Shown here: positions 1-64,000 of the stretch, in pieces | How the letters are laid out: each line of letters begins with the position of its first letter | Numbering within the stretch: position 1 is the first letter of the stretch | From: Bacteroidales bacterium | GTDB lineage: Bacteria > Bacteroidota > Bacteroidia > Bacteroidales > VadinHA17 | Length of the DNA stretch: 64,000 nt | Assembly (NCBI GenBank): GCA_003142255.1 | Contig: PLLO01000012.1 | Location: 62,001-126,000 of the forward strand | Reading direction: 5' to 3' | Notes under the pieces: generated by a model | Seen by the model: only the letters and a program-made list of their open reading frames with translations | The model's database searches: none | Told to the model about the DNA's origin: nothing | Program-made: the position numbers and the translations under genes

Positions 1-498
1 TGCTGTTTTGCTGTATTTCCATGAGCTTCTGTCCTGATCTGCATGGCCGTTTACCAGCATCAGCGATTCATCTTCAGGTTTAGCCTGAAAGCGCGATGTG
101 GCCCTGATCCTTATTGTCCTTGCAGAGATAAATTCCAGTGAAAATGGAAGAGAAGGTGAAACGGCGTATTCATTTTCAGGGAAATCGATTGGCTTTGATG
201 GCTTTAGTACGCCAAGCATGTTGTTAAACGCCATCCTTGTGAAGTATTCATAGCGGCGATACTTAATCTCACCTTTCCCTGTTTCCGGGTTGAAGGATGA
301 GAGTGAATCTGCCAGGTAATATGCATTGGTGAAGCTGCGGAAATCACTGCTGATGTCATATGGCTCATTCATAAGCTCCTGGCCCTTGTCAGGCGAATTA
401 TAAGGTATCTGGCCCGAAAGAGGTCTGAAGCCTGAAACTATTACTATCAGAATCAGGGTGCAGCAATTGCACCAGGATGTGGATTTTATTTTATTCAT
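1..498 (-). CDS. Probable GH31 family glycosidase, N-terminal part (cut by window edge)
   Basis: An open frame of 166 codons runs from the ATG at 498 leftwards off the window with no stop, so only the N-terminus is seen. It begins with a short basic stretch and a hydrophobic run (LILIVIVSGF) fitting a signal peptide. The later segment, with PFSLEFISARTIRIR near residues 113-127, resembles the N-terminal beta-sandwich of Bacteroidota GH31 alpha-glucosidase/alpha-xylosidase-like proteins. The catalytic TIM barrel is outside the window, so the family call rests on this region only. It lies just downstream of nothing else on this strand except the GH35 gene at 538-2241, 39 bp away, with which it may be co-transcribed. 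A different beta-sandwich glycosidase cannot be excluded. Confidence 0.5.
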   Translation of the reverse strand, partial: MNKIKSTSWCNCCTLILIVIVSGFRPLSGQIPYNSPDKGQELMNEPYDISSDFRSFTNAYYLADSLSSFNPETGKGEIKYRRYEYFTRMAFNNMLGVLKPSKPIDFPENEYAVSPSLPFSLEFISARTIRIRATSRFQAKPEDESLMLVNGHADQDRSSWKYSKTA

Positions 499-537
499 AT
501 TACCTCTTGATTTATTGTGAAATAATTAACAACAGGT

Positions 538-2241
538 TTATTTATATCGGTAGATGGATATTTTTTGCAGGTTTACCTTATCCCATGGAAGCTTGAGACC
601 GGTGCCATCCCAGGTACTGGCATGGGTTTCATCACCGTTGAGCCTTCTTAATGGAATCCATTCGCCATTTTTAAAAACACCTTCGTCAACAGCATTGACT
701 CCAATCCTGGCTGTAGAATCCTCAGGATAAAACAGTATATCCAGGCCTTTACCGGCTGCAATGAATTCATTGGGCCCGGTCTTGATAATAATTGCTCCGG
801 CACTCTTTCTGTCAGGTGACCATGATATGTCAGCCTTGATTTTATAACCTCCCAGTTCAAATTGCTGCTCAGGGGCTGAAGTATCGAGGAGGATTCCCCT
901 CATGGTCCCGATGCCCTGGTTCTTAAGAATTAAGGGTGATATGTTTTTCAGGATTGCGTAGCATTCATCAAGGGGATCATGCTCTGCCAATGCGGCATTA
1001 TCAATTCCGAATGGTGCGAAACAATCAGCGCTATATTCGCCAAGTGTATAAAAAACCCTTGCAACGGCAATATCTCCTCCCCTGGTTTCCGGGATGAACA
1101 AAGGGTTTCCGCTCCTTGTGAAATCCTGGCAGACTGTAGTAAAATAATTTACATATATATCAGGAGCCAGAAAGTCTATTGATGGTGCAGCTGCCCTCCA
1201 TATATCAATAACCTGCGGCAGCGGACCCCCTGAGGGATATGATCCGGGCCAGTAGGTGTCAGGTTGCTTGAGCCAGGCATTTACATACATTGGCAAAGGA
1301 TACTCTTTCTTGCCTGCAGAAGCAATTTTTTCAACATAAAGACCGTAATTCCAGGCTGAAAAAAGTTCCTCAGTATAAAATGACATAAATTGCCACTCTT
1401 TAGGATCAGACTTAAACTCACCTTTCCCGAAAAGTTCTTCCCATGTGCCTGTCGTCCGGAACCCATTAGCTTCCCAGGCCCTGTAAAGGGCCGGATAAAG
1501 ACTCTCTTTATGTCCAACGAGGTATTTTATAAGCTGTTCAGGAACCGGCCCGTTGAAAGCCGCATTGGCACGATCCGAGAAATCGCGGCTGGCATTGCCT
1601 GGTTTAATTGAAAGATTATCAAGTATCCCCATTTCATTTTCGACCTGCATCATCACGACTGTATGTTTCTTTGAATCAGCCTTTCGGATATGTTTCATTA
1701 GTGCAGCGAACGCTTTTGCGTCTGCCTCACATGAGGCTTCGCCAAAAGCTGACAGGATCTCAAGAGGTTTTCCTGTATCGTCTTTCACACGGGGATACTT
1801 ATCATAGTTCTTTTTTACCCATGATGGAATATAGACTGAGCCGGCATTTTTCCAGCTTCCGAACCATATCAGCACCAGCTTCAGGTCTTCCTTTCCAGCT
1901 CCTGCAATTATGCTGTCGACGAGCCTGAAATCATACATTCCCTCCTCTGGCTCAACTAGCTCCCATGAGACTGATGCAATGACACTGTTGAGGTTTTTCT
2001 TAGCCATCCTTTTCCAGACCGGCCTCATATATTCAAATCCACCGCAGGTGGAATTGTGCAGCTCACCGGCAAGAAGCAGAAGAGGCTGGCCGTCAGCTAC
2101 CAGCCGGGTTGCAGTACCGTGTTTCTCAAGATGAGGAATTTTGGAAGCAGATCCCTTGGTAAGAGGGTTAGTCCATTGCTGTTTACAACTGCAGATTGAT
2201 ATTATCAATAAAAACGAGAAGATGACTTTTAATAATCTCAT
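538..2241 (-). CDS. GH35-type beta-galactosidase with DUF5597 C-terminus, lipoprotein
   Basis: 567 residues. The N-terminus (MRLLKVIFSFLLIISICSC) is a lipoprotein signal with candidate Cys17/Cys19, so the enzyme is likely anchored to the outer or periplasmic membrane face. The family's barrel signature is visible: QVENEMG with the presumed acid/base Glu203, and LFIPETRGG with the presumed nucleophile Glu385. The all-beta tail matches the DUF5597 type found in GH35 exo-beta-galactosidases, some of which act on xyloglucan or other plant galactosides (family knowledge). A paralogue of the same length lies at 52050-53762. The GH31-like gene follows 39 bp downstream, a pairing that would suit xyloglucan or galactoside side-chain removal, but the substrate is inference. 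Confidence 0.82.
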   Translation of the reverse strand: MRLLKVIFSFLLIISICSCKQQWTNPLTKGSASKIPHLEKHGTATRLVADGQPLLLLAGELHNSTCGGFEYMRPVWKRMAKKNLNSVIASVSWELVEPEEGMYDFRLVDSIIAGAGKEDLKLVLIWFGSWKNAGSVYIPSWVKKNYDKYPRVKDDTGKPLEILSAFGEASCEADAKAFAALMKHIRKADSKKHTVVMMQVENEMGILDNLSIKPGNASRDFSDRANAAFNGPVPEQLIKYLVGHKESLYPALYRAWEANGFRTTGTWEELFGKGEFKSDPKEWQFMSFYTEELFSAWNYGLYVEKIASAGKKEYPLPMYVNAWLKQPDTYWPGSYPSGGPLPQVIDIWRAAAPSIDFLAPDIYVNYFTTVCQDFTRSGNPLFIPETRGGDIAVARVFYTLGEYSADCFAPFGIDNAALAEHDPLDECYAILKNISPLILKNQGIGTMRGILLDTSAPEQQFELGGYKIKADISWSPDRKSAGAIIIKTGPNEFIAAGKGLDILFYPEDSTARIGVNAVDEGVFKNGEWIPLRRLNGDETHASTWDGTGLKLPWDKVNLQKISIYRYK

Positions 2242-2304
2242 TGGATCAGATTAAAAAATGAATAATGTAAAACTATAGTATTTAAGGCCTGAGAGATTTG
2301 TTTC

Positions 2305-3486
2305 TTAAAATAAAGATACAGGAACTTCTTCACCTTTACGTTCTGCAGAAACATATCCTGCATATATTGTCGCAATAGTGTCTGCGGCAAGCAAACTATT
2401 GCTTTCCAGCGGATCACCGAATGCCGCTGATCTGTAGAAAGCCTCCATCTCATGCTGATAGCCCGTAAACCATGCTTCATCGGGTGAAACTGACGACCAG
2501 CCCTGTTTCGTTTCGGTTTTCTCGACAATATATACGTCTTTAAAATGTCTTTCATCAGGAGTATAGGTCTGCATGGCATTATTCGGGCCGATATTGCATA
2601 TTGTCCGGTGATTGCTGGTATTAAGCTCTATCCAGTTATGTACTCCTCCCATAACAAGCTCGCTGGCAAAAATATCTGCAAAGGTTCCATCCTCAAAGAC
2701 AATATGCATACCGGCAAAGTCCTCAATATCCTTATATGTCGTTCTCAGGTGACCCTCATTCTGATATCCTTTCATACGGGTGATGGCATGTGTTCTGGCT
2801 GAAACTGATAATGGTCTTATGGGTTTGCCATTTCTGGCCTTGCCTTCCGCTTGCTTGAAGTATAATGCAGCCGAAAGAGGATGACATCCTTTTCCGATCA
2901 TTGATCCGCCGCCCGAGAACTTCCAGTCTCCATAGGTAAGTGAGTGTGAGCCGGAATGTGATTCTTCTCCATGGATCCAGAGCACCTGGGCTTTTGTCTT
3001 CTCCAGCATTTCACGTTCTTTCTGTATAGCAGGAGCATATACCCAGTTCTCAGCGTACATTATTTCCCCTTTGCTTCTCTTTTCAGCATCTAACATTCTT
3101 TTTATGCTTGCAAGTGACTGTTCAAGGCCCTTCTCCCTCGGAAAGCTGTCACCGCTGAATTCTTTGCTTCCATCACCGAAATATCCCGTGAATGGTTTTT
3201 CAACTATTACATGCCTGTCTTTTTTGAGAGCTGCGATCACTATTTGTTCATGGGTTGAAGGTGGAGTGCAGACATGAAGTACATCGACATTATCAATCAG
3301 CTCATCAAGATTTTTAAAGGCCATTAGACTCCTTGGTCCGGTGAATTGTTCCAGCCGCTCAGCAGTCGGGGAATAAGCTCCGGTTATATTAACTTTAACC
3401 GAATGCAGGCGAAGCAAGGCTTCATAATGGAATTTTGCCGCATATCCCGACCCTGCTATTCCACACCGGATAATTCTTTCTGCCAT
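2305..3486 (-). CDS. Gfo/Idh/MocA family oxidoreductase, cytoplasmic
   Basis: 393 residues from the ATG at 3486. An upstream in-frame Met at 3663 would put 59 residues inside the end of the neighbouring peptidase gene and precede the Rossmann motif by an unrelated stretch, so it is rejected. The N-terminus IIRCGIAGSGYAAKFHYEAL is the NAD(P)-binding GxGxxA fold, and HVIVEKPFTG carries the EKP motif typical of the family. There is no signal peptide, unlike the Tat-exported relative at 24399. Family members oxidise or reduce sugars, inositols and related alcohols; the substrate is not readable here. It starts 10 bp after the prolyl oligopeptidase stop, so the two may share a transcript. Confidence 0.8.
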   Translation of the reverse strand: MAERIIRCGIAGSGYAAKFHYEALLRLHSVKVNITGAYSPTAERLEQFTGPRSLMAFKNLDELIDNVDVLHVCTPPSTHEQIVIAALKKDRHVIVEKPFTGYFGDGSKEFSGDSFPREKGLEQSLASIKRMLDAEKRSKGEIMYAENWVYAPAIQKEREMLEKTKAQVLWIHGEESHSGSHSLTYGDWKFSGGGSMIGKGCHPLSAALYFKQAEGKARNGKPIRPLSVSARTHAITRMKGYQNEGHLRTTYKDIEDFAGMHIVFEDGTFADIFASELVMGGVHNWIELNTSNHRTICNIGPNNAMQTYTPDERHFKDVYIVEKTETKQGWSSVSPDEAWFTGYQHEMEAFYRSAAFGDPLESNSLLAADTIATIYAGYVSAERKGEEVPVSLF

Positions 3487-3496
3487 GATCAGTCTG

Positions 3497-5608
3497 TTAT
3501 TTAAGATTTTTAATTCCCATGTTCCAGAGGGTGAAACTGAAAATATCAGCGGTCTGTTCAATCGTCTTGCTAACGGGTGTGCCTGCTCCATGCCCCGCTT
3601 TTGTTTCAATCCGTATAAGAACCGGATTCGTACCGGATTGTTTTGCCTGCATCTGGGCTGCAAATTTGAATGAATGTGCCGGGACTACACGGTCATCATG
3701 ATCACCAGTTGTTATAAAGGTGGCGGGATATTTAATTCCCTCCCTAACATTCTGAACAGGAGAGTATTTCAGAATATAATTAAACATTTCAGGGCTGTCT
3801 TCAGCCGTACCGAAGTCATAGGCCCAGCCAGCCCCGGCAGTGAATTTGTGATATCTCAGCATATCCATAACGCCGACTGCCGGAAGAGCAACTTTGAACA
3901 GTTCAGGCTGTTGGGTAAGGACAGCTCCAACAAGAAGTCCTCCGTTCGATCCGCCTCTTACTGCAAGGAAATCAGGCGAAGTGTACTTATTGTCAATAAG
4001 ATACTGAGCTGCAGCAATGAAATCATCAAAAACATTTTGCTTGTGCATTTTTGTTCCGGCGAGATGCCATTTTTCCCCGTATTCATTTCCTCCCCTGATG
4101 TTTGCCACCGCATATACTCCGCCCAGCTCAAGCCATTCAGCCGTGGTTATGCTAAACCCAGGAGTAATGGGGATACTAAAACCGCCGTAGCCATATAGCA
4201 TAGTCGGATTCTTCCCGTTCAGGATGATCCCTTTTTTGTATGTTATTATCATCGGAACACGGGTACTATCCTTTGAATAATAGAACACCTGTTTCGTTTC
4301 AAAATCTTCACTGTTGAATAAAACTACAGGTTTCTTGTATACTCCCGTATTACCCGATATCGGATCCATTTTGTAGATGGAGGATGGAGTTGTATAATTT
4401 GTAAAAGAATAATAAATTTCCTTGTCCTCCTTCTTGCTGGAAAACCCTGAAGCTGAGCCTATTCCCGGGAGAGATATTTCCCTTATCATTTTTCCTGTAC
4501 TGTCAAATTGCTTAACCTTTGATATAGCGTCAACCATGTAATTTGCAAAGAAATATCCTGATCCGGTCGAAGGCTGAAGAACATTTTCCGTTTCAGGAAT
4601 GAAATCCTTCCAGTTTTCAACACCCGGGTTCCCTGCATCAACAGTCACTATCCTGTTATTAGGTGCGTTAAGGTCAGTGAGGATGAAGAGTTTTGACCCT
4701 TCGTTGTCAATTATATTATGACTGTTTTCAAAATTACCCACAACGACCTGGAACCCGGCTGCTTTTTTTGTCAGGTCTTTGATATATAATTCATTGCCTG
4801 TTGTTGAGACTGAAGCTGTAACCACGAGATATCTTTCATCCTCTGTAATGTTAGCTCCTATATATCTTCTTACCAGGTCAGCGCCGAACACTACTTTATC
4901 ATTTGACTGTTTGGTACCGACTTTATGATAATAGAGCTTATGATGGTCAGTCATTGCAGAAAGCTGGCTCCCTTTCGGCTTATCATATGTTGAGTAATAA
5001 AAGCCATCGTTTCCCTGCCATGCTATTCCGGTGAATTTAACATCGACAAGGGTATCCCCCGTTATTTGCTTTGTTATTGCGTTCAATGTGATGACTTTCC
5101 TCCAGTCGGATCCTCCTTCTGAAATTGTGTATGCAACCATGCTTCCGTCCTTTGAGAATCCCATCTCACCCAGGGAGGTTGTCCCGTCGGCCGAAAAGGT
5201 ATTGGGATCAAGAAACAGCTCAGGCTTACCTCCGTCCTTCTGCCGGTAATAAACAAACTGATTCTGGAGACCGTTATTTTTTGTAAAATAGGTATATGCA
5301 CCTTCATTGAAGGGCATACCGAATTTTTCATAATTCCACATTTTTTTCAGCTGCTCTTTGATCTGCGCCCTGTAAGGAATCTTGTCAAGATATCCGAACG
5401 TGAGTGCATTCTGCTCCTTAACCCATGCAGCTGTTTCATCTGATTTGTCATCCTCGAGCCACCTGTACGGATCAGGGACCGGAGTTCCAAATATTGTATC
5501 AACTACATTTCCTTTTTTGGTAACGGGGTATTCAATTTTTTTATTGTGATCAGTGCCGCAGCTTGCCAACAGTGCAAGCAGAAGGGTGAACAGGATTAGT
5601 TTTTTCAT
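3497..5608 (-). CDS. Prolyl oligopeptidase (S9A), lipoprotein
   Basis: 703 residues, the normal length for the family plus a signal. The N-terminus MKKLILFTLLLALLASCG is a classical lipobox (LASC, Cys17), so the enzyme is exported and lipid-anchored. Residues about 25-440 fit the N-terminal seven-bladed propeller domain, and about 445-703 the alpha/beta-hydrolase domain. The catalytic triad is readable: Ser554 in GGSNGG, Asp638 in DHDDRVVP and His673 in AGHGAG. It cleaves short peptides after proline (family knowledge). It probably serves peptide scavenging rather than glycan use, and has no obvious link to the carbohydrate genes around it. The call is secure. Confidence 0.95.
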   Translation of the reverse strand: MKKLILFTLLLALLASCGTDHNKKIEYPVTKKGNVVDTIFGTPVPDPYRWLEDDKSDETAAWVKEQNALTFGYLDKIPYRAQIKEQLKKMWNYEKFGMPFNEGAYTYFTKNNGLQNQFVYYRQKDGGKPELFLDPNTFSADGTTSLGEMGFSKDGSMVAYTISEGGSDWRKVITLNAITKQITGDTLVDVKFTGIAWQGNDGFYYSTYDKPKGSQLSAMTDHHKLYYHKVGTKQSNDKVVFGADLVRRYIGANITEDERYLVVTASVSTTGNELYIKDLTKKAAGFQVVVGNFENSHNIIDNEGSKLFILTDLNAPNNRIVTVDAGNPGVENWKDFIPETENVLQPSTGSGYFFANYMVDAISKVKQFDSTGKMIREISLPGIGSASGFSSKKEDKEIYYSFTNYTTPSSIYKMDPISGNTGVYKKPVVLFNSEDFETKQVFYYSKDSTRVPMIITYKKGIILNGKNPTMLYGYGGFSIPITPGFSITTAEWLELGGVYAVANIRGGNEYGEKWHLAGTKMHKQNVFDDFIAAAQYLIDNKYTSPDFLAVRGGSNGGLLVGAVLTQQPELFKVALPAVGVMDMLRYHKFTAGAGWAYDFGTAEDSPEMFNYILKYSPVQNVREGIKYPATFITTGDHDDRVVPAHSFKFAAQMQAKQSGTNPVLIRIETKAGHGAGTPVSKTIEQTADIFSFTLWNMGIKNLK

Positions 5609-5685
5609 TAGTTACTTTTTTGAAGTTGTACATTCAGACTGTATCATCACAGCATATCTTCCCAAAATTAGGCAATATGTTTTAA

Positions 5686-6147
5686 TTACCTGCCCACGAA
5701 AGAGTATTTCAGGTTTTCCTGGATTATCCTTGCAATCATCATCTGGCCGTCAGGATTAAGGTGAACCCCGTCGGCGGAGAGGAAATTGAAAACAGGAAGA
5801 AGGATATGGAATGAATCAATGAAATAGATTTTCTCGACTTTTGCCATCGAGACAAGCATTTCATTAAGCTGCCTTACTCGATCCAGTCCCCCGGCATATT
5901 TTTCTCCAACCAGCTGATCGGAGCCGAACGGGGGAGGAGATACAATGGTACGGATTTTCTTTAGCTGGGTCACCCATCCATCAGACAGTGCACCATTGGA
6001 ATCCCCGATGGCAAGAATCTTAAGAGAATTTTCTTTATGCCGTTGTGATTCAGACAGATCACTTGCGGAAATATTTGAAGCGAGACAAGCTAAAATAAAT
6101 ATTGCAATTGATGTTATTGATAAATTACGCATAATATATTTTTTCAT
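5686..6147 (-). pseudogene. SGNH/GDSL hydrolase with in-frame internal deletion
   Basis: 153 residues with a signal peptide (MRNLSITSIAIFILACLAS region). The start of an SGNH esterase is present: AIGDSNG with the nucleophile Ser50. So is the end: DGVHLNPDGQ with Asp126 and His129. The middle is missing. After SDGWVTQLKKI (about residue 65) the frame jumps straight to IVSPPPFG, a segment that in intact relatives follows the block with the conserved GxND. The oxyanion-hole Gly and Asn blocks are therefore absent, and the protein is shorter than typical SGNH enzymes of about 200-250 residues. Reading frame and both ends are intact, so it could still be made, but normal catalysis is unlikely. The join is near position 5952. 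Confidence 0.65.
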
Positions 6148-6155
6148 AAAAGTGT

Positions 6156-6842
6156 TTACTTCCAGCTATATATTCTCCAGTTATTTTCTTTTGCTATCCT
6201 CTTCAGTTTTTTATCCGGATTGACGCAAACCGGATGCCCAACAATACTGAGCGCAGGCTGATCAATAATCGCATCCCCGTAATACCAGGCATCGTTCACA
6301 GCAGTGTTATTTTTTTCACAATACTCTTTTAACCTGACCAATTTTTCATCCCCGTAACATAGATTTCCTTGGGGCTTCCCGGTAAGTAACCCATCCTTAA
6401 TTTCAAGTTCAGAACAGATTATGTCATCCATTTCAAGATATTCAGCAACAGCTTTGCAAATAGGTACCAGCGAAGATGATAAAATAACTGTCCGTGCATT
6501 ACTCTCCTTATGGATTCTCAGTTCATTAAAAACTTCAGGGTGAATTGATGGCTGCATTACTTTTCTGAAGACCTCCTTGCAAAGGTCAGTCAAAGTTTCC
6601 TGAGGCATGCCTTTTACCCATCCTGTCATCTTTTCCATTATCATGACGGGATCAGCCAGCCTTAACCTGTAAAATGTTCCGAAGTAAAGGGCAACGGCGA
6701 GGTCGGAGCTTTTCAGGAGACCTTTCCTGAGGGCTTCCCTTGCGAGCGCTCTTCCGCTGATGGCTTTGGTTATAGTCCTGTCGAGGTCAAAAAAAGCAAT
6801 ATATCTGACTTCCTTATCCTCTTTTGTAGAAATGGTTGCCAT
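6156..6842 (-). CDS. HAD-IB family phosphatase (SerB-like)
   Basis: 228 residues from the ATG at 6842. A farther Met at 6902 would lie deep inside the upstream gene and is rejected. The nucleophile motif FFDLDRT gives Asp19 and Asp21. A later YYGDAIIDQPAL segment is the Mg-binding motif of subclass IB phosphatases, relatives of phosphoserine phosphatase and of the phosphatases fused to or found beside acyltransferases. No signal peptide is seen. The start overlaps the end of the diacylglycerol-kinase-like gene by 29 bp, which suggests translational coupling, and PlsC lies upstream in the same direction. A role in dephosphorylating a lipid or headgroup intermediate is plausible but inferred; the true substrate could be any phosphomonoester. 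Confidence 0.82.
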   Translation of the reverse strand: MATISTKEDKEVRYIAFFDLDRTITKAISGRALAREALRKGLLKSSDLAVALYFGTFYRLRLADPVMIMEKMTGWVKGMPQETLTDLCKEVFRKVMQPSIHPEVFNELRIHKESNARTVILSSSLVPICKAVAEYLEMDDIICSELEIKDGLLTGKPQGNLCYGDEKLVRLKEYCEKNNTAVNDAWYYGDAIIDQPALSIVGHPVCVNPDKKLKRIAKENNWRIYSWK

Positions 6843-7746
6843 CAGGATTGTAAATGATATTAATACCTCCCGGGATAATGCTGATATTAAACTTATCTGC
6901 AAAGCTCAGTTCTCCATCCACATGGAAAGGTACCTTAACCGGGAATTCCAGGTTCACGGCAGGAGTCTTGAAATAATGTACTCTCTTGTCCCTGATATGT
7001 TTTCCCTTAAGTACCAGAAGCAGCAGCCTGAACCTGTGAAAAAGATTTAATTTACCAATTGAACATACATCCAGTAGCCCGTCATTTGCAATGGCTTCAG
7101 GGGTCAGGAAAAAGCTCCCGGCAAAACGTCGGCCAATTGATACGGTGTTCATAAAGCAATCTATTTCATGGCTGGTGTCATTGCTCTTTACGTTCATCCT
7201 CTTCTCCCTGAAAAACAGCAATGTTTTGACTATATGCCATATATATTTATCAGCGCCGCCTTTCCTTACCATGCCTTCTTCAGTATAGTTCTGAGCAGCA
7301 ACTTCAGCATCAAATCCGATTCCCAGACCATTCAGAAAAATCATATCATTGACGATCCCGACATCATGGCCTATAACGTTTTTTCTGAAAAACATGTCCC
7401 AGTCGCTATCCGTGAACCGGTCGGGGAAACCGGGTATCTGGTTAAAATCATTTCCTGTTCCGGCAGGGATAATTCCGGTTACCACCTGCTTGTTGCCGAT
7501 GAGAGCCCTGGCCACTTCATTCAGGGTGCCATCGCCTCCGACAGCAATAATATATTTTATACCTCTTTTGACGGCAGCTTTTGAAAGTTCAGTAGCATGG
7601 CCCGGCCGTTCTGTGAGAATGATTTCAGCATCGAGGTTATATTTCCTGATCTTCTCTTCTATGACCGGCACCATCGTTTTGCCAAAAAGGTTACCTGAGA
7701 TAGGGTTTACAATGAAAACCCACTTTTCTTTATCCTCTTCTGTCAT
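6814..7746 (-). CDS. Diacylglycerol kinase-like lipid kinase (DagK/YegS family)
   Basis: 310 residues, full family length. NPISG near the N-terminus, the nucleotide-binding GGDGTLNEV at residues 70-78 and GTGNDF identify the DAGK catalytic family. Soluble bacterial members phosphorylate diacylglycerol, or sphingoid bases in sphingolipid-making Bacteroidota, at the inner leaflet (family knowledge). It is the middle gene of a lipid operon: PlsC is 13 bp upstream, and the HAD phosphatase start overlaps its 3' end. Making phosphatidate by acylation (PlsC) and by phosphorylation (this gene) from one transcript suggests phospholipid turnover. Which lipid is used cannot be told from the sequence. 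Confidence 0.9.
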   Translation of the reverse strand: MTEEDKEKWVFIVNPISGNLFGKTMVPVIEEKIRKYNLDAEIILTERPGHATELSKAAVKRGIKYIIAVGGDGTLNEVARALIGNKQVVTGIIPAGTGNDFNQIPGFPDRFTDSDWDMFFRKNVIGHDVGIVNDMIFLNGLGIGFDAEVAAQNYTEEGMVRKGGADKYIWHIVKTLLFFREKRMNVKSNDTSHEIDCFMNTVSIGRRFAGSFFLTPEAIANDGLLDVCSIGKLNLFHRFRLLLLVLKGKHIRDKRVHYFKTPAVNLEFPVKVPFHVDGELSFADKFNISIIPGGINIIYNPDGNHFYKRG

Positions 7747-7759
7747 TTATTTTATCTTT

Positions 7760-8473
7760 TTAATGATATGCCGATTCAATTACGGTTTTAACGGTGTCTA
7801 TGATTTCCCTGTCACTTTTATTTATTAGTTCTTCTTTCGGTATCGCTTTATGAATCACAACCTCCAGCTTTGACCTGAAATTGATGTAGAACCTGTTTTT
7901 AGGCTTAAGATCATAAAAACCATTAAGGGTGACGGGCAATATTGATATGTTCCTCGTTTTAAAAAGGTAGATAAACCCCCGGTAGAATGGGTTTATTTTT
8001 CCGCTTGTTGTCCTTGTTCCTTCCGGGAAGAGAGCCACCGACTGGTTTTGGGACTTTTCCATAAGCTGTTGTAGCATATGCCGGGTATTTGTAACCGTAG
8101 GTTCTTTGAAAGGAACATAATCAGTCATTTTCAGGAATTTTCCGAAAATGGGAACCTTGAGAAGCCGTTCGTGCCCGAACCACGAAACCTGCGGAAAAAA
8201 TGAAATGATTGCAACAATGTCGAAGAGGCTTGCATGGTTTGCGACGACTATATATCTTTCATTTTTATTTATATTCTCCTTCCCTGAAACTCTCAGATTC
8301 TTACCCATCAGGATGAACACAGCTTTTGCCCAGACCATTGTAATTACCCTTACTGGCCCTCTGGCATTTATCCATGTAAGAGGGATTAAGAAAATTACAC
8401 TAATTGCGGTAAATACATAGAGAACCCCGAAGACGGGTACAGACAGCAGTGCATATATACCTGAAAATATCAT
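7760..8473 (-). CDS. plsC: 1-acyl-sn-glycerol-3-phosphate acyltransferase (PlsC-like)
   Basis: 237 residues. Two hydrophobic segments in the first 60 residues anchor it in the inner membrane. The acyltransferase motifs are clear: NHASLFD with His80 and Asp85 (HxxxxD), and FPEGTRT with Glu151-Gly-Thr-Arg154, which binds the phosphate. It transfers an acyl group to lysophosphatidate to make phosphatidate. It is the first gene of the three-gene lipid operon that continues with the lipid kinase and the HAD phosphatase. Related acyltransferases for ornithine lipids share these motifs, so the exact acceptor is somewhat open. Confidence 0.88.
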   Translation of the reverse strand: MIFSGIYALLSVPVFGVLYVFTAISVIFLIPLTWINARGPVRVITMVWAKAVFILMGKNLRVSGKENINKNERYIVVANHASLFDIVAIISFFPQVSWFGHERLLKVPIFGKFLKMTDYVPFKEPTVTNTRHMLQQLMEKSQNQSVALFPEGTRTTSGKINPFYRGFIYLFKTRNISILPVTLNGFYDLKPKNRFYINFRSKLEVVIHKAIPKEELINKSDREIIDTVKTVIESAYH

Positions 8474-8538
8474 CCGTTCACTTTTCCGACAACAAAATAA
8501 AGTTTTTTTTTAAATAACCAATATTAAGATGCCTATTA

Positions 8539-10062
8539 TCATTTCCCCGAGTTACTGACAAAGGCTACCTCGCGGCTGTCGGGAGACCATGATGGAACAT
8601 TGATCGTACCCTGGCCTCCATAGAGATATGCAATCGTTTCAGGCTTGCCTCCTCCGGAGGGCATAATCCTGAGCATAACGCGCTTATACGACGGATGTGA
8701 ATTGGGATCGACATCTCCCGAGAATGAAATAAAAAGGATCCATTTGCCATCCGGAGAAACGTGCGGGAACCAGTCATTATACTCCTCGGATGTAAGTTCT
8801 TCCCTGCCGGATCCGTCAGGTTTCATTCGCCATATATGCATCTTTCCGGTATGGCTTCCATTATAATATATGTATTTTCCGTCAGGAGAATATTCGCAGC
8901 CATCAACGTGCTCACCAATTTTATTATTTGTCAGGGCGACCTCTTTTCCCCCTTTAACAGAGTTCCTGTAGATATTATAAACAGGTATTCCGTTTCTCTG
9001 GGCCACATAGAGCAGCTCCTTGTTATCTGGTGCCCATCCATGCCAGTATGAAGGTGTGTTCTCGGTGATAAGCTTTGGCTTTCCTCCCTTCAGCGGCAGC
9101 ACATAAACAGAGGAGCCTCCTCCTGGCAATCCCTGGCGGGAATGACTGATAGCCAGTAATTTGCCGTTAAATGAAATGCCATGATCATTGTTCAGGTTAT
9201 TGGCAAAGCCTGTATTGAGTTTAACAGTTTCGCCACCGGTTACAGGAATAGTGTATAGTGAACCATCCATGTTGAAGAGAAGCCGTTTCCCGTCGGGCAT
9301 CCAGTTTGGAGCTTCAAACCTTGATGGCTTTTCAAAAATTACTTTTCTTTTACCGTCTGAAACATTCATGGTTTCAAGCCTGCATCCGAGATAACCCTCT
9401 TTTCCCGGATCATAGACATCGCTTACGGGTTTGTCAATCCTGACATTCCATACTGTTGCCTCCTCAGTAACACCGGGGTCGTGAGAACAGATAAAAAGGC
9501 CGGCAAGAATATCCTCGGGCATATTTTCCATATCATGGGAACCTATAATCTCTAATGGTTCTCCTGTATGAGCAGCCCTCATGATGAATTTCTTTCCGCT
9601 CCGTTCAATCTGGATTATGTTATAAGCTGATCCTTTGGCAAACAATTCATCCTCCGGATCCCGCATTGCCGAACCTGTTGCTACTCTCCACTGCATAACT
9701 GTCAGCCCTTCGCCATGAAGGACCCCGGAAATATGAGATGACTTTTCGTCAGTCGATTCTCTCACCATCCAGCCAATCTTTCTGTGTGCATTTGTTCCGG
9801 TTCCTTTGAATTCAAAGTTTGCAGTCAGAATAAAATCACCTTTAATTTTATTATAAAGAAAGTAGAATTCGTCTCTTTCAAACCAGATGTTGTACCCGGA
9901 ACCGGCTAATTTATAAACCTGATTCTGGTTATCATAATAGGCAGAACCATTATTCTTAGGATTGCCGATATCAGAACTATTTTGAAAGACACCAATGGGA
10001 AGATTCTGAGCGACAGCTGAATTAAGAAACGGACATAGAATCATTATCAGTAATTTTTTCAT
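8539..10062 (-). CDS. TolB-like beta-propeller protein with N-terminal laminin-like beta domain, exported
   Basis: 507 residues from the ATG at 10062, chosen because MKKLLIMILCPFLNSAVAQ is then a clean signal peptide; an in-frame ATG at 10086 would add 8 residues. Residues about 20-200 look like a concanavalin-like beta-sandwich (GWMVRESTDE, VTVWNVRID-type segments). From about 215 on there are repeated PD40/WD40-like blades with motifs such as PDGKRLLFNMDG, SPDGKYIYYNGS, SPDGKWILFISF and SPDSREVAFVSN. The last blade motif lies at the very C-terminus. Such proteins are common in Bacteroidota and usually called TolB-like; the role is unknown, with glycan or protein binding possible. No enzyme motif was found. 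It diverges from susC across a 334-bp intergenic region. Confidence 0.75.
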   Translation of the reverse strand: MKKLLIMILCPFLNSAVAQNLPIGVFQNSSDIGNPKNNGSAYYDNQNQVYKLAGSGYNIWFERDEFYFLYNKIKGDFILTANFEFKGTGTNAHRKIGWMVRESTDEKSSHISGVLHGEGLTVMQWRVATGSAMRDPEDELFAKGSAYNIIQIERSGKKFIMRAAHTGEPLEIIGSHDMENMPEDILAGLFICSHDPGVTEEATVWNVRIDKPVSDVYDPGKEGYLGCRLETMNVSDGKRKVIFEKPSRFEAPNWMPDGKRLLFNMDGSLYTIPVTGGETVKLNTGFANNLNNDHGISFNGKLLAISHSRQGLPGGGSSVYVLPLKGGKPKLITENTPSYWHGWAPDNKELLYVAQRNGIPVYNIYRNSVKGGKEVALTNNKIGEHVDGCEYSPDGKYIYYNGSHTGKMHIWRMKPDGSGREELTSEEYNDWFPHVSPDGKWILFISFSGDVDPNSHPSYKRVMLRIMPSGGGKPETIAYLYGGQGTINVPSWSPDSREVAFVSNSGK

Positions 10063-10148
10063 TTTGGAAGAGAGTTTATAAATCATAGATTAAAAGAATA
10101 TTAGCGTTAACGTTTGAAATATAATGAAAGAGATTATTAAAAAATGTC

Positions 10149-10162
10149 TGCAATCGGTTGCA
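10149..10162. promoter_or_regulatory. LacI-family operator upstream of susC
   Basis: TGCAATCGGTTGCA is a near-perfect 14-bp palindrome with the central CG typical of LacI/GalR-family operators (pattern TGnAAnCGnTTnCA). Its exact reverse complement occurs at 28870-28883 beside the only LacI-type regulator in the window. It overlaps the -33 box of the promoter candidate at 10158-10188, which would suit repression by occlusion. Binding by the regulator at 28947 is inferred. Confidence 0.75.
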
Positions 10163-10188
10163 ATATTTAAAAAATAGTTTTAATTTTG
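10158..10188 (+). promoter_or_regulatory. Candidate Bacteroidota sigma promoter for susC/susD
   Basis: A TTG at 10158-10160 and TAATTTTG at 10181-10188, separated by 20 bp, match the -33 TTTG / -7 TAnnTTTG pattern of Bacteroidota housekeeping promoters. The -33 part lies inside the LacI-type operator. The leader before the susC start would be about 200 nt. Confidence 0.45.
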
Positions 10189-10396
10189 ATGACTGCTGAT
10201 AGTGGTTTTGATCTGAAAACTGTGATAAATATAAAATAAATAGTTGATTATTAAAGATATATGCAATGATTTGATCGGTATAGTCATTTAATTAAAATGG
10301 AGCAGGAGATGTAACAGCATCTCCGGGAATAAGAAGCTAACTTTTAATGCATGTTGATAACACCTTAATTTAATTAACCCCTTAATCTACAAATTT

Positions 10397-13300
10397 ATGG
10401 TAAAAAAACCTTCGGAAGGCATTTTGTTTCTGAAATGCTTTAAAAAAATCATGCTAATCTCTGGAGTTTGCAGCCTTCTGCTGGTTGGCGGAACATTCCG
10501 GGTATTGGCATCCTCTGGATTAAATTCCTATTCATCAGGTGATTTACAACAGAGGAATGTAACCGGTAAAGTAGTTGATGCCAACAATAACCCAATGGCA
10601 GGTGTCAATGTTCTGGAAAAAGGTACGGCAAATGGTGTACTTACTGGCGTTGATGGCGAATTCTCAATTTCGGTCTCCTCGCCAAATTCAGTTTTGTTAT
10701 TTTCATTCATTGGCTACGAATCAAAAGAAGTCGTGGCCGGTTCCCAGTCCGTTGTTAATGTATCACTTTCTGAGAGCGTTACCGGATTGAATGAGGTTGT
10801 TGTAATCGGTTATGGTACTGTGAAGAAAAGTGATGTAACAGGATCCGTGGCATCAATCAACTCAACCAAACTACAGACAGTTCAGGTACCAAATGTGATC
10901 GCCCAGTTAAAAGGTCAGACTGCCGGCGTCGACATTCAAAGTAACAGTTCAAATCCCGGTTCAAGCGGACAAATAAGAATCAGGGGTGAAAGATCACTTA
11001 CCGGAAGCAACGATCCGCTTCTTGTCGTTGACGGAATACCTTATAGCGGCAGTATCAATGACCTTAACCCAAGTGATATTGTTAGCGTCGATATTCTGAA
11101 GGATGCCTCAGCAACAGCTATTTATGGTTTCAGGGGATCTAACGGAGTAATTCTTATTTCAACAAAAAGAGGTAAATCAGGCAAGTCAATTATAACCCTT
11201 GACTCATATTATGGGATTACAAATGTTATGAGCGATCTGAGGCTTTTCACTGGTCAGGAACTGGCAGATTTTAAAGCCCAGGCCGCTTTGGGAAACACAG
11301 TAACCCCAGGCACCAATCCTTATGGCCTTACTACCGTGGAACAAACTGGTTTGACTAATGGTGTCAATACCGACTGGCAGAAGCTTATTTTCCAGCCTGG
11401 TTTTACTTCGGATCAGGAACTGGGTGTTACCGGTGGAAATGACGCTACACAGTTTTCCCTGGGAGTCGGATACTATAACGAAACAGGAATAATTCCTCAT
11501 CAGAAATATGAAAGGTATAATCTTCGTTCAACCATTGATCACCAGATAAGCAAGAAAATAAAAGTTGGACTGAATTCACTTAATACCCTGAATTTCACAA
11601 ATGTTGCCGGCAACCCTGTCGGAACAATGATGGCCATGAGCCCCCTGGTTTCACCTTACAACGCCGACGGAACTATCAACACATACCCGATGACCGGTAA
11701 CATAGATCAGATGGTTTATGCTAACCCGCTGACAATTAATCTCACCAATTCAATTTATAACAACAGCAGGAGGATCAGAACGTTCAACAGCCTTTATGGT
11801 GAATGGAGCATACTCGATTACCTTAAGTACAGGATAAATGTAGGGCTTGACTTTTCGCAGACTCAGGCCGGATCATATTACGGTCCCAATACAGTATTCA
11901 ATACCGGGCAGACACTTGCCCAGGCTACATCAAATGTAACCAACACTGAAACTTATACCTATACAATTGAGCACTTGCTTATTTTTGATAAAACCTTTGG
12001 GAAGCATCATATAGGCTTTACCGGACTGTTCAGTATTCAGGATGATCATGCAAGAGCCAGCGGCTTTAACGGACTCGGCATGCCGGCAGACCAGATCCAG
12101 AATACCAACATGGCATACGCAAGCACCTATACTTCCAGCGGGAACTATCTGACGGAACGCGGTACAGTATCATACATGGGTCGTATAAACTATGGATACT
12201 CCAATCGTTACCTTGCCACAGTGTCACTAAGAACTGATGGATCCTCAGTATTGTCTCCGGGGAATAAGTACTTTACTTACCCGGCAGTAGCCCTCGCATG
12301 GAATGCTATGAATGAGGAGTTTATGAAAGGTTTTCATTTTCTTTCCAACCTTAAGTTAAGAGCCGGCTGGGGTAAGACAGCAAACGCCGGTATCAACCCC
12401 TATTCAACGCTTGGTGCGTTAAGCACAGTTAACTATAACTTTGGTACTACAGGACTTACAGGCTTTCTGGTAACTAGTCTTCCAAACCCATCTTTGAGAT
12501 GGGAATCTACTTCATCATTTAACGGAGGACTTGATTTTGGTTTTCTGAAAAACAGGATCACAGGTAGCATAGATGTCTACAATCAGCGGACACGTGATAT
12601 TCTTCTGAGCCAGAGTCTCCCGCGAAGCAACGGAGCCAGTTCAATAATAGTGAATGCAGGAAAGACAAAAGGAGAAGGTATTGAAATCAACCTGAGCACA
12701 GTGAATGTCGAACTGAGCAACAGCTTCAGATGGACGACTGACTTTATGTTTAGTATAAACAAAACCCAGATAGTTGCTCTTCAGGATACAAGCCTTAAGA
12801 TGGATATAGGTAACGGCTGGTTTGTAGGACAACCTCTGACTGTAATTTATGACCTCAAGAAGATCGGGATATGGCAGACCTCAGATGCCACAGACATGGC
12901 AGCCCAGATTACTCCGGTACAATTTGTAGGGCAGATCAGGGTTCAGGATCTCAATGGAGACCATAAGATAAATGCAGCCGACAGGCAGATCCTTGGGAAC
13001 TTTCAGCCAAAATGGATCGGAAGTTTCACGACTAACTTCGAATTCAAGGGGATCGAGCTTTCTGCTATGGCATACGCCAGAATGGGAATGATGGTAGCTG
13101 TTCCGTATCTGACTGCAGATGGTGGCGCCAACGGGTTCCCGATGTTCATGCAGAGCAGGCGCAACCAGCTCAAGATTGATTACTGGACTCCAACAAACCC
13201 GACCAATGCATTCCCAAGGCCGGATGCAAGCAGGGACAATCCGTTATACGGATCCACATTGGGATATGTTGACGGTTCTTTCATAAAAGTCAGAACGATA

Positions 13301-13570
13301 AGTCTGTCTTATACATTCCCGGTCTCACTTATTCAAAAAGCCAAAATCGACTTTTTGAAGGTATACGTGAACATCCTTAACCCTTGCGTTCTTTATTCAC
13401 CTTTTGTCAAGGCAGGATATGGACCTGATCCTGAAGGAAACGGATATGGCGGTACAGTTGGTTCGCCTTCTGCAGGTGGCAGTACTTCAATACCAAGCCG
13501 TGCTATTACTGTCAATGCCAACACTCCGGCAACCCGGCAGATCAATTTTGGCTTAAGCCTGAAATTTTAA
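10397..13570 (+). CDS. SusC/RagA TonB-linked outer-membrane transporter (xylan locus)
   Basis: 1057 residues. After a signal region (hydrophobic IMLISGVCSLLLVGG) comes a carboxypeptidase-regulatory-like beta-sandwich (about residues 54-125: VTGKVVDANNNPMAGVNVLE), then the conserved EVVVIGYGT at 133-141 that marks the start of the SusC plug. The plug has LLVVDGIPYSG and DILKDASATAIYGFRGSNGV, followed by a 22-strand-type barrel ending in an aromatic residue (LSLKF). It imports oligosaccharides across the outer membrane with TonB energy and pairs with the SusD 19 bp downstream. The operator upstream and the gene content to 37 kb point to xylo- or glucuronoxylo-oligosaccharides as cargo; that substrate is inferred. 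Confidence 0.95.
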   Translation: MVKKPSEGILFLKCFKKIMLISGVCSLLLVGGTFRVLASSGLNSYSSGDLQQRNVTGKVVDANNNPMAGVNVLEKGTANGVLTGVDGEFSISVSSPNSVLLFSFIGYESKEVVAGSQSVVNVSLSESVTGLNEVVVIGYGTVKKSDVTGSVASINSTKLQTVQVPNVIAQLKGQTAGVDIQSNSSNPGSSGQIRIRGERSLTGSNDPLLVVDGIPYSGSINDLNPSDIVSVDILKDASATAIYGFRGSNGVILISTKRGKSGKSIITLDSYYGITNVMSDLRLFTGQELADFKAQAALGNTVTPGTNPYGLTTVEQTGLTNGVNTDWQKLIFQPGFTSDQELGVTGGNDATQFSLGVGYYNETGIIPHQKYERYNLRSTIDHQISKKIKVGLNSLNTLNFTNVAGNPVGTMMAMSPLVSPYNADGTINTYPMTGNIDQMVYANPLTINLTNSIYNNSRRIRTFNSLYGEWSILDYLKYRINVGLDFSQTQAGSYYGPNTVFNTGQTLAQATSNVTNTETYTYTIEHLLIFDKTFGKHHIGFTGLFSIQDDHARASGFNGLGMPADQIQNTNMAYASTYTSSGNYLTERGTVSYMGRINYGYSNRYLATVSLRTDGSSVLSPGNKYFTYPAVALAWNAMNEEFMKGFHFLSNLKLRAGWGKTANAGINPYSTLGALSTVNYNFGTTGLTGFLVTSLPNPSLRWESTSSFNGGLDFGFLKNRITGSIDVYNQRTRDILLSQSLPRSNGASSIIVNAGKTKGEGIEINLSTVNVELSNSFRWTTDFMFSINKTQIVALQDTSLKMDIGNGWFVGQPLTVIYDLKKIGIWQTSDATDMAAQITPVQFVGQIRVQDLNGDHKINAADRQILGNFQPKWIGSFTTNFEFKGIELSAMAYARMGMMVAVPYLTADGGANGFPMFMQSRRNQLKIDYWTPTNPTNAFPRPDASRDNPLYGSTLGYVDGSFIKVRTISLSYTFPVSLIQKAKIDFLKVYVNILNPCVLYSPFVKAGYGPDPEGNGYGGTVGSPSAGGSTSIPSRAITVNANTPATRQINFGLSLKF

Positions 13571-13589
13571 TTGTTAAAAAAATTACAAT

Positions 13590-15341
13590 ATGAAAAAACA
13601 TTATATTCAAAAAGCTGCATGCCTGTTTATTGCAGTTGTTTTATTTGCAGTTTCAGGTTGTCAGAAACTTCTTGAGGAAAACCCCCGATCTTCAATTGCA
13701 CCGACATTTTTTGAAACGCCGGCTGGAATTCTGGGCGGGATAGCAGGTGTATATTCAGATTTAAGAAACCTCTGGGGAACAGAAGGATTCGGCGCAACAT
13801 GCGTTGCAGGTACTGACGAGCATAAAATGGGAGGAAGTGCCAGCGGCCAGACTTTCTATACCTACAACGGGCTTGATTTGAATGGCATGTCAGGATTATG
13901 GTCCATTGCCTATCAGGACATAAATACTTTGAACGGGGTAATAGAAAAGGCTCCGGCTGTAAGCCTGGATGACAATACAAGAAAGGTCTATGTTGCTCAG
14001 GCAAAATTCCTGCGTGCATTTTACTATTTTCACCTGGCAGAGACATTCGGCGATGTTCCTTTGCATATGACATTCCTTACGACTGCTTCAACAGCTGACT
14101 CACGCCAGCCGATTGCTGATGTATATGATTCCGTAATCGTGGATCTGAATGCTGCCATAGCAGGTTTGCCGGCAACGCCGACAGCTCCTTTCGGAGGGAA
14201 AGCAGCAACAATCGCTGCCGCAAAATTCCTTCTTGCAAAGGTATACCTGACAAGAGGCTGGTCAACTGCCGCACAATCAGGCGATTTTACCCAGGCATAT
14301 ACCATTGCAAATGACCTTATTACAAACAAGGCAACCTATGGGCTCGACCTTTGGCAGGATTATGCTGATGTCAACAAGGACGGGAATGATTATGGCAAGG
14401 AAGCGATCTTTTGTATCGACCATAACAATGACGCAAAATTTGGCGACTGGGTATCACAGGCATCCGGCGGCAAAATAAACATAATGGCAAGCCTTTACAG
14501 GCCAAATTATCCTACAATGAATGCAAACTTCCCGGCATCCGGCGGAAGTACTGTAATGGTAAGGGATGTGGCTAACGGGCGCCCATTTATTCGTACAACA
14601 CCTAATACCGGTTATATTTATGGCCAGGCATTTGCTGAACGAGTCAATGATGCGAGGTATGATAAATCGTTCCAGACCGTATGGATATGTAATACAGCAG
14701 CAAATGTTACTACACCAAGAGGTACTCTCGTGGTAGGAAAAGATACCGCAATCTGGATGCCTCCTTATGAAGTTTCGGCTTCGCGTGTTGCTAATTTCAA
14801 GGGTATAATTCTGACACCTACCGGAGCAAACGGAGCAAATAAATATACTAATGTTTTCTTCCCGGCTCTCAGCAAATTCAACGATCCTTCAAGAGCTAAC
14901 ATGAATGACCCTTCAGACAGACCTCTGGTTATCATGAGATTTGCCGAGGTATACCTGATAGCTGCTGAGGCAGCATTTAAAGGAGGAGGCACGCTACAGA
15001 ATGCTGCAGATATGATAAACGTTGTCAGGACAAGAGCTGCATACAGGGCAAGTTACCCCACTGGACAAACTCTAGCCAGCTCTGTTGCTGCAATGCAGAT
15101 CACTTCTGGCCAGGTGACTCTCGACTTTATTCTTGACGAAAGAAGCAGGGAACTTTATGGTGAACTTGTAAGGTGGTGGGACCTTGTCAGAACCCAGTCA
15201 CTGGTACAGAGAGTAACACTTTGGAATACTGAAGCTTCCCCGTACATAAAGGACTATCATGTACTGCGCCCAATTCCACAGACATCTGAGATAGACCTTG
15301 TTACATCAGGACCAAAATTTCCACAGAATACAGGTTATTAA
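13590..15341 (+). CDS. SusD/RagB surface glycan-binding lipoprotein (xylan locus)
   Basis: 583 residues. The N-terminus ends in a lipobox (AVSGC, Cys24), so the protein is lipid-anchored at the cell surface. The helical TPR-type core is visible in segments such as AQAKFLRAFYYFHLAETFGDVP and, near the C-terminus, EVYLIAAEAAF, LDERSRELYGELVRWWDL and the closing YHVLRPIPQTSEIDL, all usual for SusD-like proteins. It caps the SusC barrel and binds the incoming glycan. It is co-transcribed with susC and is followed by a strong hairpin terminator at 15375-15415, so the transcript seems to end here. Confidence 0.95.
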   Translation: MKKHYIQKAACLFIAVVLFAVSGCQKLLEENPRSSIAPTFFETPAGILGGIAGVYSDLRNLWGTEGFGATCVAGTDEHKMGGSASGQTFYTYNGLDLNGMSGLWSIAYQDINTLNGVIEKAPAVSLDDNTRKVYVAQAKFLRAFYYFHLAETFGDVPLHMTFLTTASTADSRQPIADVYDSVIVDLNAAIAGLPATPTAPFGGKAATIAAAKFLLAKVYLTRGWSTAAQSGDFTQAYTIANDLITNKATYGLDLWQDYADVNKDGNDYGKEAIFCIDHNNDAKFGDWVSQASGGKINIMASLYRPNYPTMNANFPASGGSTVMVRDVANGRPFIRTTPNTGYIYGQAFAERVNDARYDKSFQTVWICNTAANVTTPRGTLVVGKDTAIWMPPYEVSASRVANFKGIILTPTGANGANKYTNVFFPALSKFNDPSRANMNDPSDRPLVIMRFAEVYLIAAEAAFKGGGTLQNAADMINVVRTRAAYRASYPTGQTLASSVAAMQITSGQVTLDFILDERSRELYGELVRWWDLVRTQSLVQRVTLWNTEASPYIKDYHVLRPIPQTSEIDLVTSGPKFPQNTGY

Positions 15342-15374
15342 CCGGTAGAATTACTGTTAATTAGGTTAGGTTTG

Positions 15375-15420
15375 AGAACTGAGGTTGATTTCCCAATGAA
15401 ACCTCAGTTCTTTTATTTTT
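15375..15420 (+). terminator. Terminator after susC/susD
   Basis: A perfect 12-bp stem, AGAACTGAGGTT at 15375-15386 with AACCTCAGTTCT at 15400-15411 and a 13-nt loop, is followed directly by TTTATTTTT. This is a typical intrinsic terminator and separates the Sus pair from the corrinoid operon. Confidence 0.85.
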
Positions 15421-15591
15421 ACCTTAGCCGTACTCATCGGCAAGCAAGTCGTACTTTACAGGTTATTTAGTTATCAGTTATTTTGTCAAATCCAATAAGG
15501 AATTATTTAGAAATAATATGGTCTTTTGCAGGACAAAACGAAAATATTTGTATTATCGTAATCGAATCAGAATTAATAAAAAATATCTTTT

Positions 15592-16260
15592 ATGAGCGAT
15601 ATTCTTAAAATGCTTTCCTATTGCGTGGAGGTTGGGAAAATGGATAAGTTGTCTCCATACCCTCCCAATATGAGAGGTGAAGATGGCGCTGATGAGCTGG
15701 CAAAAAAGGCTCTTGACAGTGGCGCGAAACCGGGTGACATCCTCGAAAAGGCTCTTATACCCGCCATGGCCATCGTAGGAAACAGGTTCAGCAAAAAGGA
15801 AATATATGTTCCTCAGATGCTGATGGCTGCAAAGGCCATGAACAGTGCTATGAAGCATTTGAAGCCATTTTTCCAGTCGGGAGAGACGAAACGCAAGGGT
15901 AAATTCATAATAGGTACCGTTTCAGGTGACATGCATGATATTGGGAAGAACCTGGTTGCAATGATGATTGAGGGCGGCGGTTGGGAAGTGATCGATCTTG
16001 GTGTAGACGTCAGCACTGAAAAGTTCCTGAAATCGATCAGTGAAAATCCTGACGCTGTAATAGGACTCTCAGCTTTACTGACGACTACTATGGAGAATAT
16101 GAAAAAGACAGTTGAGGCGATAAAGGGGAAATACTCAGACTCAAAAATCCTTGTAGGAGGTGCACCGTTAACGATGGATTACTGCAAACTTATCGGAGCT
16201 GATTTTTATTCTCCCGATCCGCAGGGAGCAGTCAACTATCTCAACAAACTGGTTTCATAA
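15592..16260 (+). CDS. Corrinoid (B12-binding) methyl-carrier protein
   Basis: 222 residues, the normal size of stand-alone corrinoid proteins of methyltransferase systems (MtaC/MttC type). Residues about 1-95 form the helical cap domain, and about 103-222 the Rossmann-like cobalamin domain. The base-off signature is complete: D113-x-H115-x-x-G118 in GDMHDIGKN, S160-x-L162 in GLSALL, and the GG at 189-190 in VGGAP. His115 would ligate cobalt. It carries a methyl group between a substrate methyltransferase and the pterin methyltransferase encoded next (16418). It is the first gene of a four-gene operon. No substrate-specific methyltransferase is encoded beside it. Confidence 0.93.
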   Translation: MSDILKMLSYCVEVGKMDKLSPYPPNMRGEDGADELAKKALDSGAKPGDILEKALIPAMAIVGNRFSKKEIYVPQMLMAAKAMNSAMKHLKPFFQSGETKRKGKFIIGTVSGDMHDIGKNLVAMMIEGGGWEVIDLGVDVSTEKFLKSISENPDAVIGLSALLTTTMENMKKTVEAIKGKYSDSKILVGGAPLTMDYCKLIGADFYSPDPQGAVNYLNKLVS

Positions 16261-16308
16261 CTTAACTTGATAAGAGTTATAAACGATTTGATATTATATA
16301 AAAAATAA

Positions 16309-16402
16309 CCCCCTTTCTTATTTCCCCCAAGGGGGAAAAGATTAGTTCCTTCCCTCGTGGGGGAAAGCCTGCCCCGCTTCGGCGGGGGTTAGGAAGGGGG
16401 TA
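16309..16402. repeat. C/G-rich palindromic intergenic element, copy A
   Basis: The stretch opens with CCCCCTTTCTTATTTCCCCC, contains several CCCCC and GGGGG runs that can pair, and closes with TTAGGAAGGGGG. It shares its design (CCCCCTTTC start, GTGGGGGAAAG or GTGGGGGAAGG core, GGAAG...GGG end) with copies D at 32959 and F at 48534. It sits between two genes of one operon. Confidence 0.75.
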
Positions 16403-16417
16403 AGAATAACTGGAAAA

Positions 16418-17257
16418 ATGAAGACAATCCTCAAAGGCAGATTAAAAGAAGTAATAATTGATACCGAAGGGCCGGTTATTATAATTGGTGAGAGCATTAA
16501 TCCTACTCGCAGAAAAAAGCTGGTCTCTACATTACAGGAAGGCAATTTTGATTTTGTCCTGGAGCTGGCAGAATCACAGATCAGGGCTGGAGCCGATGTG
16601 CTTGATGTAAATGTGGGCTTCCCCGGTGTGGATGATGTTAAGCTTCTGCCTGAGACTGTAAGAAGACTGCAGGAAAGATTTGATGTTCCGTTATGTCTTG
16701 ATTCGCCAAACCCCAGAGCAATTGAAGCTGCACTTAAAGCAGCAGTCGGGAAATGCCTTATAAATTCAGTAAACGGAGAAGAAGCTTCGTTGAAAAATCT
16801 TCTTCCGCTTGCCAAAGAATACGGAGCTGCGATAATAGGTCTCTGCATGGATGATGACGGGATAACTCATGATCCTGAAAAAAGAGTTTTAATTGCGGAA
16901 AAAATAATTGAGAGAGCTGTAAAGACCGGCATCAAACGGGAAGATGTAGTTATTGATCCTCTTGCCATGGCAGTGAGCGCTGATCCCAATGCTTGTCTTG
17001 TGACTCTCGAAACTATAAGGCTCATTCATCAGAAGCTGGGACACAATATCACCCAGGGAGCAAGCAACATTTCTTTCGGGCTGCCCGACAGGGAGTCACT
17101 GAATTCCGCTTTTATGACATTGGCAATTTATAACGGTCTTACATGCCCCATCGCCAATCCCGAGAAAATCACAGCTGCTGTCCGTGCTACCGACCTGGTG
17201 CTTGGAAGGGATGATTATGCCGTCAGGTTTGTCGAATACTTTCAAAGCCGTCAATAG
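16418..17257 (+). CDS. Methyltetrahydrofolate:corrinoid methyltransferase (pterin-binding)
   Basis: 279 residues, matching the stand-alone pterin-binding TIM barrels (AcsE/MtgA/MtvA type) and the pterin domain of MetH. Readable family features are IIGESINPTRR at residues about 22-32, GADVLDVNVGFPG near 66-78, PLCLDSPNPRAIEAAL near 91-106, LINSVNGEE near 113-121 and the terminal QGASNISFGLPDR segment near 212-224. It moves a methyl group between tetrahydrofolate and the corrinoid protein encoded upstream. It is part of the corrinoid operon; the spacing of 157 bp to the first gene is filled by repeat copy A. Direction (making or consuming methyl-THF) cannot be read from sequence. Confidence 0.92.
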   Translation: MKTILKGRLKEVIIDTEGPVIIIGESINPTRRKKLVSTLQEGNFDFVLELAESQIRAGADVLDVNVGFPGVDDVKLLPETVRRLQERFDVPLCLDSPNPRAIEAALKAAVGKCLINSVNGEEASLKNLLPLAKEYGAAIIGLCMDDDGITHDPEKRVLIAEKIIERAVKTGIKREDVVIDPLAMAVSADPNACLVTLETIRLIHQKLGHNITQGASNISFGLPDRESLNSAFMTLAIYNGLTCPIANPEKITAAVRATDLVLGRDDYAVRFVEYFQSRQ

Positions 17258-17288
17258 TTATTAAGTTAAACTACTTTAAAATAATTGA

Positions 17289-18749
17289 ATGTCAGGCATT
17301 AATCCTGCCCGAAGATGGCAGCCCGCTTTTTACCCTTTTAAAAAAGAGAAGTTTTCACGGAGGCTACTGGCTAAGATAGAGCTTTGCGCAAAAGGCCCTC
17401 TCTTTGGATGCCGGATGTGCGGAAACTGTCTGCTTCAGGAGACTGCATTTATCTGCCCCATGGAGTGTCCGAAAGGAATGAGGAACGGCCCTTGCGGCGG
17501 AGTCACTCCTGAAAAAAACTGTTATGTTGATGAGACAAGAAAATGCATCTGGTATGCAATCTATAACAGGTCTCTTAAAACCGGCAGGGAAGAAAAGCTC
17601 CTGGAAGTTCTTCCTCCTCTCGACTGGAGCAAAACAGGCACAGAAACATGGGGTGATATTGTCAGTCAGGTAAGGAAAACAGGTACAAGCTATTTTATCA
17701 AAAGTCTCTTTTCAAGAGATAAGGACAAGAAGGATAAGGCCTGGGATAAGGTTTTCAAAACAGTTCGTCAGCCTGAATGGTGGAATGGAGACTCTGAGTA
17801 TCACAAACCTGCATATAATGAACCGGTATCCGGACTTGAAGCTAAGCTTCGGTCAGGAAAGTTTGTCATTGCAACCGAAATAACTCCCCCGTTAAGCTCA
17901 GGCACCGGAAAGCTTGCAAATGAAATTACCCTTGTAAAGCCTTGGGTATCAGTAATCAACTTCACTGATTCCTCTTCGGCACGACCCAGGATGTCGAGCC
18001 TGGCATGCTGCAAGATTACAGTTGATAATGGCGCCGAGCCCGTACTTCAGATTGCTGCGCGCGATACTACCAGGACTGGATTGCAATCGGCCGTTATGGG
18101 AATTAACAGCCTTGGTATAAAAAATATTCTCTGTGTCACTGGCGATAATCCAAGAATAGGTCCCTCGCCTACAAGTGACATGAATTTTGTCGATCTGGAT
18201 TCTGTCCAGATGTTATGGATTCTGAGGAAGATGAGGGATGAAGGCATTTATCTGGACGGCAGGAAAATGAAAGAACCTCCGAAATATTTCCTTGGAGCCG
18301 CCATCTCGCCGTTATCTATGGACCCTGTTTTGCAGGCAATCCGGGACCAGAAGAAAGTGAATGCCGGAGCTCAGTTCTTCCAGACAAATCTAGTCTTTGA
18401 ACCGGAATTGCTTGATCCATGGCTTGAGCAGCTTGAAAAGAGGGGAGCTCTTGACAAAGTATTTATTCTCCTGGGTGTTACTCCGCTTAAGAGTTATAAA
18501 TTAGCCGAATATCTTCACACCAAAGTTCCAGGTGTCAGACTTCCCCAAAGTGTGCTAAACAGGATGGAGAAAGCGGGGGAAGGAGCTCCTGAAGAGGGAG
18601 TCAGGATAGCACTTGAGATCATCGATAAAGTAAAGAATAAGAAAGGAATAAGCGGCATTCACCTGATGACACTGGGATGGGAAGAAATAGTTCAGAGAAT
18701 TGTGACAGAATCAGGATTATGCCCCCCATCCCCCCTGAAGGGGGGCTAA
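17289..18749 (+). CDS. Methylenetetrahydrofolate reductase with N-terminal zinc/cysteine domain (MetV-MetF fusion)
   Basis: 486 residues. The N-terminal third (residues about 25-95) is the cysteine-rich MTHFR C-terminal-type domain (PF12225-like), with Cys33, 41, 44, 47, 56, 60, 69, 78 and 86, which in acetogens is the separate MetV subunit. From about residue 180 follows the MetF TIM barrel with ATEITPPLSSG, NFTDSSSARPRMS, LCVTGDNPR and a long C-terminal barrel half. It interconverts methylene-THF and methyl-THF and so links the corrinoid pair to the C1 pool. The last roughly ten residues (CPPSPLKGG) are encoded by repeat copy B, which also provides the stop codon, so the natural C-terminus appears to have been replaced. 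Confidence 0.88.
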   Translation: MSGINPARRWQPAFYPFKKEKFSRRLLAKIELCAKGPLFGCRMCGNCLLQETAFICPMECPKGMRNGPCGGVTPEKNCYVDETRKCIWYAIYNRSLKTGREEKLLEVLPPLDWSKTGTETWGDIVSQVRKTGTSYFIKSLFSRDKDKKDKAWDKVFKTVRQPEWWNGDSEYHKPAYNEPVSGLEAKLRSGKFVIATEITPPLSSGTGKLANEITLVKPWVSVINFTDSSSARPRMSSLACCKITVDNGAEPVLQIAARDTTRTGLQSAVMGINSLGIKNILCVTGDNPRIGPSPTSDMNFVDLDSVQMLWILRKMRDEGIYLDGRKMKEPPKYFLGAAISPLSMDPVLQAIRDQKKVNAGAQFFQTNLVFEPELLDPWLEQLEKRGALDKVFILLGVTPLKSYKLAEYLHTKVPGVRLPQSVLNRMEKAGEGAPEEGVRIALEIIDKVKNKKGISGIHLMTLGWEEIVQRIVTESGLCPPSPLKGG

Positions 18750-18790
18750 AACCAGGAATTATTTTAAGTCCCCTTCAGGGGATTTAGGGG
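18722..18790. repeat. C/G-rich palindromic intergenic element, copy B
   Basis: Contains CCCCCCTGAAGGGGGGCT, which is also found in copy E at 34302, and then a second arm pair AGTCCCCTTCAGGGGATTTAG. It overlaps the end of the MTHFR-like gene and fills most of the gap to the next gene. Confidence 0.75.
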
Positions 18791-18830
18791 CAAAATAAAA
18801 AGATCAGAATTTAATGTATATTTCAAGTAC

Positions 18831-19538
18831 ATGATTTATAAAACTTTTCAATTCGATTTCAAGGATCTGAAGCTCACAGTCTCACAGATTGAAAAGGTAT
18901 TGGGTTACACTGAAGAAAATTCAGAAGCTCATTTCAGTGAACTTATCGGAAAAGCTCTGAAGGAAGCCGCTGAAGTATGCTCAATAAAAGCTGAATACAG
19001 GATATTTGATGATATCTTATTCAATGATCCTGATAAAACAGTTTCAGTCAATAACATCACTTTCGACATAAAAAAAATAATATATGGCCAGCTGAAGAAA
19101 TCTGAATCTGCAGCTCTTTTCCTGTGCACTGCCGGCGAAGAGATAGGGAAAATAAGCAGACGGGCAATGAAGTCCGGCGATCTCCTGGAGGGTTATATTT
19201 ATGATGTTGTCGGAAGTGAAATAGTTGAAGCGGCTGCTGACCTTATGCAAAACGATCTTGAAAAATCGATGGCTTCATCAGGCACGAAAATAACAAACCG
19301 TTTCAGTCCCGGGTATTGTGGGTGGGATGTCTCTGAACAGCATAAGCTATTTCAGCTTCTTCCCGGAACTTATTGCGGCATAAGGCTTTCAGCTTCAGCA
19401 TTGATGGATCCGGAGAAATCGATCAGCGGAATGATCGGTATTGGAAAGAATGTAAGACATTTGCCTTATACATGCAATTTATGCGATATGAAAGATTGCA
19501 TATACAGGAATCTGAGGTCAGAAAAGAAAAAGAATTAA
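18831..19538 (+). CDS. MetH activation-domain-like protein (corrinoid reactivation)
   Basis: 235 residues, corresponding to the C-terminal S-adenosylmethionine-binding reactivation domain of cobalamin-dependent methionine synthase as a separate polypeptide. Family-like segments are ALFLCTAGEEIGK (near 100-112), DVVGSEIVEAAADLM (near 126-140), RFSPGYCGWDVSEQHKLF (near 161-178) and SASALMDPEKSISGMIGIG. A C-terminal CNLCDMKDC cluster (Cys215, Cys218, Cys223) is common in stand-alone members. It would help return inactive cob(II)alamin to the active state by reductive methylation. It ends the corrinoid operon; a terminator follows at 19597. Identity is good, but the partner corrinoid protein is assumed to be the one at 15592. 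Confidence 0.85.
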   Translation: MIYKTFQFDFKDLKLTVSQIEKVLGYTEENSEAHFSELIGKALKEAAEVCSIKAEYRIFDDILFNDPDKTVSVNNITFDIKKIIYGQLKKSESAALFLCTAGEEIGKISRRAMKSGDLLEGYIYDVVGSEIVEAAADLMQNDLEKSMASSGTKITNRFSPGYCGWDVSEQHKLFQLLPGTYCGIRLSASALMDPEKSISGMIGIGKNVRHLPYTCNLCDMKDCIYRNLRSEKKKN

Positions 19539-19596
19539 TTATTTTTAACCATTCAGATCAGGGAATTTTCTGAAATTAGGCGAAAGAAATCCATAA

Positions 19597-19627
19597 TAGC
19601 CACATTGGGGATAGTGGCTTGTTTTTT
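19597..19627 (+). terminator. Terminator after the corrinoid operon
   Basis: TAGCCAC at 19597-19603 pairs with GTGGCT at 19614-19619 (6-7 bp stem), followed by TGTTTTTTCT. It separates the corrinoid operon from the GH3 gene that starts at 19662. Confidence 0.8.
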
Positions 19628-19661
19628 CTAATTATGAAATCAATAATTACTTATTATAAAG

Positions 19662-21890
19662 ATGAAAACGATAATTAAAAACTTTAATCTCATAAGATTA
19701 TTTGTTCTTCTGCAATTAATCTCCGGGACCTTTGTCTTATCGGCTCAGCAAACTGTTGAATTTCCTTATCAGAACCCGGCTTTGTCAGTCGAAGAGAGGG
19801 TGAATGACCTTGTCGGGAGAATGACAACTGACGAAAAGATAAGCCAGATGATGAATGCCGCGCCTGCAATAGACCGACTTGGCATCCCAGCGTATAACTG
19901 GTGGAACGAATGCCTTCACGGTGTTGCCAGGGCAGGCCTTGCCACTTGCTTTCCGCAGGCAATCGGGTTAGGTGCAACGTGGGACCAGAACCTGATCTTC
20001 AGGGTTTCTACAACAATTTCTGATGAAGCTCGCGCAAAGCATCATGAGTTTGTCAGGAACGGCTCAAGGAAAATATACCAGGGTCTTACATTCTGGTCAC
20101 CTAATGTCAATATATTCAGAGATCCGCGCTGGGGCAGGGGACAGGAGACTTATGGCGAAGATCCGTTTCTCACCGGGAAAATTGCAGTTCAGTTTGTAAA
20201 AGGACTTCAGGGCGACGATCCGAAATACTTTAAAACCATCGCCACACTGAAGCATTTTGCTGTTCACAGTGGCCCGGAACCTGAGCGGCACTCATTTGAT
20301 GCCATTACTGATGAAAGGGATTTCAGGGATACTTACCTCCCTCAGTTCGAAATGGGGATTAAGGAAGGCAAGGCTTATTCAGTGATGTGCGCCTATAATA
20401 GCTATAAGGGCGAAGCTTGTTGCGGAAGCAGCAACCTCCTGAACGGAATTCTCCGCACGGAATGGGGTTTTGACGGTTATGTAGTATCAGATTGCGGCGC
20501 AATCAGCGATATCTACAACGGCCATAAGGTAGTTGCCACAGCCGCTGAAGCTGCTGCACTCGGCGTTAAATCCGGAACCGACCTTGAATGTGCTTCAGTC
20601 TACCGGAATTTGAAAGAATCACTTGAGAAGAACCTGATAACCATACAGGATATTGACATTGCATTAAAGAGACTCTTCACTGCAAGGTTCAGGCTTGGGA
20701 TGTTTGATCCGCCTGAAATGGTAAAATATTCAAAGATACCGTACAGTGTGGTGGATTGCGAGCAAAACAAGGCTCTTGCCAGGGAGACAGCACTTAAATC
20801 AATTGTTCTGCTCAAGAACAAAAATAACATCCTTCCGCTTAAGAAAAGTGTCGGTACTGTTGCCGTCATAGGTCCCAATTCCGATCAGATTTTTGTGCTT
20901 CTTGGTAATTATAACGGGACTCCTTCCGATCCGATCACTCCTCTGCGTGGCATTAAGGAAAAACTTGCAGGAGTTTCTGAGGTTCTATATGCCCAGGGCT
21001 GTCCATGGGCTGCCGGGATGCCGGGACAGAAGAGTCCGGAAGAGCTTAAGGCAGAAGCTCTTGAAGTTGCCGGGAAGGCAAATGTCATAATAATGTGCAT
21101 GGGCATCACTCCAAAGCTGGAGGGCGAAGAAATGAGAGTCACTGTTGATGGGTTCAAAGGAGGTGACAGGGTGAGGATTGACCTTCCGGATGTTCAGCAG
21201 GACCTGATAAAGGCTATTTACGCTCTCGGCAAACCGGTCATCCTGGTACTTCTCAATGGCAGTGCCCTGGCTGTTAACTGGGAGAAGGATAACATACCTG
21301 CAATACTTGAAACATGGTACGGCGGCCAGGCAGCAGGACAGGCTCTTGCCGATGTAATCTTCGGGGACTATAACCCGGGTGGACGGCTTCCTGTAACATT
21401 CTATAAATCAGTCAACGATCTTCCTTCCTTTGAGGATTATAATATGAAAAACAGGACGTACAGGTATTTTACCGGAGAACCACTCTTTCCATTCGGATTC
21501 GGACTTAGCTATACTACTTTTAGTTATAAAAAACTGAAGGTTAACGAAACTGTTAATATGGGTGATTCAGTCAAAGTTGCCGTTAATGTGAAGAATACCG
21601 GGAAACTTGCCGGAGACGAGGTTGTTGAGCTTTATTTGTCAGACCTTACAGCCGATGTTCCTGTTCCTATCCATGCTCTCAAAGGCTTTACCAGGATCCA
21701 CCTTAACCCCGGTGAGACAAAAAGTGTAGTTCTTACACTTTCTCCTGATGCATTTTCAATAATTGACAACGATAATCAGAGAAAAGTAAAACCTGGTGAT
21801 TTTGAGATTTCTGTCGGCGGTCATCAGCCAGAAAATAAAACTGTAAAAAATGAACCCGGCATCCTGAAGAAAGTGATAAAGCTTATATGA
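19662..21890 (+). CDS. GH3 beta-glycosidase, probable beta-xylosidase, exported
   Basis: 742 residues with a signal peptide ending near LSAQQ (residues 26-30). The order is the GH3 N-terminal barrel (about 35-330), the alpha/beta sandwich (about 375-600) and a fibronectin-III-like C-terminal domain (about 645-720). The nucleophile is Asp277 in GYVVSDCGAI. The style of the substrate segments (WWNECLHGVAR, WSPNVNIFRDPRWGRGQETYGEDP) is that of the beta-xylosidase/alpha-arabinofuranosidase branch rather than of beta-glucosidases. It would release xylose from xylo-oligosaccharides in the periplasm, which fits xylA/xylB in the same locus. The downstream CE15 gene starts 46 bp later on the same strand. 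Confidence 0.9.
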   Translation: MKTIIKNFNLIRLFVLLQLISGTFVLSAQQTVEFPYQNPALSVEERVNDLVGRMTTDEKISQMMNAAPAIDRLGIPAYNWWNECLHGVARAGLATCFPQAIGLGATWDQNLIFRVSTTISDEARAKHHEFVRNGSRKIYQGLTFWSPNVNIFRDPRWGRGQETYGEDPFLTGKIAVQFVKGLQGDDPKYFKTIATLKHFAVHSGPEPERHSFDAITDERDFRDTYLPQFEMGIKEGKAYSVMCAYNSYKGEACCGSSNLLNGILRTEWGFDGYVVSDCGAISDIYNGHKVVATAAEAAALGVKSGTDLECASVYRNLKESLEKNLITIQDIDIALKRLFTARFRLGMFDPPEMVKYSKIPYSVVDCEQNKALARETALKSIVLLKNKNNILPLKKSVGTVAVIGPNSDQIFVLLGNYNGTPSDPITPLRGIKEKLAGVSEVLYAQGCPWAAGMPGQKSPEELKAEALEVAGKANVIIMCMGITPKLEGEEMRVTVDGFKGGDRVRIDLPDVQQDLIKAIYALGKPVILVLLNGSALAVNWEKDNIPAILETWYGGQAAGQALADVIFGDYNPGGRLPVTFYKSVNDLPSFEDYNMKNRTYRYFTGEPLFPFGFGLSYTTFSYKKLKVNETVNMGDSVKVAVNVKNTGKLAGDEVVELYLSDLTADVPVPIHALKGFTRIHLNPGETKSVVLTLSPDAFSIIDNDNQRKVKPGDFEISVGGHQPENKTVKNEPGILKKVIKLI

Positions 21891-21936
21891 TTTTGATGCC
21901 AGTTAAAGATTATGTTCCTCAATATTTAAAAGTGAT

Positions 21937-23325
21937 TTGATGAAAAAACTATATAGCATTATTTGTTTTGCCATTCTCTTTAGCACGATAACATTCGGGC
22001 AGTTTTCACGGCAGGCCCAGGACAGTATCCGTCAGCTCACACAAAAAGATTATAAGGATATGTGTGACCTTATCGGGATAAAGGCAACAAGGCCGGGACC
22101 GTCGGGTACACCAACCGCACCCAATGCAGCGAATACCGATGAGGCAAAAGCAACACAGTATACCTCGCTTCCCGATCCGCTCATTCTGAATAACGGGAAA
22201 AAGGTAAAGTCGGCAAAGGTGTGGTGGGGAAAGCGCCGCCCTGAGATAAAGGAATATTTTGACAGGGAGATTTATGGACGTGTCCCTGCCAGCGTTCCGA
22301 AAGTTACATGGGAGGTGGTAAGTGTCACAAATGATACTGTTGGGAAAATACCGGTAGTTACCAAAAAACTGTCAGGACATGTCGATAACTCCTTATATCC
22401 TTCAATAAATGTAAACATTGACCTCACACTTGCAACACCTGCATCGGAAAAAGGTCCAATACCTGTGATCATGGAATTCGGTTTTATTTTCCCGACAGGT
22501 GCCCGACCTGCAGCTGCACTGGCTAATCGTCAGCAGGCGACCGCTCCCAGGCCTCAGATGCCGGCCGGTCCGACATGGCAGCAGCAGGTTCTTGAAGCAG
22601 GCTGGGGCTATGCAATAATTGCCCCCGGAAGCATCCAGGCCGATAATGGAGCAGGACTGAGAAGCGGAATCATTGGCCTTGTGAACAAGGGAGGTCCCCG
22701 TAAGCCAGACGACTGGGGTTCACTCAGGGCTTGGGCCTGGGGAGCTGACAGGGCAATGGATTACTTTGAAACTGACAAAGCTGTTGATGCAAAGAAAGTC
22801 GGGATTGAAGGACTTTCGAGATATGGCAAGGCAGCTATCGTTACTATGGCATATGATGAAAGGTTTGCAATAGGATTTATTGGTTCTTCAGGAGCTGGAG
22901 GGACAAAGCTTTACCGTCGTATATTCGGCGAACAGGTTGAAAATCTTGCAGGATCAGGTGAATACCACTGGTTCGCTGGCAATTTTATTAAATATGCTGC
23001 AGATCCCTTGACTCAGAACGATCTTCCCGTCGATTCTCATGAGCTCGTAGCTATGTGTGCTCCCCGTCCGGTATTTATCAGTTCAGGATCCCCGACTAAC
23101 GGAGATGCATGGGTCGATGGTAAGGGAATGTTCCTCGCTGGTGCTTATGCCAGTCCAGTCTATGAACTGCTTGGCAAGAAGGGAATGGGGACTACTGAAA
23201 TGCCTGCGATTGAATCAGGATTAATGGATGGAGATGTTGCTTTCAGGCAGCATTCAGGAGGGCATACAACCGGACCGAACTGGCCGTTCTTTATCCAGTT
23301 TGCAAAACGTTACCTGGATAAATAA
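21937..23325 (+). CDS. CE15 glucuronoyl esterase, exported
   Basis: 462 residues with a signal peptide (MMKKLYSIICFAILFSTITFGQ). The CE15 signature GLSRYGKAA carries the nucleophile Ser294, and His443 in the C-terminal HTTGPNWP is the expected catalytic base. WWGKRRPEIKEYFDREIYGR near 96-115 is also characteristic. CE15 enzymes hydrolyse the ester between 4-O-methyl-glucuronate side chains of xylan and lignin alcohols (family knowledge). A low-complexity Pro/Ala/Thr-rich insert lies near residues 52-72 and again near 188-212. Its place among two alpha-glucuronidase families and a GH3 supports a lignin-linked glucuronoxylan target. Confidence 0.9.
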   Translation: MMKKLYSIICFAILFSTITFGQFSRQAQDSIRQLTQKDYKDMCDLIGIKATRPGPSGTPTAPNAANTDEAKATQYTSLPDPLILNNGKKVKSAKVWWGKRRPEIKEYFDREIYGRVPASVPKVTWEVVSVTNDTVGKIPVVTKKLSGHVDNSLYPSINVNIDLTLATPASEKGPIPVIMEFGFIFPTGARPAAALANRQQATAPRPQMPAGPTWQQQVLEAGWGYAIIAPGSIQADNGAGLRSGIIGLVNKGGPRKPDDWGSLRAWAWGADRAMDYFETDKAVDAKKVGIEGLSRYGKAAIVTMAYDERFAIGFIGSSGAGGTKLYRRIFGEQVENLAGSGEYHWFAGNFIKYAADPLTQNDLPVDSHELVAMCAPRPVFISSGSPTNGDAWVDGKGMFLAGAYASPVYELLGKKGMGTTEMPAIESGLMDGDVAFRQHSGGHTTGPNWPFFIQFAKRYLDK

Positions 23326-23332
23326 TAACCAT

Positions 23333-23473
23333 GTACTCACCCCCTTCTTTTCCCCCTCTTTGCAAAGCAAAGAGGGGGAATGGGAATCGATTTTAAATCC
23401 TGTAAGATTATAATATTTAATAATTTAGCTCCCCCCTCTTTACGAAGTAGAGAGGGGGCTTGGGGGTGAGTAC
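23333..23473. repeat. C/G-rich palindromic intergenic element, copy C
   Basis: It is bounded by a perfect 12-bp inverted repeat, GTACTCACCCCC at 23333-23344 and GGGGGTGAGTAC at 23462-23473. Inside are two further hairpins with CCCCCTCTTT/AAAGAGGGGG-type arms. It fills the gap between two convergent genes and may work as a two-way terminator. Confidence 0.75.
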
Positions 23474-23480
23474 AGGTAGT

Positions 23481-24386
23481 CTACTTTCCGTTCTTATATC
23501 TTTCGAACTGTCCTGCTATATCAGCTTCAGTGCTTGTTCCTGAATGGACCAGGACGCGGTAACGGAGGAGGAGCGTAGTTCCTTTCTGCATGAAAGTCTC
23601 TTCACCATTCTGTGGCCAGTACATCGGGGTAGGTGAAATAAATCCATAATCGCGCGTGAACCATGGCGAAGGGTACCAGGGATTCGAGGGATGCTGCATA
23701 ATTGCAAGTCCTTCGGTTGCATTACCTCTTTTCCCGAAATAATCGATCCAGGGAGAGGCTTTTCCGAAGGTTTCCTTTTCACCTTTTGCTCCTTCGGCAT
23801 TTATCATTGTGCCTCCGTTTTGCACGGAGAGATCAGCAGCCATCCTTGCGCTGAAAAGAGAATGGTTTGTCTTTTTGATATGAACATCAATAAGCATTTC
23901 CATAGTTATTTCGGCATCAATCTGAGTCATTGTTGCCGATGGGACCGTAATGGTGAATTTTCTTATGTCCTTAACAGGAGAGAGTGCTCCCGGACGGCTC
24001 CATATGCATTCATCAGTTATGATCAATGTATCGCCGCCCTCCTTTAGTATCTGGGCATTTACTGAAATGATCCTTCCACGGTCAAGACCCTCCTGCCAGT
24101 AGTTCCCTTCGTTAACCTGGTCACAGCCAAAGAAGAGTGAGCTGTGATGAGGCCATATGGCATTTCTCATAGATGTGACGGATCCTCCAGAAACCGGACC
24201 ATTTACCGGGAAAAAGAACGGGTACTTTTCATCTTCTGAAAAGATATAGCTGGTAAAATATTTCCCGTCTATTGTTACATTGATCTTTGAGCCGACTTTT
24301 ACTGCAGTTATCTTGGTTGCCTGTAAGGGCATCGAGATAATGGCTGCTCCCAGAAGAAGCAGCCATGATTTAAATATATTCCTCAT
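23481..24386 (-). CDS. PmoA-like (DUF6807) family protein, exported
   Basis: 301 residues with a signal peptide (LLLLGAAIISMPLQA). The motifs FFFPVNGPVSGG, NAIWPHHSSLFFGCDQVNEGNYW and the closing LLLRYRVLVHSG are those of the family labelled PmoA/DUF6807 in Bacteroidota and Planctomycetes. The name comes from a database label; nothing here resembles the membrane methane mono-oxygenase subunit, so the biochemical role is unknown. The His-rich WPHHSS segment might bind metal. It starts 12 bp after the Tat-exported Gfo/Idh gene and is the last gene of the GH115 operon, so a joint oxidative step on a uronic-acid or sugar product is plausible but unproven. Confidence 0.75.
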   Translation of the reverse strand: MRNIFKSWLLLLGAAIISMPLQATKITAVKVGSKINVTIDGKYFTSYIFSEDEKYPFFFPVNGPVSGGSVTSMRNAIWPHHSSLFFGCDQVNEGNYWQEGLDRGRIISVNAQILKEGGDTLIITDECIWSRPGALSPVKDIRKFTITVPSATMTQIDAEITMEMLIDVHIKKTNHSLFSARMAADLSVQNGGTMINAEGAKGEKETFGKASPWIDYFGKRGNATEGLAIMQHPSNPWYPSPWFTRDYGFISPTPMYWPQNGEETFMQKGTTLLLRYRVLVHSGTSTEADIAGQFERYKNGK

Positions 24387-24398
24387 TATAATGCTGGT

Positions 24399-25811
24399 TT
24401 ACATATGGATATAGGTTGTTCCGTACGGTTTACGCTGCGGTCTTGAAATCATGCTGTTTGCCTCCTTGTCGCCGACAAATTTTTCAGTATCCGGATCCCA
24501 GGTCAGCTTCCTGCCGATCTTCATCGCGATATGTGTTACAAGGCATACTGTGCAGGCACGGTGCCCTATTTCGACAGGAGAGATCGGCTCTTTGCGCGAT
24601 TTGATGCAATCGAGCCAGTTTCCCTGCTGTGAATCGCTATGGTAGAGGTGTATTTCGTTGGCACCTATTACCGAGGTCAGGATCTTAGGATCGCTTGCCG
24701 AGAGAGCCGGATTACTCTGGCCCTGAGGAATCGGGTCGCTTTCAGTTGCGCGGTAATTGCCACGGGTAACGAATATCCATCCTTCTGTACCTTCATACCT
24801 GACACCATTGGGATAGCCTCCGCTTGTGAGCATTGTGATACCATTTTTGTATTCAGCCTTGGCCATGAAATCTCCGTGAACATTCCAAAGACCATGTTTC
24901 GGGAAATCTGCAACTGCTTCGATTGAAATTGGGCCGGTAAGTTCAGTATCCATACCCCATGCTGCAGAGTCGAAATGATGCTGTCCCCAGCCTGTTATCA
25001 TCCCGGCGCCAAACTGCTCGCACCTAAGCCATCCCGGGCGGTCAGTGATGCTGTTCTGCGGATGGACCCTCATTTCGGTATAGTAAACCTCCGGTGTTGA
25101 TCCCAGCCACATATCATAGTTGAGATTTGCCGGAGTCGGCATTTCAGGTGCATCTGGTCCGGCCGGGTCTCCCGGAAGACCGATCTTTACAGTTTCAAGC
25201 TTTCCGATCCTGCCATTCCTGACGAGCTCGGCGGCAACCCTGAACTGTGCGCTTGAGCGCTGCTGAGTTCCCACCTGCAGGATAACCTTCTTGCGTTTGA
25301 TAACATCGCTTAAGAGCCTTCCTTCAGCAATTGTAAGAGAGGTCGGCTTTTCAAGGTAAATGTCCTTGCCCGCCAGAGCTGCCTCAATTGCCGGCTGTGA
25401 GTGCCAGTGATCAGGTGTCGTTATCATAACGGCATCAATGGATTTGTCATTGAGAAGCTCTTTATAGTCTCCATGCATTTTTATATTTGCATAATTGCTG
25501 TTACCGGTTTTACTGGAGTAGAAGCTTTCTATCCGCTGCTTGGCGAGTTCCATTCTCTTTGAATCGACATCGGCAACCGCCACTACCATGGCATTATCGA
25601 ATCTCATCGTGGCGAAAATGTCACCGCTGCCCTGCCTCCCGTTACCGATCCATCCGATGTTGATCCTGTCGCTGGGAGGATTCTTTCCGATAGCACTCGC
25701 AGAGATGATTGTCGGGAAACCTTTTAAAGCGACTGCAGAAAAAAGAGCTGCCTTTACCGAGGTGTCGACAAATTGTCTCCTTGAAATAGGTTGATTTTTA
25801 GATTTTTGCAT
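24399..25811 (-). CDS. Tat-exported Gfo/Idh/MocA oxidoreductase (GH109-like branch)
   Basis: 470 residues. ISRRQFVDTSVKAALFSAVA at the N-terminus is a twin-arginine signal, meaning export of a folded, cofactor-loaded protein. The Rossmann motif INIGWIGNGRQGSGD follows near residues 51-65, then DAVMITTPDHWHSQPAIEAALAG and IYLEKPTSL (EKP motif) near 130-160. This domain order is shared by exported oxidoreductases and by GH109, which uses bound NAD for a redox-assisted glycosidase mechanism (family knowledge). It lies 25 bp downstream of GH115 and 12 bp upstream of the PmoA-like gene in one operon. The substrate is unknown; a link with glucuronoxylan breakdown is inferred from context. Confidence 0.85.
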   Translation of the reverse strand: MQKSKNQPISRRQFVDTSVKAALFSAVALKGFPTIISASAIGKNPPSDRINIGWIGNGRQGSGDIFATMRFDNAMVVAVADVDSKRMELAKQRIESFYSSKTGNSNYANIKMHGDYKELLNDKSIDAVMITTPDHWHSQPAIEAALAGKDIYLEKPTSLTIAEGRLLSDVIKRKKVILQVGTQQRSSAQFRVAAELVRNGRIGKLETVKIGLPGDPAGPDAPEMPTPANLNYDMWLGSTPEVYYTEMRVHPQNSITDRPGWLRCEQFGAGMITGWGQHHFDSAAWGMDTELTGPISIEAVADFPKHGLWNVHGDFMAKAEYKNGITMLTSGGYPNGVRYEGTEGWIFVTRGNYRATESDPIPQGQSNPALSASDPKILTSVIGANEIHLYHSDSQQGNWLDCIKSRKEPISPVEIGHRACTVCLVTHIAMKIGRKLTWDPDTEKFVGDKEANSMISRPQRKPYGTTYIHM

Positions 25812-25836
25812 CTTATTCTGTTTTTAGGGTTAGTTA

Positions 25837-28824
25837 CTATTTCAATTTTCCGTGATAACTTTCCGGAGGACCAAGATAGCTCGTTTTTAAACCACCTGTA
25901 TTAATAATGATTTTCTGGATCACGACTCCGGGATCGACCATCCATATTTTTAAAGTATGATAACCGGGAGAAGTTATCGTGTGATTTGATGCACTCATCC
26001 TGGAGTTATCGCTTACTGATTTTTCCCAGTCGGTATTCCTGTTCTGAGCGTTGTAGTTTTCAGGGACCAGGGTCAGGATCTGTGCAGGTTGATCATCAAA
26101 TGAGACAGCGTACTGAAGCCCTCGTCCCGGTATGAAATTCAAAGTCGGGGAGAAAACAGACTTTACTTCAAATGTTCCTGCACTAAAAAAATATATGTTG
26201 TACTCGAGGCATGGAGAATCTTTGCCAGGAGAAGCAGACTGGGCATCTGCAGGAGCATTTGCCCTCAATGCCGAAAGAGTATGTCCATAATTTTCAATTA
26301 TGCTCCAGTAACGATTCCCTGCGGCTGTGTTTTTAGAATAATGTTCCGCTTCTATCGAAACAACTCCCTCGGTTTCAACGAATCCATTCACAGATCCGGG
26401 CAACGGTTGATCAGGTTTCAAAGCTTGCACTTTTACATTTACAGTTGTCCCGACACCCGAAATACTTATAATTCCGGCTTCATGTACGCCCTCAGCTTTG
26501 TCCCAGTCCACTGAAACCAGAATCCGTTCCTCCTCATTGATGTTTCCGGTTGATTTGCTGACTCTTATCCAGGGATTATCCGATGATACAGAAAATTCAA
26601 AAGGTGTGTTTCCCCTGTTAAAAATATCTATATAATGAATTTTCTTTGTATAAACGTCAAATTCAGGAAGGGCAGGTATGTTCTCAGAACCGGGCCACAC
26701 TTCATCTGAACCTTCAAGCGAGATCCCCATTTTTGCTCCGGCAGGAATATCAACCTGCTTCAGGTTTATGGCTCTCAGACTGTTTACAGGAGGATCAGCC
26801 CACGAGTTATAACCAAGGTGTGACTGGTCCATAAAGTGGTTCCATTTTCCGCCGGCAAAACTACGATTATAATATCCCATCAGACTGGTGTCCTGGCTGA
26901 AAAGCTGGCGTACACGATCTGCTATAGTATTTGTTGCTGCACGGCCCTGTCTGAAATACAGATCATTTTTACCTGCGGTGACATATAGCTCATTAACAAG
27001 GGCAGATGCTTTGACCGGGAAAAGGATAAGCTGATAGAACGCATCATGTTTATCTGAAGGGAGCTTTTCGTACAATTCCCCGGCTTTTGCTGCAAGCGAG
27101 TTATAATCGCTGACTACTTTTTCTCCTTCATTATAACTGGTTATGCTATAGGTGGAAGGTGAAAGAAGCTCCGGTTTTCTGCGCCCGTTGTATTTAGTAT
27201 AGAGCGACATTATATCAGCAATATCCGGGGCAAACTCAGGGCCAAATTCCCGTGCAGCCCAATCCCTTGTATATTCATCTATGTTTTCACCGGTCAATTG
27301 ATCAGTATTCCATGCAAGATCCAGGAAATATTCTATCGGGAACTCATAACCTTTAAAGTGACCGACATTTACGATCCATATTCTGTCTGCACCGTACTGT
27401 TTTGCAAGCGACATCTGGTCCCAGATTTTCGGAACCGGGTTTGAGTTGATCCACTGGTAGCTTCTGGGACCTCCATGGTAGTCAAAATGATAATAGATAC
27501 CTGCCCCGCCGCTTCGTTTTCTCTCTTCGGCTGTCGGAAGGCGCCTTATGTTGCCCCAGTTGTCCTCTGCCCACAGTAGAGTTACATCGTCCGGGACTCT
27601 CATCCCTGCATTATAATAATCCTGGACCTCCTTGTACAGACACCATAGCTGGGGAACCTTTGTGACGTCAGAATTCATCTCCCCGGCTATTATCTTTCGT
27701 TGTATATCAACGATTTTTTCAAGAAGAGTTTTGTTGGCTTCAGGTCCTCCGGGCGCCATTGGAGTATCGTTTGCTCCCCTCAGACCAATTGTAATAATAC
27801 TCTCATAATTCCGGTTCCTTTTAATCCCTTCTCTCCAGAACGATTCAAGAAGATCAGGATTTTTCGAATAGTTCCAGCTGCCAATGCTTCTCAGGTAACG
27901 GCGGTCCCACTCTTTCTGCGCTCGTAGCATAGGTTCCTGGTGCGAGTTTCCCATCACTATCCCATATTCATCGGCCAGCTTAGGGTTCAGGGTATCATCT
28001 TCATTAAAGGCATTATTCCACATCGCGGGCCACAGATAATTAGCTTTCAGCCTGAGCATGAGCTCAAAAAGCCTGGTATAGAATTCGTGACCATAATTCG
28101 CAACGTTGGAAGGTATCGGAGGATTTTCCCGGGGGGGAACGCTGCCATATTTATACCTTATCCAATTTGAAAGATCGGGTGCTTCATCATTCAGAAAAAT
28201 TCCACGGTACTTTACCGAGGGGGAACCCTGTACATATCTGCCGGGCAGCGCATATAATGCATCTTTATGACTGACAGGGACATCTGCCCACCAGTACCAG
28301 GGAGAAACTCCGATCTGCTTTGATACTTCATAGATTCCAAAAATGGTGCCTCTCTTATCACTGCCTGCGATCACAAGCGCCCGGCTGACACCACGGAATG
28401 GCTTCTCGACAACCTGGATCAGGAATGTCTCCCATTTTCCTTCAACGTCAGTAACATCAATCTTTTTTCTCTTTATCAGGTCATTGATAAGGTCACTTCT
28501 CCCTATCGTTCCTGCAATAATAATGTCTTTGGATTTTGGGATCTTGTCAGACGACAGGGCAGGAATAGACGAAGTAACCTTGCCTATGTCATTCTGCAGA
28601 TCAGTAAAAGCCCTTATTACACCCGGCCAGTCATTTGAGCTTATAACAAGCTGAGCCACAGTTCCTTTTGAATATATTGAAAGGGCACCTTTGTCTGTGG
28701 CTATGAAAGATTTTGTGCCGAATGTCGGCTGGGATTGCGATTCACTCAGAGATACAACTGCGAGGAATGCAATAAAAAGAAACCTGTATATTTTTGTTGT
28801 CATCTTACTGATAAAAGTATTCAA
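25837..28824 (-). CDS. GH115 xylan alpha-glucuronidase, exported
   Basis: 995 residues, the usual length for GH115. A signal peptide ends near SESQSQ. After an N-terminal alpha/beta domain (about 30-190) comes the barrel, with KYRGIFLNDEAPDLSNW near 205-221, LWPAMWNNAFNEDD near 265-278, and TLLWAEDNWGNIRRLP and YYHFDYHGGPRSYQW between about 410 and 450. A C-terminal beta domain carries GFVETEGVVSIEAEHY near 840. GH115 enzymes remove (4-O-methyl)glucuronate from internal and terminal xylose residues of polymeric xylan. The gene heads a minus-strand operon with the Tat-exported oxidoreductase and the PmoA-like gene, and shares its 122-bp upstream region, with its LacI-type operator, with the divergent lacI. 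Confidence 0.93.
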   Translation of the reverse strand: MNTFISKMTTKIYRFLFIAFLAVVSLSESQSQPTFGTKSFIATDKGALSIYSKGTVAQLVISSNDWPGVIRAFTDLQNDIGKVTSSIPALSSDKIPKSKDIIIAGTIGRSDLINDLIKRKKIDVTDVEGKWETFLIQVVEKPFRGVSRALVIAGSDKRGTIFGIYEVSKQIGVSPWYWWADVPVSHKDALYALPGRYVQGSPSVKYRGIFLNDEAPDLSNWIRYKYGSVPPRENPPIPSNVANYGHEFYTRLFELMLRLKANYLWPAMWNNAFNEDDTLNPKLADEYGIVMGNSHQEPMLRAQKEWDRRYLRSIGSWNYSKNPDLLESFWREGIKRNRNYESIITIGLRGANDTPMAPGGPEANKTLLEKIVDIQRKIIAGEMNSDVTKVPQLWCLYKEVQDYYNAGMRVPDDVTLLWAEDNWGNIRRLPTAEERKRSGGAGIYYHFDYHGGPRSYQWINSNPVPKIWDQMSLAKQYGADRIWIVNVGHFKGYEFPIEYFLDLAWNTDQLTGENIDEYTRDWAAREFGPEFAPDIADIMSLYTKYNGRRKPELLSPSTYSITSYNEGEKVVSDYNSLAAKAGELYEKLPSDKHDAFYQLILFPVKASALVNELYVTAGKNDLYFRQGRAATNTIADRVRQLFSQDTSLMGYYNRSFAGGKWNHFMDQSHLGYNSWADPPVNSLRAINLKQVDIPAGAKMGISLEGSDEVWPGSENIPALPEFDVYTKKIHYIDIFNRGNTPFEFSVSSDNPWIRVSKSTGNINEEERILVSVDWDKAEGVHEAGIISISGVGTTVNVKVQALKPDQPLPGSVNGFVETEGVVSIEAEHYSKNTAAGNRYWSIIENYGHTLSALRANAPADAQSASPGKDSPCLEYNIYFFSAGTFEVKSVFSPTLNFIPGRGLQYAVSFDDQPAQILTLVPENYNAQNRNTDWEKSVSDNSRMSASNHTITSPGYHTLKIWMVDPGVVIQKIIINTGGLKTSYLGPPESYHGKLK

Positions 28825-28869
28825 TCAGATCCGAAACAGCAAAAGGTTTAAGTAATTTTAACAATAAAA

Positions 28870-28883
28870 TGCAACCGATTGCA
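28870..28883. promoter_or_regulatory. LacI-family operator between GH115 and lacI
   Basis: TGCAACCGATTGCA is the exact reverse complement of the operator at 10149-10162. It sits in the 122-bp divergent region, so it can control both the GH115 operon and the lacI-GH67-xylA series, including lacI itself. Confidence 0.78.
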
Positions 28884-28896
28884 GATATTTATCCAT

Positions 28897-28931
28897 TTTG
28901 TTTCATGATATTTCATTTATTTCTATTTTTG
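28897..28931 (+). promoter_or_regulatory. Candidate promoter for lacI
   Basis: TTTG at 28897-28900 and TATTTTTG at 28924-28931 resemble the Bacteroidota -33/-7 elements. The spacer of 23 bp is a little long. It lies 14 bp downstream of the operator and 15 bp upstream of the GTG start of lacI. Confidence 0.35.
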
Positions 28932-28946
28932 GTAATAAATTAGAGT

Positions 28947-29990
28947 GTGGTGAAAAGTAGTAATGAAGTTACAATATATGATGTTGCAAAGGCATTGAAC
29001 CTTTCACCATCAACAGTGAGCAGGGCTCTTAAGGACCATCCTCATATCAGGAAGGAGACCAAGAAGAAGATTATTTTAACAGCCGCTGAAATGGGGTACA
29101 GGCATAATAAATTTGCCAGCAGCCTTCGACAAAGGCATACCAACACTATCGGAGTCGTTGTTCCCCGTCTAAACAGTCATTTCATGGCTTCAGCGCTTGC
29201 CGGCATTGAAAAAATAACCTCCGAAAATGGATATGGGCTTATAATCAGCCAGTCGCAGGAATCATGGAGGAAGGAGATGTCATGTGTTTCTACTCTCTTT
29301 AACAGCAGGGTGGATGGCCTGATAGTGTCTCTGGCTTTTGAAACCAAAAACCTTGACCATTTCAACATCTTATTTAATAAAGACATCCCTGTAATTTTCT
29401 TTGACCGTGTAGCAGATTGTCATGGTTGCATGAATGTTGTAATAGATAATTATAAGGCAGGTTATGAGGCTGCATCTCATTTGCTTGAACAGGGTTGTAA
29501 AAGAATTGCACATCTTGGAGGAAATATGCTCAGGAATGTATACTCGGAGAGGTTTCGGGGATTTAAGCAGGCACATTATGACCACAATGTAGAATTTGAC
29601 CAGAATCTTCTGTTTATTACGGATATGAGCGTAAACGCTGGAATAGAAGTTGCTGATAAGATTTTAAAGATGAAGGTAAGACCCGACGGGTTATTCACAG
29701 CCAATGATACCACTGCCGTTTCCGTAATTGTGGAACTTGAAAAAGCCGGAATAAAGATTCCTGAGGATATAGCAGTAGTCGGATTCAATAACGAACCAAT
29801 CAGCCAGGTCGTTCAGCCTAACCTTACCACCGTTGATTACCCTGCAAGGGAGATAGGTGAAATCGCAGCAACTTCCCTTATAAATCAGCTGAAGAATACC
29901 CAGCAGGCTAATCTTAGTACTATAGTGCTGAAGCATACCTTATTAATACGTGAGTCGTCAATCAAAAACAATCGTGATAATAATAAATAA
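28947..29990 (+). CDS. LacI/GalR-family transcriptional regulator of the xylan locus
   Basis: 347 residues starting at GTG. The N-terminus VTIYDVAKALNLSPSTVSRALKDHP (residues 8-32, in two parts) is a standard LacI helix-turn-helix with its hinge region up to about 60. A periplasmic-binding-like sensor domain follows (IGVVVPRLNSHF, DGLIVSLAFE, PVIFFDRV, GLFTANDTTAV, AVVGFNNEPIS). It probably binds the 14-bp palindrome at 28870-28883 and 10149-10162 and answers to a xylan- or glucuronate-derived sugar. No hybrid two-component sensor or extracytoplasmic sigma/anti-sigma pair is in the window, so this is the only visible regulator. GH67 follows 12 bp downstream. Confidence 0.92.
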   Translation: MVKSSNEVTIYDVAKALNLSPSTVSRALKDHPHIRKETKKKIILTAAEMGYRHNKFASSLRQRHTNTIGVVVPRLNSHFMASALAGIEKITSENGYGLIISQSQESWRKEMSCVSTLFNSRVDGLIVSLAFETKNLDHFNILFNKDIPVIFFDRVADCHGCMNVVIDNYKAGYEAASHLLEQGCKRIAHLGGNMLRNVYSERFRGFKQAHYDHNVEFDQNLLFITDMSVNAGIEVADKILKMKVRPDGLFTANDTTAVSVIVELEKAGIKIPEDIAVVGFNNEPISQVVQPNLTTVDYPAREIGEIAATSLINQLKNTQQANLSTIVLKHTLLIRESSIKNNRDNNK

Positions 29991-30002
29991 ACAGATAATT
30001 AT

Positions 30003-32168
30003 ATGAATCGCATCCTTTACCTTTTGTTATTTACTCTTTTTATACACAATCCTGTCATAAAAGCCGATGATGGATACCGGTTATGGTTACGTTATGATCT
30101 TATTTCAGATCCTCAGGTTCTCGGATCCTATCAAAGATCGGTAAGCGGATGGATAATTGAAGGGACTTCGCCTTCTTCAATAGTCACTGCAAATGAAATG
30201 AAGAACGGTCTGAACGGTCTCCTTGGGAAAAATATTGAACGTCTGTCTGCAATAAAAAGAAACGGGATCATTGTAGCCGGTACTCCTGAGAATTCGGCAA
30301 TTATTTCCTCGCTGAAACTGAACAAACAGCTTACAGGGATTGGCAGTGAGGGATATATTATTATTACAACAAAGTACAGGAATGAGAAGATCATCGTGAT
30401 TGCTGCAAACAAAGATGCCGGGGTTTTATATGGAACCTTCCACTTACTGAGACTGATGGAGACTCACCGGGATATATCAAAACTTGAGATTGTGAGTTCT
30501 CCGAAAGTAAAGATCCGTATTCTTAACCACTGGGATAACCTTAACAGAAGTGTCGAACGCGGGTATGCGGGCCTCTCGCTTTGGGACTGGAACTCTCTGC
30601 CCGACAGCCTCGATCCAAGATATACGGATTATGCCAGGGCAAATGCTTCGATCGGAATAAACGCAACAGTTCTTACTAACGTCAATGCCAATGCCCTGGT
30701 CCTTACCAGGGACTATCTTGTTAAAGTGGCTGCACTGGCTAATGTATTCAGGCCTTATGGGATCAGGGTTTACCTGACAGCGCGGTTCAGTGCTCCGATA
30801 GAAATCGGCAAACTGAAAACAGCCGATCCTCTCGATCCTGATGTTATTGCCTGGTGGAAAGCAAAAGCTGACGAAATATATAGTCTCATTCCTGATTTCG
30901 GAGGATTCCTGGTAAAAGCCAACTCTGAAGGCCAGCCTGGCCCTCAGAGCTATAACCGCACTCATGCTGACGGTGCAAATATGATCGCCGATGCTGTGGC
31001 TCCTCATAACGGAATAGTGATGTGGAGAGCATTTGTCTATGATAATAATGTCCCGGACGACAGGGCTAAACAGGCCTATAATGAATTTGTTCCTCTTGAT
31101 GGTAAATTCAGGAAGAACGTCATTATCCAGGTAAAGAACGGACCGGTTGATTTTCAGCCGAGGGAACCATTCCATCCTCTTTTTGGGGCAATGACTCAAA
31201 CCCCGCTGATGATGGAATTCCAGGTTACACAGGAATATCTTGGGGCATCAGTTCATCTCGTTTTCCTTGCCCCTCTGTTTGAAGAGTGCCTTAAATCGGA
31301 CACCTGGGCAAAAGGTGAGGGTTCAATTGTTGCAAAGGTTATTGATGGTAGCCTGGAAAATCAGCAGCTTACTGCCATGGCTGGTGTAACAAATATTGGC
31401 AATATGCGTAACTGGAACGGGCATCCTTTTGCCCAGGCAAACTGGTACGCATTCGGCAGGCTTGCATGGGACCCTTACCTGAATTCATCAGATATCGCCG
31501 ATGAATGGATCAGGATGACCTTTACCAATGATAATGAAACAGTCGCCAGGATAAGCAGGATGATGCTAGATTCACGCGAGATCACAGTTAATTATATGAC
31601 CCCTCTCGGACTACATCACCAGATGTATGCTGGCCACCATTACGGACCCGGACCATGGGTGAACCGGGGAAGAGCCGATCAGACTTCTGTCTATTTTAAC
31701 CGCGCCGATTCAATCGGCCTTGGCTTCAACAGGACCTCGACAGGAAGCAACTCGGTAAATCAGTACTTCCCTCATGTAAGGGATATTTTTGAAAATATTG
31801 AAACATGCCCTGAAAACCTTATGCTATGGTTTCATCATGTTCCATGGGATTACAAAATGGCTTCCGGCCGGACATTATGGAACGAATTATGCCTTAGGTA
31901 CGAAAAGGGTGTCGATTCGGTAAAATGGCTGAGTGATCAATGGGAACTCTCAAAATCAAAAATTGATACTGAAAGATTTGAGGCCGTCAAAGCCTTGCTC
32001 GTGAAGCAGGAAAGAGATGCAAAAATATGGAGGGATGCATGTATCCTCTATTTCCAAACATTTTCCAAAAGACCGGTTCCTGAAGGGGTTGAGAAAGCTG
32101 ATCATGACCTTGATTATTATAAGGCATACCGCTATACCGATATTCCTGGAATCAGCAGCAGATTTTAA
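30003..32168 (+). CDS. GH67 alpha-glucuronidase, exported
   Basis: 721 residues with a signal peptide (MNRILYLLLFTLFIHNPVIKA). The three-domain GH67 layout is seen: an N-terminal alpha/beta domain (about 25-160), a barrel (about 165-500) and a helical C-terminal domain. The barrel includes ILNHWDNLNRSVERGYAG, TARFSAP and GFLVKANSEGQPGP with the presumed general acid Glu309, and then VDFQPREP with the paired acidic residues. GH67 removes 4-O-methylglucuronate from the non-reducing end of xylo-oligosaccharides, complementing the internal action of GH115. It is in one run with lacI upstream and the SDR gene 17 bp downstream. Confidence 0.95.
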   Translation: MNRILYLLLFTLFIHNPVIKADDGYRLWLRYDLISDPQVLGSYQRSVSGWIIEGTSPSSIVTANEMKNGLNGLLGKNIERLSAIKRNGIIVAGTPENSAIISSLKLNKQLTGIGSEGYIIITTKYRNEKIIVIAANKDAGVLYGTFHLLRLMETHRDISKLEIVSSPKVKIRILNHWDNLNRSVERGYAGLSLWDWNSLPDSLDPRYTDYARANASIGINATVLTNVNANALVLTRDYLVKVAALANVFRPYGIRVYLTARFSAPIEIGKLKTADPLDPDVIAWWKAKADEIYSLIPDFGGFLVKANSEGQPGPQSYNRTHADGANMIADAVAPHNGIVMWRAFVYDNNVPDDRAKQAYNEFVPLDGKFRKNVIIQVKNGPVDFQPREPFHPLFGAMTQTPLMMEFQVTQEYLGASVHLVFLAPLFEECLKSDTWAKGEGSIVAKVIDGSLENQQLTAMAGVTNIGNMRNWNGHPFAQANWYAFGRLAWDPYLNSSDIADEWIRMTFTNDNETVARISRMMLDSREITVNYMTPLGLHHQMYAGHHYGPGPWVNRGRADQTSVYFNRADSIGLGFNRTSTGSNSVNQYFPHVRDIFENIETCPENLMLWFHHVPWDYKMASGRTLWNELCLRYEKGVDSVKWLSDQWELSKSKIDTERFEAVKALLVKQERDAKIWRDACILYFQTFSKRPVPEGVEKADHDLDYYKAYRYTDIPGISSRF

Positions 32169-32185
32169 TTATTCTTATTAGTAAC

Positions 32186-32923
32186 ATGAAAAAGATAGCA
32201 ATTGTCACTGGAGGAGGATCAGGAATCGGGCTTGCCATAGCCCGCAAATTCGTAAAGAATGAGATCCATACGATAATTGTCGGTCGCGATAGTGCGAAGC
32301 TGAAGGAAGCTTGCGCAACCCTTGGAAAACTCTCGGACTGGTTTTTATGCGATCTGACGAAGCTTGAAGATATTCCGGAATTGGTACAGAAAATAATTGA
32401 TAAATACGGAAGGATAGATATCCTGGTGAATAATGCCGGTATGCATCTTAAAAAAGGAATGGCTGAAGTTTCCGATGAGGAGTTCCAGAAAGTGATACTG
32501 ACAAACCAGACATCCGTTTTCAGCCTTACAAGAAGTGTAGCCGGGTTCATGCAGGAGCAGGAATCCGGAGCAGTTCTGAATATAAGCTCTATGGCTTCGA
32601 TTTATGGGATCCCTTATGTAATCGCATATACTGCTTCAAAAGCTGCCATCGAGGGCATGACGCGTGCAATGGCTGTTGAGCTCTCTCCTTTGGGAATAAG
32701 GGTGAATTGCCTCGCACCTGGTTTTATCAGAACCAACATGTCGTCGCTTGCGCTCGATAAGGACCCTGAACGGGAAAAGAAAGTGTTGTCAAGGACTCCT
32801 ATGGGAAGACTTGGAAAACCCGAAGAGGTTGCTGATGCAGCACTCTTCCTGGTTTCTGATTCAGCTTCATATATAACAGGTGTCGTGCTTCCTGTGGATG
32901 GCGGAAATTCAATAGGATTTTAA
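32186..32923 (+). CDS. SDR oxidoreductase, candidate fructuronate reductase
   Basis: 245 residues, classical SDR length. TGGGSGIG at 8-15 binds NAD(P), NNAG lies at 82-85, and the catalytic pair Tyr148 and Lys152 is in YTASK. ITGVVLPVDGG near the end is standard. No signal peptide is present, so it is cytosolic. Between an alpha-glucuronidase and mannonate dehydratase, the expected missing step is reduction of D-fructuronate to D-mannonate, done by SDR-type enzymes in several bacteria that lack the usual UxuB. That job is inferred from place only; KduD-like or gluconate dehydrogenase activity is possible. Confidence 0.8.
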   Translation: MKKIAIVTGGGSGIGLAIARKFVKNEIHTIIVGRDSAKLKEACATLGKLSDWFLCDLTKLEDIPELVQKIIDKYGRIDILVNNAGMHLKKGMAEVSDEEFQKVILTNQTSVFSLTRSVAGFMQEQESGAVLNISSMASIYGIPYVIAYTASKAAIEGMTRAMAVELSPLGIRVNCLAPGFIRTNMSSLALDKDPEREKKVLSRTPMGRLGKPEEVADAALFLVSDSASYITGVVLPVDGGNSIGF

Positions 32924-32958
32924 TTGATGATTGATGCTGAGAATATTAATAATTTTAA

Positions 32959-33036
32959 CCCCCTTTCCCGTTTCCCCCAGGGGGGAAAGGCAAGAACAAC
33001 CTCCTTCCCCCGTGGGGGAAGGTCGGGAAGAGGGTA
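32959..33036. repeat. C/G-rich palindromic intergenic element, copy D
   Basis: Starts CCCCCTTTCCCGTTTCCCCC, has GTGGGGGAAGGTCGGGAAG and ends AGAGGG, closely matching copies A and F. It lies between the SDR gene and the mannonate dehydratase gene. Confidence 0.75.
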
Positions 33037-33074
33037 AAAAGATATAAGTTAATTAAACAGAAGAGCTGAGTAGG

Positions 33075-34283
33075 ATGAAAATTACTGATGCTAAAGTGAT
33101 CGTATGTTCCCCGGGAAGGAACTTTGTAACACTTAAGATATTTACTGACGAAGGGATTTACGGACTTGGAGATGCCACCCTTAATGGCATGGAAAAAGCA
33201 GTGGTATCATACCTCGAAAATTACTGTGTTCCGGCGCTTATCGGAAAAGATCCGCGGAATATTGAGGATATATGGCACTTTTTTTACAAGGGTGCATATT
33301 GGAAGAGAGGATCAGTGACCATGACAGCCGTTTCGGCAATCGATATGGCATTATGGGATATTAAAGGGAAGGCATTGAACACTCCTCTTTATAATCTTAT
33401 TGGCGGAAAAAGCAGGAATGGGATCCTTGTTTACTGCCATGCAAACGGCAGGGACGCCGAAGAGACTATCGAGAAAGCAGGACAGAAGATTGAACAGGGC
33501 TTCAGGGCCATCAGGCTTCAATCCGGAATTCCGGGGATCGAGCATACCTACGGCGTTTCGAAGGATAATAAGCCCTATGAACCTGCAGAGAAAGGTCTGG
33601 CTCAGACAGAATACTGGGATACAGCCAGATACCTGAATTTCATTCCTTCGCTTTTTAAGAAAGCGAGGGCTGAGTTTGGTGATGATATCCACCTGCTGCA
33701 CGATGTTCACCATCGCTGTACACCGGTTGAAGCAGCAAGGCTTGCCAGAGAGCTTGAGCCCTATCATCTTTTCTGGCTCGAGGATCCGGTCTCGGGTGAG
33801 CTCCAGGAAGGGCTCAGGCTAATAAGATCCCATTCAACAACGCCCATTGCGATAGGAGAGGTTTTCAATTCTGTTTATGATTACACAACCCTCATAACAG
33901 AACAGCTTATAGATTATATAAGGATGCCCCTGGTGCATGGAGGGGGAATAACCCATTTGCTCAAAGTGGCTTCCATGGCTTCGGTATATCATATACAGAC
34001 GGGTTTCCATGGTGCGACGGACCTCTCCCCGGTAAACATGGCAGCAGCTATCCATTTTAATATGGCAATAAACAACTTTGGGATACAGGAATATATGCCG
34101 CACCAGGAGATAGTGAATGAAGTGTTCAAAACAAATTTTAATTTCGACAAGGGATTCCTGTTTATAGATGATACTCCCGGAATAGGAGTGGATATTGATG
34201 AGAAGAAAGCAGCAAAGTACCCGTATCAGATGGCTTCTCTTCCCGTTAACAGGAAAAGTGACGGAACAATGTTTTATTGGTGA
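33075..34283 (+). CDS. manD: D-mannonate dehydratase (ManD/RspA, enolase superfamily)
   Basis: 402 residues, the usual length. The N-terminal capping domain (GLGDATLNGMEKAVVSYLE) and the barrel segments YCHANGRDAEE, LLHDVHHRCTPVEAARLARELEPY, FWLEDPVSGE, PIAIGEVFN and GFHGATDLSPVNMAAA match ManD-type dehydratases. The acidic Mg ligands lie in LLHDVHH, LEDP and IGEV. It dehydrates D-mannonate to 2-keto-3-deoxy-D-gluconate in the glucuronate route. No signal peptide; cytosolic. Related low-activity acid-sugar dehydratases share this sequence type, so physiological flux is inferred from the alpha-glucuronidase context. Confidence 0.85.
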   Translation: MKITDAKVIVCSPGRNFVTLKIFTDEGIYGLGDATLNGMEKAVVSYLENYCVPALIGKDPRNIEDIWHFFYKGAYWKRGSVTMTAVSAIDMALWDIKGKALNTPLYNLIGGKSRNGILVYCHANGRDAEETIEKAGQKIEQGFRAIRLQSGIPGIEHTYGVSKDNKPYEPAEKGLAQTEYWDTARYLNFIPSLFKKARAEFGDDIHLLHDVHHRCTPVEAARLARELEPYHLFWLEDPVSGELQEGLRLIRSHSTTPIAIGEVFNSVYDYTTLITEQLIDYIRMPLVHGGGITHLLKVASMASVYHIQTGFHGATDLSPVNMAAAIHFNMAINNFGIQEYMPHQEIVNEVFKTNFNFDKGFLFIDDTPGIGVDIDEKKAAKYPYQMASLPVNRKSDGTMFYW

Positions 34284-34291
34284 AAAATTTG

Positions 34292-34388
34292 GCCCCCCAA
34301 CCCCCCTGAAGGGGGGCTGATTCTCAATCGATTAGAATATTTATCTATAATATTGAGAGTTAAACCCCCTTTAGGGGGAAGGGGGCGA
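34292..34388. repeat. C/G-rich palindromic intergenic element, copy E
   Basis: Contains CCCCCCTGAAGGGGGGCT, as in copy B, and 65 bp on a second arm pair CCCCCTTTAGGGGGAAGGGGG. It lies between the mannonate dehydratase and xylulokinase genes. Confidence 0.75.
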
Positions 34389-34436
34389 GAGAAAGGTGAT
34401 TAGAATGATAAAATATTGAATTAATTAGCTAAGACT

Positions 34437-35921
34437 ATGTTACTACTTGGAATTGACCTCGGAAGCTCTTCGGTAAAAGCTTCTGTAATTGACGGTGAAA
34501 CAGGCGACTGCCTGGCAACCGCTTTTCACCCGAAAGATGAAATGAAAATCATAGCAAAGAAGCCAGGCTGGGCTGAACAGGAACCTGAAACATGGTGGGA
34601 TAACCTGAAAGCGTCTGTTGCTGACTGCAACAAACAGCTGGGAAGCCGAAAGAAAGAGATTGGCGCTATTGGAATTTCCTACCAGATGCATGGGCTTGTC
34701 GTACTCGACAAAAATTTTAAAGTTCTTCGTCCTTCAATTATCTGGTGCGATGGAAGGGCCGTTGAATATGGTGTGAAAGCCTTTAAAGGTCTTGGAGAGG
34801 AATTCTGCCTTTCCCATCTCCTCAATTCACCCGGAAATTTCACGGCAACAAAACTAGCATGGGTAAAAGAGAATGAACCGGAGCTGTTTGCGAAAATTTA
34901 CAAAATAATGTTGCCCGGTGATTATTTTGCTCTCCGTATGACAGGAGAGGCTCTCACCACATATTCAGGACTCTCGGAAGGCATTTTCTGGGATTTCAAA
35001 GAAGAAGGAGTCTCAGCCGAGCTCATGAAATATTTCGGATTCAAAAACGAAATACTCGCTTCTGCTGTTCCTTCATTCTCAATCCAGGGTAAGCTCCTGA
35101 AACCTATCGCAACTGAACTTGGTCTTCCGGCCGGAATACCAGTCGCATATCGTGCAGGGGATCAGCCGAACAATGCACTCTCTCTTAATGTGCTTGAACC
35201 AGGTGAAGTGGCTGCCACAGCAGGTACCTCAGGAGTGATCTATGGAGTGACAGATAGGAAACAATACGACAAACAGTCAAGGGTAAACACGTTCCTTCAT
35301 GTAAATCACTCCAAGGCTCAGCCAAGAGCCGGTGTTCTTCTCTGTATCAGCGGAACAGGCATTCTTAATTCCTGGCTGAGGCGGAATACAGGCAATACAT
35401 TGTCATATAATGATATGAACGATATGGCTGAAAAAATTGCGATTGGATCCGAGGGAGTCTCTATACTGCCATTCGGTAACGGAGCTGAGCGGACACTGGG
35501 TAACAAAGACACAGGTGCAAGTATATATGGATTGAATTTCAATACCCATTCAAATGCGCATCTCTTCAGGGCAGCGCAGGAAGGTATAGTATTTTCATTC
35601 AGGTATGGGCTCGACATCATGAAAGAGACCGGAATAGTTCCGTCTGTATTAAGGGCCGGAGCAGCCAACATGTTCCAGAGCAAAATCTTCAGGGAAGCCC
35701 TGTCGTGCATCATAAACACCGAGATCCACCTGTACAATACTGACGGGTCAATTGGTGCGGCACGAGGCGCAGGTATTGGCTGTGGCTATTACAACTCGGC
35801 AAAAGAGGCATTCGCAGGACTCAAAACTGTCGGGGTGACTAAACCTGATAAATCAAAAACTGCTGCTTATGAGCAAGCCTATGGCAGATGGAAAAAATTC
35901 CTGAAATCGATTGAAATTTAG
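34437..35921 (+). CDS. xylB: Xylulokinase (FGGY family)
   Basis: 494 residues. The FGGY kinase fold is clear: LLGIDLGSSSVKASVID at the N-terminus, AIGISYQMHGLVVLD (residues near 79-93, a xylulokinase-type segment), the DQPNNALSLNVLEPGEVAATAGTSG stretch in two parts near 242-268, and GGA-type nucleotide segments near the C-terminus (LRAGAANMFQSKIF). It phosphorylates D-xylulose to D-xylulose 5-phosphate. The next gene is xylose isomerase, 87 bp downstream, so these two complete the entry of xylose into the pentose phosphate pathway. Confidence 0.94.
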   Translation: MLLLGIDLGSSSVKASVIDGETGDCLATAFHPKDEMKIIAKKPGWAEQEPETWWDNLKASVADCNKQLGSRKKEIGAIGISYQMHGLVVLDKNFKVLRPSIIWCDGRAVEYGVKAFKGLGEEFCLSHLLNSPGNFTATKLAWVKENEPELFAKIYKIMLPGDYFALRMTGEALTTYSGLSEGIFWDFKEEGVSAELMKYFGFKNEILASAVPSFSIQGKLLKPIATELGLPAGIPVAYRAGDQPNNALSLNVLEPGEVAATAGTSGVIYGVTDRKQYDKQSRVNTFLHVNHSKAQPRAGVLLCISGTGILNSWLRRNTGNTLSYNDMNDMAEKIAIGSEGVSILPFGNGAERTLGNKDTGASIYGLNFNTHSNAHLFRAAQEGIVFSFRYGLDIMKETGIVPSVLRAGAANMFQSKIFREALSCIINTEIHLYNTDGSIGAARGAGIGCGYYNSAKEAFAGLKTVGVTKPDKSKTAAYEQAYGRWKKFLKSIEI

Positions 35922-36008
35922 TTGTCCGCCTGCTGTTCTTTGCTAAAACTTTCCGTAATTTGCGATTACAAAAATATATATAACGTATTAATTTTAAAAA
36001 TATCCACT

Positions 36009-37331
36009 ATGGTTTACAAAGGCAAAAAAGAGTACTATCCCGGTATAGGGAAGATTAAATTCGAGGGCAAGAAATCGAAAAACCCCCTGGCATTCAGATG
36101 GTACAACCCCGAGCAGGTTGTAGCCGGTAAAAAGATGAAGGATCATTTGCGTTTTGCAGTTGCATTCTGGCATTCATTCTGTGGCGATGGCACAGATCCG
36201 TTTGGTGATGCTACCCATTCATTTTCATGGAAGGATATGCCAAGTGATGATAAGATAAAACATCGTCTGGATGCGGCTTTTGAATTTATTACAAAGATAG
36301 GAGCAGGATATTATTGTTTTCATGATACCGATATCGTTGGCAGCGGATCAGTCCTTGAGATTGAAAAACGTCTTGATAAGATCGTTCCTGTGATGAAGAA
36401 GATGCAGAAAGATACCGGAGTGAAGCTTCTCTGGGCTACTGCAAACCTTTTCTCAAATCCCCGTTATATGAATGGAGCTGCAACCAACCCCGATTTTAAC
36501 GTCGTGGCCAATGCCGGCGCACAGCTGAAGAATGCCATTCATGCAAATGTTGAACTTGGAGGCGAGAATTATGTATTCTGGGGCGGCAGGGAAGGTTATA
36601 TGAGCCTTCACAATACCGATATGAAACGTGAACTCGACCATATGGGCATGATGCTATCACTTGCCCGTGATTATGGCCGGAAGATAGGATTTAAAGGCAC
36701 TTTCCTCGTCGAGCCAAAACCTATGGAGCCGACAAAGCACCAGTACGATTTTGATGTAGCTACAATTATCGGATTCCTTCGCAAATACGGACTCGATAAG
36801 GATTTCAAACTGAATATCGAAGTAAACCATGCAACTTTGGCAGGACACAGCTTCCAGCATGAACTCCAGGTAGCAGCTGATGCAGGTCTTCTTGGCAGCA
36901 TTGATGCAAACAAAGGCGATTATCAGAATGGCTGGGATACCGATGAGTTCCCGACCAATATCTACGAGGTCACTGAAGCTATGATGGTAATCCTCAGAGC
37001 CGGAGGGTTCAAGAACGGCGGTATTAATTTTGATGCAAAAATTCGCCGCAACTCAACTGATAAGGAGGATCTTTTCATTGCTCATATCAGCGGTATGGAC
37101 ACCTTCGCAAGAGCATTGGTAATAGCCGATAAAGTTCTGAATGAAAGCGATTATCTCAAAATGAGAAAGAAAAGATATGCATCCTTTGACAAAGGTCATG
37201 GCAAGGATTTTGAAAAAGGCAAGCTTACCCTTGCAATGCTGAGGGATATTGCAGTCAAGAACGGAGAACCTGATGTTATTTCAGGTAAGCAGGAGCTCTA
37301 TGAGCAGCTTTTAAACATGTACATCGAATAA
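36009..37331 (+). CDS. xylA: Xylose isomerase
   Basis: 440 residues from the ATG at 36009. An upstream in-frame start at 35922 would add 29 residues unlike the family, so [20 protein letters not shown] is taken as the true N-terminus, which fits other Bacteroidota enzymes. Catalytic and metal segments are visible: YYCFHDTDI with the catalytic His, [16 protein letters not shown] with the metal Glu and the Lys, [17 protein letters not shown], and [19 protein letters not shown]. It converts D-xylose to D-xylulose using divalent metal. It ends the plus-strand series that begins with lacI. Confidence 0.97.
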
Positions 37332-37365
37332 ACCGGAGGTATCAGAGATACCTTTTGGGAGATAT

Positions 37366-37433
37366 AATCTGCGTCAATCTGCGTGACCCATAGGATTTAA
37401 AGTCCTTGTGGATTGCGCTGATTCCCGCAGATT
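37366..37433. terminator. Inverted repeat between convergent xylA and OsmC genes
   Basis: AATCTGCG at 37366-37373 and CGCAGATT at 37426-37433 are perfect inverted arms, with a further internal CAATCTGCG and GCGCTGATT pair; T-runs follow on the plus side (ATTTTTTT). It may end both convergent transcripts. AATCTGCG/CGCAGATT-type intergenic elements are common in Bacteroidota genomes, so it may also be a dispersed repeat. Confidence 0.5.
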
Positions 37434-37436
37434 TTT

Positions 37437-37826
37437 TTAGATGCGTGAGGTAATTATTTCAAATTCCGGAGGACTGGCCATCGTCTTTTTTACTTTACAT
37501 AGGTCAGCTACGTGTATCAGTGAGGCCTTGTATTTTTCAGGAAACCCTTCAGGCAACTTTATATCGAGGCTTATTTTTAAAGGCAATCCGGTTTCTTTGT
37601 TCCATTCTATGCTCTCAATAATCTTAATGCCCTCCATGGTTATCTGCCGGTTATCGCAAAATGATTTTACATAAATGCCGGCACAGGTTCCTATGGATGC
37701 CAGAAAGAGTTCATATGGCGATGGGGCTGAATTCTCTCCGCCGTCAGCAACCGGCTGGTCAGTCCTTATAATGTGGCCATGTGAATGAGCCGTAATGACT
37801 TTGCCTCCGTCAAATGTTATTTCCAT
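37437..37826 (-). CDS. OsmC/Ohr family protein
   Basis: 129 residues. HSHGHIIRTDQPVADGGENSAPSPYELFLASIGTC, read in parts near residues 15-48, is the OsmC pattern with the conserved active-site Cys48 and a second Cys56 in VKSFCDN, followed by the beta-strand half EYPEKYKA-type segment (LPEGFPEKYKASLIHVADLC). Members are thiol peroxidases for organic hydroperoxides or related small thiol proteins. Cytosolic. It is preceded by a methyltransferase gene 48 bp upstream on the same strand. The substrate is not readable; a detoxifying role is general family knowledge. Confidence 0.85.
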   Translation of the reverse strand: MEITFDGGKVITAHSHGHIIRTDQPVADGGENSAPSPYELFLASIGTCAGIYVKSFCDNRQITMEGIKIIESIEWNKETGLPLKISLDIKLPEGFPEKYKASLIHVADLCKVKKTMASPPEFEIITSRI

Positions 37827-37874
37827 ATTCTGATTGGTTTTAATGGTATATTTTTAAAAGCAACTGGAATAAAT

Positions 37875-38492
37875 TTACGAATGTGAACCAATTAATAGAA
37901 AGATATCAAATTGTCTTGTTTCAGCTTCTGAGATTTTTTTGTTGAGGACAAAGCATTTTTCTTCTGCGATAATATTGAACCCGGCTTTGTTAAGTCTGGC
38001 CGACAATTCTTTGGTGTCAAAACCTTTATGGCCGGTAAATCCTTCACCATGAAATGAACCATCTTCAGGATAGAGGTCTGCAATTGCAATATATCCTCCC
38101 GGGTTGAGCATTTTACTGAATTTTATGAAAATGGAATCAATATCCGAAACATGATGGAGAACCATCTGGGTCATTATCAGGTCAAACTTTGCTCCATGCC
38201 AGCTATCCTTTTCGAGGTCGTACAGAATGGATTTCAGATTAAGTGCGCCTGATGATTTTATTTTTTCATTTGTTATCCTGACCATCTCTGATGAGCTGTC
38301 AATCATAACGATTTCTTTCAGATGATCTTTCAGAAGGAAGCTCGTAATCCCTGTACCGGCACCAAATTCAAGGGCCGTCATATTTACATTCAGGTTAATA
38401 TTTTTCCGGATTCCTTCAGCAACAGCAATAGACCTGTCGCGGTGGATGGGGTTCATATCCCAGCCTGCAGCTTTAATATCGAATTCATTCAT
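37875..38492 (-). CDS. Class I SAM-dependent methyltransferase
   Basis: 205 residues. ALEFGAGTGITSFLL (near 40-54) is the AdoMet-binding motif I, IVMIDSSSEMV is motif post-I with its acidic end, DLIMTQMVLHHVSD is motif II, and LNPGGYIAIADLYPEDGSF is motif III. The fold is that of small-molecule methyltransferases of the Methyltransf_11/25 kind; the substrate is unknown. It starts 19 bp before tRNA-Lys on the same strand. There is no sign of a link to the corrinoid methyl system at 15.6-19.5 kb. Confidence 0.85.
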   Translation of the reverse strand: MNEFDIKAAGWDMNPIHRDRSIAVAEGIRKNINLNVNMTALEFGAGTGITSFLLKDHLKEIVMIDSSSEMVRITNEKIKSSGALNLKSILYDLEKDSWHGAKFDLIMTQMVLHHVSDIDSIFIKFSKMLNPGGYIAIADLYPEDGSFHGEGFTGHKGFDTKELSARLNKAGFNIIAEEKCFVLNKKISEAETRQFDIFLLIGSHS

Positions 38493-38511
38493 CCTTGTTC
38501 TGCACCACTTG

Positions 38512-38584
<73 letters not shown>

Positions 38585-38618
38585 GGAAAGGCTGCAAAGA
38601 TATATTTAAAAGTTATTG

Positions 38619-38759
38619 TTACAAACTCTCTGCCTCTTTTATCAGAAATTCAGTAAGGTTAACATCATGACCAAGATTCATTTTACCCCTGAACCTGTAC
38701 CGGCCGATCTCAACTGCCCGGCCTGAGAAATTACAATGGCGAAGTAAATCCGAGCTTTT
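38619..38759 (-). other. Short coding-like remnant between tRNA-Lys and a GH144-like gene
   Basis: A stop-to-stop frame of 46 codons (ending LTEFLIKEAESL at a TAA) overlaps the last bases of the glucanase gene in another frame and has a Met only 20 residues from its end. Its composition looks protein-like, but no family was recognised. It could be a gene remnant or chance. Confidence 0.25.
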
Positions 38760-40095
38760 TCAGGCCTGACTGCACTTCAGGGCAACTCATGAACAATTTC
38801 CATAGAAGCCCTGTACGATAGTTTTCAATCATAACTACCTGGGGTCCCTGATCAATTGCTAAATATCTCTGCGGGTACCAGTTCGCCTGCTCGCTGAAAG
38901 CATCATAAAATCCGTACTCCCCGAGTATTTTATCACCCAGGTTGTAGTAGAAATCCTTCAGAGCAGCCATCGACTCGGCAGGAGTATAGGGGAATGAAGA
39001 AAGTGCGGCAGTTGGTGAAATTACGCCAAGATCATTCTTATCTCCGGGTGCATGTGCAGCATAACCACCAGGTGAATAACTTGCTGTAAGTCCCCACCTT
39101 GATTCAGAGTAACCTTTAAAATGCTTCGGGTTTTCAGAACACCACTTGTAATTAATAAGTGTTTGATTTACATTTAATTGCCAGTAATCAGCGTATTTAT
39201 CGGAAAGGCCTTTCGGGTTTAGGCCCAGGTAAGAATAATGAGCCCAGAATAGAGGACCTCCGTACTCTTCAGCATAATTATGTTTCAGGATAAGCGGTAT
39301 CCCGTAAGCCTTTTTATCAGAAATGATCCCACCACCTCTTGCCCATCCATTATGATATGCGCGGGAATCAACAGGATATGTCGGTGACGAAGCTGCCAGG
39401 ACATATAAAATCAGGCACTCGTTGTATCCCTGGACCGGGAAATTCATCTCCCATTTGTATTCAGGAGACCAGTGCCAGTAAATAACATCCTGTCCTCCTT
39501 TTGTAAAGAAATTCCAGTCTATTCCTCTCCAGAGAGTGTCAATATCTGAAGCCAGCTTGCGCTCTGAATCATTTCCACTGATAAAATATTGTCTGACAGT
39601 GAGGAGCCCCTGAACAAGATATGATGTTTCAACGAGATCAGCTCCATTATCTTTCTGCCCGAAAGGTTTCACTCTGCCGGTTTCGCCATTAAGCCAGTGG
39701 GGCCAGGCACCATGAAACCTGTCAGCTTTAGCGAGCCAGTCAACAACATGTCTGAGTCTTACATACCCCATGTCCCTGGTAATAAAACCTCTCTCAATTC
39801 CGGTAATGATTGCCATCAGACCGAATCCTGAACCACCAATGGTAATTACATTCTTATCGTTCTGAGGATAATCGCCATCAACATGATAACGCTCCCTTGC
39901 CAGGCCGGAGACCGGTTCTGCCCCATCCCAGAAATACTGGAATGTGAGGTACTGAATGCGGGTCAGGAGTGAATCATCAGATATCAGTGCCGGACGTGTG
40001 CCTGTATTTTTAACTCTGTTATCTTTTTTCCCACTTCCGCAGGATATCAGAACTGCACCAGTAAGTGCAACAATAAACATAAGTGATGTTTTCAT
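38731..40095 (-). CDS. GH144-like glycoside hydrolase (glucoamylase-type PF10091), lipoprotein, copy 1
   Basis: 454 residues. The signal MKTSLMFIVALTGAVLISCG has a lipobox at Cys19. The rest is one alpha/alpha-barrel domain with LTFQYFWDGAEPVSGLARER, TIGGSGFGLMAII, FHGAWPHWLNGETGRVKPF, DLVETSYLVQGLL, YWHWSPEYKWEMNFPVQGYNE and the ending IDQGPQVVMIENYRTGLLW. This is the family to which endo-beta-1,2-glucanases (GH144) belong; general acid and base would be among the Glu/Asp of the NEC and ET segments. It is a close relative of the gene 6 bp upstream and is probably co-transcribed with it. Substrate beta-1,2-glucan is likely but inferred from the family. Confidence 0.82.
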   Translation of the reverse strand: MKTSLMFIVALTGAVLISCGSGKKDNRVKNTGTRPALISDDSLLTRIQYLTFQYFWDGAEPVSGLARERYHVDGDYPQNDKNVITIGGSGFGLMAIITGIERGFITRDMGYVRLRHVVDWLAKADRFHGAWPHWLNGETGRVKPFGQKDNGADLVETSYLVQGLLTVRQYFISGNDSERKLASDIDTLWRGIDWNFFTKGGQDVIYWHWSPEYKWEMNFPVQGYNECLILYVLAASSPTYPVDSRAYHNGWARGGGIISDKKAYGIPLILKHNYAEEYGGPLFWAHYSYLGLNPKGLSDKYADYWQLNVNQTLINYKWCSENPKHFKGYSESRWGLTASYSPGGYAAHAPGDKNDLGVISPTAALSSFPYTPAESMAALKDFYYNLGDKILGEYGFYDAFSEQANWYPQRYLAIDQGPQVVMIENYRTGLLWKLFMSCPEVQSGLKKLGFTSPL

Positions 40096-40101
40096 GGGTA
40101 A

Positions 40102-41748
40102 TTAGTATAAAAATCCCAGTTTGTCCAGGCCTGTCCTGACCTCCGCATTCCCCATGAAAAGATTCCACAGGAGCCCTGTTCTGTAGTTTTCTATCATGCA
40201 GACTATCGGTCCCTGGTCAATAGCAATATATGAACTGGCAAACCAGGAACTGGTCAGATCAAAAGCATCATAAAAACCATAATCCCCAAGTAATTTGTCA
40301 CCAATTGTGTAGTAGAAAAATTTCAGGGCTTTCATACTCTCTTCAGGTGTATAAGGGAAAGAGGACAGGGCAGCTGTCGGTGCAATTACCCCAAGGTCAT
40401 TCGTTGGTGAGCTGGCACTATAACCGTATTGTATATCGCTGGCTGTCAGCCCCCAGCAATTATCGGCATATCCTGCATAGCCGTTCGGATCAGCTTTACA
40501 ATAGGCGTGATTTATCTTTGAATGGGCAACATTCTGTGTCCAGTACGAAGCATACTGATCAGACAGGTTCCTTGGATCAAGTCCAAGGAATGAATAGTGG
40601 GCAAAGAAAAGCGATCCCCCGTAATTCTCTCCCAGCGGCAGCTTAATACCGTAAAAGGTATTGTTGTTACGCATCGGATACGCACCATTGCGTGCCCATC
40701 CCTGAGTATAAACCGACAATGGAATGGAATGAGTGGGTGAAGATGCTGCAAGCACATAAATGATTAGAGCCTCATTCCAGCCTGATATTCCCATATTTAT
40801 GATCCATCCATGGTCAGGAGACCAGTGCCAGTACAGGACATTCTGGTTGTCTTTACGATACCAGTCCCATTCTACATTCTGCCAGAGGGTGGTTATCGCA
40901 TCGCACATGGCAATTTCTGCAGCATTTCCATTTTTAAAGTATTCTCTTACTGTCAGAAACCCCTGCATTAGAAAGGCTGTTTCAACAAGGTCGCCGCCGT
41001 TGTCATTAGTGCTGAATGGGATTACCTTTCCGGTGGTGCCGTTTAACCAGTGGGGGAAGGCGCCATGAAATCTGTCGGTCTCAGGTCTGGCTAAAAAGGT
41101 AACAATTTTATTAAACCTTTCAAATCCTTCTTGTCTTGTAATAAAATTCCTCTCGATCCCGACAAGGAGAGCCATAAGCCCAAAACCGCTCCCGCCTGTA
41201 GTAACTATCTCACCTGAACCGAGCCTTTCCCTTGAAAGTCCCGATACCGGGTGAGCATGATCCCAGAAATAACCGAATGTTTTTTTCTGAATAAGGGTTA
41301 AAAGGGAGTCATCTGATATTAAGGGGAACTTGGGTGTTGTATCAAGCCTGGTGCGGAATGTTATCATGTAGCTCTCATAAATAGTGCCTCCGAGGTTACG
41401 CCCGGGATCAATATTAAACCTGTAAAGAGAGAAAGGGGAAAGTGGAGTGCCTGGAAAAAGAGTGAGGTATTGTGACTTATTGTCGAATTTGTGTGTATAA
41501 GATACTCCGTTTCCACCAGTAAAGGTGATTTTCTCCGGGTCAAAAAGCAAGGTGTCAACAGGTTCTGTAAAGCGGATGTTTATTTCAACTCTTGCATAAT
41601 CGATATCTCTGAGTGTCGCGTTATTGGCCGCAAAAACTTGATTGACATATATTGAATCGATCAATATTGCATGATACGGATCGTCAGGTTTTTTGTGGCA
41701 TGATGCCAGAGTTGTGACAATAAGCAATAAGAAAATGAAATTTTTCAT
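40102..41748 (-). CDS. GH144-like glycoside hydrolase with N-terminal Ig-like domain, lipoprotein, copy 2
   Basis: 548 residues. The lipobox LASC gives Cys17, followed by HKKPDD. Residues about 30-135 form an Ig-like (Big_5 type) beta domain (VNQVFAANNATLRDIDYARVEI), absent from the neighbouring copy. The catalytic domain from about 145 on has KKTFGYFWDHAHPVSGLSRER, TTGGSGFGLMALL, FHGAFPHWLNGTTGKVIPF, DLVETAFLMQGFL, YWHWSPDHGWIINMGISGWNE and IDQGPIVCMIENYRTGLLW, matching the sister gene step by step. Likely an outer-surface endo-beta-1,2-glucanase that cuts polymer for the SusC/SusD encoded upstream. The tandem arrangement suggests duplication with later gain or loss of the extra domain. Confidence 0.83.
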   Translation of the reverse strand: MKNFIFLLLIVTTLASCHKKPDDPYHAILIDSIYVNQVFAANNATLRDIDYARVEINIRFTEPVDTLLFDPEKITFTGGNGVSYTHKFDNKSQYLTLFPGTPLSPFSLYRFNIDPGRNLGGTIYESYMITFRTRLDTTPKFPLISDDSLLTLIQKKTFGYFWDHAHPVSGLSRERLGSGEIVTTGGSGFGLMALLVGIERNFITRQEGFERFNKIVTFLARPETDRFHGAFPHWLNGTTGKVIPFSTNDNGGDLVETAFLMQGFLTVREYFKNGNAAEIAMCDAITTLWQNVEWDWYRKDNQNVLYWHWSPDHGWIINMGISGWNEALIIYVLAASSPTHSIPLSVYTQGWARNGAYPMRNNNTFYGIKLPLGENYGGSLFFAHYSFLGLDPRNLSDQYASYWTQNVAHSKINHAYCKADPNGYAGYADNCWGLTASDIQYGYSASSPTNDLGVIAPTAALSSFPYTPEESMKALKFFYYTIGDKLLGDYGFYDAFDLTSSWFASSYIAIDQGPIVCMIENYRTGLLWNLFMGNAEVRTGLDKLGFLY

Positions 41749-41774
41749 TCCCGACCAATTTAGAAAAGAAAAAG

Positions 41775-41806
41775 AAAGAGAGGGGCATTAGCCATATCCT
41801 CTCTTT
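41775..41806 (-). terminator. Hairpin terminator between LamG gene and GH144-like genes
   Basis: AAAGAGAGG at 41775-41783 pairs with CCTCTCTTT at 41798-41806. On the minus strand the stem is followed by CTTTTTCTTTTC, fitting an intrinsic (perhaps leaky) terminator after the LamG gene. Confidence 0.65.
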
Positions 41807-41821
41807 TTCTATATGCAATAA

Positions 41822-42688
41822 TTAATTGAGCTGCGTAACTTCAGCATCAAACAGGCTTTTTACTTCAGTATCTGATAAAGCTTTGTCATAAACGCGAAGT
41901 TCGTCCAGGTTACCTTTAAACCAGCCCATCCAGGCGTCGGTAGCGGTGCCTTCAGATTTTGGACGCCATGCCCCTATATTAATTACATCGGCATTTGCAA
42001 AAGCTAAATTACCCAGGGGAACTGATTGATCATTAGCATAGCGATCTTCAACACTTGCACCCGCGAGAACATGAACACCATTTTTGTATATTTTGTATTT
42101 TGAAGTTGTTGCGTCATATTCAAAAACAAGGTGCATCCATGCGTTAATAATGAAAGACTTATTTGTATAACCGACACTTTGACCGGACCACAGTACGCCA
42201 GTTTTGAGAAAAAATGCATGAAGCTGCAAAGAGTCAGCAGTTGCACTCAAACGATTAAGATACAGAGTAAGGTTGCCCCAGCTTAAGTCATCGGATTTAC
42301 CAATCTGGAAAAAGATAGGTTCAGGGTCACCGGTTACGAGAGGAGATTTAAACCATAACGCAACGGAGAATGATGTTAAACTTTTTAATTTACTTGCAGT
42401 TGGCAAAGTATAAAGCAAATGAGCAAGATCGGCCCCCTGATAGGCTTGCCCGCGACGTCCGGTTACATAAGTAACACCGGTAGTAACAGTAGGTGTAAGC
42501 GAAGCAATAGATTCAGTTCCGTTTCCATCAAAGGGGAAGTAGGCAACCAGATTGGTGGTAGCAATAGTACTGGGATCAGTCTTACCGGCATTAGGATCAT
42601 CTTTCTTTTTGCATGACGTAAATCCCATTAAGCCAGCGAGTAATATTCCTAATGACATTACTCTCAAATAGTTGAATTTGTTTTTCAT
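41822..42688 (-). CDS. LamG-domain surface lipoprotein (probable glycan-binding protein)
   Basis: 288 residues. The signal ends in a lipobox with Cys26, followed by KKKDD, which resembles the charged surface-export tag of Bacteroidota lipoproteins. Residues about 45-285 form one concanavalin/LamG fold: LVAYFPFDGNGTES, FSVALWFKSP, WMHLVFEYDATTSKYKIYKNG and the usual ending GNLDELRVYDKALSDTEVKSLF. Proteins at this position in Sus-type loci commonly act as extra surface glycan-binding proteins. No catalytic motif was seen. It lies 35 bp after susD in the SusC/SusD operon. Confidence 0.83.
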   Translation of the reverse strand: MKNKFNYLRVMSLGILLAGLMGFTSCKKKDDPNAGKTDPSTIATTNLVAYFPFDGNGTESIASLTPTVTTGVTYVTGRRGQAYQGADLAHLLYTLPTASKLKSLTSFSVALWFKSPLVTGDPEPIFFQIGKSDDLSWGNLTLYLNRLSATADSLQLHAFFLKTGVLWSGQSVGYTNKSFIINAWMHLVFEYDATTSKYKIYKNGVHVLAGASVEDRYANDQSVPLGNLAFANADVINIGAWRPKSEGTATDAWMGWFKGNLDELRVYDKALSDTEVKSLFDAEVTQLN

Positions 42689-42723
42689 AATTAATTAAAT
42701 TTAGTTAAACATAATTTCAAATT

Positions 42724-44214
42724 TTAGTTATACCCGTTATTCTGGGTCAGGTGTGAATTAAGTTGAATCTGGGCACCGGGTATTGGATAGACTTCATGTT
42801 TCCCGGTGACAAATCCTTTTGATGCGAGAGCCGTGGCTGCCTGTCCTGTACGGATGAGATCAAAGAACCTGTCTTCTTCCAGAGCCAGTTCAGCACGCCT
42901 TTCATCCCATATCTGCTGGAGAGTTACTCCGCTCAGGGAAGATAAGCCTGCACGGATTCTGACAAGGTTAACGGCCTGATCGGCTGTCATATTGCTCAGC
43001 GTACCTGCAACTGATCCCTTTACTCTTGCCTCAGCATACATCAGAAGGACATCTGGGTAGCGCAGAATGCGGACATTATAATCAAATCCATACCCGTTAT
43101 AATTCCATTTATTATAAATTAATGGAGTATAAACTTTTCCGTTATAAACAGGATTGGAACAGCTGGTTTTGATACTGTCGCCCTCAGGTGTTTTTGTTCC
43201 TCTGTAAAGTAACGTTGTCGCCGGCCTTATCACTTCTCCTCTTCCGGTGAAAAAGTCTATCAGGTTCTGGCTGGGGGTACAGAAACCCCATCCCTGCATT
43301 CCGCTCGGGGTGTTACCGCGGGGACCCTGAACAAATGCATATTCAATATATGTTTGATCTCCAACAGTTTTACCGAGTGTTGAGCTCTGTAATTCAAACA
43401 GTGATTCACGGCTGTTCTCTCCGTCCATGCTGAAGACCTCACGGAAATCAGGAAGCAGGCCAAACCTGCCGGAAGCAATGATCTTGTCTGTCAGAACAGC
43501 AACTGAATCCCACTCACCCTGGTACATATGGACTTTGGCTTTCAACGCCATTGCGGTGTATTTGTTGATTCTCCCGGCCCACTCTTTTGTATAACCAGCC
43601 GGAAGTACCTCGATAGCTTCTTTAAGGTCTTTTTCTATAAAATCGTATAACTGTGCATTCGTAGCCTGAGTCACGGAACCAAGCTGTTCGGAAGTAAGCA
43701 GCGTATCAATAATCGGGACCCTGCCAAACAGGCGTGTAAGATTAAAATAAGCATAAGCTCTTATTGTCTTGACCTCACCCTGGCATTGCAGTGCATACTG
43801 TTTGTCTGATTCATTGATGAGCTCATTGACGAACATCGGCATCTGGTAAATTGAATAATTGGCGCCGCTCACAATATCAAAATATGCAGTCCAGAGATCG
43901 TTTATTAATCCGTTATTTGCCTGATAGGTCAGGTTATCAATCTCAAGCATCGGGGGGTTATCTTCCGGAGTACTGCCTTTATCGGCATTATCCGAAGCAA
44001 TTTCAAAAGCGCCGATATAGGGAAAAACATGAGCACCGTAGTCTCGCAGCTTAGCGTATGAAGCGCTTACTGAAAGAAAGATATTTTCTGACTTTGAATG
44101 ATCTATACCTGATGAAGGTAGTGTCGCTTCCGGCCGGATATCAAGGAATTTCTGGCAACCGGCAATTGTCATGAGACCGGTGACTATCAGAAGAAGATAT
44201 AATCTTTTCATCAT
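42724..44214 (-). CDS. SusD/RagB surface glycan-binding lipoprotein (GH144 locus)
   Basis: 496 residues. The lipobox IAGC gives Cys20 of MMKRLYLLLIVTGLMTIAGC. Core segments are those of the family: QGEVKTIRAYAYFNLTRLFGRVPI, DVLLMYAEARVKG, IWDERRAELALEEDRFFDLIRTG and the closing HEVYPIPGAQIQLNSHL. It is 11 bp downstream of its susC partner and shows little similarity in detail to the SusD at 13590, so a different glycan is expected. Neighbouring GH144-like enzymes suggest beta-1,2-glucan. Confidence 0.95.
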   Translation of the reverse strand: MMKRLYLLLIVTGLMTIAGCQKFLDIRPEATLPSSGIDHSKSENIFLSVSASYAKLRDYGAHVFPYIGAFEIASDNADKGSTPEDNPPMLEIDNLTYQANNGLINDLWTAYFDIVSGANYSIYQMPMFVNELINESDKQYALQCQGEVKTIRAYAYFNLTRLFGRVPIIDTLLTSEQLGSVTQATNAQLYDFIEKDLKEAIEVLPAGYTKEWAGRINKYTAMALKAKVHMYQGEWDSVAVLTDKIIASGRFGLLPDFREVFSMDGENSRESLFELQSSTLGKTVGDQTYIEYAFVQGPRGNTPSGMQGWGFCTPSQNLIDFFTGRGEVIRPATTLLYRGTKTPEGDSIKTSCSNPVYNGKVYTPLIYNKWNYNGYGFDYNVRILRYPDVLLMYAEARVKGSVAGTLSNMTADQAVNLVRIRAGLSSLSGVTLQQIWDERRAELALEEDRFFDLIRTGQAATALASKGFVTGKHEVYPIPGAQIQLNSHLTQNNGYN

Positions 44215-44225
44215 TTTTGTAAATT

Positions 44226-47216
44226 TTAGAAGTTAGCTTTGAAACCCAAGGTGTAAACTGCCTGCATCGGATAAACTGAATTGTCGATTCCTGAACTGAT
44301 GGGAGAACCTCCGATTTCAGTTGTAAATCCCTTGTAAGTGAAGAATGAGAAAGGCCTCTGTGCAGATAAATAAATCCTCAGGTTTGGAATAAACCTGATC
44401 TTACTTGTATTATATCCAACCTGTATATTCTGGATTCTTACGGATGAACCATCTTCAACAAAGAAACTGTTTGCCTGCTGGATAAATGAATAGTTATAGG
44501 CAACCGATGAGGGATATTTATCTGACGGATTATCGGAAGTCCAGCGTTTTTTAAAAAAATCCTGGTCATAATTGCCGTCGGCAAAGACATCCCTGTTCAT
44601 TCTCTTGGCATTAAGGATTTTATTTCCAATCTGCCCGAGGAGTGAAACGCTCAGATCAAACTGTTTGTAGTTAAATCCGAAGTCGAGACCGGTTATCAAC
44701 CATGGAATCGGGCTTCCAAGGTAAACCTTGTCAGCCTCATTGATAACTTTGTCATTGTTCTGGTCCTTATACTTGAAAAACCCTTTATTTTTAACTCCCT
44801 GGTCAACAGGATCAAGAAGCGCTTCATTTTCAGTCTTATAAACACTCACAATCTCATAACCATAGAATGATCCAATCGGATGCCCGACTGCAGTACGGGT
44901 GGTATAATCACTTCTTACATATCCGCTTGGAATATATTCACGGCCTTCAAGTTTTGTGACTCTGTTAAGGATTGTCGTTGCATTGGATCCTATTGTCATT
45001 TTAAGGCCATTACTAAACTCTTTAGCCCAGTTAAGACTGAGTTCAACCCCTGCATTTAGCACGCTGCCGTTATTCCCAAGAAGTTCTGGAACGCCTCCTC
45101 CTGGTGCAATAGGAGCATAAAGGACAACATTGTCAGTCGTACGGTGATACAGGTCAAGGGTACCTGATAGCTTCTTATTCTTAGTAGTAAAATCAAATCC
45201 CAGGTCGAATTCATTTACTACCTCCCAGCGAAGATAATTCTGTACAACAGTCTGAGCACCAACGCCGTCAACAAGTACATCGCCGAAAATACCGGAACTT
45301 CCGGCGCCTGACTGGCTCAATATTACTGCCGAGTTAGCCGGCACATTATCATTACCCAGAAGACCCCAGCTTGCCCTCAATTTCAGATAGCTGAATAATT
45401 TCTGGTTTTTCATGAAATCTTCCTCCGTCATGTTCCAGCCTAAACCTATGGAGGGAAAATAACCCCATTTCTTCTGGTATTTAGAGCTTGCATCAGCCCT
45501 GAATGTGACAGTAGCCAGGTATTTTTCCTTTATATTTAACAATCCCCGTGAGAAAAATGAAAGACCGTTATATCGTGTCGCACCATCAACTGCATATCTG
45601 TCCCTGAATGATCCGTTAGCGATATATTTTGACTGTTCATCAAGTCCGGGAACATCCTGTGCCGATCCTGTCAGGTACTCCGACCACTCCATGCGTGTGG
45701 ATTGTCCGACCATAATAGAATAATTAATATCGCCTGATTTATTTTTATATGTAAGGAGATTATCAATTATCTGTTTTGAAGAGTTGCCGAAGGTTTTTGA
45801 AAGACTTGATTTTAAAACACCTTGAGAACCGCCTACATTGAAAGCCGGAGTATAGCTCCGGCTTGTCCAGTTGCTTATATCCTGGTTATAGGAAATCTTG
45901 AAAGTCAGCTTGTCTTTCACAGGGTAAAACTCAGCATAACCACTGAATACCAGTTGATTGCCTTTTTCGGAATTATCAGAATAATATGCTGCAGCGACAG
46001 GATTTCCATACTGGTTGCCAAATCCGTAAGTCTGTGGAGAACCAAAAAGAACAGGGTAAGCTGCCGTGTTTGCCGGATCATAGACAGGATAGACCGGAGG
46101 ATTTACATAAGCACCGAAAAATGCTCCCTCATTGGGATTGACTTTATCGTACCTTGAAATAATGCTATTAATCCCAATCTTCATGAAATCACTTACTGTC
46201 TGATCAAGTCTTCCACGAATATTAAACCTTCCAAAACTGTTCTTTGTATCCATTATACCTTCCTGGAAGAGATAATTTCCGCCAAAAGAATAGGAAGTTT
46301 TACCTGATATTCCGCTGATGTCGAGACTATGCCCTGTCATTGGAGCCGGTCTTACAAGCTCCTGGTACCAGTCTGTGCTAGTCGGATAATTGGCAGGATC
46401 TTTCGGAATATAACCGGAGACCTCAGCATTTGCTTCATTGAGAAGTTCAGTATACTGATCTTTTGTAGCCATCTTTAATATGTTTACAGGTACCTGCATC
46501 CCAAAATAACCTTCATAGCTTACTGAAGGTTTACTGGTAGTCCCTTTTTTTGTGGTGATAAGTATAACGCCGTTAGCTGCACGTACACCATATATAGCTG
46601 CTGCCGAGGCATCTTTAAGAACGGTAAGATCTTCTATATCGCCGGATCCGAGAAAATCAATATTATCAACAAAAACGCCATCAACAACATAAAGAGGTTT
46701 TGCAAAATCGCCGATTGACCCGACTCCCCTGATCTTTACCGAGGGGCCGCTCCCTGGCACACCGCTTGAAATGATCTGGAGACCTGCTACCTTCCCCTGC
46801 ATTGCCTGCATGGCATTCGATGTCACCTGGCGGTTAAGATCCTCACCCTTAATGGTTACGATAGGAGCAGTCAGATCCTTTGCCCTCTGGGTGCCATAAC
46901 CAATAACAACAACCTCTTCCATCAGTTTTGTCGAAGAGGATAGATTTATGTTAATAGTAGTTCTGTTACCCACATACTCTCTTATCGTCATCATTCCCAC
47001 CATACTGAAAACCAATGTATCAGAAGGTTGGGCAGTTATTTTGTAATTGCCGTTCAAATCTGTAAGAGTGCCCATGTAAGTATTTTTTACCAGCACCGAA
47101 ACACCCGGAAGCGGTTCTTTAGTGTCATCTAACACAACGCCTTTTATTTCCTGTTGACCCGAAAGTTGAGGCATGAATATGGCCATGAATAGCAAAAAGG
47201 TTAGAATTTTTCTCAT
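44226..47216 (-). CDS. SusC/RagA TonB-linked outer-membrane transporter (GH144 locus)
   Basis: 996 residues with a signal peptide (MRKILTFLLFMAIFMPQLSGQ). Next come the carboxypeptidase-regulatory-like domain (residues about 23-95: IKGVVLDDTKEPLPGVSVLV), the EVVVIGYGT signature near 101-109, the plug with LYVVDGVFVDN and VLKDASAAAIYGVRAANGV, and the long barrel ending in GFKANF. It heads the minus-strand operon susC-susD-lamG, followed after a terminator by the two GH144-like genes. Its promoter should lie in the 310-bp divergent gap to the pectinesterase gene, where no clear LacI-type operator is seen. Confidence 0.95.
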   Translation of the reverse strand: MRKILTFLLFMAIFMPQLSGQQEIKGVVLDDTKEPLPGVSVLVKNTYMGTLTDLNGNYKITAQPSDTLVFSMVGMMTIREYVGNRTTININLSSSTKLMEEVVVIGYGTQRAKDLTAPIVTIKGEDLNRQVTSNAMQAMQGKVAGLQIISSGVPGSGPSVKIRGVGSIGDFAKPLYVVDGVFVDNIDFLGSGDIEDLTVLKDASAAAIYGVRAANGVILITTKKGTTSKPSVSYEGYFGMQVPVNILKMATKDQYTELLNEANAEVSGYIPKDPANYPTSTDWYQELVRPAPMTGHSLDISGISGKTSYSFGGNYLFQEGIMDTKNSFGRFNIRGRLDQTVSDFMKIGINSIISRYDKVNPNEGAFFGAYVNPPVYPVYDPANTAAYPVLFGSPQTYGFGNQYGNPVAAAYYSDNSEKGNQLVFSGYAEFYPVKDKLTFKISYNQDISNWTSRSYTPAFNVGGSQGVLKSSLSKTFGNSSKQIIDNLLTYKNKSGDINYSIMVGQSTRMEWSEYLTGSAQDVPGLDEQSKYIANGSFRDRYAVDGATRYNGLSFFSRGLLNIKEKYLATVTFRADASSKYQKKWGYFPSIGLGWNMTEEDFMKNQKLFSYLKLRASWGLLGNDNVPANSAVILSQSGAGSSGIFGDVLVDGVGAQTVVQNYLRWEVVNEFDLGFDFTTKNKKLSGTLDLYHRTTDNVVLYAPIAPGGGVPELLGNNGSVLNAGVELSLNWAKEFSNGLKMTIGSNATTILNRVTKLEGREYIPSGYVRSDYTTRTAVGHPIGSFYGYEIVSVYKTENEALLDPVDQGVKNKGFFKYKDQNNDKVINEADKVYLGSPIPWLITGLDFGFNYKQFDLSVSLLGQIGNKILNAKRMNRDVFADGNYDQDFFKKRWTSDNPSDKYPSSVAYNYSFIQQANSFFVEDGSSVRIQNIQVGYNTSKIRFIPNLRIYLSAQRPFSFFTYKGFTTEIGGSPISSGIDNSVYPMQAVYTLGFKANF

Positions 47217-47527
47217 GGTTAAAGGATTTTTTGCAAGTTAGTCATTTTAAGTCATTACCTGTCACTTAAATATGCTTAATAGGCTGTATTGTTCTCTCGC
47301 AATTAAAATAGTTCGCTTTGCATTTATTTTATCTCAACTTTTTTATATAAAAATTTTATAAACAGTATGTTGTAAGATTTAAATTTTCTTGAATATTTAA
47401 CATTTACTTTTTCTCATAGAGATCATGAAAGAAGGGCAGATTTAGAATAATTAATAAATGTTGTTAAATTGCACTGATCATATTGTTAAAGAATAAAATC
47501 CGATTTTCTAAATATTATTATCTGAAA
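47217..47527. promoter_or_regulatory. Divergent intergenic region between susC and pectinesterase gene
   Basis: This 311-bp, very A/T-rich stretch carries no plausible gene. A short direct repeat (AGTCATTTTAAGTCATTA) lies at about 47240-47256. No copy of the TGCAATCGGTTGCA operator and no convincing TAnnTTTG promoter was found. It must hold promoters for both flanking operons. Confidence 0.45.
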
Positions 47528-48523
47528 ATGAAATTCGTATATAAATTTATCAGCCTGATTAGTTTCACGCTCTTCCTGAGCTTCGAACCTGCCACTGCTC
47601 AGGATGTTTACAAACTTACCGTCGCGCAGGATAGTTCAGGCGATTATACCACAATCCAGAAGGCGATCGATGCATCAAGATCATATCCCGATCAGAGGAT
47701 AACAATCTTTGTGAAGAATGGCACTTACAATGAAAAGATAATTGTTCCGGCCTGTAACCCGCGAATCTCACTCATTGGAGAAAGTGTGGGAAAAACGATC
47801 ATAACTCATGGCGATTTTTTCAATAAGATCAACCGCGGGAGGAACAGCACCTTCTATACTTATACTCTCCTTGTTATTGCAGATGATTTCTACGCCGAGA
47901 ACCTTACAATCGAAAACAGCGCAGGCCCCGTAGGACAAGCAATAGCACTATATGTCAGTGGCGACAGGTGCGTATTCCGTAACTGCCGCATCCTTGGGAA
48001 CCAGGATACGCTATTTACCGACGGGTTCTGCAGCCGCCAGTATTTTGATAGTTGCTTTATTGAAGGGACTACTGATTTTATCTTTGGTCCGGCTACGGTT
48101 CTATTTAATAATTGCACTATCAACAGCAAGGGCAATTCATATATTACGGCAGCAAGCACACCACAGGGCAAACAGTTCGGTTATGTTTTTACGGGCTGCA
48201 AGCTGACAGCTGCCGATGGCGTTGCAAAAGCTTATCTTGGCCGTCCATGGAGAGATTATGCAAAGGCAGTATTTATAAAATGTGAGCTTGGGACACACAT
48301 TCAGCCAGCCGGATGGTCAAACTGGCAGGGTACCGCCCGCGACAAGACTGCTTACTATGCCGAGTTCGGAAACACAGGTCCCGGAGCAGATATTTCACAG
48401 AGAGTGCCATGGAGCCACCAGCTTTCGAAAAAGGAAGCCGCGAAATATTCTTTAAGGAACATACTCTCGCCGGCCCTTCCTGTCGAGAAGCCTGTTGAAG
48501 AATGGATAACGGGGAAGGAATAG
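47528..48523 (+). CDS. Pectin methylesterase (CE8), exported
   Basis: 331 residues from the ATG at 47528; a TTG at 47483 in frame is less likely because the ATG gives a clean signal peptide ending EPATAQ. The beta-helix family residues are complete: Gln137 in GQAIALY, Asp160 in NQDTLF, Asp183 in TTDFIFG (acid/base and nucleophile pair) and Arg239 in YLGRPW. It removes methyl esters from homogalacturonan and releases methanol in the periplasm or at the surface. It leads the pectin/side-chain gene series on the plus strand and clears the way for the GH28 enzyme three genes on. Confidence 0.95.
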   Translation: MKFVYKFISLISFTLFLSFEPATAQDVYKLTVAQDSSGDYTTIQKAIDASRSYPDQRITIFVKNGTYNEKIIVPACNPRISLIGESVGKTIITHGDFFNKINRGRNSTFYTYTLLVIADDFYAENLTIENSAGPVGQAIALYVSGDRCVFRNCRILGNQDTLFTDGFCSRQYFDSCFIEGTTDFIFGPATVLFNNCTINSKGNSYITAASTPQGKQFGYVFTGCKLTAADGVAKAYLGRPWRDYAKAVFIKCELGTHIQPAGWSNWQGTARDKTAYYAEFGNTGPGADISQRVPWSHQLSKKEAAKYSLRNILSPALPVEKPVEEWITGKE

Positions 48524-48533
48524 TTTCAAAATT

Positions 48534-48604
48534 ACCCCCTTTCTTATCCCGCTGAGCGGGATGATTTAACGCCTTCCCCTCTGGGGGAAGGTTGGGAAGG
48601 GGGT
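48534..48604. repeat. C/G-rich palindromic intergenic element, copy F
   Basis: Starts CCCCCTTTCTTATCCCGC as in copy A, has CTGGGGGAAGGTTGGGAAGGGGG at its end and inner arms GCTGAGC/GCGGGA. It lies between the pectinesterase gene and the GH127-type gene. Confidence 0.75.
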
Positions 48605-48650
48605 TTAAACTATTAAGCATTAATGAATTATTGAATTGCAAAATATTTTT

Positions 48651-50558
48651 ATGATGAAGAAATTTCCGGTAATATTTTTCCTGATTTTTATCCCTTCCAT
48701 TTTAACCTGCCAGAATGCAGTTAAAAATCGACCCGTTCAGAATCATGTTAACGATAAGCTTCAATTATTCCCGGCCTCATCAGTCAGGATAATGGGATAT
48801 CTTGGAGAGAAAATAAATCTTTGTATAGAAAAAAGAATCAAAACGGAGGATCCTGATTACCTCGTCGAACCATTCAGACATAAGGAGGAGACAAGACTCT
48901 GGCAAAGCGAATTCTGGGGAAAATGGATACAGTCAGCAATAGCTGCATATGATTATGACCATGATCCTGATCTGCTTAAGAAAATCAATGATGCGGTCTC
49001 AGGATTGCTCTCAACACAGATGCCAGATGGCTATATAGGCAATTACTCAGACGCTGCCGCCCTTAAGCAATGGGATATCTGGGGAAGAAAATATACCCTG
49101 CTGGGACTTCTTGCATATTTCGACATAACTGGTGATAAAAATGTCCTGGCTGCATCAAGGCGACTTGCTGATCATCTGCTTTCCCAGGTGGGTCCGGGGA
49201 AGGCCGACATTGTCAGGACGGGGAATTACAGGGGAATGCCGAGCAGCTCGATTCTTGAGCCTGTGGTGTCGCTATATCGTCATACCGGCGATAACCGTTA
49301 CCTTGATTTTGCAAAATATATTGTTCAGCAATGGGAAACTCCGGATGGCCCGAAGCTTATTTCTTCAGCGCTCTCCGGGGTGCCCGTTTCCGAGCGTTTC
49401 CCTCATCCCGCCATCTGGTGGTCCTATGAAAATGGCCAGAAGGCTTATGAGATGATGTCGTGCTATGACGGGCTTCTCGATCTTTATAAAATCACCGGCG
49501 AACCATCATACCTGAAGACCGTCGAGATGGCCGTTCGCGATATAATCGATGAGGAAATAAACATTGCCGGATCCGGAAGCGCTTTTGAGTGCTGGTACAA
49601 AGGGGCAAAGTACCAGGATGAACCGACTTATCATACGATGGAGACATGCGTTACCATGACATGGATGAAGTTGTGTTTCAATTTATTGCGGGTTACCGGC
49701 AATCCGGATTATGCTGATGAGATCGAAAAATCAGCATATAACGCCCTCCTGGCTTCCATGAAATCTGATGGCTCGATGATAGCGAAATACAGCCCGATGG
49801 GAGGTATCAGGCACGAGGGTGAAGAACAGTGCGGGATGCATATAAACTGCTGCAATGCAAACGGTCCGAGAGCCTTCATGATGCTGCCCCGCTTTGCTGT
49901 AATGAACGGATCTGATGGAATTTACATTAATATCTATTGTGACGGAGAAGCCGCAATCCCGTACAATTCCAAAAACAAGGTGACAATAACCCAGACAACA
50001 GATTACCCGGTTTCCGATAAAATAGGAATAGTAGTAAACCCTGAGAAACCTGGGAATTTTACAATTGCTCTAAGGATCCCTTCATGGAGCAAAAACACTT
50101 CCCTTACCATAAATGGCGAATCAGTAACAGATGCCGCACCGGGATCCTATGAAAAAATTACCCGTACCTGGAATAAGGGAGACAGAATAGAGTTAAAGCT
50201 CGATCTGAGAGCCAGACTTGCATCAATGGCCGGACATCAGGCAATTATTCGAGGACCGGTTGTTCTTGCCCGTGATGCCAGGTTCAAAGATGGACTTATT
50301 TATGAATCAGCAGTTATCCGCGACCAGGAAGGCTATGTCGATTTAAAGCCGTCAGCTTCAAAACCTCCAGAAGTATGGATGTCATTTACGGCGCCGCTTG
50401 TGCTGGGTACAGATCTTGAAGGTGAATATAAGAACCCGAAACAAGTAAGTTTTTGTGATTTTGCCTCGGCAGGAAACACATGGGGTGAGGATTCAAGATA
50501 CCTTGTCTGGATCCCTAAGACCCTGAACGTAATGAAGACAGATTATAAAGGGTATTAG
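48651..50558 (+). CDS. GH127/GH146-type beta-L-arabinofuranosidase (DUF1680), exported
   Basis: 635 residues from the ATG at 48651; a TTG five codons upstream is ignored. A short signal peptide ends near LTC. The alpha/alpha barrel carries the zinc-thiolate site of this family: Glu331 and Cys333 in METCVTM, with Cys400 and Cys401 in NCCNANGPR, the last Cys being the expected nucleophile. Two beta-sandwich domains follow (SKNTSLTINGESV, IIRGPVVLARDARF). Such enzymes remove beta-L-arabinofuranose or related furanosyl units from pectic arabinan and arabinogalactan side chains. It sits between CE8 and GH28, consistent with pectin breakdown. Which of the related families (GH127, 137, 142, 146) it falls in cannot be settled by eye. 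Confidence 0.85.
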   Translation: MMKKFPVIFFLIFIPSILTCQNAVKNRPVQNHVNDKLQLFPASSVRIMGYLGEKINLCIEKRIKTEDPDYLVEPFRHKEETRLWQSEFWGKWIQSAIAAYDYDHDPDLLKKINDAVSGLLSTQMPDGYIGNYSDAAALKQWDIWGRKYTLLGLLAYFDITGDKNVLAASRRLADHLLSQVGPGKADIVRTGNYRGMPSSSILEPVVSLYRHTGDNRYLDFAKYIVQQWETPDGPKLISSALSGVPVSERFPHPAIWWSYENGQKAYEMMSCYDGLLDLYKITGEPSYLKTVEMAVRDIIDEEINIAGSGSAFECWYKGAKYQDEPTYHTMETCVTMTWMKLCFNLLRVTGNPDYADEIEKSAYNALLASMKSDGSMIAKYSPMGGIRHEGEEQCGMHINCCNANGPRAFMMLPRFAVMNGSDGIYINIYCDGEAAIPYNSKNKVTITQTTDYPVSDKIGIVVNPEKPGNFTIALRIPSWSKNTSLTINGESVTDAAPGSYEKITRTWNKGDRIELKLDLRARLASMAGHQAIIRGPVVLARDARFKDGLIYESAVIRDQEGYVDLKPSASKPPEVWMSFTAPLVLGTDLEGEYKNPKQVSFCDFASAGNTWGEDSRYLVWIPKTLNVMKTDYKGY

Positions 50559-50630
50559 CTGAAGAGCTGATTTGAATTTTCATCTGATTACACTAAGCCT
50601 AATGGATTTTACACAATACCTTTTATTATA

Positions 50631-51932
50631 ATGAATATTTCAAAAAAAAGTCATTTTAAAATCATCTTGCTGACAGTATGGTTTATATCGGTCAGTTTAC
50701 ATACCGTGGCGTCAGGGCCTTCCGGACAGTATAAGATTACGGGTTTTGGGGCCATTGGCGATGGCAAAACTTTGAATACACAGTCTATCCAGACTGCTAT
50801 CGATGCATGCTCAAAGAACGGGGGAGGGACTGTCATTGTCCCGGCCGGAAAATTCATTACCGGGGCTATCTTTCTTAAACAGGGAGTCAATCTCTATATT
50901 GAAAAAGACGGGGTTCTGAAAGGATCCGTCAGCCAGGCAGATTATCCACAGATCAATACCCGGTGGGAAGGTGAGGAAAGGATATGGACATCTGCTCTGA
51001 TCAATATTATTGATGTTAATAATGTCGAACTATCCGGAAAGGGCACTATTGACGGATCTGGAACAGAATGGCCTGGTTTCGGACGTCAGCAGGGCCAGCA
51101 GAGGCAGCTTTCACAGGCAGCCCGCGATAGCATCATGAGATTGCCGCGACTGGGCCGTCCTCGTCTTATCTGTTTTCAGAACTGCACAAAGGTCCGTATT
51201 TCTGATCTTAATCTCCGCAACCAGTCGGTCTGGTGCCTTCACATTCTCTATTGCAGGGATGTAATAGTAAAAAACCTCGATATCCGGGCTGCACATACTA
51301 TTCCGAGCTCCGATGGCATAGATGTGGATTCGAGTAATGGTGTTGCCATAACAGGCTGCTACATTGATGATAATGATGATTGCATTTCCATAAAGTCTGG
51401 TAAAGATGCTGACGGATTAAGAGTAAACCGGCCAAGCGAAAATATCATTATCAAAAAATGTATATTTGGTTATGGACATGGAGGCGTAGCTATGGGAAGC
51501 GAAACATCAGGCGGTATTCGCAATGTCAGGATCATTAGCTGTGATGTCGATTCCGGCAACTGGGCACCAATCAGGTTCAAGACCCAACCCAGCCGCAGCG
51601 GTGTTGTCGAGAATATTGTTTATCGCAATATCCGGATCAAAGACGCAAAGCAGGCTTTTGAGTTTAACATGGAATGGAGAATGGTTCCGCCTGTTGCCCC
51701 TCCTGCGAAGGTTTTACCTGTCGTCAGGAATGTAAGATTCATTAATATAACAGGTAATGTCAACTCACTGGGTTTGATACATGGATTGAAAGATAGTCCC
51801 ATATATGATGTGAAATTCAGGAAATGCAGGCTTTCGGCTCAGAAAGGGCTAACTGTTGATAATGTACGAGACATTGATTATTCAGGTATTAACGCCCAAG
51901 TCAAAGAAGGTCAGATAATTATTAATAAATGA
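50631..51932 (+). CDS. GH28 polygalacturonase-family enzyme, exported
   Basis: 433 residues with a signal peptide ending near HTVAS. The right-handed beta-helix catalytic residues are present: Asp231 and Asp233 in GIDVDSS, Asp249/Asp250 in DNDDCISIKSG, the GHG at 282-284 in YGHGGVAMGS and RFK at 315-317 in place of the common RIK. It hydrolyses galacturonide bonds in homogalacturonan or rhamnogalacturonan; exo or rhamnogalacturonase specificity cannot be told. It follows the GH127-type gene by 72 bp and is part of the pectin run. Confidence 0.93.
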   Translation: MNISKKSHFKIILLTVWFISVSLHTVASGPSGQYKITGFGAIGDGKTLNTQSIQTAIDACSKNGGGTVIVPAGKFITGAIFLKQGVNLYIEKDGVLKGSVSQADYPQINTRWEGEERIWTSALINIIDVNNVELSGKGTIDGSGTEWPGFGRQQGQQRQLSQAARDSIMRLPRLGRPRLICFQNCTKVRISDLNLRNQSVWCLHILYCRDVIVKNLDIRAAHTIPSSDGIDVDSSNGVAITGCYIDDNDDCISIKSGKDADGLRVNRPSENIIIKKCIFGYGHGGVAMGSETSGGIRNVRIISCDVDSGNWAPIRFKTQPSRSGVVENIVYRNIRIKDAKQAFEFNMEWRMVPPVAPPAKVLPVVRNVRFINITGNVNSLGLIHGLKDSPIYDVKFRKCRLSAQKGLTVDNVRDIDYSGINAQVKEGQIIINK

Positions 51933-52049
51933 TATGAACTCTTTTACTCCTTTTTTTTAATGTCTGACTGGAGTAACATAAATCCTATCTATGAACCGAC
52001 CGTGAAAAATAACCGCTAACTTGAACCAGTCCATATAATTATAAGAATC

Positions 52050-53762
52050 ATGAAGACAAAAAGAATTTGTTTATTTATCCTGATCTGCCTGGTCTCATTT
52101 TCCTGCAAGCAGCAAACTCAGACGGTGCAGAAGGAAATACCTCATCTTGATAAAAATGGTAACACTACCCAGCTGATCGTTGACGGGAAACCATTTATAG
52201 CCCTGTGCGGTGAACTGACCAATAATGCAGCAACAAGCCCTGACTATATGAAACCGGTCTGGCCATTATTGTCCCAAAGCAATCTTAATTCAGTAATAGC
52301 CGGTGTCTCATGGGCAATGATCGAACCGGTAGAGGGCAAATATAATTTTGATATAGTTGGCGCAGTAATAAATGAGGCCAGAAAGAATAATCTGAAATTG
52401 ATCTTTATCTGGTTTGCAAGCTGGAAAAACGGCATGTCAAGTTATATTCCTGATTGGGTAAAGAAGGACTATAAGCGATTTCCCCGTGTAAATATTAATG
52501 AAAATGATCCGATCGAATTACTTTCATCGTTAAGTGAAGAAAACCGTGATGCTGATGCTCATGCTTTTGCTGCCCTGATGAAATACATCAAGGGAGTCGA
52601 CAGCGCCTCGCGAACGGTCATTATGATCCAGGTTGAAAACGAAGCCGGTGTATTGCTCGACTCCCGCGACCGTTCAGACATTGCCAATAAAGCTTACAAC
52701 GGACCTGTTCCGCAGGAACTGATGAGCTATATTGATAAAAACAGCGACAATCTCGTTCCTGAATTAAAGGAAGCATGGAAAGCCAACGGATCTAAAATGT
52801 CAGGAACCTGGGAGGAGGTATTTGGCCCTGGAAAACCCAAAGGACTTGTGATGCCGGTCCGGAATCTTGTTCCCCCGATGACTCAGAAAGAACAGGATGA
52901 AGCATTGGTTACTTACCCTTTTTATTCTGACGAAGTTTTTATGGCATGGTATTATGCAACTTATATTAATCATGTAGTTGAAGCAGGAAAAACCGAGTAC
53001 CCGATACCAATGTTCGTCAATGCCTGGCTGAAGCAACGCGAACATTCATGGCCCGGCACCTATCCAAGCGGTGGACCTCTCCCGCAGGTTTTCGATATCT
53101 GGCATGCAGGTTGCCCGTCAATAGACATACTTTGCCCCGACCTTTATCGCCCCGATTTTGCTTATATGGCTGAACAATTCACCCGCGAAGGCAATCCCTT
53201 ATTTATTCCTGAAACAAGCAGTGGCGCTCAGGGAGCCGCCAATTTAATTTACGCTGTCGGGCAGCATGATGCATTAGGGTTTTCGCCCTTTGGGATTGAA
53301 CGGCGTATACAGGCAGGTGATGAACTTTCGCAGTGTTATCAGATGATTTCCCGGCTTATGCCGTTAATTGGAAAGCATCAGGGGCTGAATTCTATGGGTG
53401 CAGTTTTATTGATTAAGGATAATCCCTTGGAAAATATTGAGTTCGGCGATTATATCTTCCATACTGATCTACGGTTCGATCCCTTCAATCTGAACAGCAG
53501 AAGTGCTGATTTGGGAGCAGCCATATTTATTATGACAGCTCCTGATGAGTTTTACATTGGAGGAACTGGTATGTCAATTACTCTTTCACAAAAAAATCCT
53601 GAATTTAAAACCGGACTGGCAACAGTTGAAGAGGGTACTTTTCTGGATGGCAAATGGATCCCGGGCCGCAGGTTGGCTGGCGATGATACGGGACAGGGAA
53701 GAAACCTCAGACTGGGCGTCGGTTACAATATCATGAGAGTTACTTTATATAGTTATAAATAA
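52050..53762 (+). CDS. GH35-type beta-galactosidase with DUF5597 C-terminus, lipoprotein (paralogue)
   Basis: 570 residues. The lipobox region is LVSFSC (Cys19). IQVENEAG carries the acid/base Glu198, and LFIPETSSG the nucleophile Glu388. It matches the protein encoded at 538-2241 over its whole length, with the same IWFASWKN/IWFGSWKN, MFVNAWLKQ/MYVNAWLKQ, YPSGGPLPQV and GRRL(A/N)GD segments. It lies between GH28 and two GH2 genes, so here it probably trims beta-galactose from pectic galactan or arabinogalactan side chains. A 40-bp gap leads into the GH2 gene. Confidence 0.85.
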   Translation: MKTKRICLFILICLVSFSCKQQTQTVQKEIPHLDKNGNTTQLIVDGKPFIALCGELTNNAATSPDYMKPVWPLLSQSNLNSVIAGVSWAMIEPVEGKYNFDIVGAVINEARKNNLKLIFIWFASWKNGMSSYIPDWVKKDYKRFPRVNINENDPIELLSSLSEENRDADAHAFAALMKYIKGVDSASRTVIMIQVENEAGVLLDSRDRSDIANKAYNGPVPQELMSYIDKNSDNLVPELKEAWKANGSKMSGTWEEVFGPGKPKGLVMPVRNLVPPMTQKEQDEALVTYPFYSDEVFMAWYYATYINHVVEAGKTEYPIPMFVNAWLKQREHSWPGTYPSGGPLPQVFDIWHAGCPSIDILCPDLYRPDFAYMAEQFTREGNPLFIPETSSGAQGAANLIYAVGQHDALGFSPFGIERRIQAGDELSQCYQMISRLMPLIGKHQGLNSMGAVLLIKDNPLENIEFGDYIFHTDLRFDPFNLNSRSADLGAAIFIMTAPDEFYIGGTGMSITLSQKNPEFKTGLATVEEGTFLDGKWIPGRRLAGDDTGQGRNLRLGVGYNIMRVTLYSYK

Positions 53763-53791
53763 TTTAGCATTAGTTGTCAAATAATATTAAT

Positions 53792-53798
53792 AGGGAGG
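53792..53798 (+). promoter_or_regulatory. Strong Shine-Dalgarno sequence before the first GH2 gene
   Basis: AGGGAGG lies 4 nt before the ATG at 53803. Most other starts in this window have no such sequence, as usual in Bacteroidota, so this start stands out. Confidence 0.6.
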
Positions 53799-53802
53799 TT
53801 AT

Positions 53803-56313
53803 ATGAATAACAGGTTACCGCTTCTTAAGCTGATGAAATATAATGTCATTACAGCATTTCTGATTGTATCTCTCAATTCTGCTGCTGCCCCTGAAACACG
53901 CCAGCATCTTCTGATGGATCTTAACTGGAAGTTCATTCAATCAGATGTTAAAGATGCTGAAGCCCCCGGATTTAATGATACAAACTGGCGGACGCTTAAC
54001 TTGCCTCATGACTGGAGTATAGAAGGTGAATTTAAACAAGATGCAGTTACAAAGGGTGCCGGTGGATATCTCCCGACAGGAATAGGCTGGTATCGTAAAC
54101 ATTTCAGCATATCAGCAATTTCAAAGGGTCAGCAATTCCGGATTGAATTCGATGGAGTTTATATGAACAGTGATGTCTGGATAAACGGACACCATCTGGG
54201 AAAACATCCTTACGGATATACCAGCTTTTACTATGATCTGACACCTTTTCTTGAAAAAGGGGAGAACATAATAGCCGTCAGGGTCGATAATTCTATCCAG
54301 CCCAACAGCCGCTGGTATTCAGGTTCAGGTATTTATCGCCATGTATGGCTCGATATTGCAGGCCCGGTTCATATTGCTCAATGGGGAACATATATTACCA
54401 CTCCGAAAGTTGATGCATCATCTGCAACAATTTCTGTCAGGACATCAGTTGAGAATGCTTTAGCGGTTTCCAAAAATGTCCTGTTGAGGTCTGTCATCCA
54501 CGACGCTTCAGGCAGGGAAGTGGCAACTGTCGATACGCCATTTTCTCTGGCCGCGTCAGGCATGTCGGATGTCGAACAGTCCCTTACGGTTGATTCTCCC
54601 TTGCTCTGGTCAGTTGATAACCCGTCGTTATACACGCTTCAATCATATATCATGGATGGAACCAAACCGGTTGACAATTTTACTTCAACATTTGGTATCC
54701 GGAAAATTGAATTTGACAAGGACAAAGGTTTATTACTGAATGGTAAGCATATCAAAATGAATGGCGTCTGCCTGCATCATGATGCCGGTTGCCTTGGCGC
54801 TGCAGTTCCTGAGCAGGCATGGAGAAGAAGACTTGAAATACTTAAGGAAATGGGCTGCAATGCCATCCGGACTTCACATAATCCTCCGGCTCCCGAATTT
54901 CTTGATCTGTGCGATAAAATGGGATTCCTTGTCATGGACGAAGCGTTTGATGAGTGGGTTGAAGCAAAAGGCCAGGTACAATTCGGGTATCATAAATATT
55001 TTGCTGAATGTTCACAGTCTGACCTGGTTTCAATGATCCACCGCGACAGGAACCATCCATCAGTTGTAATATGGAGCGCCGGGAATGAGGTTCCTGACCA
55101 GGTTGTGGATAACGGCAGCGAGGTGCTCAGGAAATTGATTGATACATTTCACAGGGAAGATCCCACTCGTCCCGTTACTCAGGCAAATGACCGGATCGCA
55201 GCCGGTGACGGCCCTGCAAAGCTTCCTTTCCTTCAGATGCTGGATATAGTTGGTTATAATTATGTCGACCGCTGGTTTGAACGCAGGGAGCTCTATTACA
55301 GCATCGACCGGCACGACCATCCTGACTGGAAAATGATAGGAACAGAAAATGGCTCCATCGGCGGACTGCGGGGTCAGTATTCTATCGGTCCCCAACCATC
55401 AGGCAGCAGACCATTTCGTTCAGGAAGTTACAAAACAAGTATGATCGAGGCTGAAGAATTATGGAAATTTACCTCTGTTTATGATTATGTAATTGGTGAT
55501 TTTATGTGGACCGGGATTGATTATCTCGGAGAAGCTTTCTGGCCGACCAGAAGTTCAAGTTCAGGGGTCATCGATCTTTGTGGTTTTCCAAAAGACGGGT
55601 ATTATTTTTATCAGAGTCAGTGGACAAACAAACCGATGATTCATCTATTACCTCACTGGAACTGGGCAGGTCATGAAGGTCAGGTTATTTCTGTAATTGC
55701 ATATACAAATTGTGACACCGTTGAACTTTTTCTGAATGGCAGATCTTTTGGAGCAAAATCCTATGTCTTTCCCCAGCAGGGACATTCCGGCGGATGGAAC
55801 TCCTATGCCCGTCCATATATCGCGCCAACTACATCCGACCTTCATCTTTCCTGGGATGTGCCTTATGAGGCAGGTATCCTGAAGGCTGTGGGTAAAAAAA
55901 ATGGGAAAATTGTTTCGGAAGTGGTACAGACAACATCTAAGTCTTCAGCGATACTTTTGTCGGCAGACAGGAAGGAAATCAATGCCGATGCACATGATAT
56001 TATAAATGTAAGAGTTGAAATTGTTGATGAAAATGGATTAGTAGTCCCTGATGCAAATAATCCTGTTGAATTTAAAATTGAAGGAGAGGGAGTCCTGATC
56101 GGCACTGACAACGGTAACCCGCAGGATAAGGCCCTCATGAAAAGCAGCCGGCGAAATGCTTTCAACGGTCTTGCGCTTGCTGTTATTCAGTCGACTAAAA
56201 AAACCGGGAATATTAAAATAACCGCTACCTCAACTAATCTCAAAGATGCTGCTTTGAAGGTAGTTTCTGACAAACCGGCGACTACTCCAAATACCATTAT
56301 TAATCTCCATTAG
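53803..56313 (+). CDS. GH2 beta-galactosidase-like enzyme with DUF4982, exported
   Basis: 836 residues; signal peptide to about residue 29 (SLNSAAA). Domain order is sugar-binding jelly roll (about 35-190), Ig-like (195-300), TIM barrel (about 302-600), DUF4982-type beta domain (about 630-710) and a C-terminal Ig-like domain (about 725-815). Barrel motifs are canonical: IRTSHNPP at 355-362, the acid/base Glu429 in WSAGNEV and the nucleophile Glu515 in MIGTENGS. It removes a terminal beta-linked sugar, most often galactose. With GH35 upstream it fits galactan or arabinogalactan side chains of pectin. The start has a strong Shine-Dalgarno. Confidence 0.93.
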   Translation: MNNRLPLLKLMKYNVITAFLIVSLNSAAAPETRQHLLMDLNWKFIQSDVKDAEAPGFNDTNWRTLNLPHDWSIEGEFKQDAVTKGAGGYLPTGIGWYRKHFSISAISKGQQFRIEFDGVYMNSDVWINGHHLGKHPYGYTSFYYDLTPFLEKGENIIAVRVDNSIQPNSRWYSGSGIYRHVWLDIAGPVHIAQWGTYITTPKVDASSATISVRTSVENALAVSKNVLLRSVIHDASGREVATVDTPFSLAASGMSDVEQSLTVDSPLLWSVDNPSLYTLQSYIMDGTKPVDNFTSTFGIRKIEFDKDKGLLLNGKHIKMNGVCLHHDAGCLGAAVPEQAWRRRLEILKEMGCNAIRTSHNPPAPEFLDLCDKMGFLVMDEAFDEWVEAKGQVQFGYHKYFAECSQSDLVSMIHRDRNHPSVVIWSAGNEVPDQVVDNGSEVLRKLIDTFHREDPTRPVTQANDRIAAGDGPAKLPFLQMLDIVGYNYVDRWFERRELYYSIDRHDHPDWKMIGTENGSIGGLRGQYSIGPQPSGSRPFRSGSYKTSMIEAEELWKFTSVYDYVIGDFMWTGIDYLGEAFWPTRSSSSGVIDLCGFPKDGYYFYQSQWTNKPMIHLLPHWNWAGHEGQVISVIAYTNCDTVELFLNGRSFGAKSYVFPQQGHSGGWNSYARPYIAPTTSDLHLSWDVPYEAGILKAVGKKNGKIVSEVVQTTSKSSAILLSADRKEINADAHDIINVRVEIVDENGLVVPDANNPVEFKIEGEGVLIGTDNGNPQDKALMKSSRRNAFNGLALAVIQSTKKTGNIKITATSTNLKDAALKVVSDKPATTPNTIINLH

Positions 56314-56407
56314 ATTAACTTGTAATTAATCTTCATCTTCAAAAGCCATCAAAAAATTAATAATAATCATGTTGATGATCTTAGAAAAAAATTCATTCAA
56401 GATTAAA

Positions 56408-59089
56408 ATGAGAAAGAATACTATACTTTTTATGTTCTGCTTAGTGGCACTAAGCATGATCGCAATGCCACTTGGTGCCCAGACCTCGAAATTTCAAATC
56501 CCGGCCTCGCCACGTGCAATCTACAACTTCAATCCCGCCTGGAAATTTGCCTTTGGCGATACAACCGGTGCAGAGATGCCTGGTTTTGACGACTCGGCCT
56601 GGGCCGGTGTGAGCCTTCCTCATACGTGGAATGAGACTGACTCGTATCGCGCTTTTATCAGTCACAGTGGCGGCGACCAGAGCGAAAAGATGGGCATCGG
56701 CTGGTACCGGAAGCATTTCACGCTGCCTCTCAGCGCTGATGGCCAGAAAGTTTTTCTGCAGTTTGATGGTCTGAGGCAGGCCGGTCGTTTCTTCCTCAAC
56801 GGTCAGCCTGTAGGTAAATATGAAAATGGCATCACTCCCTTAGGTCTCGACATCACACAATTTGTAAGGTTTGGAGGTCAGGACAATCTACTTGCCGTTC
56901 AGGTAAACAATGACCCGGGATACAAAGAAGAAGCCACCGGCACTCCGTTCTTATGGAATTCGAAGGACTTCAATCCGAATTTTGGCGGACTGAACCGTGA
57001 TGCCAGGCTGATAATGACGAGTAAAATTTATCAGACCCTGCCTCTCTACAACAATCTTAAGACCAGCGGCGTATATGTTTATCCGGAAAATATTGATCTG
57101 AAGAGTAAAAGTGCTGAGGTTAAAGTGGAAGCTGAGGTCGTCAATGAGACAGGCGATTACGCATCGATCACACTTTCGGCAGTTGTTGTGGATGCTGATG
57201 GTATTGTGCGTGCAAAGCTGGAGGGCAATACCTCCGATCTGGTGGCTGGTCAGTCCGAAATATTCAAAGCTTCGGGGCAACTGTCCGACGTTCGTCTCTG
57301 GGATGTTGACGATCCTTATCTCTATCATGTATATTCATTGCTCAGCGTGAACGGCAAGGTGATAGACGTTTGCGATACAAGGACCGGCTTTCGGAAAACT
57401 GAGTTTAAGGGAGGTGTTGGTACCGGCGGTGTTTACCTCAACGGTAAATTCCTCTGGCTGAAGGGCTATGCACAGCGCTCTGCCAACGACTGGCCCGGTC
57501 TGGGCGGGGCATACCCCGACTGGATGCACGACTTCAATGCCGCTATGGTCCGTGAAAGCAATGGAAACTATATTCGCTGGATGCATGTCGCACCTCAACT
57601 GTCCGACGTCTCGGCATGTGACCGGTATGGTATTGTTGAGGTATGTCCTGCCGGCGACAAGGAACGGCTGGTAACAGGCCGGCAGTGGGACCAGAGGGCT
57701 GAGGTTATGCATGCCACAATGATCTTTTATCGCAACAACCCCAGTATCCTCCTGTGGGAGGCTGGCAACACTATAGTGACTCCCGAAGAGATGGAACAGA
57801 TGGTGGTTATGCGCAAAGAATTAGATCCCCATGGAGGACGTGCGATGGGTACCCGCGACAACGATCAGGTTGATGCCAACAAAGCACTTACTCCGATATG
57901 CGAATGGTATGGCATCATGATCGGTCAGGCCCCTCAGACTGATAAAATTTCCGGTGATGATATCTTCCGCGGTTACAGCATTTCTCGCCGCAACAGGGCG
58001 CCTCTGATTGAGACAGAGGACTTCCGTGATGAGGCTGGCCGTAATATCTGGGACGAATTTTCTCCGCCGCACTTTGGTTTCAAACCCAAAATCGGTTCAA
58101 TCGGAGGCCGTCCTGTGGATACCTGGCACTGGAATTCAGAGACATTTAGTTTGGCTGCCACCACACGATATAATAGCTACATGATCAACCGGATAGACAA
58201 CCCGGATTCCGCGCACTCCAAATGGTCAGGATATGCTTCAATATACTTTTCAGATTCCGACGCCGACGGTCGCCAGCAGGGCAGCTATGTTCTGAGGGTG
58301 AGCGGCAAGGTAGATGGTGTACGCCTGCCCAAATCGCTCTTCTTTGTCTCACGTGTAATGCAGAACGATAAGCCGGATATTCATATAATAGGACACTGGA
58401 ACTATCCTGAAAAAACTACAAAGACCGTTTATGTTGCTGCTGCATATTGCGATCAGGTTGAGCTGTTCCTCAACGGTAAATCTCTGGGCGTTTCGAATAA
58501 ACCCTATGATTTTATTGATCCATATAAGGGTAGTGAAAGGGTTCAGGGCTCTGAACTTCTTGCTGGAGTAAACACAGGATATATTTATGCGTTCCCGGAT
58601 ATCACCTTCACACCGGGCACGCTAAAAGCTGTCGCCACAATGGGAGGGAAGGTCGTTGCACAACAGGAACTTCAGACAGCTGGTGAGCCAAAGGCAATCA
58701 GGCTTACTCTTCACACCGGTCCGAAAGGCCTGCAGGCAGACGGAAGCGATGTGGCCCTTATCGACTTCGAAGTTGTGGACTCAAAAGGCCGCCGTTGTCC
58801 TACAGATGAAGAAAGAGTTGATTTTACCGTCACCGGGCCGGTCATCTGGCGCGGAGGGTTCAATGCCGGAAAACTCAACACTACAAACAATCTGTATCTC
58901 GATACTGAGTGTGGCATAAACCGGGTTGCGATTCGTTCCACACTGACTCCCGGCACAATAACAATCACTGCCACGCGTAAAGGGCTCAAAAGTGCGAGCC
59001 TGAAGATCGAATCAAAGCCCGTGGAGATAGCAGACGGTTTGATGCCTGCAATGCCACAGACTATGTCTGGTCTGAAAAATTCAAAATGA
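56408..59089 (+). CDS. GH2-family protein with altered acid/base position, exported
   Basis: 893 residues from the ATG at 56408, giving a signal peptide ending PLGAQ; an in-frame ATG at 56369 would add 13 residues. The GH2 jelly roll (AWKFAFGDTTGAEMPGFDDSAW), Ig-like domain and barrel are recognisable, but key motifs differ from the neighbour. SHNPP is replaced by WMHVAPQ, and the usual GNE motif reads WEAGNTIVTPEEM, with Thr at the acid/base position (residue 455 from this start). The nucleophile-type Glu may remain in PLIETEDFRDE. Similar WExxN barrels are known among uncharacterised GH2 members, so this may be a distinct subgroup with another mechanism or specificity rather than a dead enzyme. 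C-terminal Ig-like domains follow. The sequence looks more G/C-rich than its upstream neighbour. Confidence 0.75.
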   Translation: MRKNTILFMFCLVALSMIAMPLGAQTSKFQIPASPRAIYNFNPAWKFAFGDTTGAEMPGFDDSAWAGVSLPHTWNETDSYRAFISHSGGDQSEKMGIGWYRKHFTLPLSADGQKVFLQFDGLRQAGRFFLNGQPVGKYENGITPLGLDITQFVRFGGQDNLLAVQVNNDPGYKEEATGTPFLWNSKDFNPNFGGLNRDARLIMTSKIYQTLPLYNNLKTSGVYVYPENIDLKSKSAEVKVEAEVVNETGDYASITLSAVVVDADGIVRAKLEGNTSDLVAGQSEIFKASGQLSDVRLWDVDDPYLYHVYSLLSVNGKVIDVCDTRTGFRKTEFKGGVGTGGVYLNGKFLWLKGYAQRSANDWPGLGGAYPDWMHDFNAAMVRESNGNYIRWMHVAPQLSDVSACDRYGIVEVCPAGDKERLVTGRQWDQRAEVMHATMIFYRNNPSILLWEAGNTIVTPEEMEQMVVMRKELDPHGGRAMGTRDNDQVDANKALTPICEWYGIMIGQAPQTDKISGDDIFRGYSISRRNRAPLIETEDFRDEAGRNIWDEFSPPHFGFKPKIGSIGGRPVDTWHWNSETFSLAATTRYNSYMINRIDNPDSAHSKWSGYASIYFSDSDADGRQQGSYVLRVSGKVDGVRLPKSLFFVSRVMQNDKPDIHIIGHWNYPEKTTKTVYVAAAYCDQVELFLNGKSLGVSNKPYDFIDPYKGSERVQGSELLAGVNTGYIYAFPDITFTPGTLKAVATMGGKVVAQQELQTAGEPKAIRLTLHTGPKGLQADGSDVALIDFEVVDSKGRRCPTDEERVDFTVTGPVIWRGGFNAGKLNTTNNLYLDTECGINRVAIRSTLTPGTITITATRKGLKSASLKIESKPVEIADGLMPAMPQTMSGLKNSK

Positions 59090-59118
59090 TATAATAAGAA
59101 TAATATTTAAAAGATAAA

Positions 59119-61263
59119 ATGAAACTTTCTAAGATTACAACCAATCTGGTATGTCTGGTCATCCTGATGCTGTTGCCTTATCTGGTCTCAGCACAGGGTA
59201 CATGGCAGCAGATAACCGTACCATCAGTCCGCGAAGCAGCCAAAGGCTTTGTCAATCCTCCTTCTGAGTATGGAGCTATTCACTGGGCAATATGGGGAGG
59301 GCAGCAGACCAGTGAACGCATTGTGGCAGATATTAAGCAGATCCATGCCAACGGCGGCACTGTATATATGATCAACAACTCAAGAGGCCTTCTTCCAAGA
59401 TATTTCACGCCCGAATACCTCGACCTGGTGAAAGTAGTAGTGCAGGAGTGCAAAAATCTTGGCATGAAGGTCTGGATCGAAGGCGACGCGGGTTATCCTG
59501 ATGGCTTTGCCGGAGGAATGATCAGCAGGGACTATCCTGACCTGGGAATGCAGGGTATTGTTGCTGATGCGCGATATACGGTAGCAGCAGGACAGACGAT
59601 CAAAATACCGCTTCCTCCCAATACCCTGGGGATACTGGCAAATCAGCGGGTGTCGCCGCGCGCAACTGCACCAACACCTCAGAGTGAGGTAATTCCTGTT
59701 CCTGATAACGGACAGTTCCAATGGACAGCTCCCAACCAGGGAATGTGGGAAGTTACCTTTGTGCGTCATGTATACCGAAGCTCACCGACCCGGTTCGTTA
59801 ATCGTGAAGATGGCACCAATGCCAAGGACAGCAAATACTCTCTGATCGATTATCTCAATCCGGAGGCTACCCGTACATATCTGAAGATCATTTTCGAGAC
59901 ATACGAAAAGCTTGTTGGAGACGAATTTGGCAAGACCATACTAGGATTCCGCGGCGATGAGCCTGATTACACCGGCTTTATGCCATGGACACCAAAACTG
60001 CTTGAGACATTTCAAAATGAAAAAGGCTATGATCTGAAGCCTTACATTGCACAGTTTTTTGTCAGCGAACTGACTCCTGAAGCCAAACGCGCCAAAGCTG
60101 ATTACTGGGATGTGTGGAGCGGTATGTTCCGCGACAATTTCTTCAGACCAATGGAAGAGTGGTGCAGAGCCCGCAAAATGGAATATATGGTCCATCTTAA
60201 CCACGAAGAGCTGATGATCAACCTTTCCCGTGGAGAAGACCTTATACGCAATGAAGGATCATTCTTCAGGGACTTGCGCTATATCGGTGTTCCCGGAATT
60301 GATAATCTCAGCCAGATAAAGCCTGGTTCAGTCACCGATTTTCCCAAGCTTGCATCCTCTGCAGCACATCTGTACGGACGGCCGCAGATATGGACAGAAC
60401 AGGGTGGTGGTATAGGGCAGTCCGGGAAATTTGTCACTGATTACCAATTTGTTCGCGGCATCAATTATATGAACATACGCGGACTGAATACCGCGCCCTC
60501 AGCAGACGCGAATCCAGCCACTACTGGTTGGTATGTCAGCCGTGCCAGCTACCTGCTGGCGATAGGGCGTCCTGCTGCACAGATAGCACTTTATCACCCA
60601 ACAGACAGTGAGTGGCTTGGCGATCAGGAGTCAGATTCGGTCACGGTCAGTCTGACGGCTCAGTTGATGGAGAAGCAGATTGATTTTGATTATATTGACT
60701 ACGATTCGTTTGCTTCGCTCTTCACGATTGAAGGCGGCGTTATAAAAAATCTGAGCGGGCAGGTTTATCGCGCAATTATAATACCGAGTTCTATCGTGAT
60801 TCAAAAAAAGATGCTCGAACGACTGCGTGCTTTTGCGGCTGTTGGAGGGAAAGTGATCTTCGCAGGCCGCACACCATCGATGGTCATCGACCGTACCTTC
60901 CTTAACCCGGGGGGTGCACCTGACCTTAGCTTTGCCACAATTGAACCCACACCGGAAATCACTCCACGGGTTATTGCAGCTCTGCCCAAGCCTGATGTGA
61001 AATTTGTCGATACCTGCGCATCGGTAAAATATATTCACCGATCACTTAAGGATGGGGAGATATATTTCTTTTTTAATGAGTCTGAAAAACCGCAGTCAAA
61101 CACTGCCGCATTACCCGGAAAAGGCCAGGTGCAGGTCTGGAATCCATCCACAGGAAAGATTTCACCATTAAAAGGCGTCAAAGCAGGAAAAGGCATCATA
61201 AGATTCCCGCTGGTACTTGAACCGTACGAATCGAGGTTCATTGTTATCGGACCGAAGCTTTGA
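59119..61263 (+). CDS. GH106-like (alpha-L-rhamnosidase-type) protein, exported
   Basis: 714 residues with a signal peptide ending YLVSAQ. The barrel-type segments AIHWAIWGGQQTSERIVADIKQI (read in parts), GMKVWIEGDAGYPDGFAGG, GFRGDEPDYTGFMPWTP, MVHLNHEELM and RPQIWTEQGGG fit the GH106-like superfamily of large rhamnosidases. Here it is clearly shorter than characterised GH106 enzymes of about 1000 or more residues, ending soon after a domain with YHPTDSEWLGDQESD and a short beta tail, so accessory beta domains are reduced. The assignment to GH106 is by overall look, not by a diagnostic residue. Together with GH28 it would fit rhamnogalacturonan breakdown. Confidence 0.6.
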   Translation: MKLSKITTNLVCLVILMLLPYLVSAQGTWQQITVPSVREAAKGFVNPPSEYGAIHWAIWGGQQTSERIVADIKQIHANGGTVYMINNSRGLLPRYFTPEYLDLVKVVVQECKNLGMKVWIEGDAGYPDGFAGGMISRDYPDLGMQGIVADARYTVAAGQTIKIPLPPNTLGILANQRVSPRATAPTPQSEVIPVPDNGQFQWTAPNQGMWEVTFVRHVYRSSPTRFVNREDGTNAKDSKYSLIDYLNPEATRTYLKIIFETYEKLVGDEFGKTILGFRGDEPDYTGFMPWTPKLLETFQNEKGYDLKPYIAQFFVSELTPEAKRAKADYWDVWSGMFRDNFFRPMEEWCRARKMEYMVHLNHEELMINLSRGEDLIRNEGSFFRDLRYIGVPGIDNLSQIKPGSVTDFPKLASSAAHLYGRPQIWTEQGGGIGQSGKFVTDYQFVRGINYMNIRGLNTAPSADANPATTGWYVSRASYLLAIGRPAAQIALYHPTDSEWLGDQESDSVTVSLTAQLMEKQIDFDYIDYDSFASLFTIEGGVIKNLSGQVYRAIIIPSSIVIQKKMLERLRAFAAVGGKVIFAGRTPSMVIDRTFLNPGGAPDLSFATIEPTPEITPRVIAALPKPDVKFVDTCASVKYIHRSLKDGEIYFFFNESEKPQSNTAALPGKGQVQVWNPSTGKISPLKGVKAGKGIIRFPLVLEPYESRFIVIGPKL

Positions 61264-61274
61264 GGCGCAAATGA

Positions 61275-61342
61275 ATTTATTCAGCGTGTCAAACTATACC
61301 GTTACGAATAAGTTGTTGTGCTCCTTTTTCTGCTGAATAAAT
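61275..61342. repeat. 11-bp perfect inverted repeat between GH106-like and RraA-like genes
   Basis: ATTTATTCAGC at 61275-61285 and GCTGAATAAAT at 61332-61342, with 46 bp between. It lies in the 126-bp gap and could be a terminator-like or regulatory structure. No T-run directly follows the stem. Confidence 0.4.
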
Positions 61343-61389
61343 ATTTAACTTGTGATCTTAATTCAGTATTAATAATAAAGAACTAAGCT

Positions 61390-62220
61390 ATGAAAAATCT
61401 GATATTGTTTTTAATTCTTCTTCAGACAGTATTCTCTGTGGTAAAAGCACAGGCCCTTGATAAGACAACGCTGGCAAAAGGAATGAATTTCATTGAAACG
61501 CGTACATATTCTGCAGAGGAGGATGCAAAGATCCTTGAGCTTTATAAAAATTTGCGGGTAGCCGATGTTTCGGATGGACTCGATATTGTTGGTTTACCCG
61601 GTACAGGACTGGTTGATCCGGCAATCCATCCCGCCTGGGTAGATTTAAAGGATTTCACCCATGTTTTCAGGGGCATTGCCATCACTGTCCGGTATGTTCC
61701 GACTCAAAGGCCTGCACTGCCGGCCCCTGGGGAAGATTTCTCAAAATGGGAGGGGAATTTCTATAATACCTTGTCGCATGAAGCTTTTACGCAGTTGATC
61801 CGGCCCGGTTCAGCAATAGTTATTGACGACGTCGAGGATAAGGATATCGGTTCGATCGGGTCAAATAATATCCTGAACTGGTTCAGACTTGGTGCTGTGG
61901 GTATAGTGACAGACGCAGGTGCAAGAGATAATGATGAGGTCGGGCTCGAAAGAGTGCCTCTTTATCTGCGAAATAAAGGAAGAGGGATTCGTCCCGGAAG
62001 GAATGAAATTGAATCTGTTAACCGGCCCGTTTCTATTGGAGGAGTACTGGTTTGTCCGGGTGATGTGGTAGTTGGTGATGGTGACGGTGTTGTTGTCGTT
62101 CCTCGTTCAGTTGCCATACAGGTTGCTAAATATGCAGGCGAAATTCTCGCTAAGGATAAAACAGGCAGAAAGGGTCTGTACGAAAGTCTGGGAAGACCGT
62201 TAGACAAAACAGTAAAATAG
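61390..62220 (+). CDS. RraA-like (HMG/CHA aldolase-type fold) protein with signal peptide
   Basis: 276 residues. MKNLILFLILLQTVFSVVKAQA is a clear signal peptide, unusual because RraA-like proteins and the related class II HMG/CHA aldolases are normally cytosolic. The family core is seen as LRVADVSDGLDIVG, FRGIAITVRYVP, DVEDKDIGSIGSNN, AVGIVTDAGARDNDEV (with the conserved Arg and Asp) and VGDGDGVVVVPRSVA. Family members use Mg to cleave or decarboxylate 4-hydroxy-4-carboxy-2-oxoacids; the sequence has the metal-binding shape but the reaction here is unknown. It starts a short series with the thioredoxin-like gene 24 bp downstream. Confidence 0.82.
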   Translation: MKNLILFLILLQTVFSVVKAQALDKTTLAKGMNFIETRTYSAEEDAKILELYKNLRVADVSDGLDIVGLPGTGLVDPAIHPAWVDLKDFTHVFRGIAITVRYVPTQRPALPAPGEDFSKWEGNFYNTLSHEAFTQLIRPGSAIVIDDVEDKDIGSIGSNNILNWFRLGAVGIVTDAGARDNDEVGLERVPLYLRNKGRGIRPGRNEIESVNRPVSIGGVLVCPGDVVVGDGDGVVVVPRSVAIQVAKYAGEILAKDKTGRKGLYESLGRPLDKTVK

Positions 62221-62244
62221 GATTATTTTTTTACAGTTGAAATC

Positions 62245-63381
62245 ATGAAAATTATTTTACGAACCTCTTTTATTTTTCTGCTGATTTTTATAAGCACCAC
62301 CAGTGGAATTTCGCAGGTAACCCATACTGAACCAAAGACTCTTGAAATCGGTTCAAAAGCTCCTGATTTCAATCTTTTAGGGGTGGACGGTAAAATGTAC
62401 AGCCTTAACAGTTTTGAGAAGTCATCAGTAGTGGTAGTTATCTTCAGCTGCAATCATTGTCCAACCGCCCAGGCATATGAGGACCGGATAATTTCAATTG
62501 CCAAAGACTATAAACCGAAAGGAGTGGCCATTGTGGTGATCTCACCTAACTCTAAGAAAGCTTTGAATTATTCCGAATTGGGTTATTCAGATATGGGCGA
62601 CAGCTACGAAGAGATGAAGGTTCGTGCTGCCGAAAAAGGATATCCCTTTCCTTACCTGTATGATGGTGATGAGCAGAAGTGTGCATTAGATTACGGACCA
62701 GTTGCTACTCCTCATTGTTTTGTTCTTGACAGGAATCGCATATTACGATATGCCGGAAGGGTAGATGGATCAGAAAAGCCTGGTACGGGCAATGGAGAAG
62801 ATTTAAGGAATGCTGTTGATGCCGTTCTTGCAGGAAATCCGATCAAAAATCCTGTGACCAAAGTGTTTGGGTGTTCCATCAAATGGGCCTGGAAGGATGA
62901 ATATACCCAACGGCTTTACAAACAGTGGTCCGAGTTACCTGTGACACTTGAACAGATTGATGTTCAAGGCATTAAAGAGCTTGTAAGTAATACTTCCTCT
63001 GGCAGGCTGAGGCTTATCAATATATGGGCAACATGGTGTGGTCCGTGCATTACCGAGTTCCCCGACCTGGTTATCATTGATCGTATGTATCGCGGACGTC
63101 AGTTTGAGCTTATTACTATCAGTGCCGACAAACAGGAAAGAAAAAATGAAGTCCTGAACTTTCTTAAGACCCAGCAGGCTTCAAACAGGAATTACATTTT
63201 CAACAAAGATGATGTATATGAAATGATTGAAGCTGTCGATCCTGAATGGAAGGGAGCTCTGCCTTACACGTTACTTATCGAGCCGGGAGGAAAAATAGTT
63301 TACAGGAAACAGGACACCATTGATCCTTTCGGAATGAAGAAGCTTATTGTAGGGAATAAATATATCGGAAGGTATTACTAA
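62245..63381 (+). CDS. Exported two-domain thioredoxin-like protein (redoxin + TlpA-type)
   Basis: 378 residues; signal peptide near residues 1-23 (FLLIFISTTSGISQ). The first domain (about 33-200) is an AhpC/TSA-like redoxin with IFSCNHCPTAQAYEDR, giving Cys69 and Cys72, and the usual ATPHCFVLD segment. The second (about 235-370) is TlpA-like, with INIWATWCGPCITEFPDL and Cys265/Cys268, then LLIEPGGKIVYR. Both CxxC pairs are intact. It would act as a periplasmic thiol-disulfide reductant. It directly follows the exported RraA-like gene, so the two may work on the same secreted-protein or substrate step. Confidence 0.85.
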   Translation: MKIILRTSFIFLLIFISTTSGISQVTHTEPKTLEIGSKAPDFNLLGVDGKMYSLNSFEKSSVVVVIFSCNHCPTAQAYEDRIISIAKDYKPKGVAIVVISPNSKKALNYSELGYSDMGDSYEEMKVRAAEKGYPFPYLYDGDEQKCALDYGPVATPHCFVLDRNRILRYAGRVDGSEKPGTGNGEDLRNAVDAVLAGNPIKNPVTKVFGCSIKWAWKDEYTQRLYKQWSELPVTLEQIDVQGIKELVSNTSSGRLRLINIWATWCGPCITEFPDLVIIDRMYRGRQFELITISADKQERKNEVLNFLKTQQASNRNYIFNKDDVYEMIEAVDPEWKGALPYTLLIEPGGKIVYRKQDTIDPFGMKKLIVGNKYIGRYY

Positions 63382-63397
63382 CAAGATCAGAGATAAA

Positions 63398-63451
63398 ATG
63401 AAAAGGATAATATTTTGCCTGTTCTTAACCTCTTTCATTGTTTTGAGCTGA
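63398..63451 (+). pseudogene. Broken lipoprotein signal-peptide remnant
   Basis: After the thioredoxin-like gene, an ATG opens a 17-codon frame reading MKRIIFCLFLTSFIVLS and then TGA at 63449-63451. It looks exactly like a Bacteroidota lipoprotein signal in which the lipobox Cys codon (TGC/TGT) is replaced by a stop. Seven codons later a TAA follows. No gene body is seen after it. Confidence 0.4.
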
Positions 63452-63575
63452 AGAAATTATTCCTGGCAATTATAAAATCCTGACCGAATATTTTAAATTA
63501 TTTCCTTTGTGAAAGAGTTATTCCAATCCTGGGACATCGACTGATGGAATTATTCCGGCAGGCAGTTACTTACTG

Positions 63576-64000
63576 TTAGATCTTATAATGATCCGCTAAT
63601 ATCCATGTAAACAGTTTTCCCGGCAGAATGTACTTCAGAACCACTGCCAGCTTCTGCTCAAATGATGAAATAATATAGCGCTGGTGAGGGTTTTTGCATT
63701 CGACGATCTTAACAAGCTTTTTTGCGAGGACATCCGGCTGCCAGCCGTTGCCTTCATCCTTCTCGATAACTGCAAGCGTCGTTGCATATTGCTCCTTATA
63801 TGGATCATCCTGGCCTGTCGGGGCAAGGAAATTTCTTCTGTTGGCAGAATTGTTGGTATGAAAATCACCGGGATTGATCAGCACTATTTTAATATTAAAC
63901 TGCTTCACTTCCATTCTGAGGGCCTCGCTGAACCCCTCAATGGCGAATTTGGCTGCTGAATAGAACCCCTGTAATGGTAATCCCATCAGTCCGCCGATAG
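63576..64000 (-). CDS. Short-chain dehydrogenase/reductase, C-terminal part (cut by window edge)
   Basis: About 141 codons run in from the right edge; upstream of the Met at 63986 the frame stays open (IGGLMGLPLQG). The catalytic pair is in GFYSAAKFAIEGF, then SEALRMEV and KIVLINPGDFHTN, the usual C-terminal half of SDRs that work on a ketone or alcohol. The NAD(P)-binding GxxxGxG half is outside the window. The tail ILPGKLFTWILADHYKI is longer than in many SDRs. Substrate unknown. Confidence 0.85.
   Translation of the reverse strand, partial: IGGLMGLPLQGFYSAAKFAIEGFSEALRMEVKQFNIKIVLINPGDFHTNNSANRRNFLAPTGQDDPYKEQYATTLAVIEKDEGNGWQPDVLAKKLVKIVECKNPHQRYIISSFEQKLAVVLKYILPGKLFTWILADHYKI

Follow-up and report, generated by a model that had tools for sequence, protein, structure and literature searches.

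Four consecutive genes of a Bacteroidales bacterium, coding for a corrinoid carrier, a pterin methyltransferase, a fused MetV-MetF reductase and a MetH-activation-type protein (act), are located within a methyl-glucuronoxylan locus. At slightly better than even odds (about 0.55), we propose that they belong to a corrinoid O-demethylase in which a UroD-family protein encoded on the same contig (urod1) would be the donor enzyme, 4-O-methyl-glucuronate the methyl donor, and the MetH-type protein, not RACo, the means of reactivation.

An operon in a methyl-glucuronoxylan locus

The window, i.e., the whole stretch of 64,000 nucleotides analysed here, carries the operon at 15592-19538. The initial annotation described its four genes correctly, all ORFs being found at their places on the plus strand and above Pfam cut-offs, and overlooked their setting, which is as follows.

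10397-15341, plus: outer-membrane import pair of the SusC/SusD type, preceding the operon (SusD families; SusC by sequence and place)
15592-16260, plus: stand-alone corrinoid methyl carrier, MtgC/MtbC-like (PF02310, 91.2 bits; PF02607, 69.4)
16418-17257, plus: methyl-corrinoid:tetrahydrofolate methyltransferase, AcsE/MtvA type (Pterin_bind; NF005719, 275.1 bits, cut-off 259)
17289-18749, plus: fused MetV-MetF methylene-THF reductase (PF12225, DUF5981, and PF02219, MTHFR)
18831-19538, plus: stand-alone MetH-activation-type protein, act (PF02965, Met_synt_B12, 39.4 bits, cut-off 25)
19662-21890, plus: GH3 glycosidase, xylosidase-like, the gene after act (PF00933/PF01915; Xyl3A 926 bits, below the cut-off of 1250)
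21937-23325, plus: CE15-type glucuronoyl esterase (PF22244, 104.9 bits)
23481-24386, minus: DUF6807 protein
24399-25811, minus: Gfo/Idh/MocA oxidoreductase (nearest NCBIfam glycoside 3-dehydrogenase, 118.8 bits, far under the cut-off of 750)
25837-28824, minus: GH115 alpha-glucuronidase (PF15979, 494.5 bits)
28947-29990, plus: LacI-type regulator (PF00356/PF13377)
30003-32168, plus: GH67 alpha-glucuronidase (PF07488, 510.4 bits)
32186-32923, plus: short-chain dehydrogenase (PF13561; unspecific NCBIfam matches), by position possibly a fructuronate reductase
33075-34283, plus: D-mannonate dehydratase ManD (NF043051, 674.4, cut-off 550; PDB 4k2s, E 4.7e-168)
34437-35921, plus: xylulokinase-like FGGY kinase (TIGR01312, 332.6, below the cut-off of 380)
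35922-37331, plus: xylose isomerase XylA (TIGR02630, 668.7, cut-off 533)

The operon genes are separated by gaps of 157, 31 and 81 bp. A scan for promoters and terminators told little, with 14 promoter-like sites where 8.6 would be expected and 3 terminator-like ones where 4.3 would be, and a tRNA was the sole match of an Rfam search. The carrier combines B12-binding and B12-binding_2 domains with a base-off motif, DMHDIG, of the DxHxxG type. None of the other four B12-binding matches of the genome is a free-standing methyl-corrinoid carrier: they are MetH, a response regulator, a radical SAM protein and a methylmalonyl-CoA mutase. In the PDB, the pterin protein is closest to 4o0q, which we take to come from a Desulfitobacterium O-demethylase. 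The MetV-MetF protein contains 9 cysteines within its first 90 residues. The act protein bears an SPGYC motif and a C-terminal CxxCx4C, of which cysteines 215, 218 and 223 are conserved in 33/33, 33/33 and 32/33 rows of an alignment including the window's act (33 of 37 possible rows, after a length filter).

The same four genes recur in the same order in the congener G112 (74, 71, 62 and 50% identity), and their arrangement is consequently not attributed to chance. There, the ORFs of carrier and pterin protein, of MetVF and act, and of act and GH3 each overlap by 4 bp (counting from the first start of each ORF), orthologues of the window's Gfo and DUF6807 genes lie near the operon, and GH67 is a remnant with 299 of 721 residues covered. 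Another congener, G294, lacks urod1, GH115 and GH67, and most of its carrier, pterin protein and act has been lost through internal deletions. In the window as in G112 and G294, the operon is linked with genes for xylan and xylose. Formate genes accompany the set in two relatives: in G131, genes for carrier, pterin protein, MetVF, formate-THF ligase (Fhs) and a formate transporter follow one another behind a sugar-type regulator, and in G007 a formate transporter-Fhs-pterin-MetVF series is divergent from the carrier gene and an adjoining RACo gene. G007 carries both act and RACo. Successive ORFs of G058 code for act, a UroD protein, the carrier and a Gfo orthologue (63%).

The candidate donor enzyme

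The initial annotation had advised a search of the genome for donor enzymes and a corrinoid activator. The first part was rewarded with two UroD-family proteins (PF01208), neither of them in the operon, while the MttB superfamily (PF06253), MtaB (PF12176) and RACo-type activators (PF14574) found no match in this 98% complete genome; the lack of a RACo match had escaped the annotation. One UroD protein, urod1 (C14:198900-199934), is encoded on the contig of the operon, about 118 kb away. The other, of 366 aa on contig C7, has HSD at the zinc site, and CoM methyltransferase 4ay7 is its single PDB match.

Where zinc S-methyltransferases have the Cys of HxC and a further C, and their rows in the alignment show Cys, urod1 has an Asp (H240-N-D242) and a Gly (G322). 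Both H240-N241-D242 and G321-G323 are invariant in two alignments (18/18 and 34/34 rows), the latter drawn from 80 urod1 neighbourhood loci representing the best 80 of 549 relatives. A motif filter requiring HND or GGGMP recovered a urod1 ORF in 73 of these best 80 loci (HND in 73, GGGMP in 51). The pattern of urod1 corresponds to the O-type pattern given in PMC10418091, and the protein is devoid of the His-Cys-Cys zinc site of type 1 mlp/CoM-type S-methyltransferases. As a HemE, urod1 falls short of the TIGR01464 equivalog cut-off (52.9 against 302.95 bits). A model of a 93%-identical urod1 is equally close to true uroporphyrinogen decarboxylase and to 4ay7, a methyltransferase of Methanosarcina (Z 31.5 in both cases, rmsd 2.7), the fold comparison not separating methyltransferase from decarboxylase.

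Orthologues of urod1 occur in 19 of 295 genomes, many of which are draft or metagenome assemblies; the line was drawn between best matches of E 1.3e-88 and 3.8e-29, which left out 7 genomes with weaker ones. The act gene is present in 16 of these 19 and in 24 of the 276 genomes without urod1 (Fisher p 4.5e-13, phylogeny ignored); GH115 or GH67 is present in 12 of the 19 and in 35 of the 276 (p 1.5e-6, phylogeny likewise ignored). Three urod1 genomes lack act, seven lack both alpha-glucuronidase families, and the 12 positive ones include G112, with its GH67 remnant alone, and G223, whose GH67 contains a stop codon. A high-identity pterin protein was detected in 6 genomes, 5 of them with urod1. 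Furthermore, urod1 is divergent from act and carrier in G006, and from a homocysteine methyltransferase, carrier and act in G247. UroD proteins of the HxC...C kind occur at four act loci of the order (L044, L045, L047 and L065).

Near urod1, in the best 80 of 549 relatives, orthologues of the window's Gfo (57-79% identity; one further match, L189, at 34% is left out) were found at 29 loci and those of its DUF6807 protein (63-80%) at 16. Within 10 kb of urod1 in the same best 80, GH115, GH67 and CE15 were found at none, carrier, pterin protein and MetVF likewise at none, and act at one; among the 19 urod1 genomes, GH115 and CE15 are within this distance in G043 and G248 only. At 35 of 82 loci urod1 lies downstream of gcvP on the same strand (gaps of -11 to 245 bp). 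A tie of Gfo and DUF6807 to GH115/GH67 loci elsewhere was rejected by a case-control comparison: such loci gave one Gfo match in 16 (L236, 30% identity) and otherwise none in urod1 genomes, and Gfo/DUF6807 in 0 of 20 in genomes without a urod1 orthologue. The association is with urod1 and the operon, not with alpha-glucuronidases.

To our knowledge, corrinoid O-demethylases act on aryl ethers, the cleavage of alkyl ethers being harder. Our preferred reading is weakened by this, by the location of urod1 outside the operon, by the near absence of alpha-glucuronidase and operon genes around it, by the 7 of 19 urod1 genomes without alpha-glucuronidases, by the fold comparison, and by the occurrence of act without urod1, of urod1 without act and, in G007, of act together with RACo. 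The same methyl-oxidation module could serve another methyl ether through urod1 or the C7 protein, such as other O-methyl sugars or lignin-type methoxyaromatics freed along with the products of CE15. This is conceivable, since UroD-family MtvB, OdmB, VdmB and MtoB demethylate methoxyaromatics according to PMC13222342 and PMC8630106, the genome does encode a second UroD protein, elsewhere a sulfatase accompanies urod1 at one locus and SusC does so at several, and the seven urod1 genomes without alpha-glucuronidases would fit. We nevertheless consider it less likely, as the operon is tied to xylan and xylose genes in the window, G112 and G294, urod1 matches methyltransferase CdmB weakly in phmmer (9rui, E 0.0014) and the C7 protein matches only 4ay7 in the PDB.

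Methionine synthase and other alternatives

The domain set of the operon matches that of MetH, and the initial annotation had considered an exploded methionine synthase, noting correctly that the homocysteine methyltransferase is missing from the set. The latter would then be encoded elsewhere, or the operon would run in the biosynthetic direction and draw on methylene-THF to supply methyl groups. The search for a full metH that it recommended yielded an intact one (1216 aa) on contig C17, together with other methionine-pathway genes and metF, the only other MTHFR match of the genome besides MetVF; the single PF02574 match of the genome lies within this MetH, so that no lone homocysteine methyltransferase domain was found. 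Carrier and pterin protein share only 30% and 31% identity with the domains of the genome's own MetH, against 63-74% and 71-76% with stand-alone homologues. Of the domain trees also recommended, that of the pterin protein places it among the stand-alone homologues from G112, G007, G125 and G131 (96/96) and apart from the domain of the genome's own MetH, which is set on a long branch.

The flanks of act were inspected in 36 of 39 further genomes carrying it (all except G003, G018 and G282), in stretches of 4-20 kb, some ending at contig ends. A stand-alone homocysteine methyltransferase is present at 5 of these 36 act loci and at none of the 5 with MetVF (L059, L060, L220-L222), although G131 has one on another contig (L070). 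True split MetH does occur in the order, with a layout different from that of the operon: homocysteine, pterin and B12 domains form one ORF and the activation domain is apart (G003, G018 and G108 by position, domains confirmed for G018 and G003).

Two observations favour a methionine role: carrier and pterin protein of Ruegeria serve both methionine synthesis and demethylation (PMC12478193), and in G247 a lone homocysteine methyltransferase adjoins act, carrier and urod1. Yet because MetH and MetF are intact elsewhere and relatives pair pterin protein and MetVF with Fhs and a formate transporter, we reject the exploded synthase as very improbable. Still less probable is methanol use. A pectinesterase (PF01095) at 47483-48523 could release methanol whose methyl the operon would carry, but it lies with pectin genes beside another SusC/D pair and the genome has no PF12176 match. 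Least probable of all is glycine-betaine or methylamine demethylation by an MttB-superfamily donor: the carrier is closest to the MtgC and pyl_corrinoid profiles, below both cut-offs, and PF06253 is unmatched in the genome. The other suggestion of the initial annotation, an O-demethylation core with its substrate enzyme elsewhere, fits the 4o0q match, the methyl-oxidation operons of relatives and the UroD candidate on the contig.

A proposed pathway and its relation to known systems

In our proposal, the four genes would supply a corrinoid-dependent O-demethylation system with its carrier, its link to folate and its means of reactivation. 4-O-methyl-D-glucuronate, the most likely ether, would be released from xylan by CE15, GH115 and GH67; urod1 would strip its methyl onto the carrier's cob(I)amide, the pterin protein would pass it on to tetrahydrofolate, and MetV-MetF would oxidise methyl-THF to methylene-THF, feeding the C1 pool of glycine and serine or, in the presence of Fhs, of formate. 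We predict that act, in place of the ATP-dependent RACo, uses S-adenosylmethionine to methylate oxidised cob(II)amide reductively and so restore it, as happens in MetH, and its CxxCx4C may hold a metal or Fe-S electron donor. Demethylated glucuronate would enter the mannonate dehydratase route, and xylose would be processed by XylA and the XylB-like kinase.

With somewhat less than even confidence, we further suggest that anaerobic Bacteroidales possess an oxygen-free demethylase for a sugar methyl ether, the 4-O-methyl-glucuronate of wood xylan, with exchangeable parts. A new UroD clade (urod1) would be the donor enzyme and would share one carrier with either of two acceptors, homocysteine in G247 and folate, together with MetVF, in the present genome; a MetH-type reactivase using SAM and bearing a CxxCx4C metal site would replace RACo. 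Speculatively, the glycoside-3-dehydrogenase-like Gfo and the DUF6807 protein may first oxidise the sugar beside the ether, making the alkyl ether cleavable, as a sugar counterpart of the phenolate leaving group.

4-O-methyl-glucuronate is a main side chain of hardwood xylan. Searches of the open-licence PMC literature yielded no account of the anaerobic handling of its methyl ether and no paper joining methylglucuronate, corrinoid and methyltransferase. If our proposal holds, oxygen-free xylan demethylation would be a missing step in wood and straw breakdown, through which C1 metabolism and the supply of formate would be connected to hemicellulose degradation in fens, sediments and digesters. 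Corrinoid ether cleavage would be extended from aryl to alkyl ethers, and stand-alone MetH-activation proteins would gain a role as reactivases of methyltransferase carriers.

The operon shares a separate activation protein with the Thermotoga-type split MetH, to which we presume the PDB matches 1q7m and 1j6r belong, and differs from it in that the latter has homocysteine, pterin and B12 domains in one chain. As described in PMC8630106, MtvABC, OdmABCD and MtoABCD of acetogens and archaea likewise rely on a separate carrier, a pterin methyltransferase and a UroD-family donor (here a candidate) and direct the methyl to the folate (or methanopterin) pathway. Unlike in these, the donor gene is outside the operon, a MetH-type activation protein is present with no RACo match in the genome, and the setting is the xylan locus of a Bacteroidales bacterium. 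MtgBCD of Ruegeria pomeroyi, as portrayed in PMC12478193, also comprises a free carrier and pterin protein with genes scattered over the genome, and MetF2, a second MetF thought to oxidise methyl-THF, can be likened to MetVF; its donor is however an MttB-type glycine-betaine enzyme and it serves methionine synthesis too, whereas here MttB is unmatched and MetH present. Type 1 mlp clusters similarly unite UroD-family enzymes and a lone carrier, but according to PMC10418091 they lack a folate methyltransferase and employ His-Cys-Cys UroD proteins and a Ram/RACE activase, and urod1 is not of that type. Finally, marine Bacteroidetes also remove a sugar methyl ether in a polysaccharide-degrading system, by means of a 6-O-methyl-galactose cytochrome P450; according to PMC10033563, this is a monooxygenase yielding formaldehyde, whereas the route predicted here would be corrinoid-dependent and oxygen-free.

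The four-gene operon and the methionine synthase alternative

The initial annotation was right in its observation of four consecutive ORFs, whose coordinates we confirmed. All four lie on one strand, with spacings of 157, 31 and 81 bp:

15592-16260, stand-alone corrinoid methyl carrier
16418-17257, pterin protein
17289-18749, MetV-MetF reductase (MetVF)
18831-19538, stand-alone MetH-activation-type protein (PF02965), hereafter act

Their Pfam matches, all over cut-off, are respectively a two-domain B12 carrier, Pterin_bind, DUF5981 with MTHFR, and Met_synt_B12. The pterin protein passes the NCBIfam model for methyl-THF:corrinoid protein methyltransferases (275.1, cut-off 259) and falls far below the NCBIfam metH cut-off. 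The 64-kb window comes from a genome of 3.73 Mb (98% complete), whose remaining B12-binding matches belong to MetH, methylmalonyl-CoA mutase, a radical SAM protein and a response regulator, and the window carrier is thus the sole free methyl carrier found.

Two readings had been proposed for this operon, a methionine synthase split into separate proteins and the core of a demethylation system. The former is not supported, since a separate 1216-aa MetH with its own activation end is encoded on contig C17. This full-length protein is the single PF02574 match in the genome, which leaves no lone homocysteine methyltransferase among the matches, and its gene adjoins metF, homoserine dehydrogenase and further methionine-pathway genes (the last names being read from the sequence). 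The carrier and the pterin protein share 30% and 31% identity with this MetH, a low level that also speaks against the methionine synthase reading, and 63-74% and 71-76%, respectively, with stand-alone homologues of relatives. In a tree of 16 pterin domains, the window protein clusters with those of the congener G112 and of genomes G007, G125 and G131 (support 96/96); the pterin domain of the genome's own MetH sits on a very long branch and its exact position is therefore unsure. The demethylation reading is the one that our analysis supports.

Xylan genes surrounding the operon

The operon is surrounded by a SusC/D pair and genes for a xylosidase-like GH3, CE15, GH115, LacI and GH67, as well as a short-chain dehydrogenase, a D-mannonate dehydratase, a xylulokinase-like kinase and a xylose isomerase. 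This gene set is a toolkit for methyl-glucuronoxylan, xylose and glucuronate, and the list is without means of handling the 4-O-methyl group. A second glycan region, of pectin/rhamnogalacturonan type (38731-61263; glycoamylases, SusC/D, pectinesterase, GH127, GH28, GH2 and GH106), lies further along the window, with this feature between it and the xylan region:

38512-38584, minus strand, tRNA gene

When the first start of each ORF is taken, G112 exhibits 4-bp overlaps at carrier/pterin protein, MetVF/act and act/GH3, the GH3 protein having a signal-like sequence at its start, at the latter overlap. Orthologues of the window GH3, of the Gfo/Idh/MocA oxidoreductase (Gfo, 24399-25811) and of the DUF6807 protein (23481-24386) share one 20-kb stretch with the G112 operon. 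The G112 GH3 protein (L059, 6614-9730) also bears an additional N-terminal stretch of ~310 residues with no Pfam match, aldose-epimerase-like by eye. In another congener, G294, genes orthologous to those for the kinase and the xylose isomerase adjoin the operon.

A candidate donor methyltransferase

Family searches of the genome for the substrate enzymes and corrinoid-reducing activator suggested in the initial annotation gave zero match to MttB, MtaB or RACo, the ATP-dependent activator. Two UroD-family proteins were found. One, urod1 (C14:198900-199934, ~118 kb from the operon on its contig), is our proposed donor methyltransferase and scores far below the HemE cut-off. The other (C7:559751-560851; 9752-10852 of locus L056) is without HemE match and has HSD at the zinc site; neighbours of its gene include a glycosidase of melibiase type and a MOFRL (glycerate-kinase-like) gene.

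The closest full-length match to urod1 in named genomes (best 80 of 549 relatives) is from Bacteroidales MAG fen_964, with 93% identity. Going by record titles, culturable bacteria with urod1 include Mariniphaga sediminis SY21 (L192) and Maribellus maritimus 5E3 (L195). An alignment of 34 rows defines a tight family (mean column identity 71%) with invariant HND and GGG at the positions of HxC and GC in zinc S-methyltransferases; O-methyltransferases of the superfamily are described as bearing carboxylates or non-ligands in place of one or both cysteines (PMC10418091). A structure model built on a 93%-identical protein from locus L124 has the UroD fold (pLDDT 91.2) and is equidistant from the decarboxylase and 4ay7 in fold comparison.

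Of the 295 genomes of the order, 19 have a urod1 orthologue (at least 47% identity; the G228 copy is in pieces). Among these 19, act was found in 16, compared with 24 of the remaining 276 (p 4.5e-13). In G006, act and carrier genes are divergent from urod1, as are homocysteine methyltransferase, carrier and act genes in G247. In G058, a UroD protein is encoded between act and the carrier and a Gfo orthologue comes next, all four as consecutive ORFs. The G247 set (L041, 9601-12973), with its lone homocysteine S-methyltransferase (PF02574), is possibly a folate-free methionine synthase supplied by a methyl ether. The C1 gene gcvP precedes urod1 on the same strand in 35 of 82 loci examined (gap -11 to 245 bp). 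Among 80 named-genome loci (best 80 of 549 relatives), orthologues of the window Gfo (57-79%) and DUF6807 protein (63-80%) are near urod1 in 29 and 16, respectively, act in one, and the carrier, pterin protein, MetVF, GH115, GH67 and CE15 in none. Given these counts, the tie between urod1 and the operon consists of co-occurrence, two adjacent cases and common neighbours, not of a general operon. The window DUF6807-Gfo pair (23481-25811) is a companion of urod1 in many Bacteroidales.

Searches of G294 (99% complete) found urod1, GH115 and GH67 all absent. Its operon (L060, 9889-12133) is internally deleted: little of the carrier and just the last third of the pterin protein remain, fused into a single ORF, and act lacks its middle part, with MetVF intact. 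These losses fit a single function of urod1 and the operon, an assembly fault being another possible cause.

GH115 or GH67 was detected in 12 of the 19 urod1 genomes vs 35 of the 276 others (p 1.5e-6, uncorrected for phylogeny), and in G043 and G248 the neighbours of urod1 are LacI and a block of CE15 and GH115. As 7 of the 19 have neither and, among the 12, G112 keeps the operon and urod1 with a mere remnant of GH67 and G223 has a stop codon inside GH67, methyl-glucuronate would be the likeliest single substrate in this genome and a candidate for the urod1 family as a whole.

Reactivation and direction of methyl flow

Homologues of act were found in 40 of the 295 genomes, a few of them weak and from split MetH. 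Of the act loci of 36 relatives, 17 contain a carrier in the stretch examined, 17 a UroD protein and 5 a lone homocysteine methyltransferase. Over 33 aligned rows, the PG of an SPGY motif is present in 33 and its S in 31, and three C-terminal cysteines in 33, 33 and 32; this terminal cysteine motif is absent from the activation end of the genome's own MetH. Since the genome has no RACo match, act would substitute for RACo here. Genome G007 carries both, RACo being beside the carrier.

Six loci (L040, L042, L069, L071, L073 and L074, from G042, G132, G197, G032, G146 and G014) group act and carrier with CobW-type and UroD-family proteins, the latter resembling one with a thioredoxin-like C-terminus. 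This set is a separate corrinoid system; the two UroD proteins aligned (L040, L042) retain both zinc-site cysteines and not the His.

In two genomes of the order, homologues of the window pterin protein and MetVF genes are grouped with formate-THF ligase (Fhs) and a formate transporter. In G131 (L222) a sugar-type regulator is followed by carrier, pterin protein, MetVF, ligase and transporter; in G007 (L220) transporter, ligase, pterin protein and MetVF are divergent from carrier and RACo. These arrangements look like methyl oxidation to formate in those relatives. The system described here is a variant among corrinoid methyltransferase systems, for which a sugar methyl ether is predicted as donor and a MetH-type protein as reactivase.
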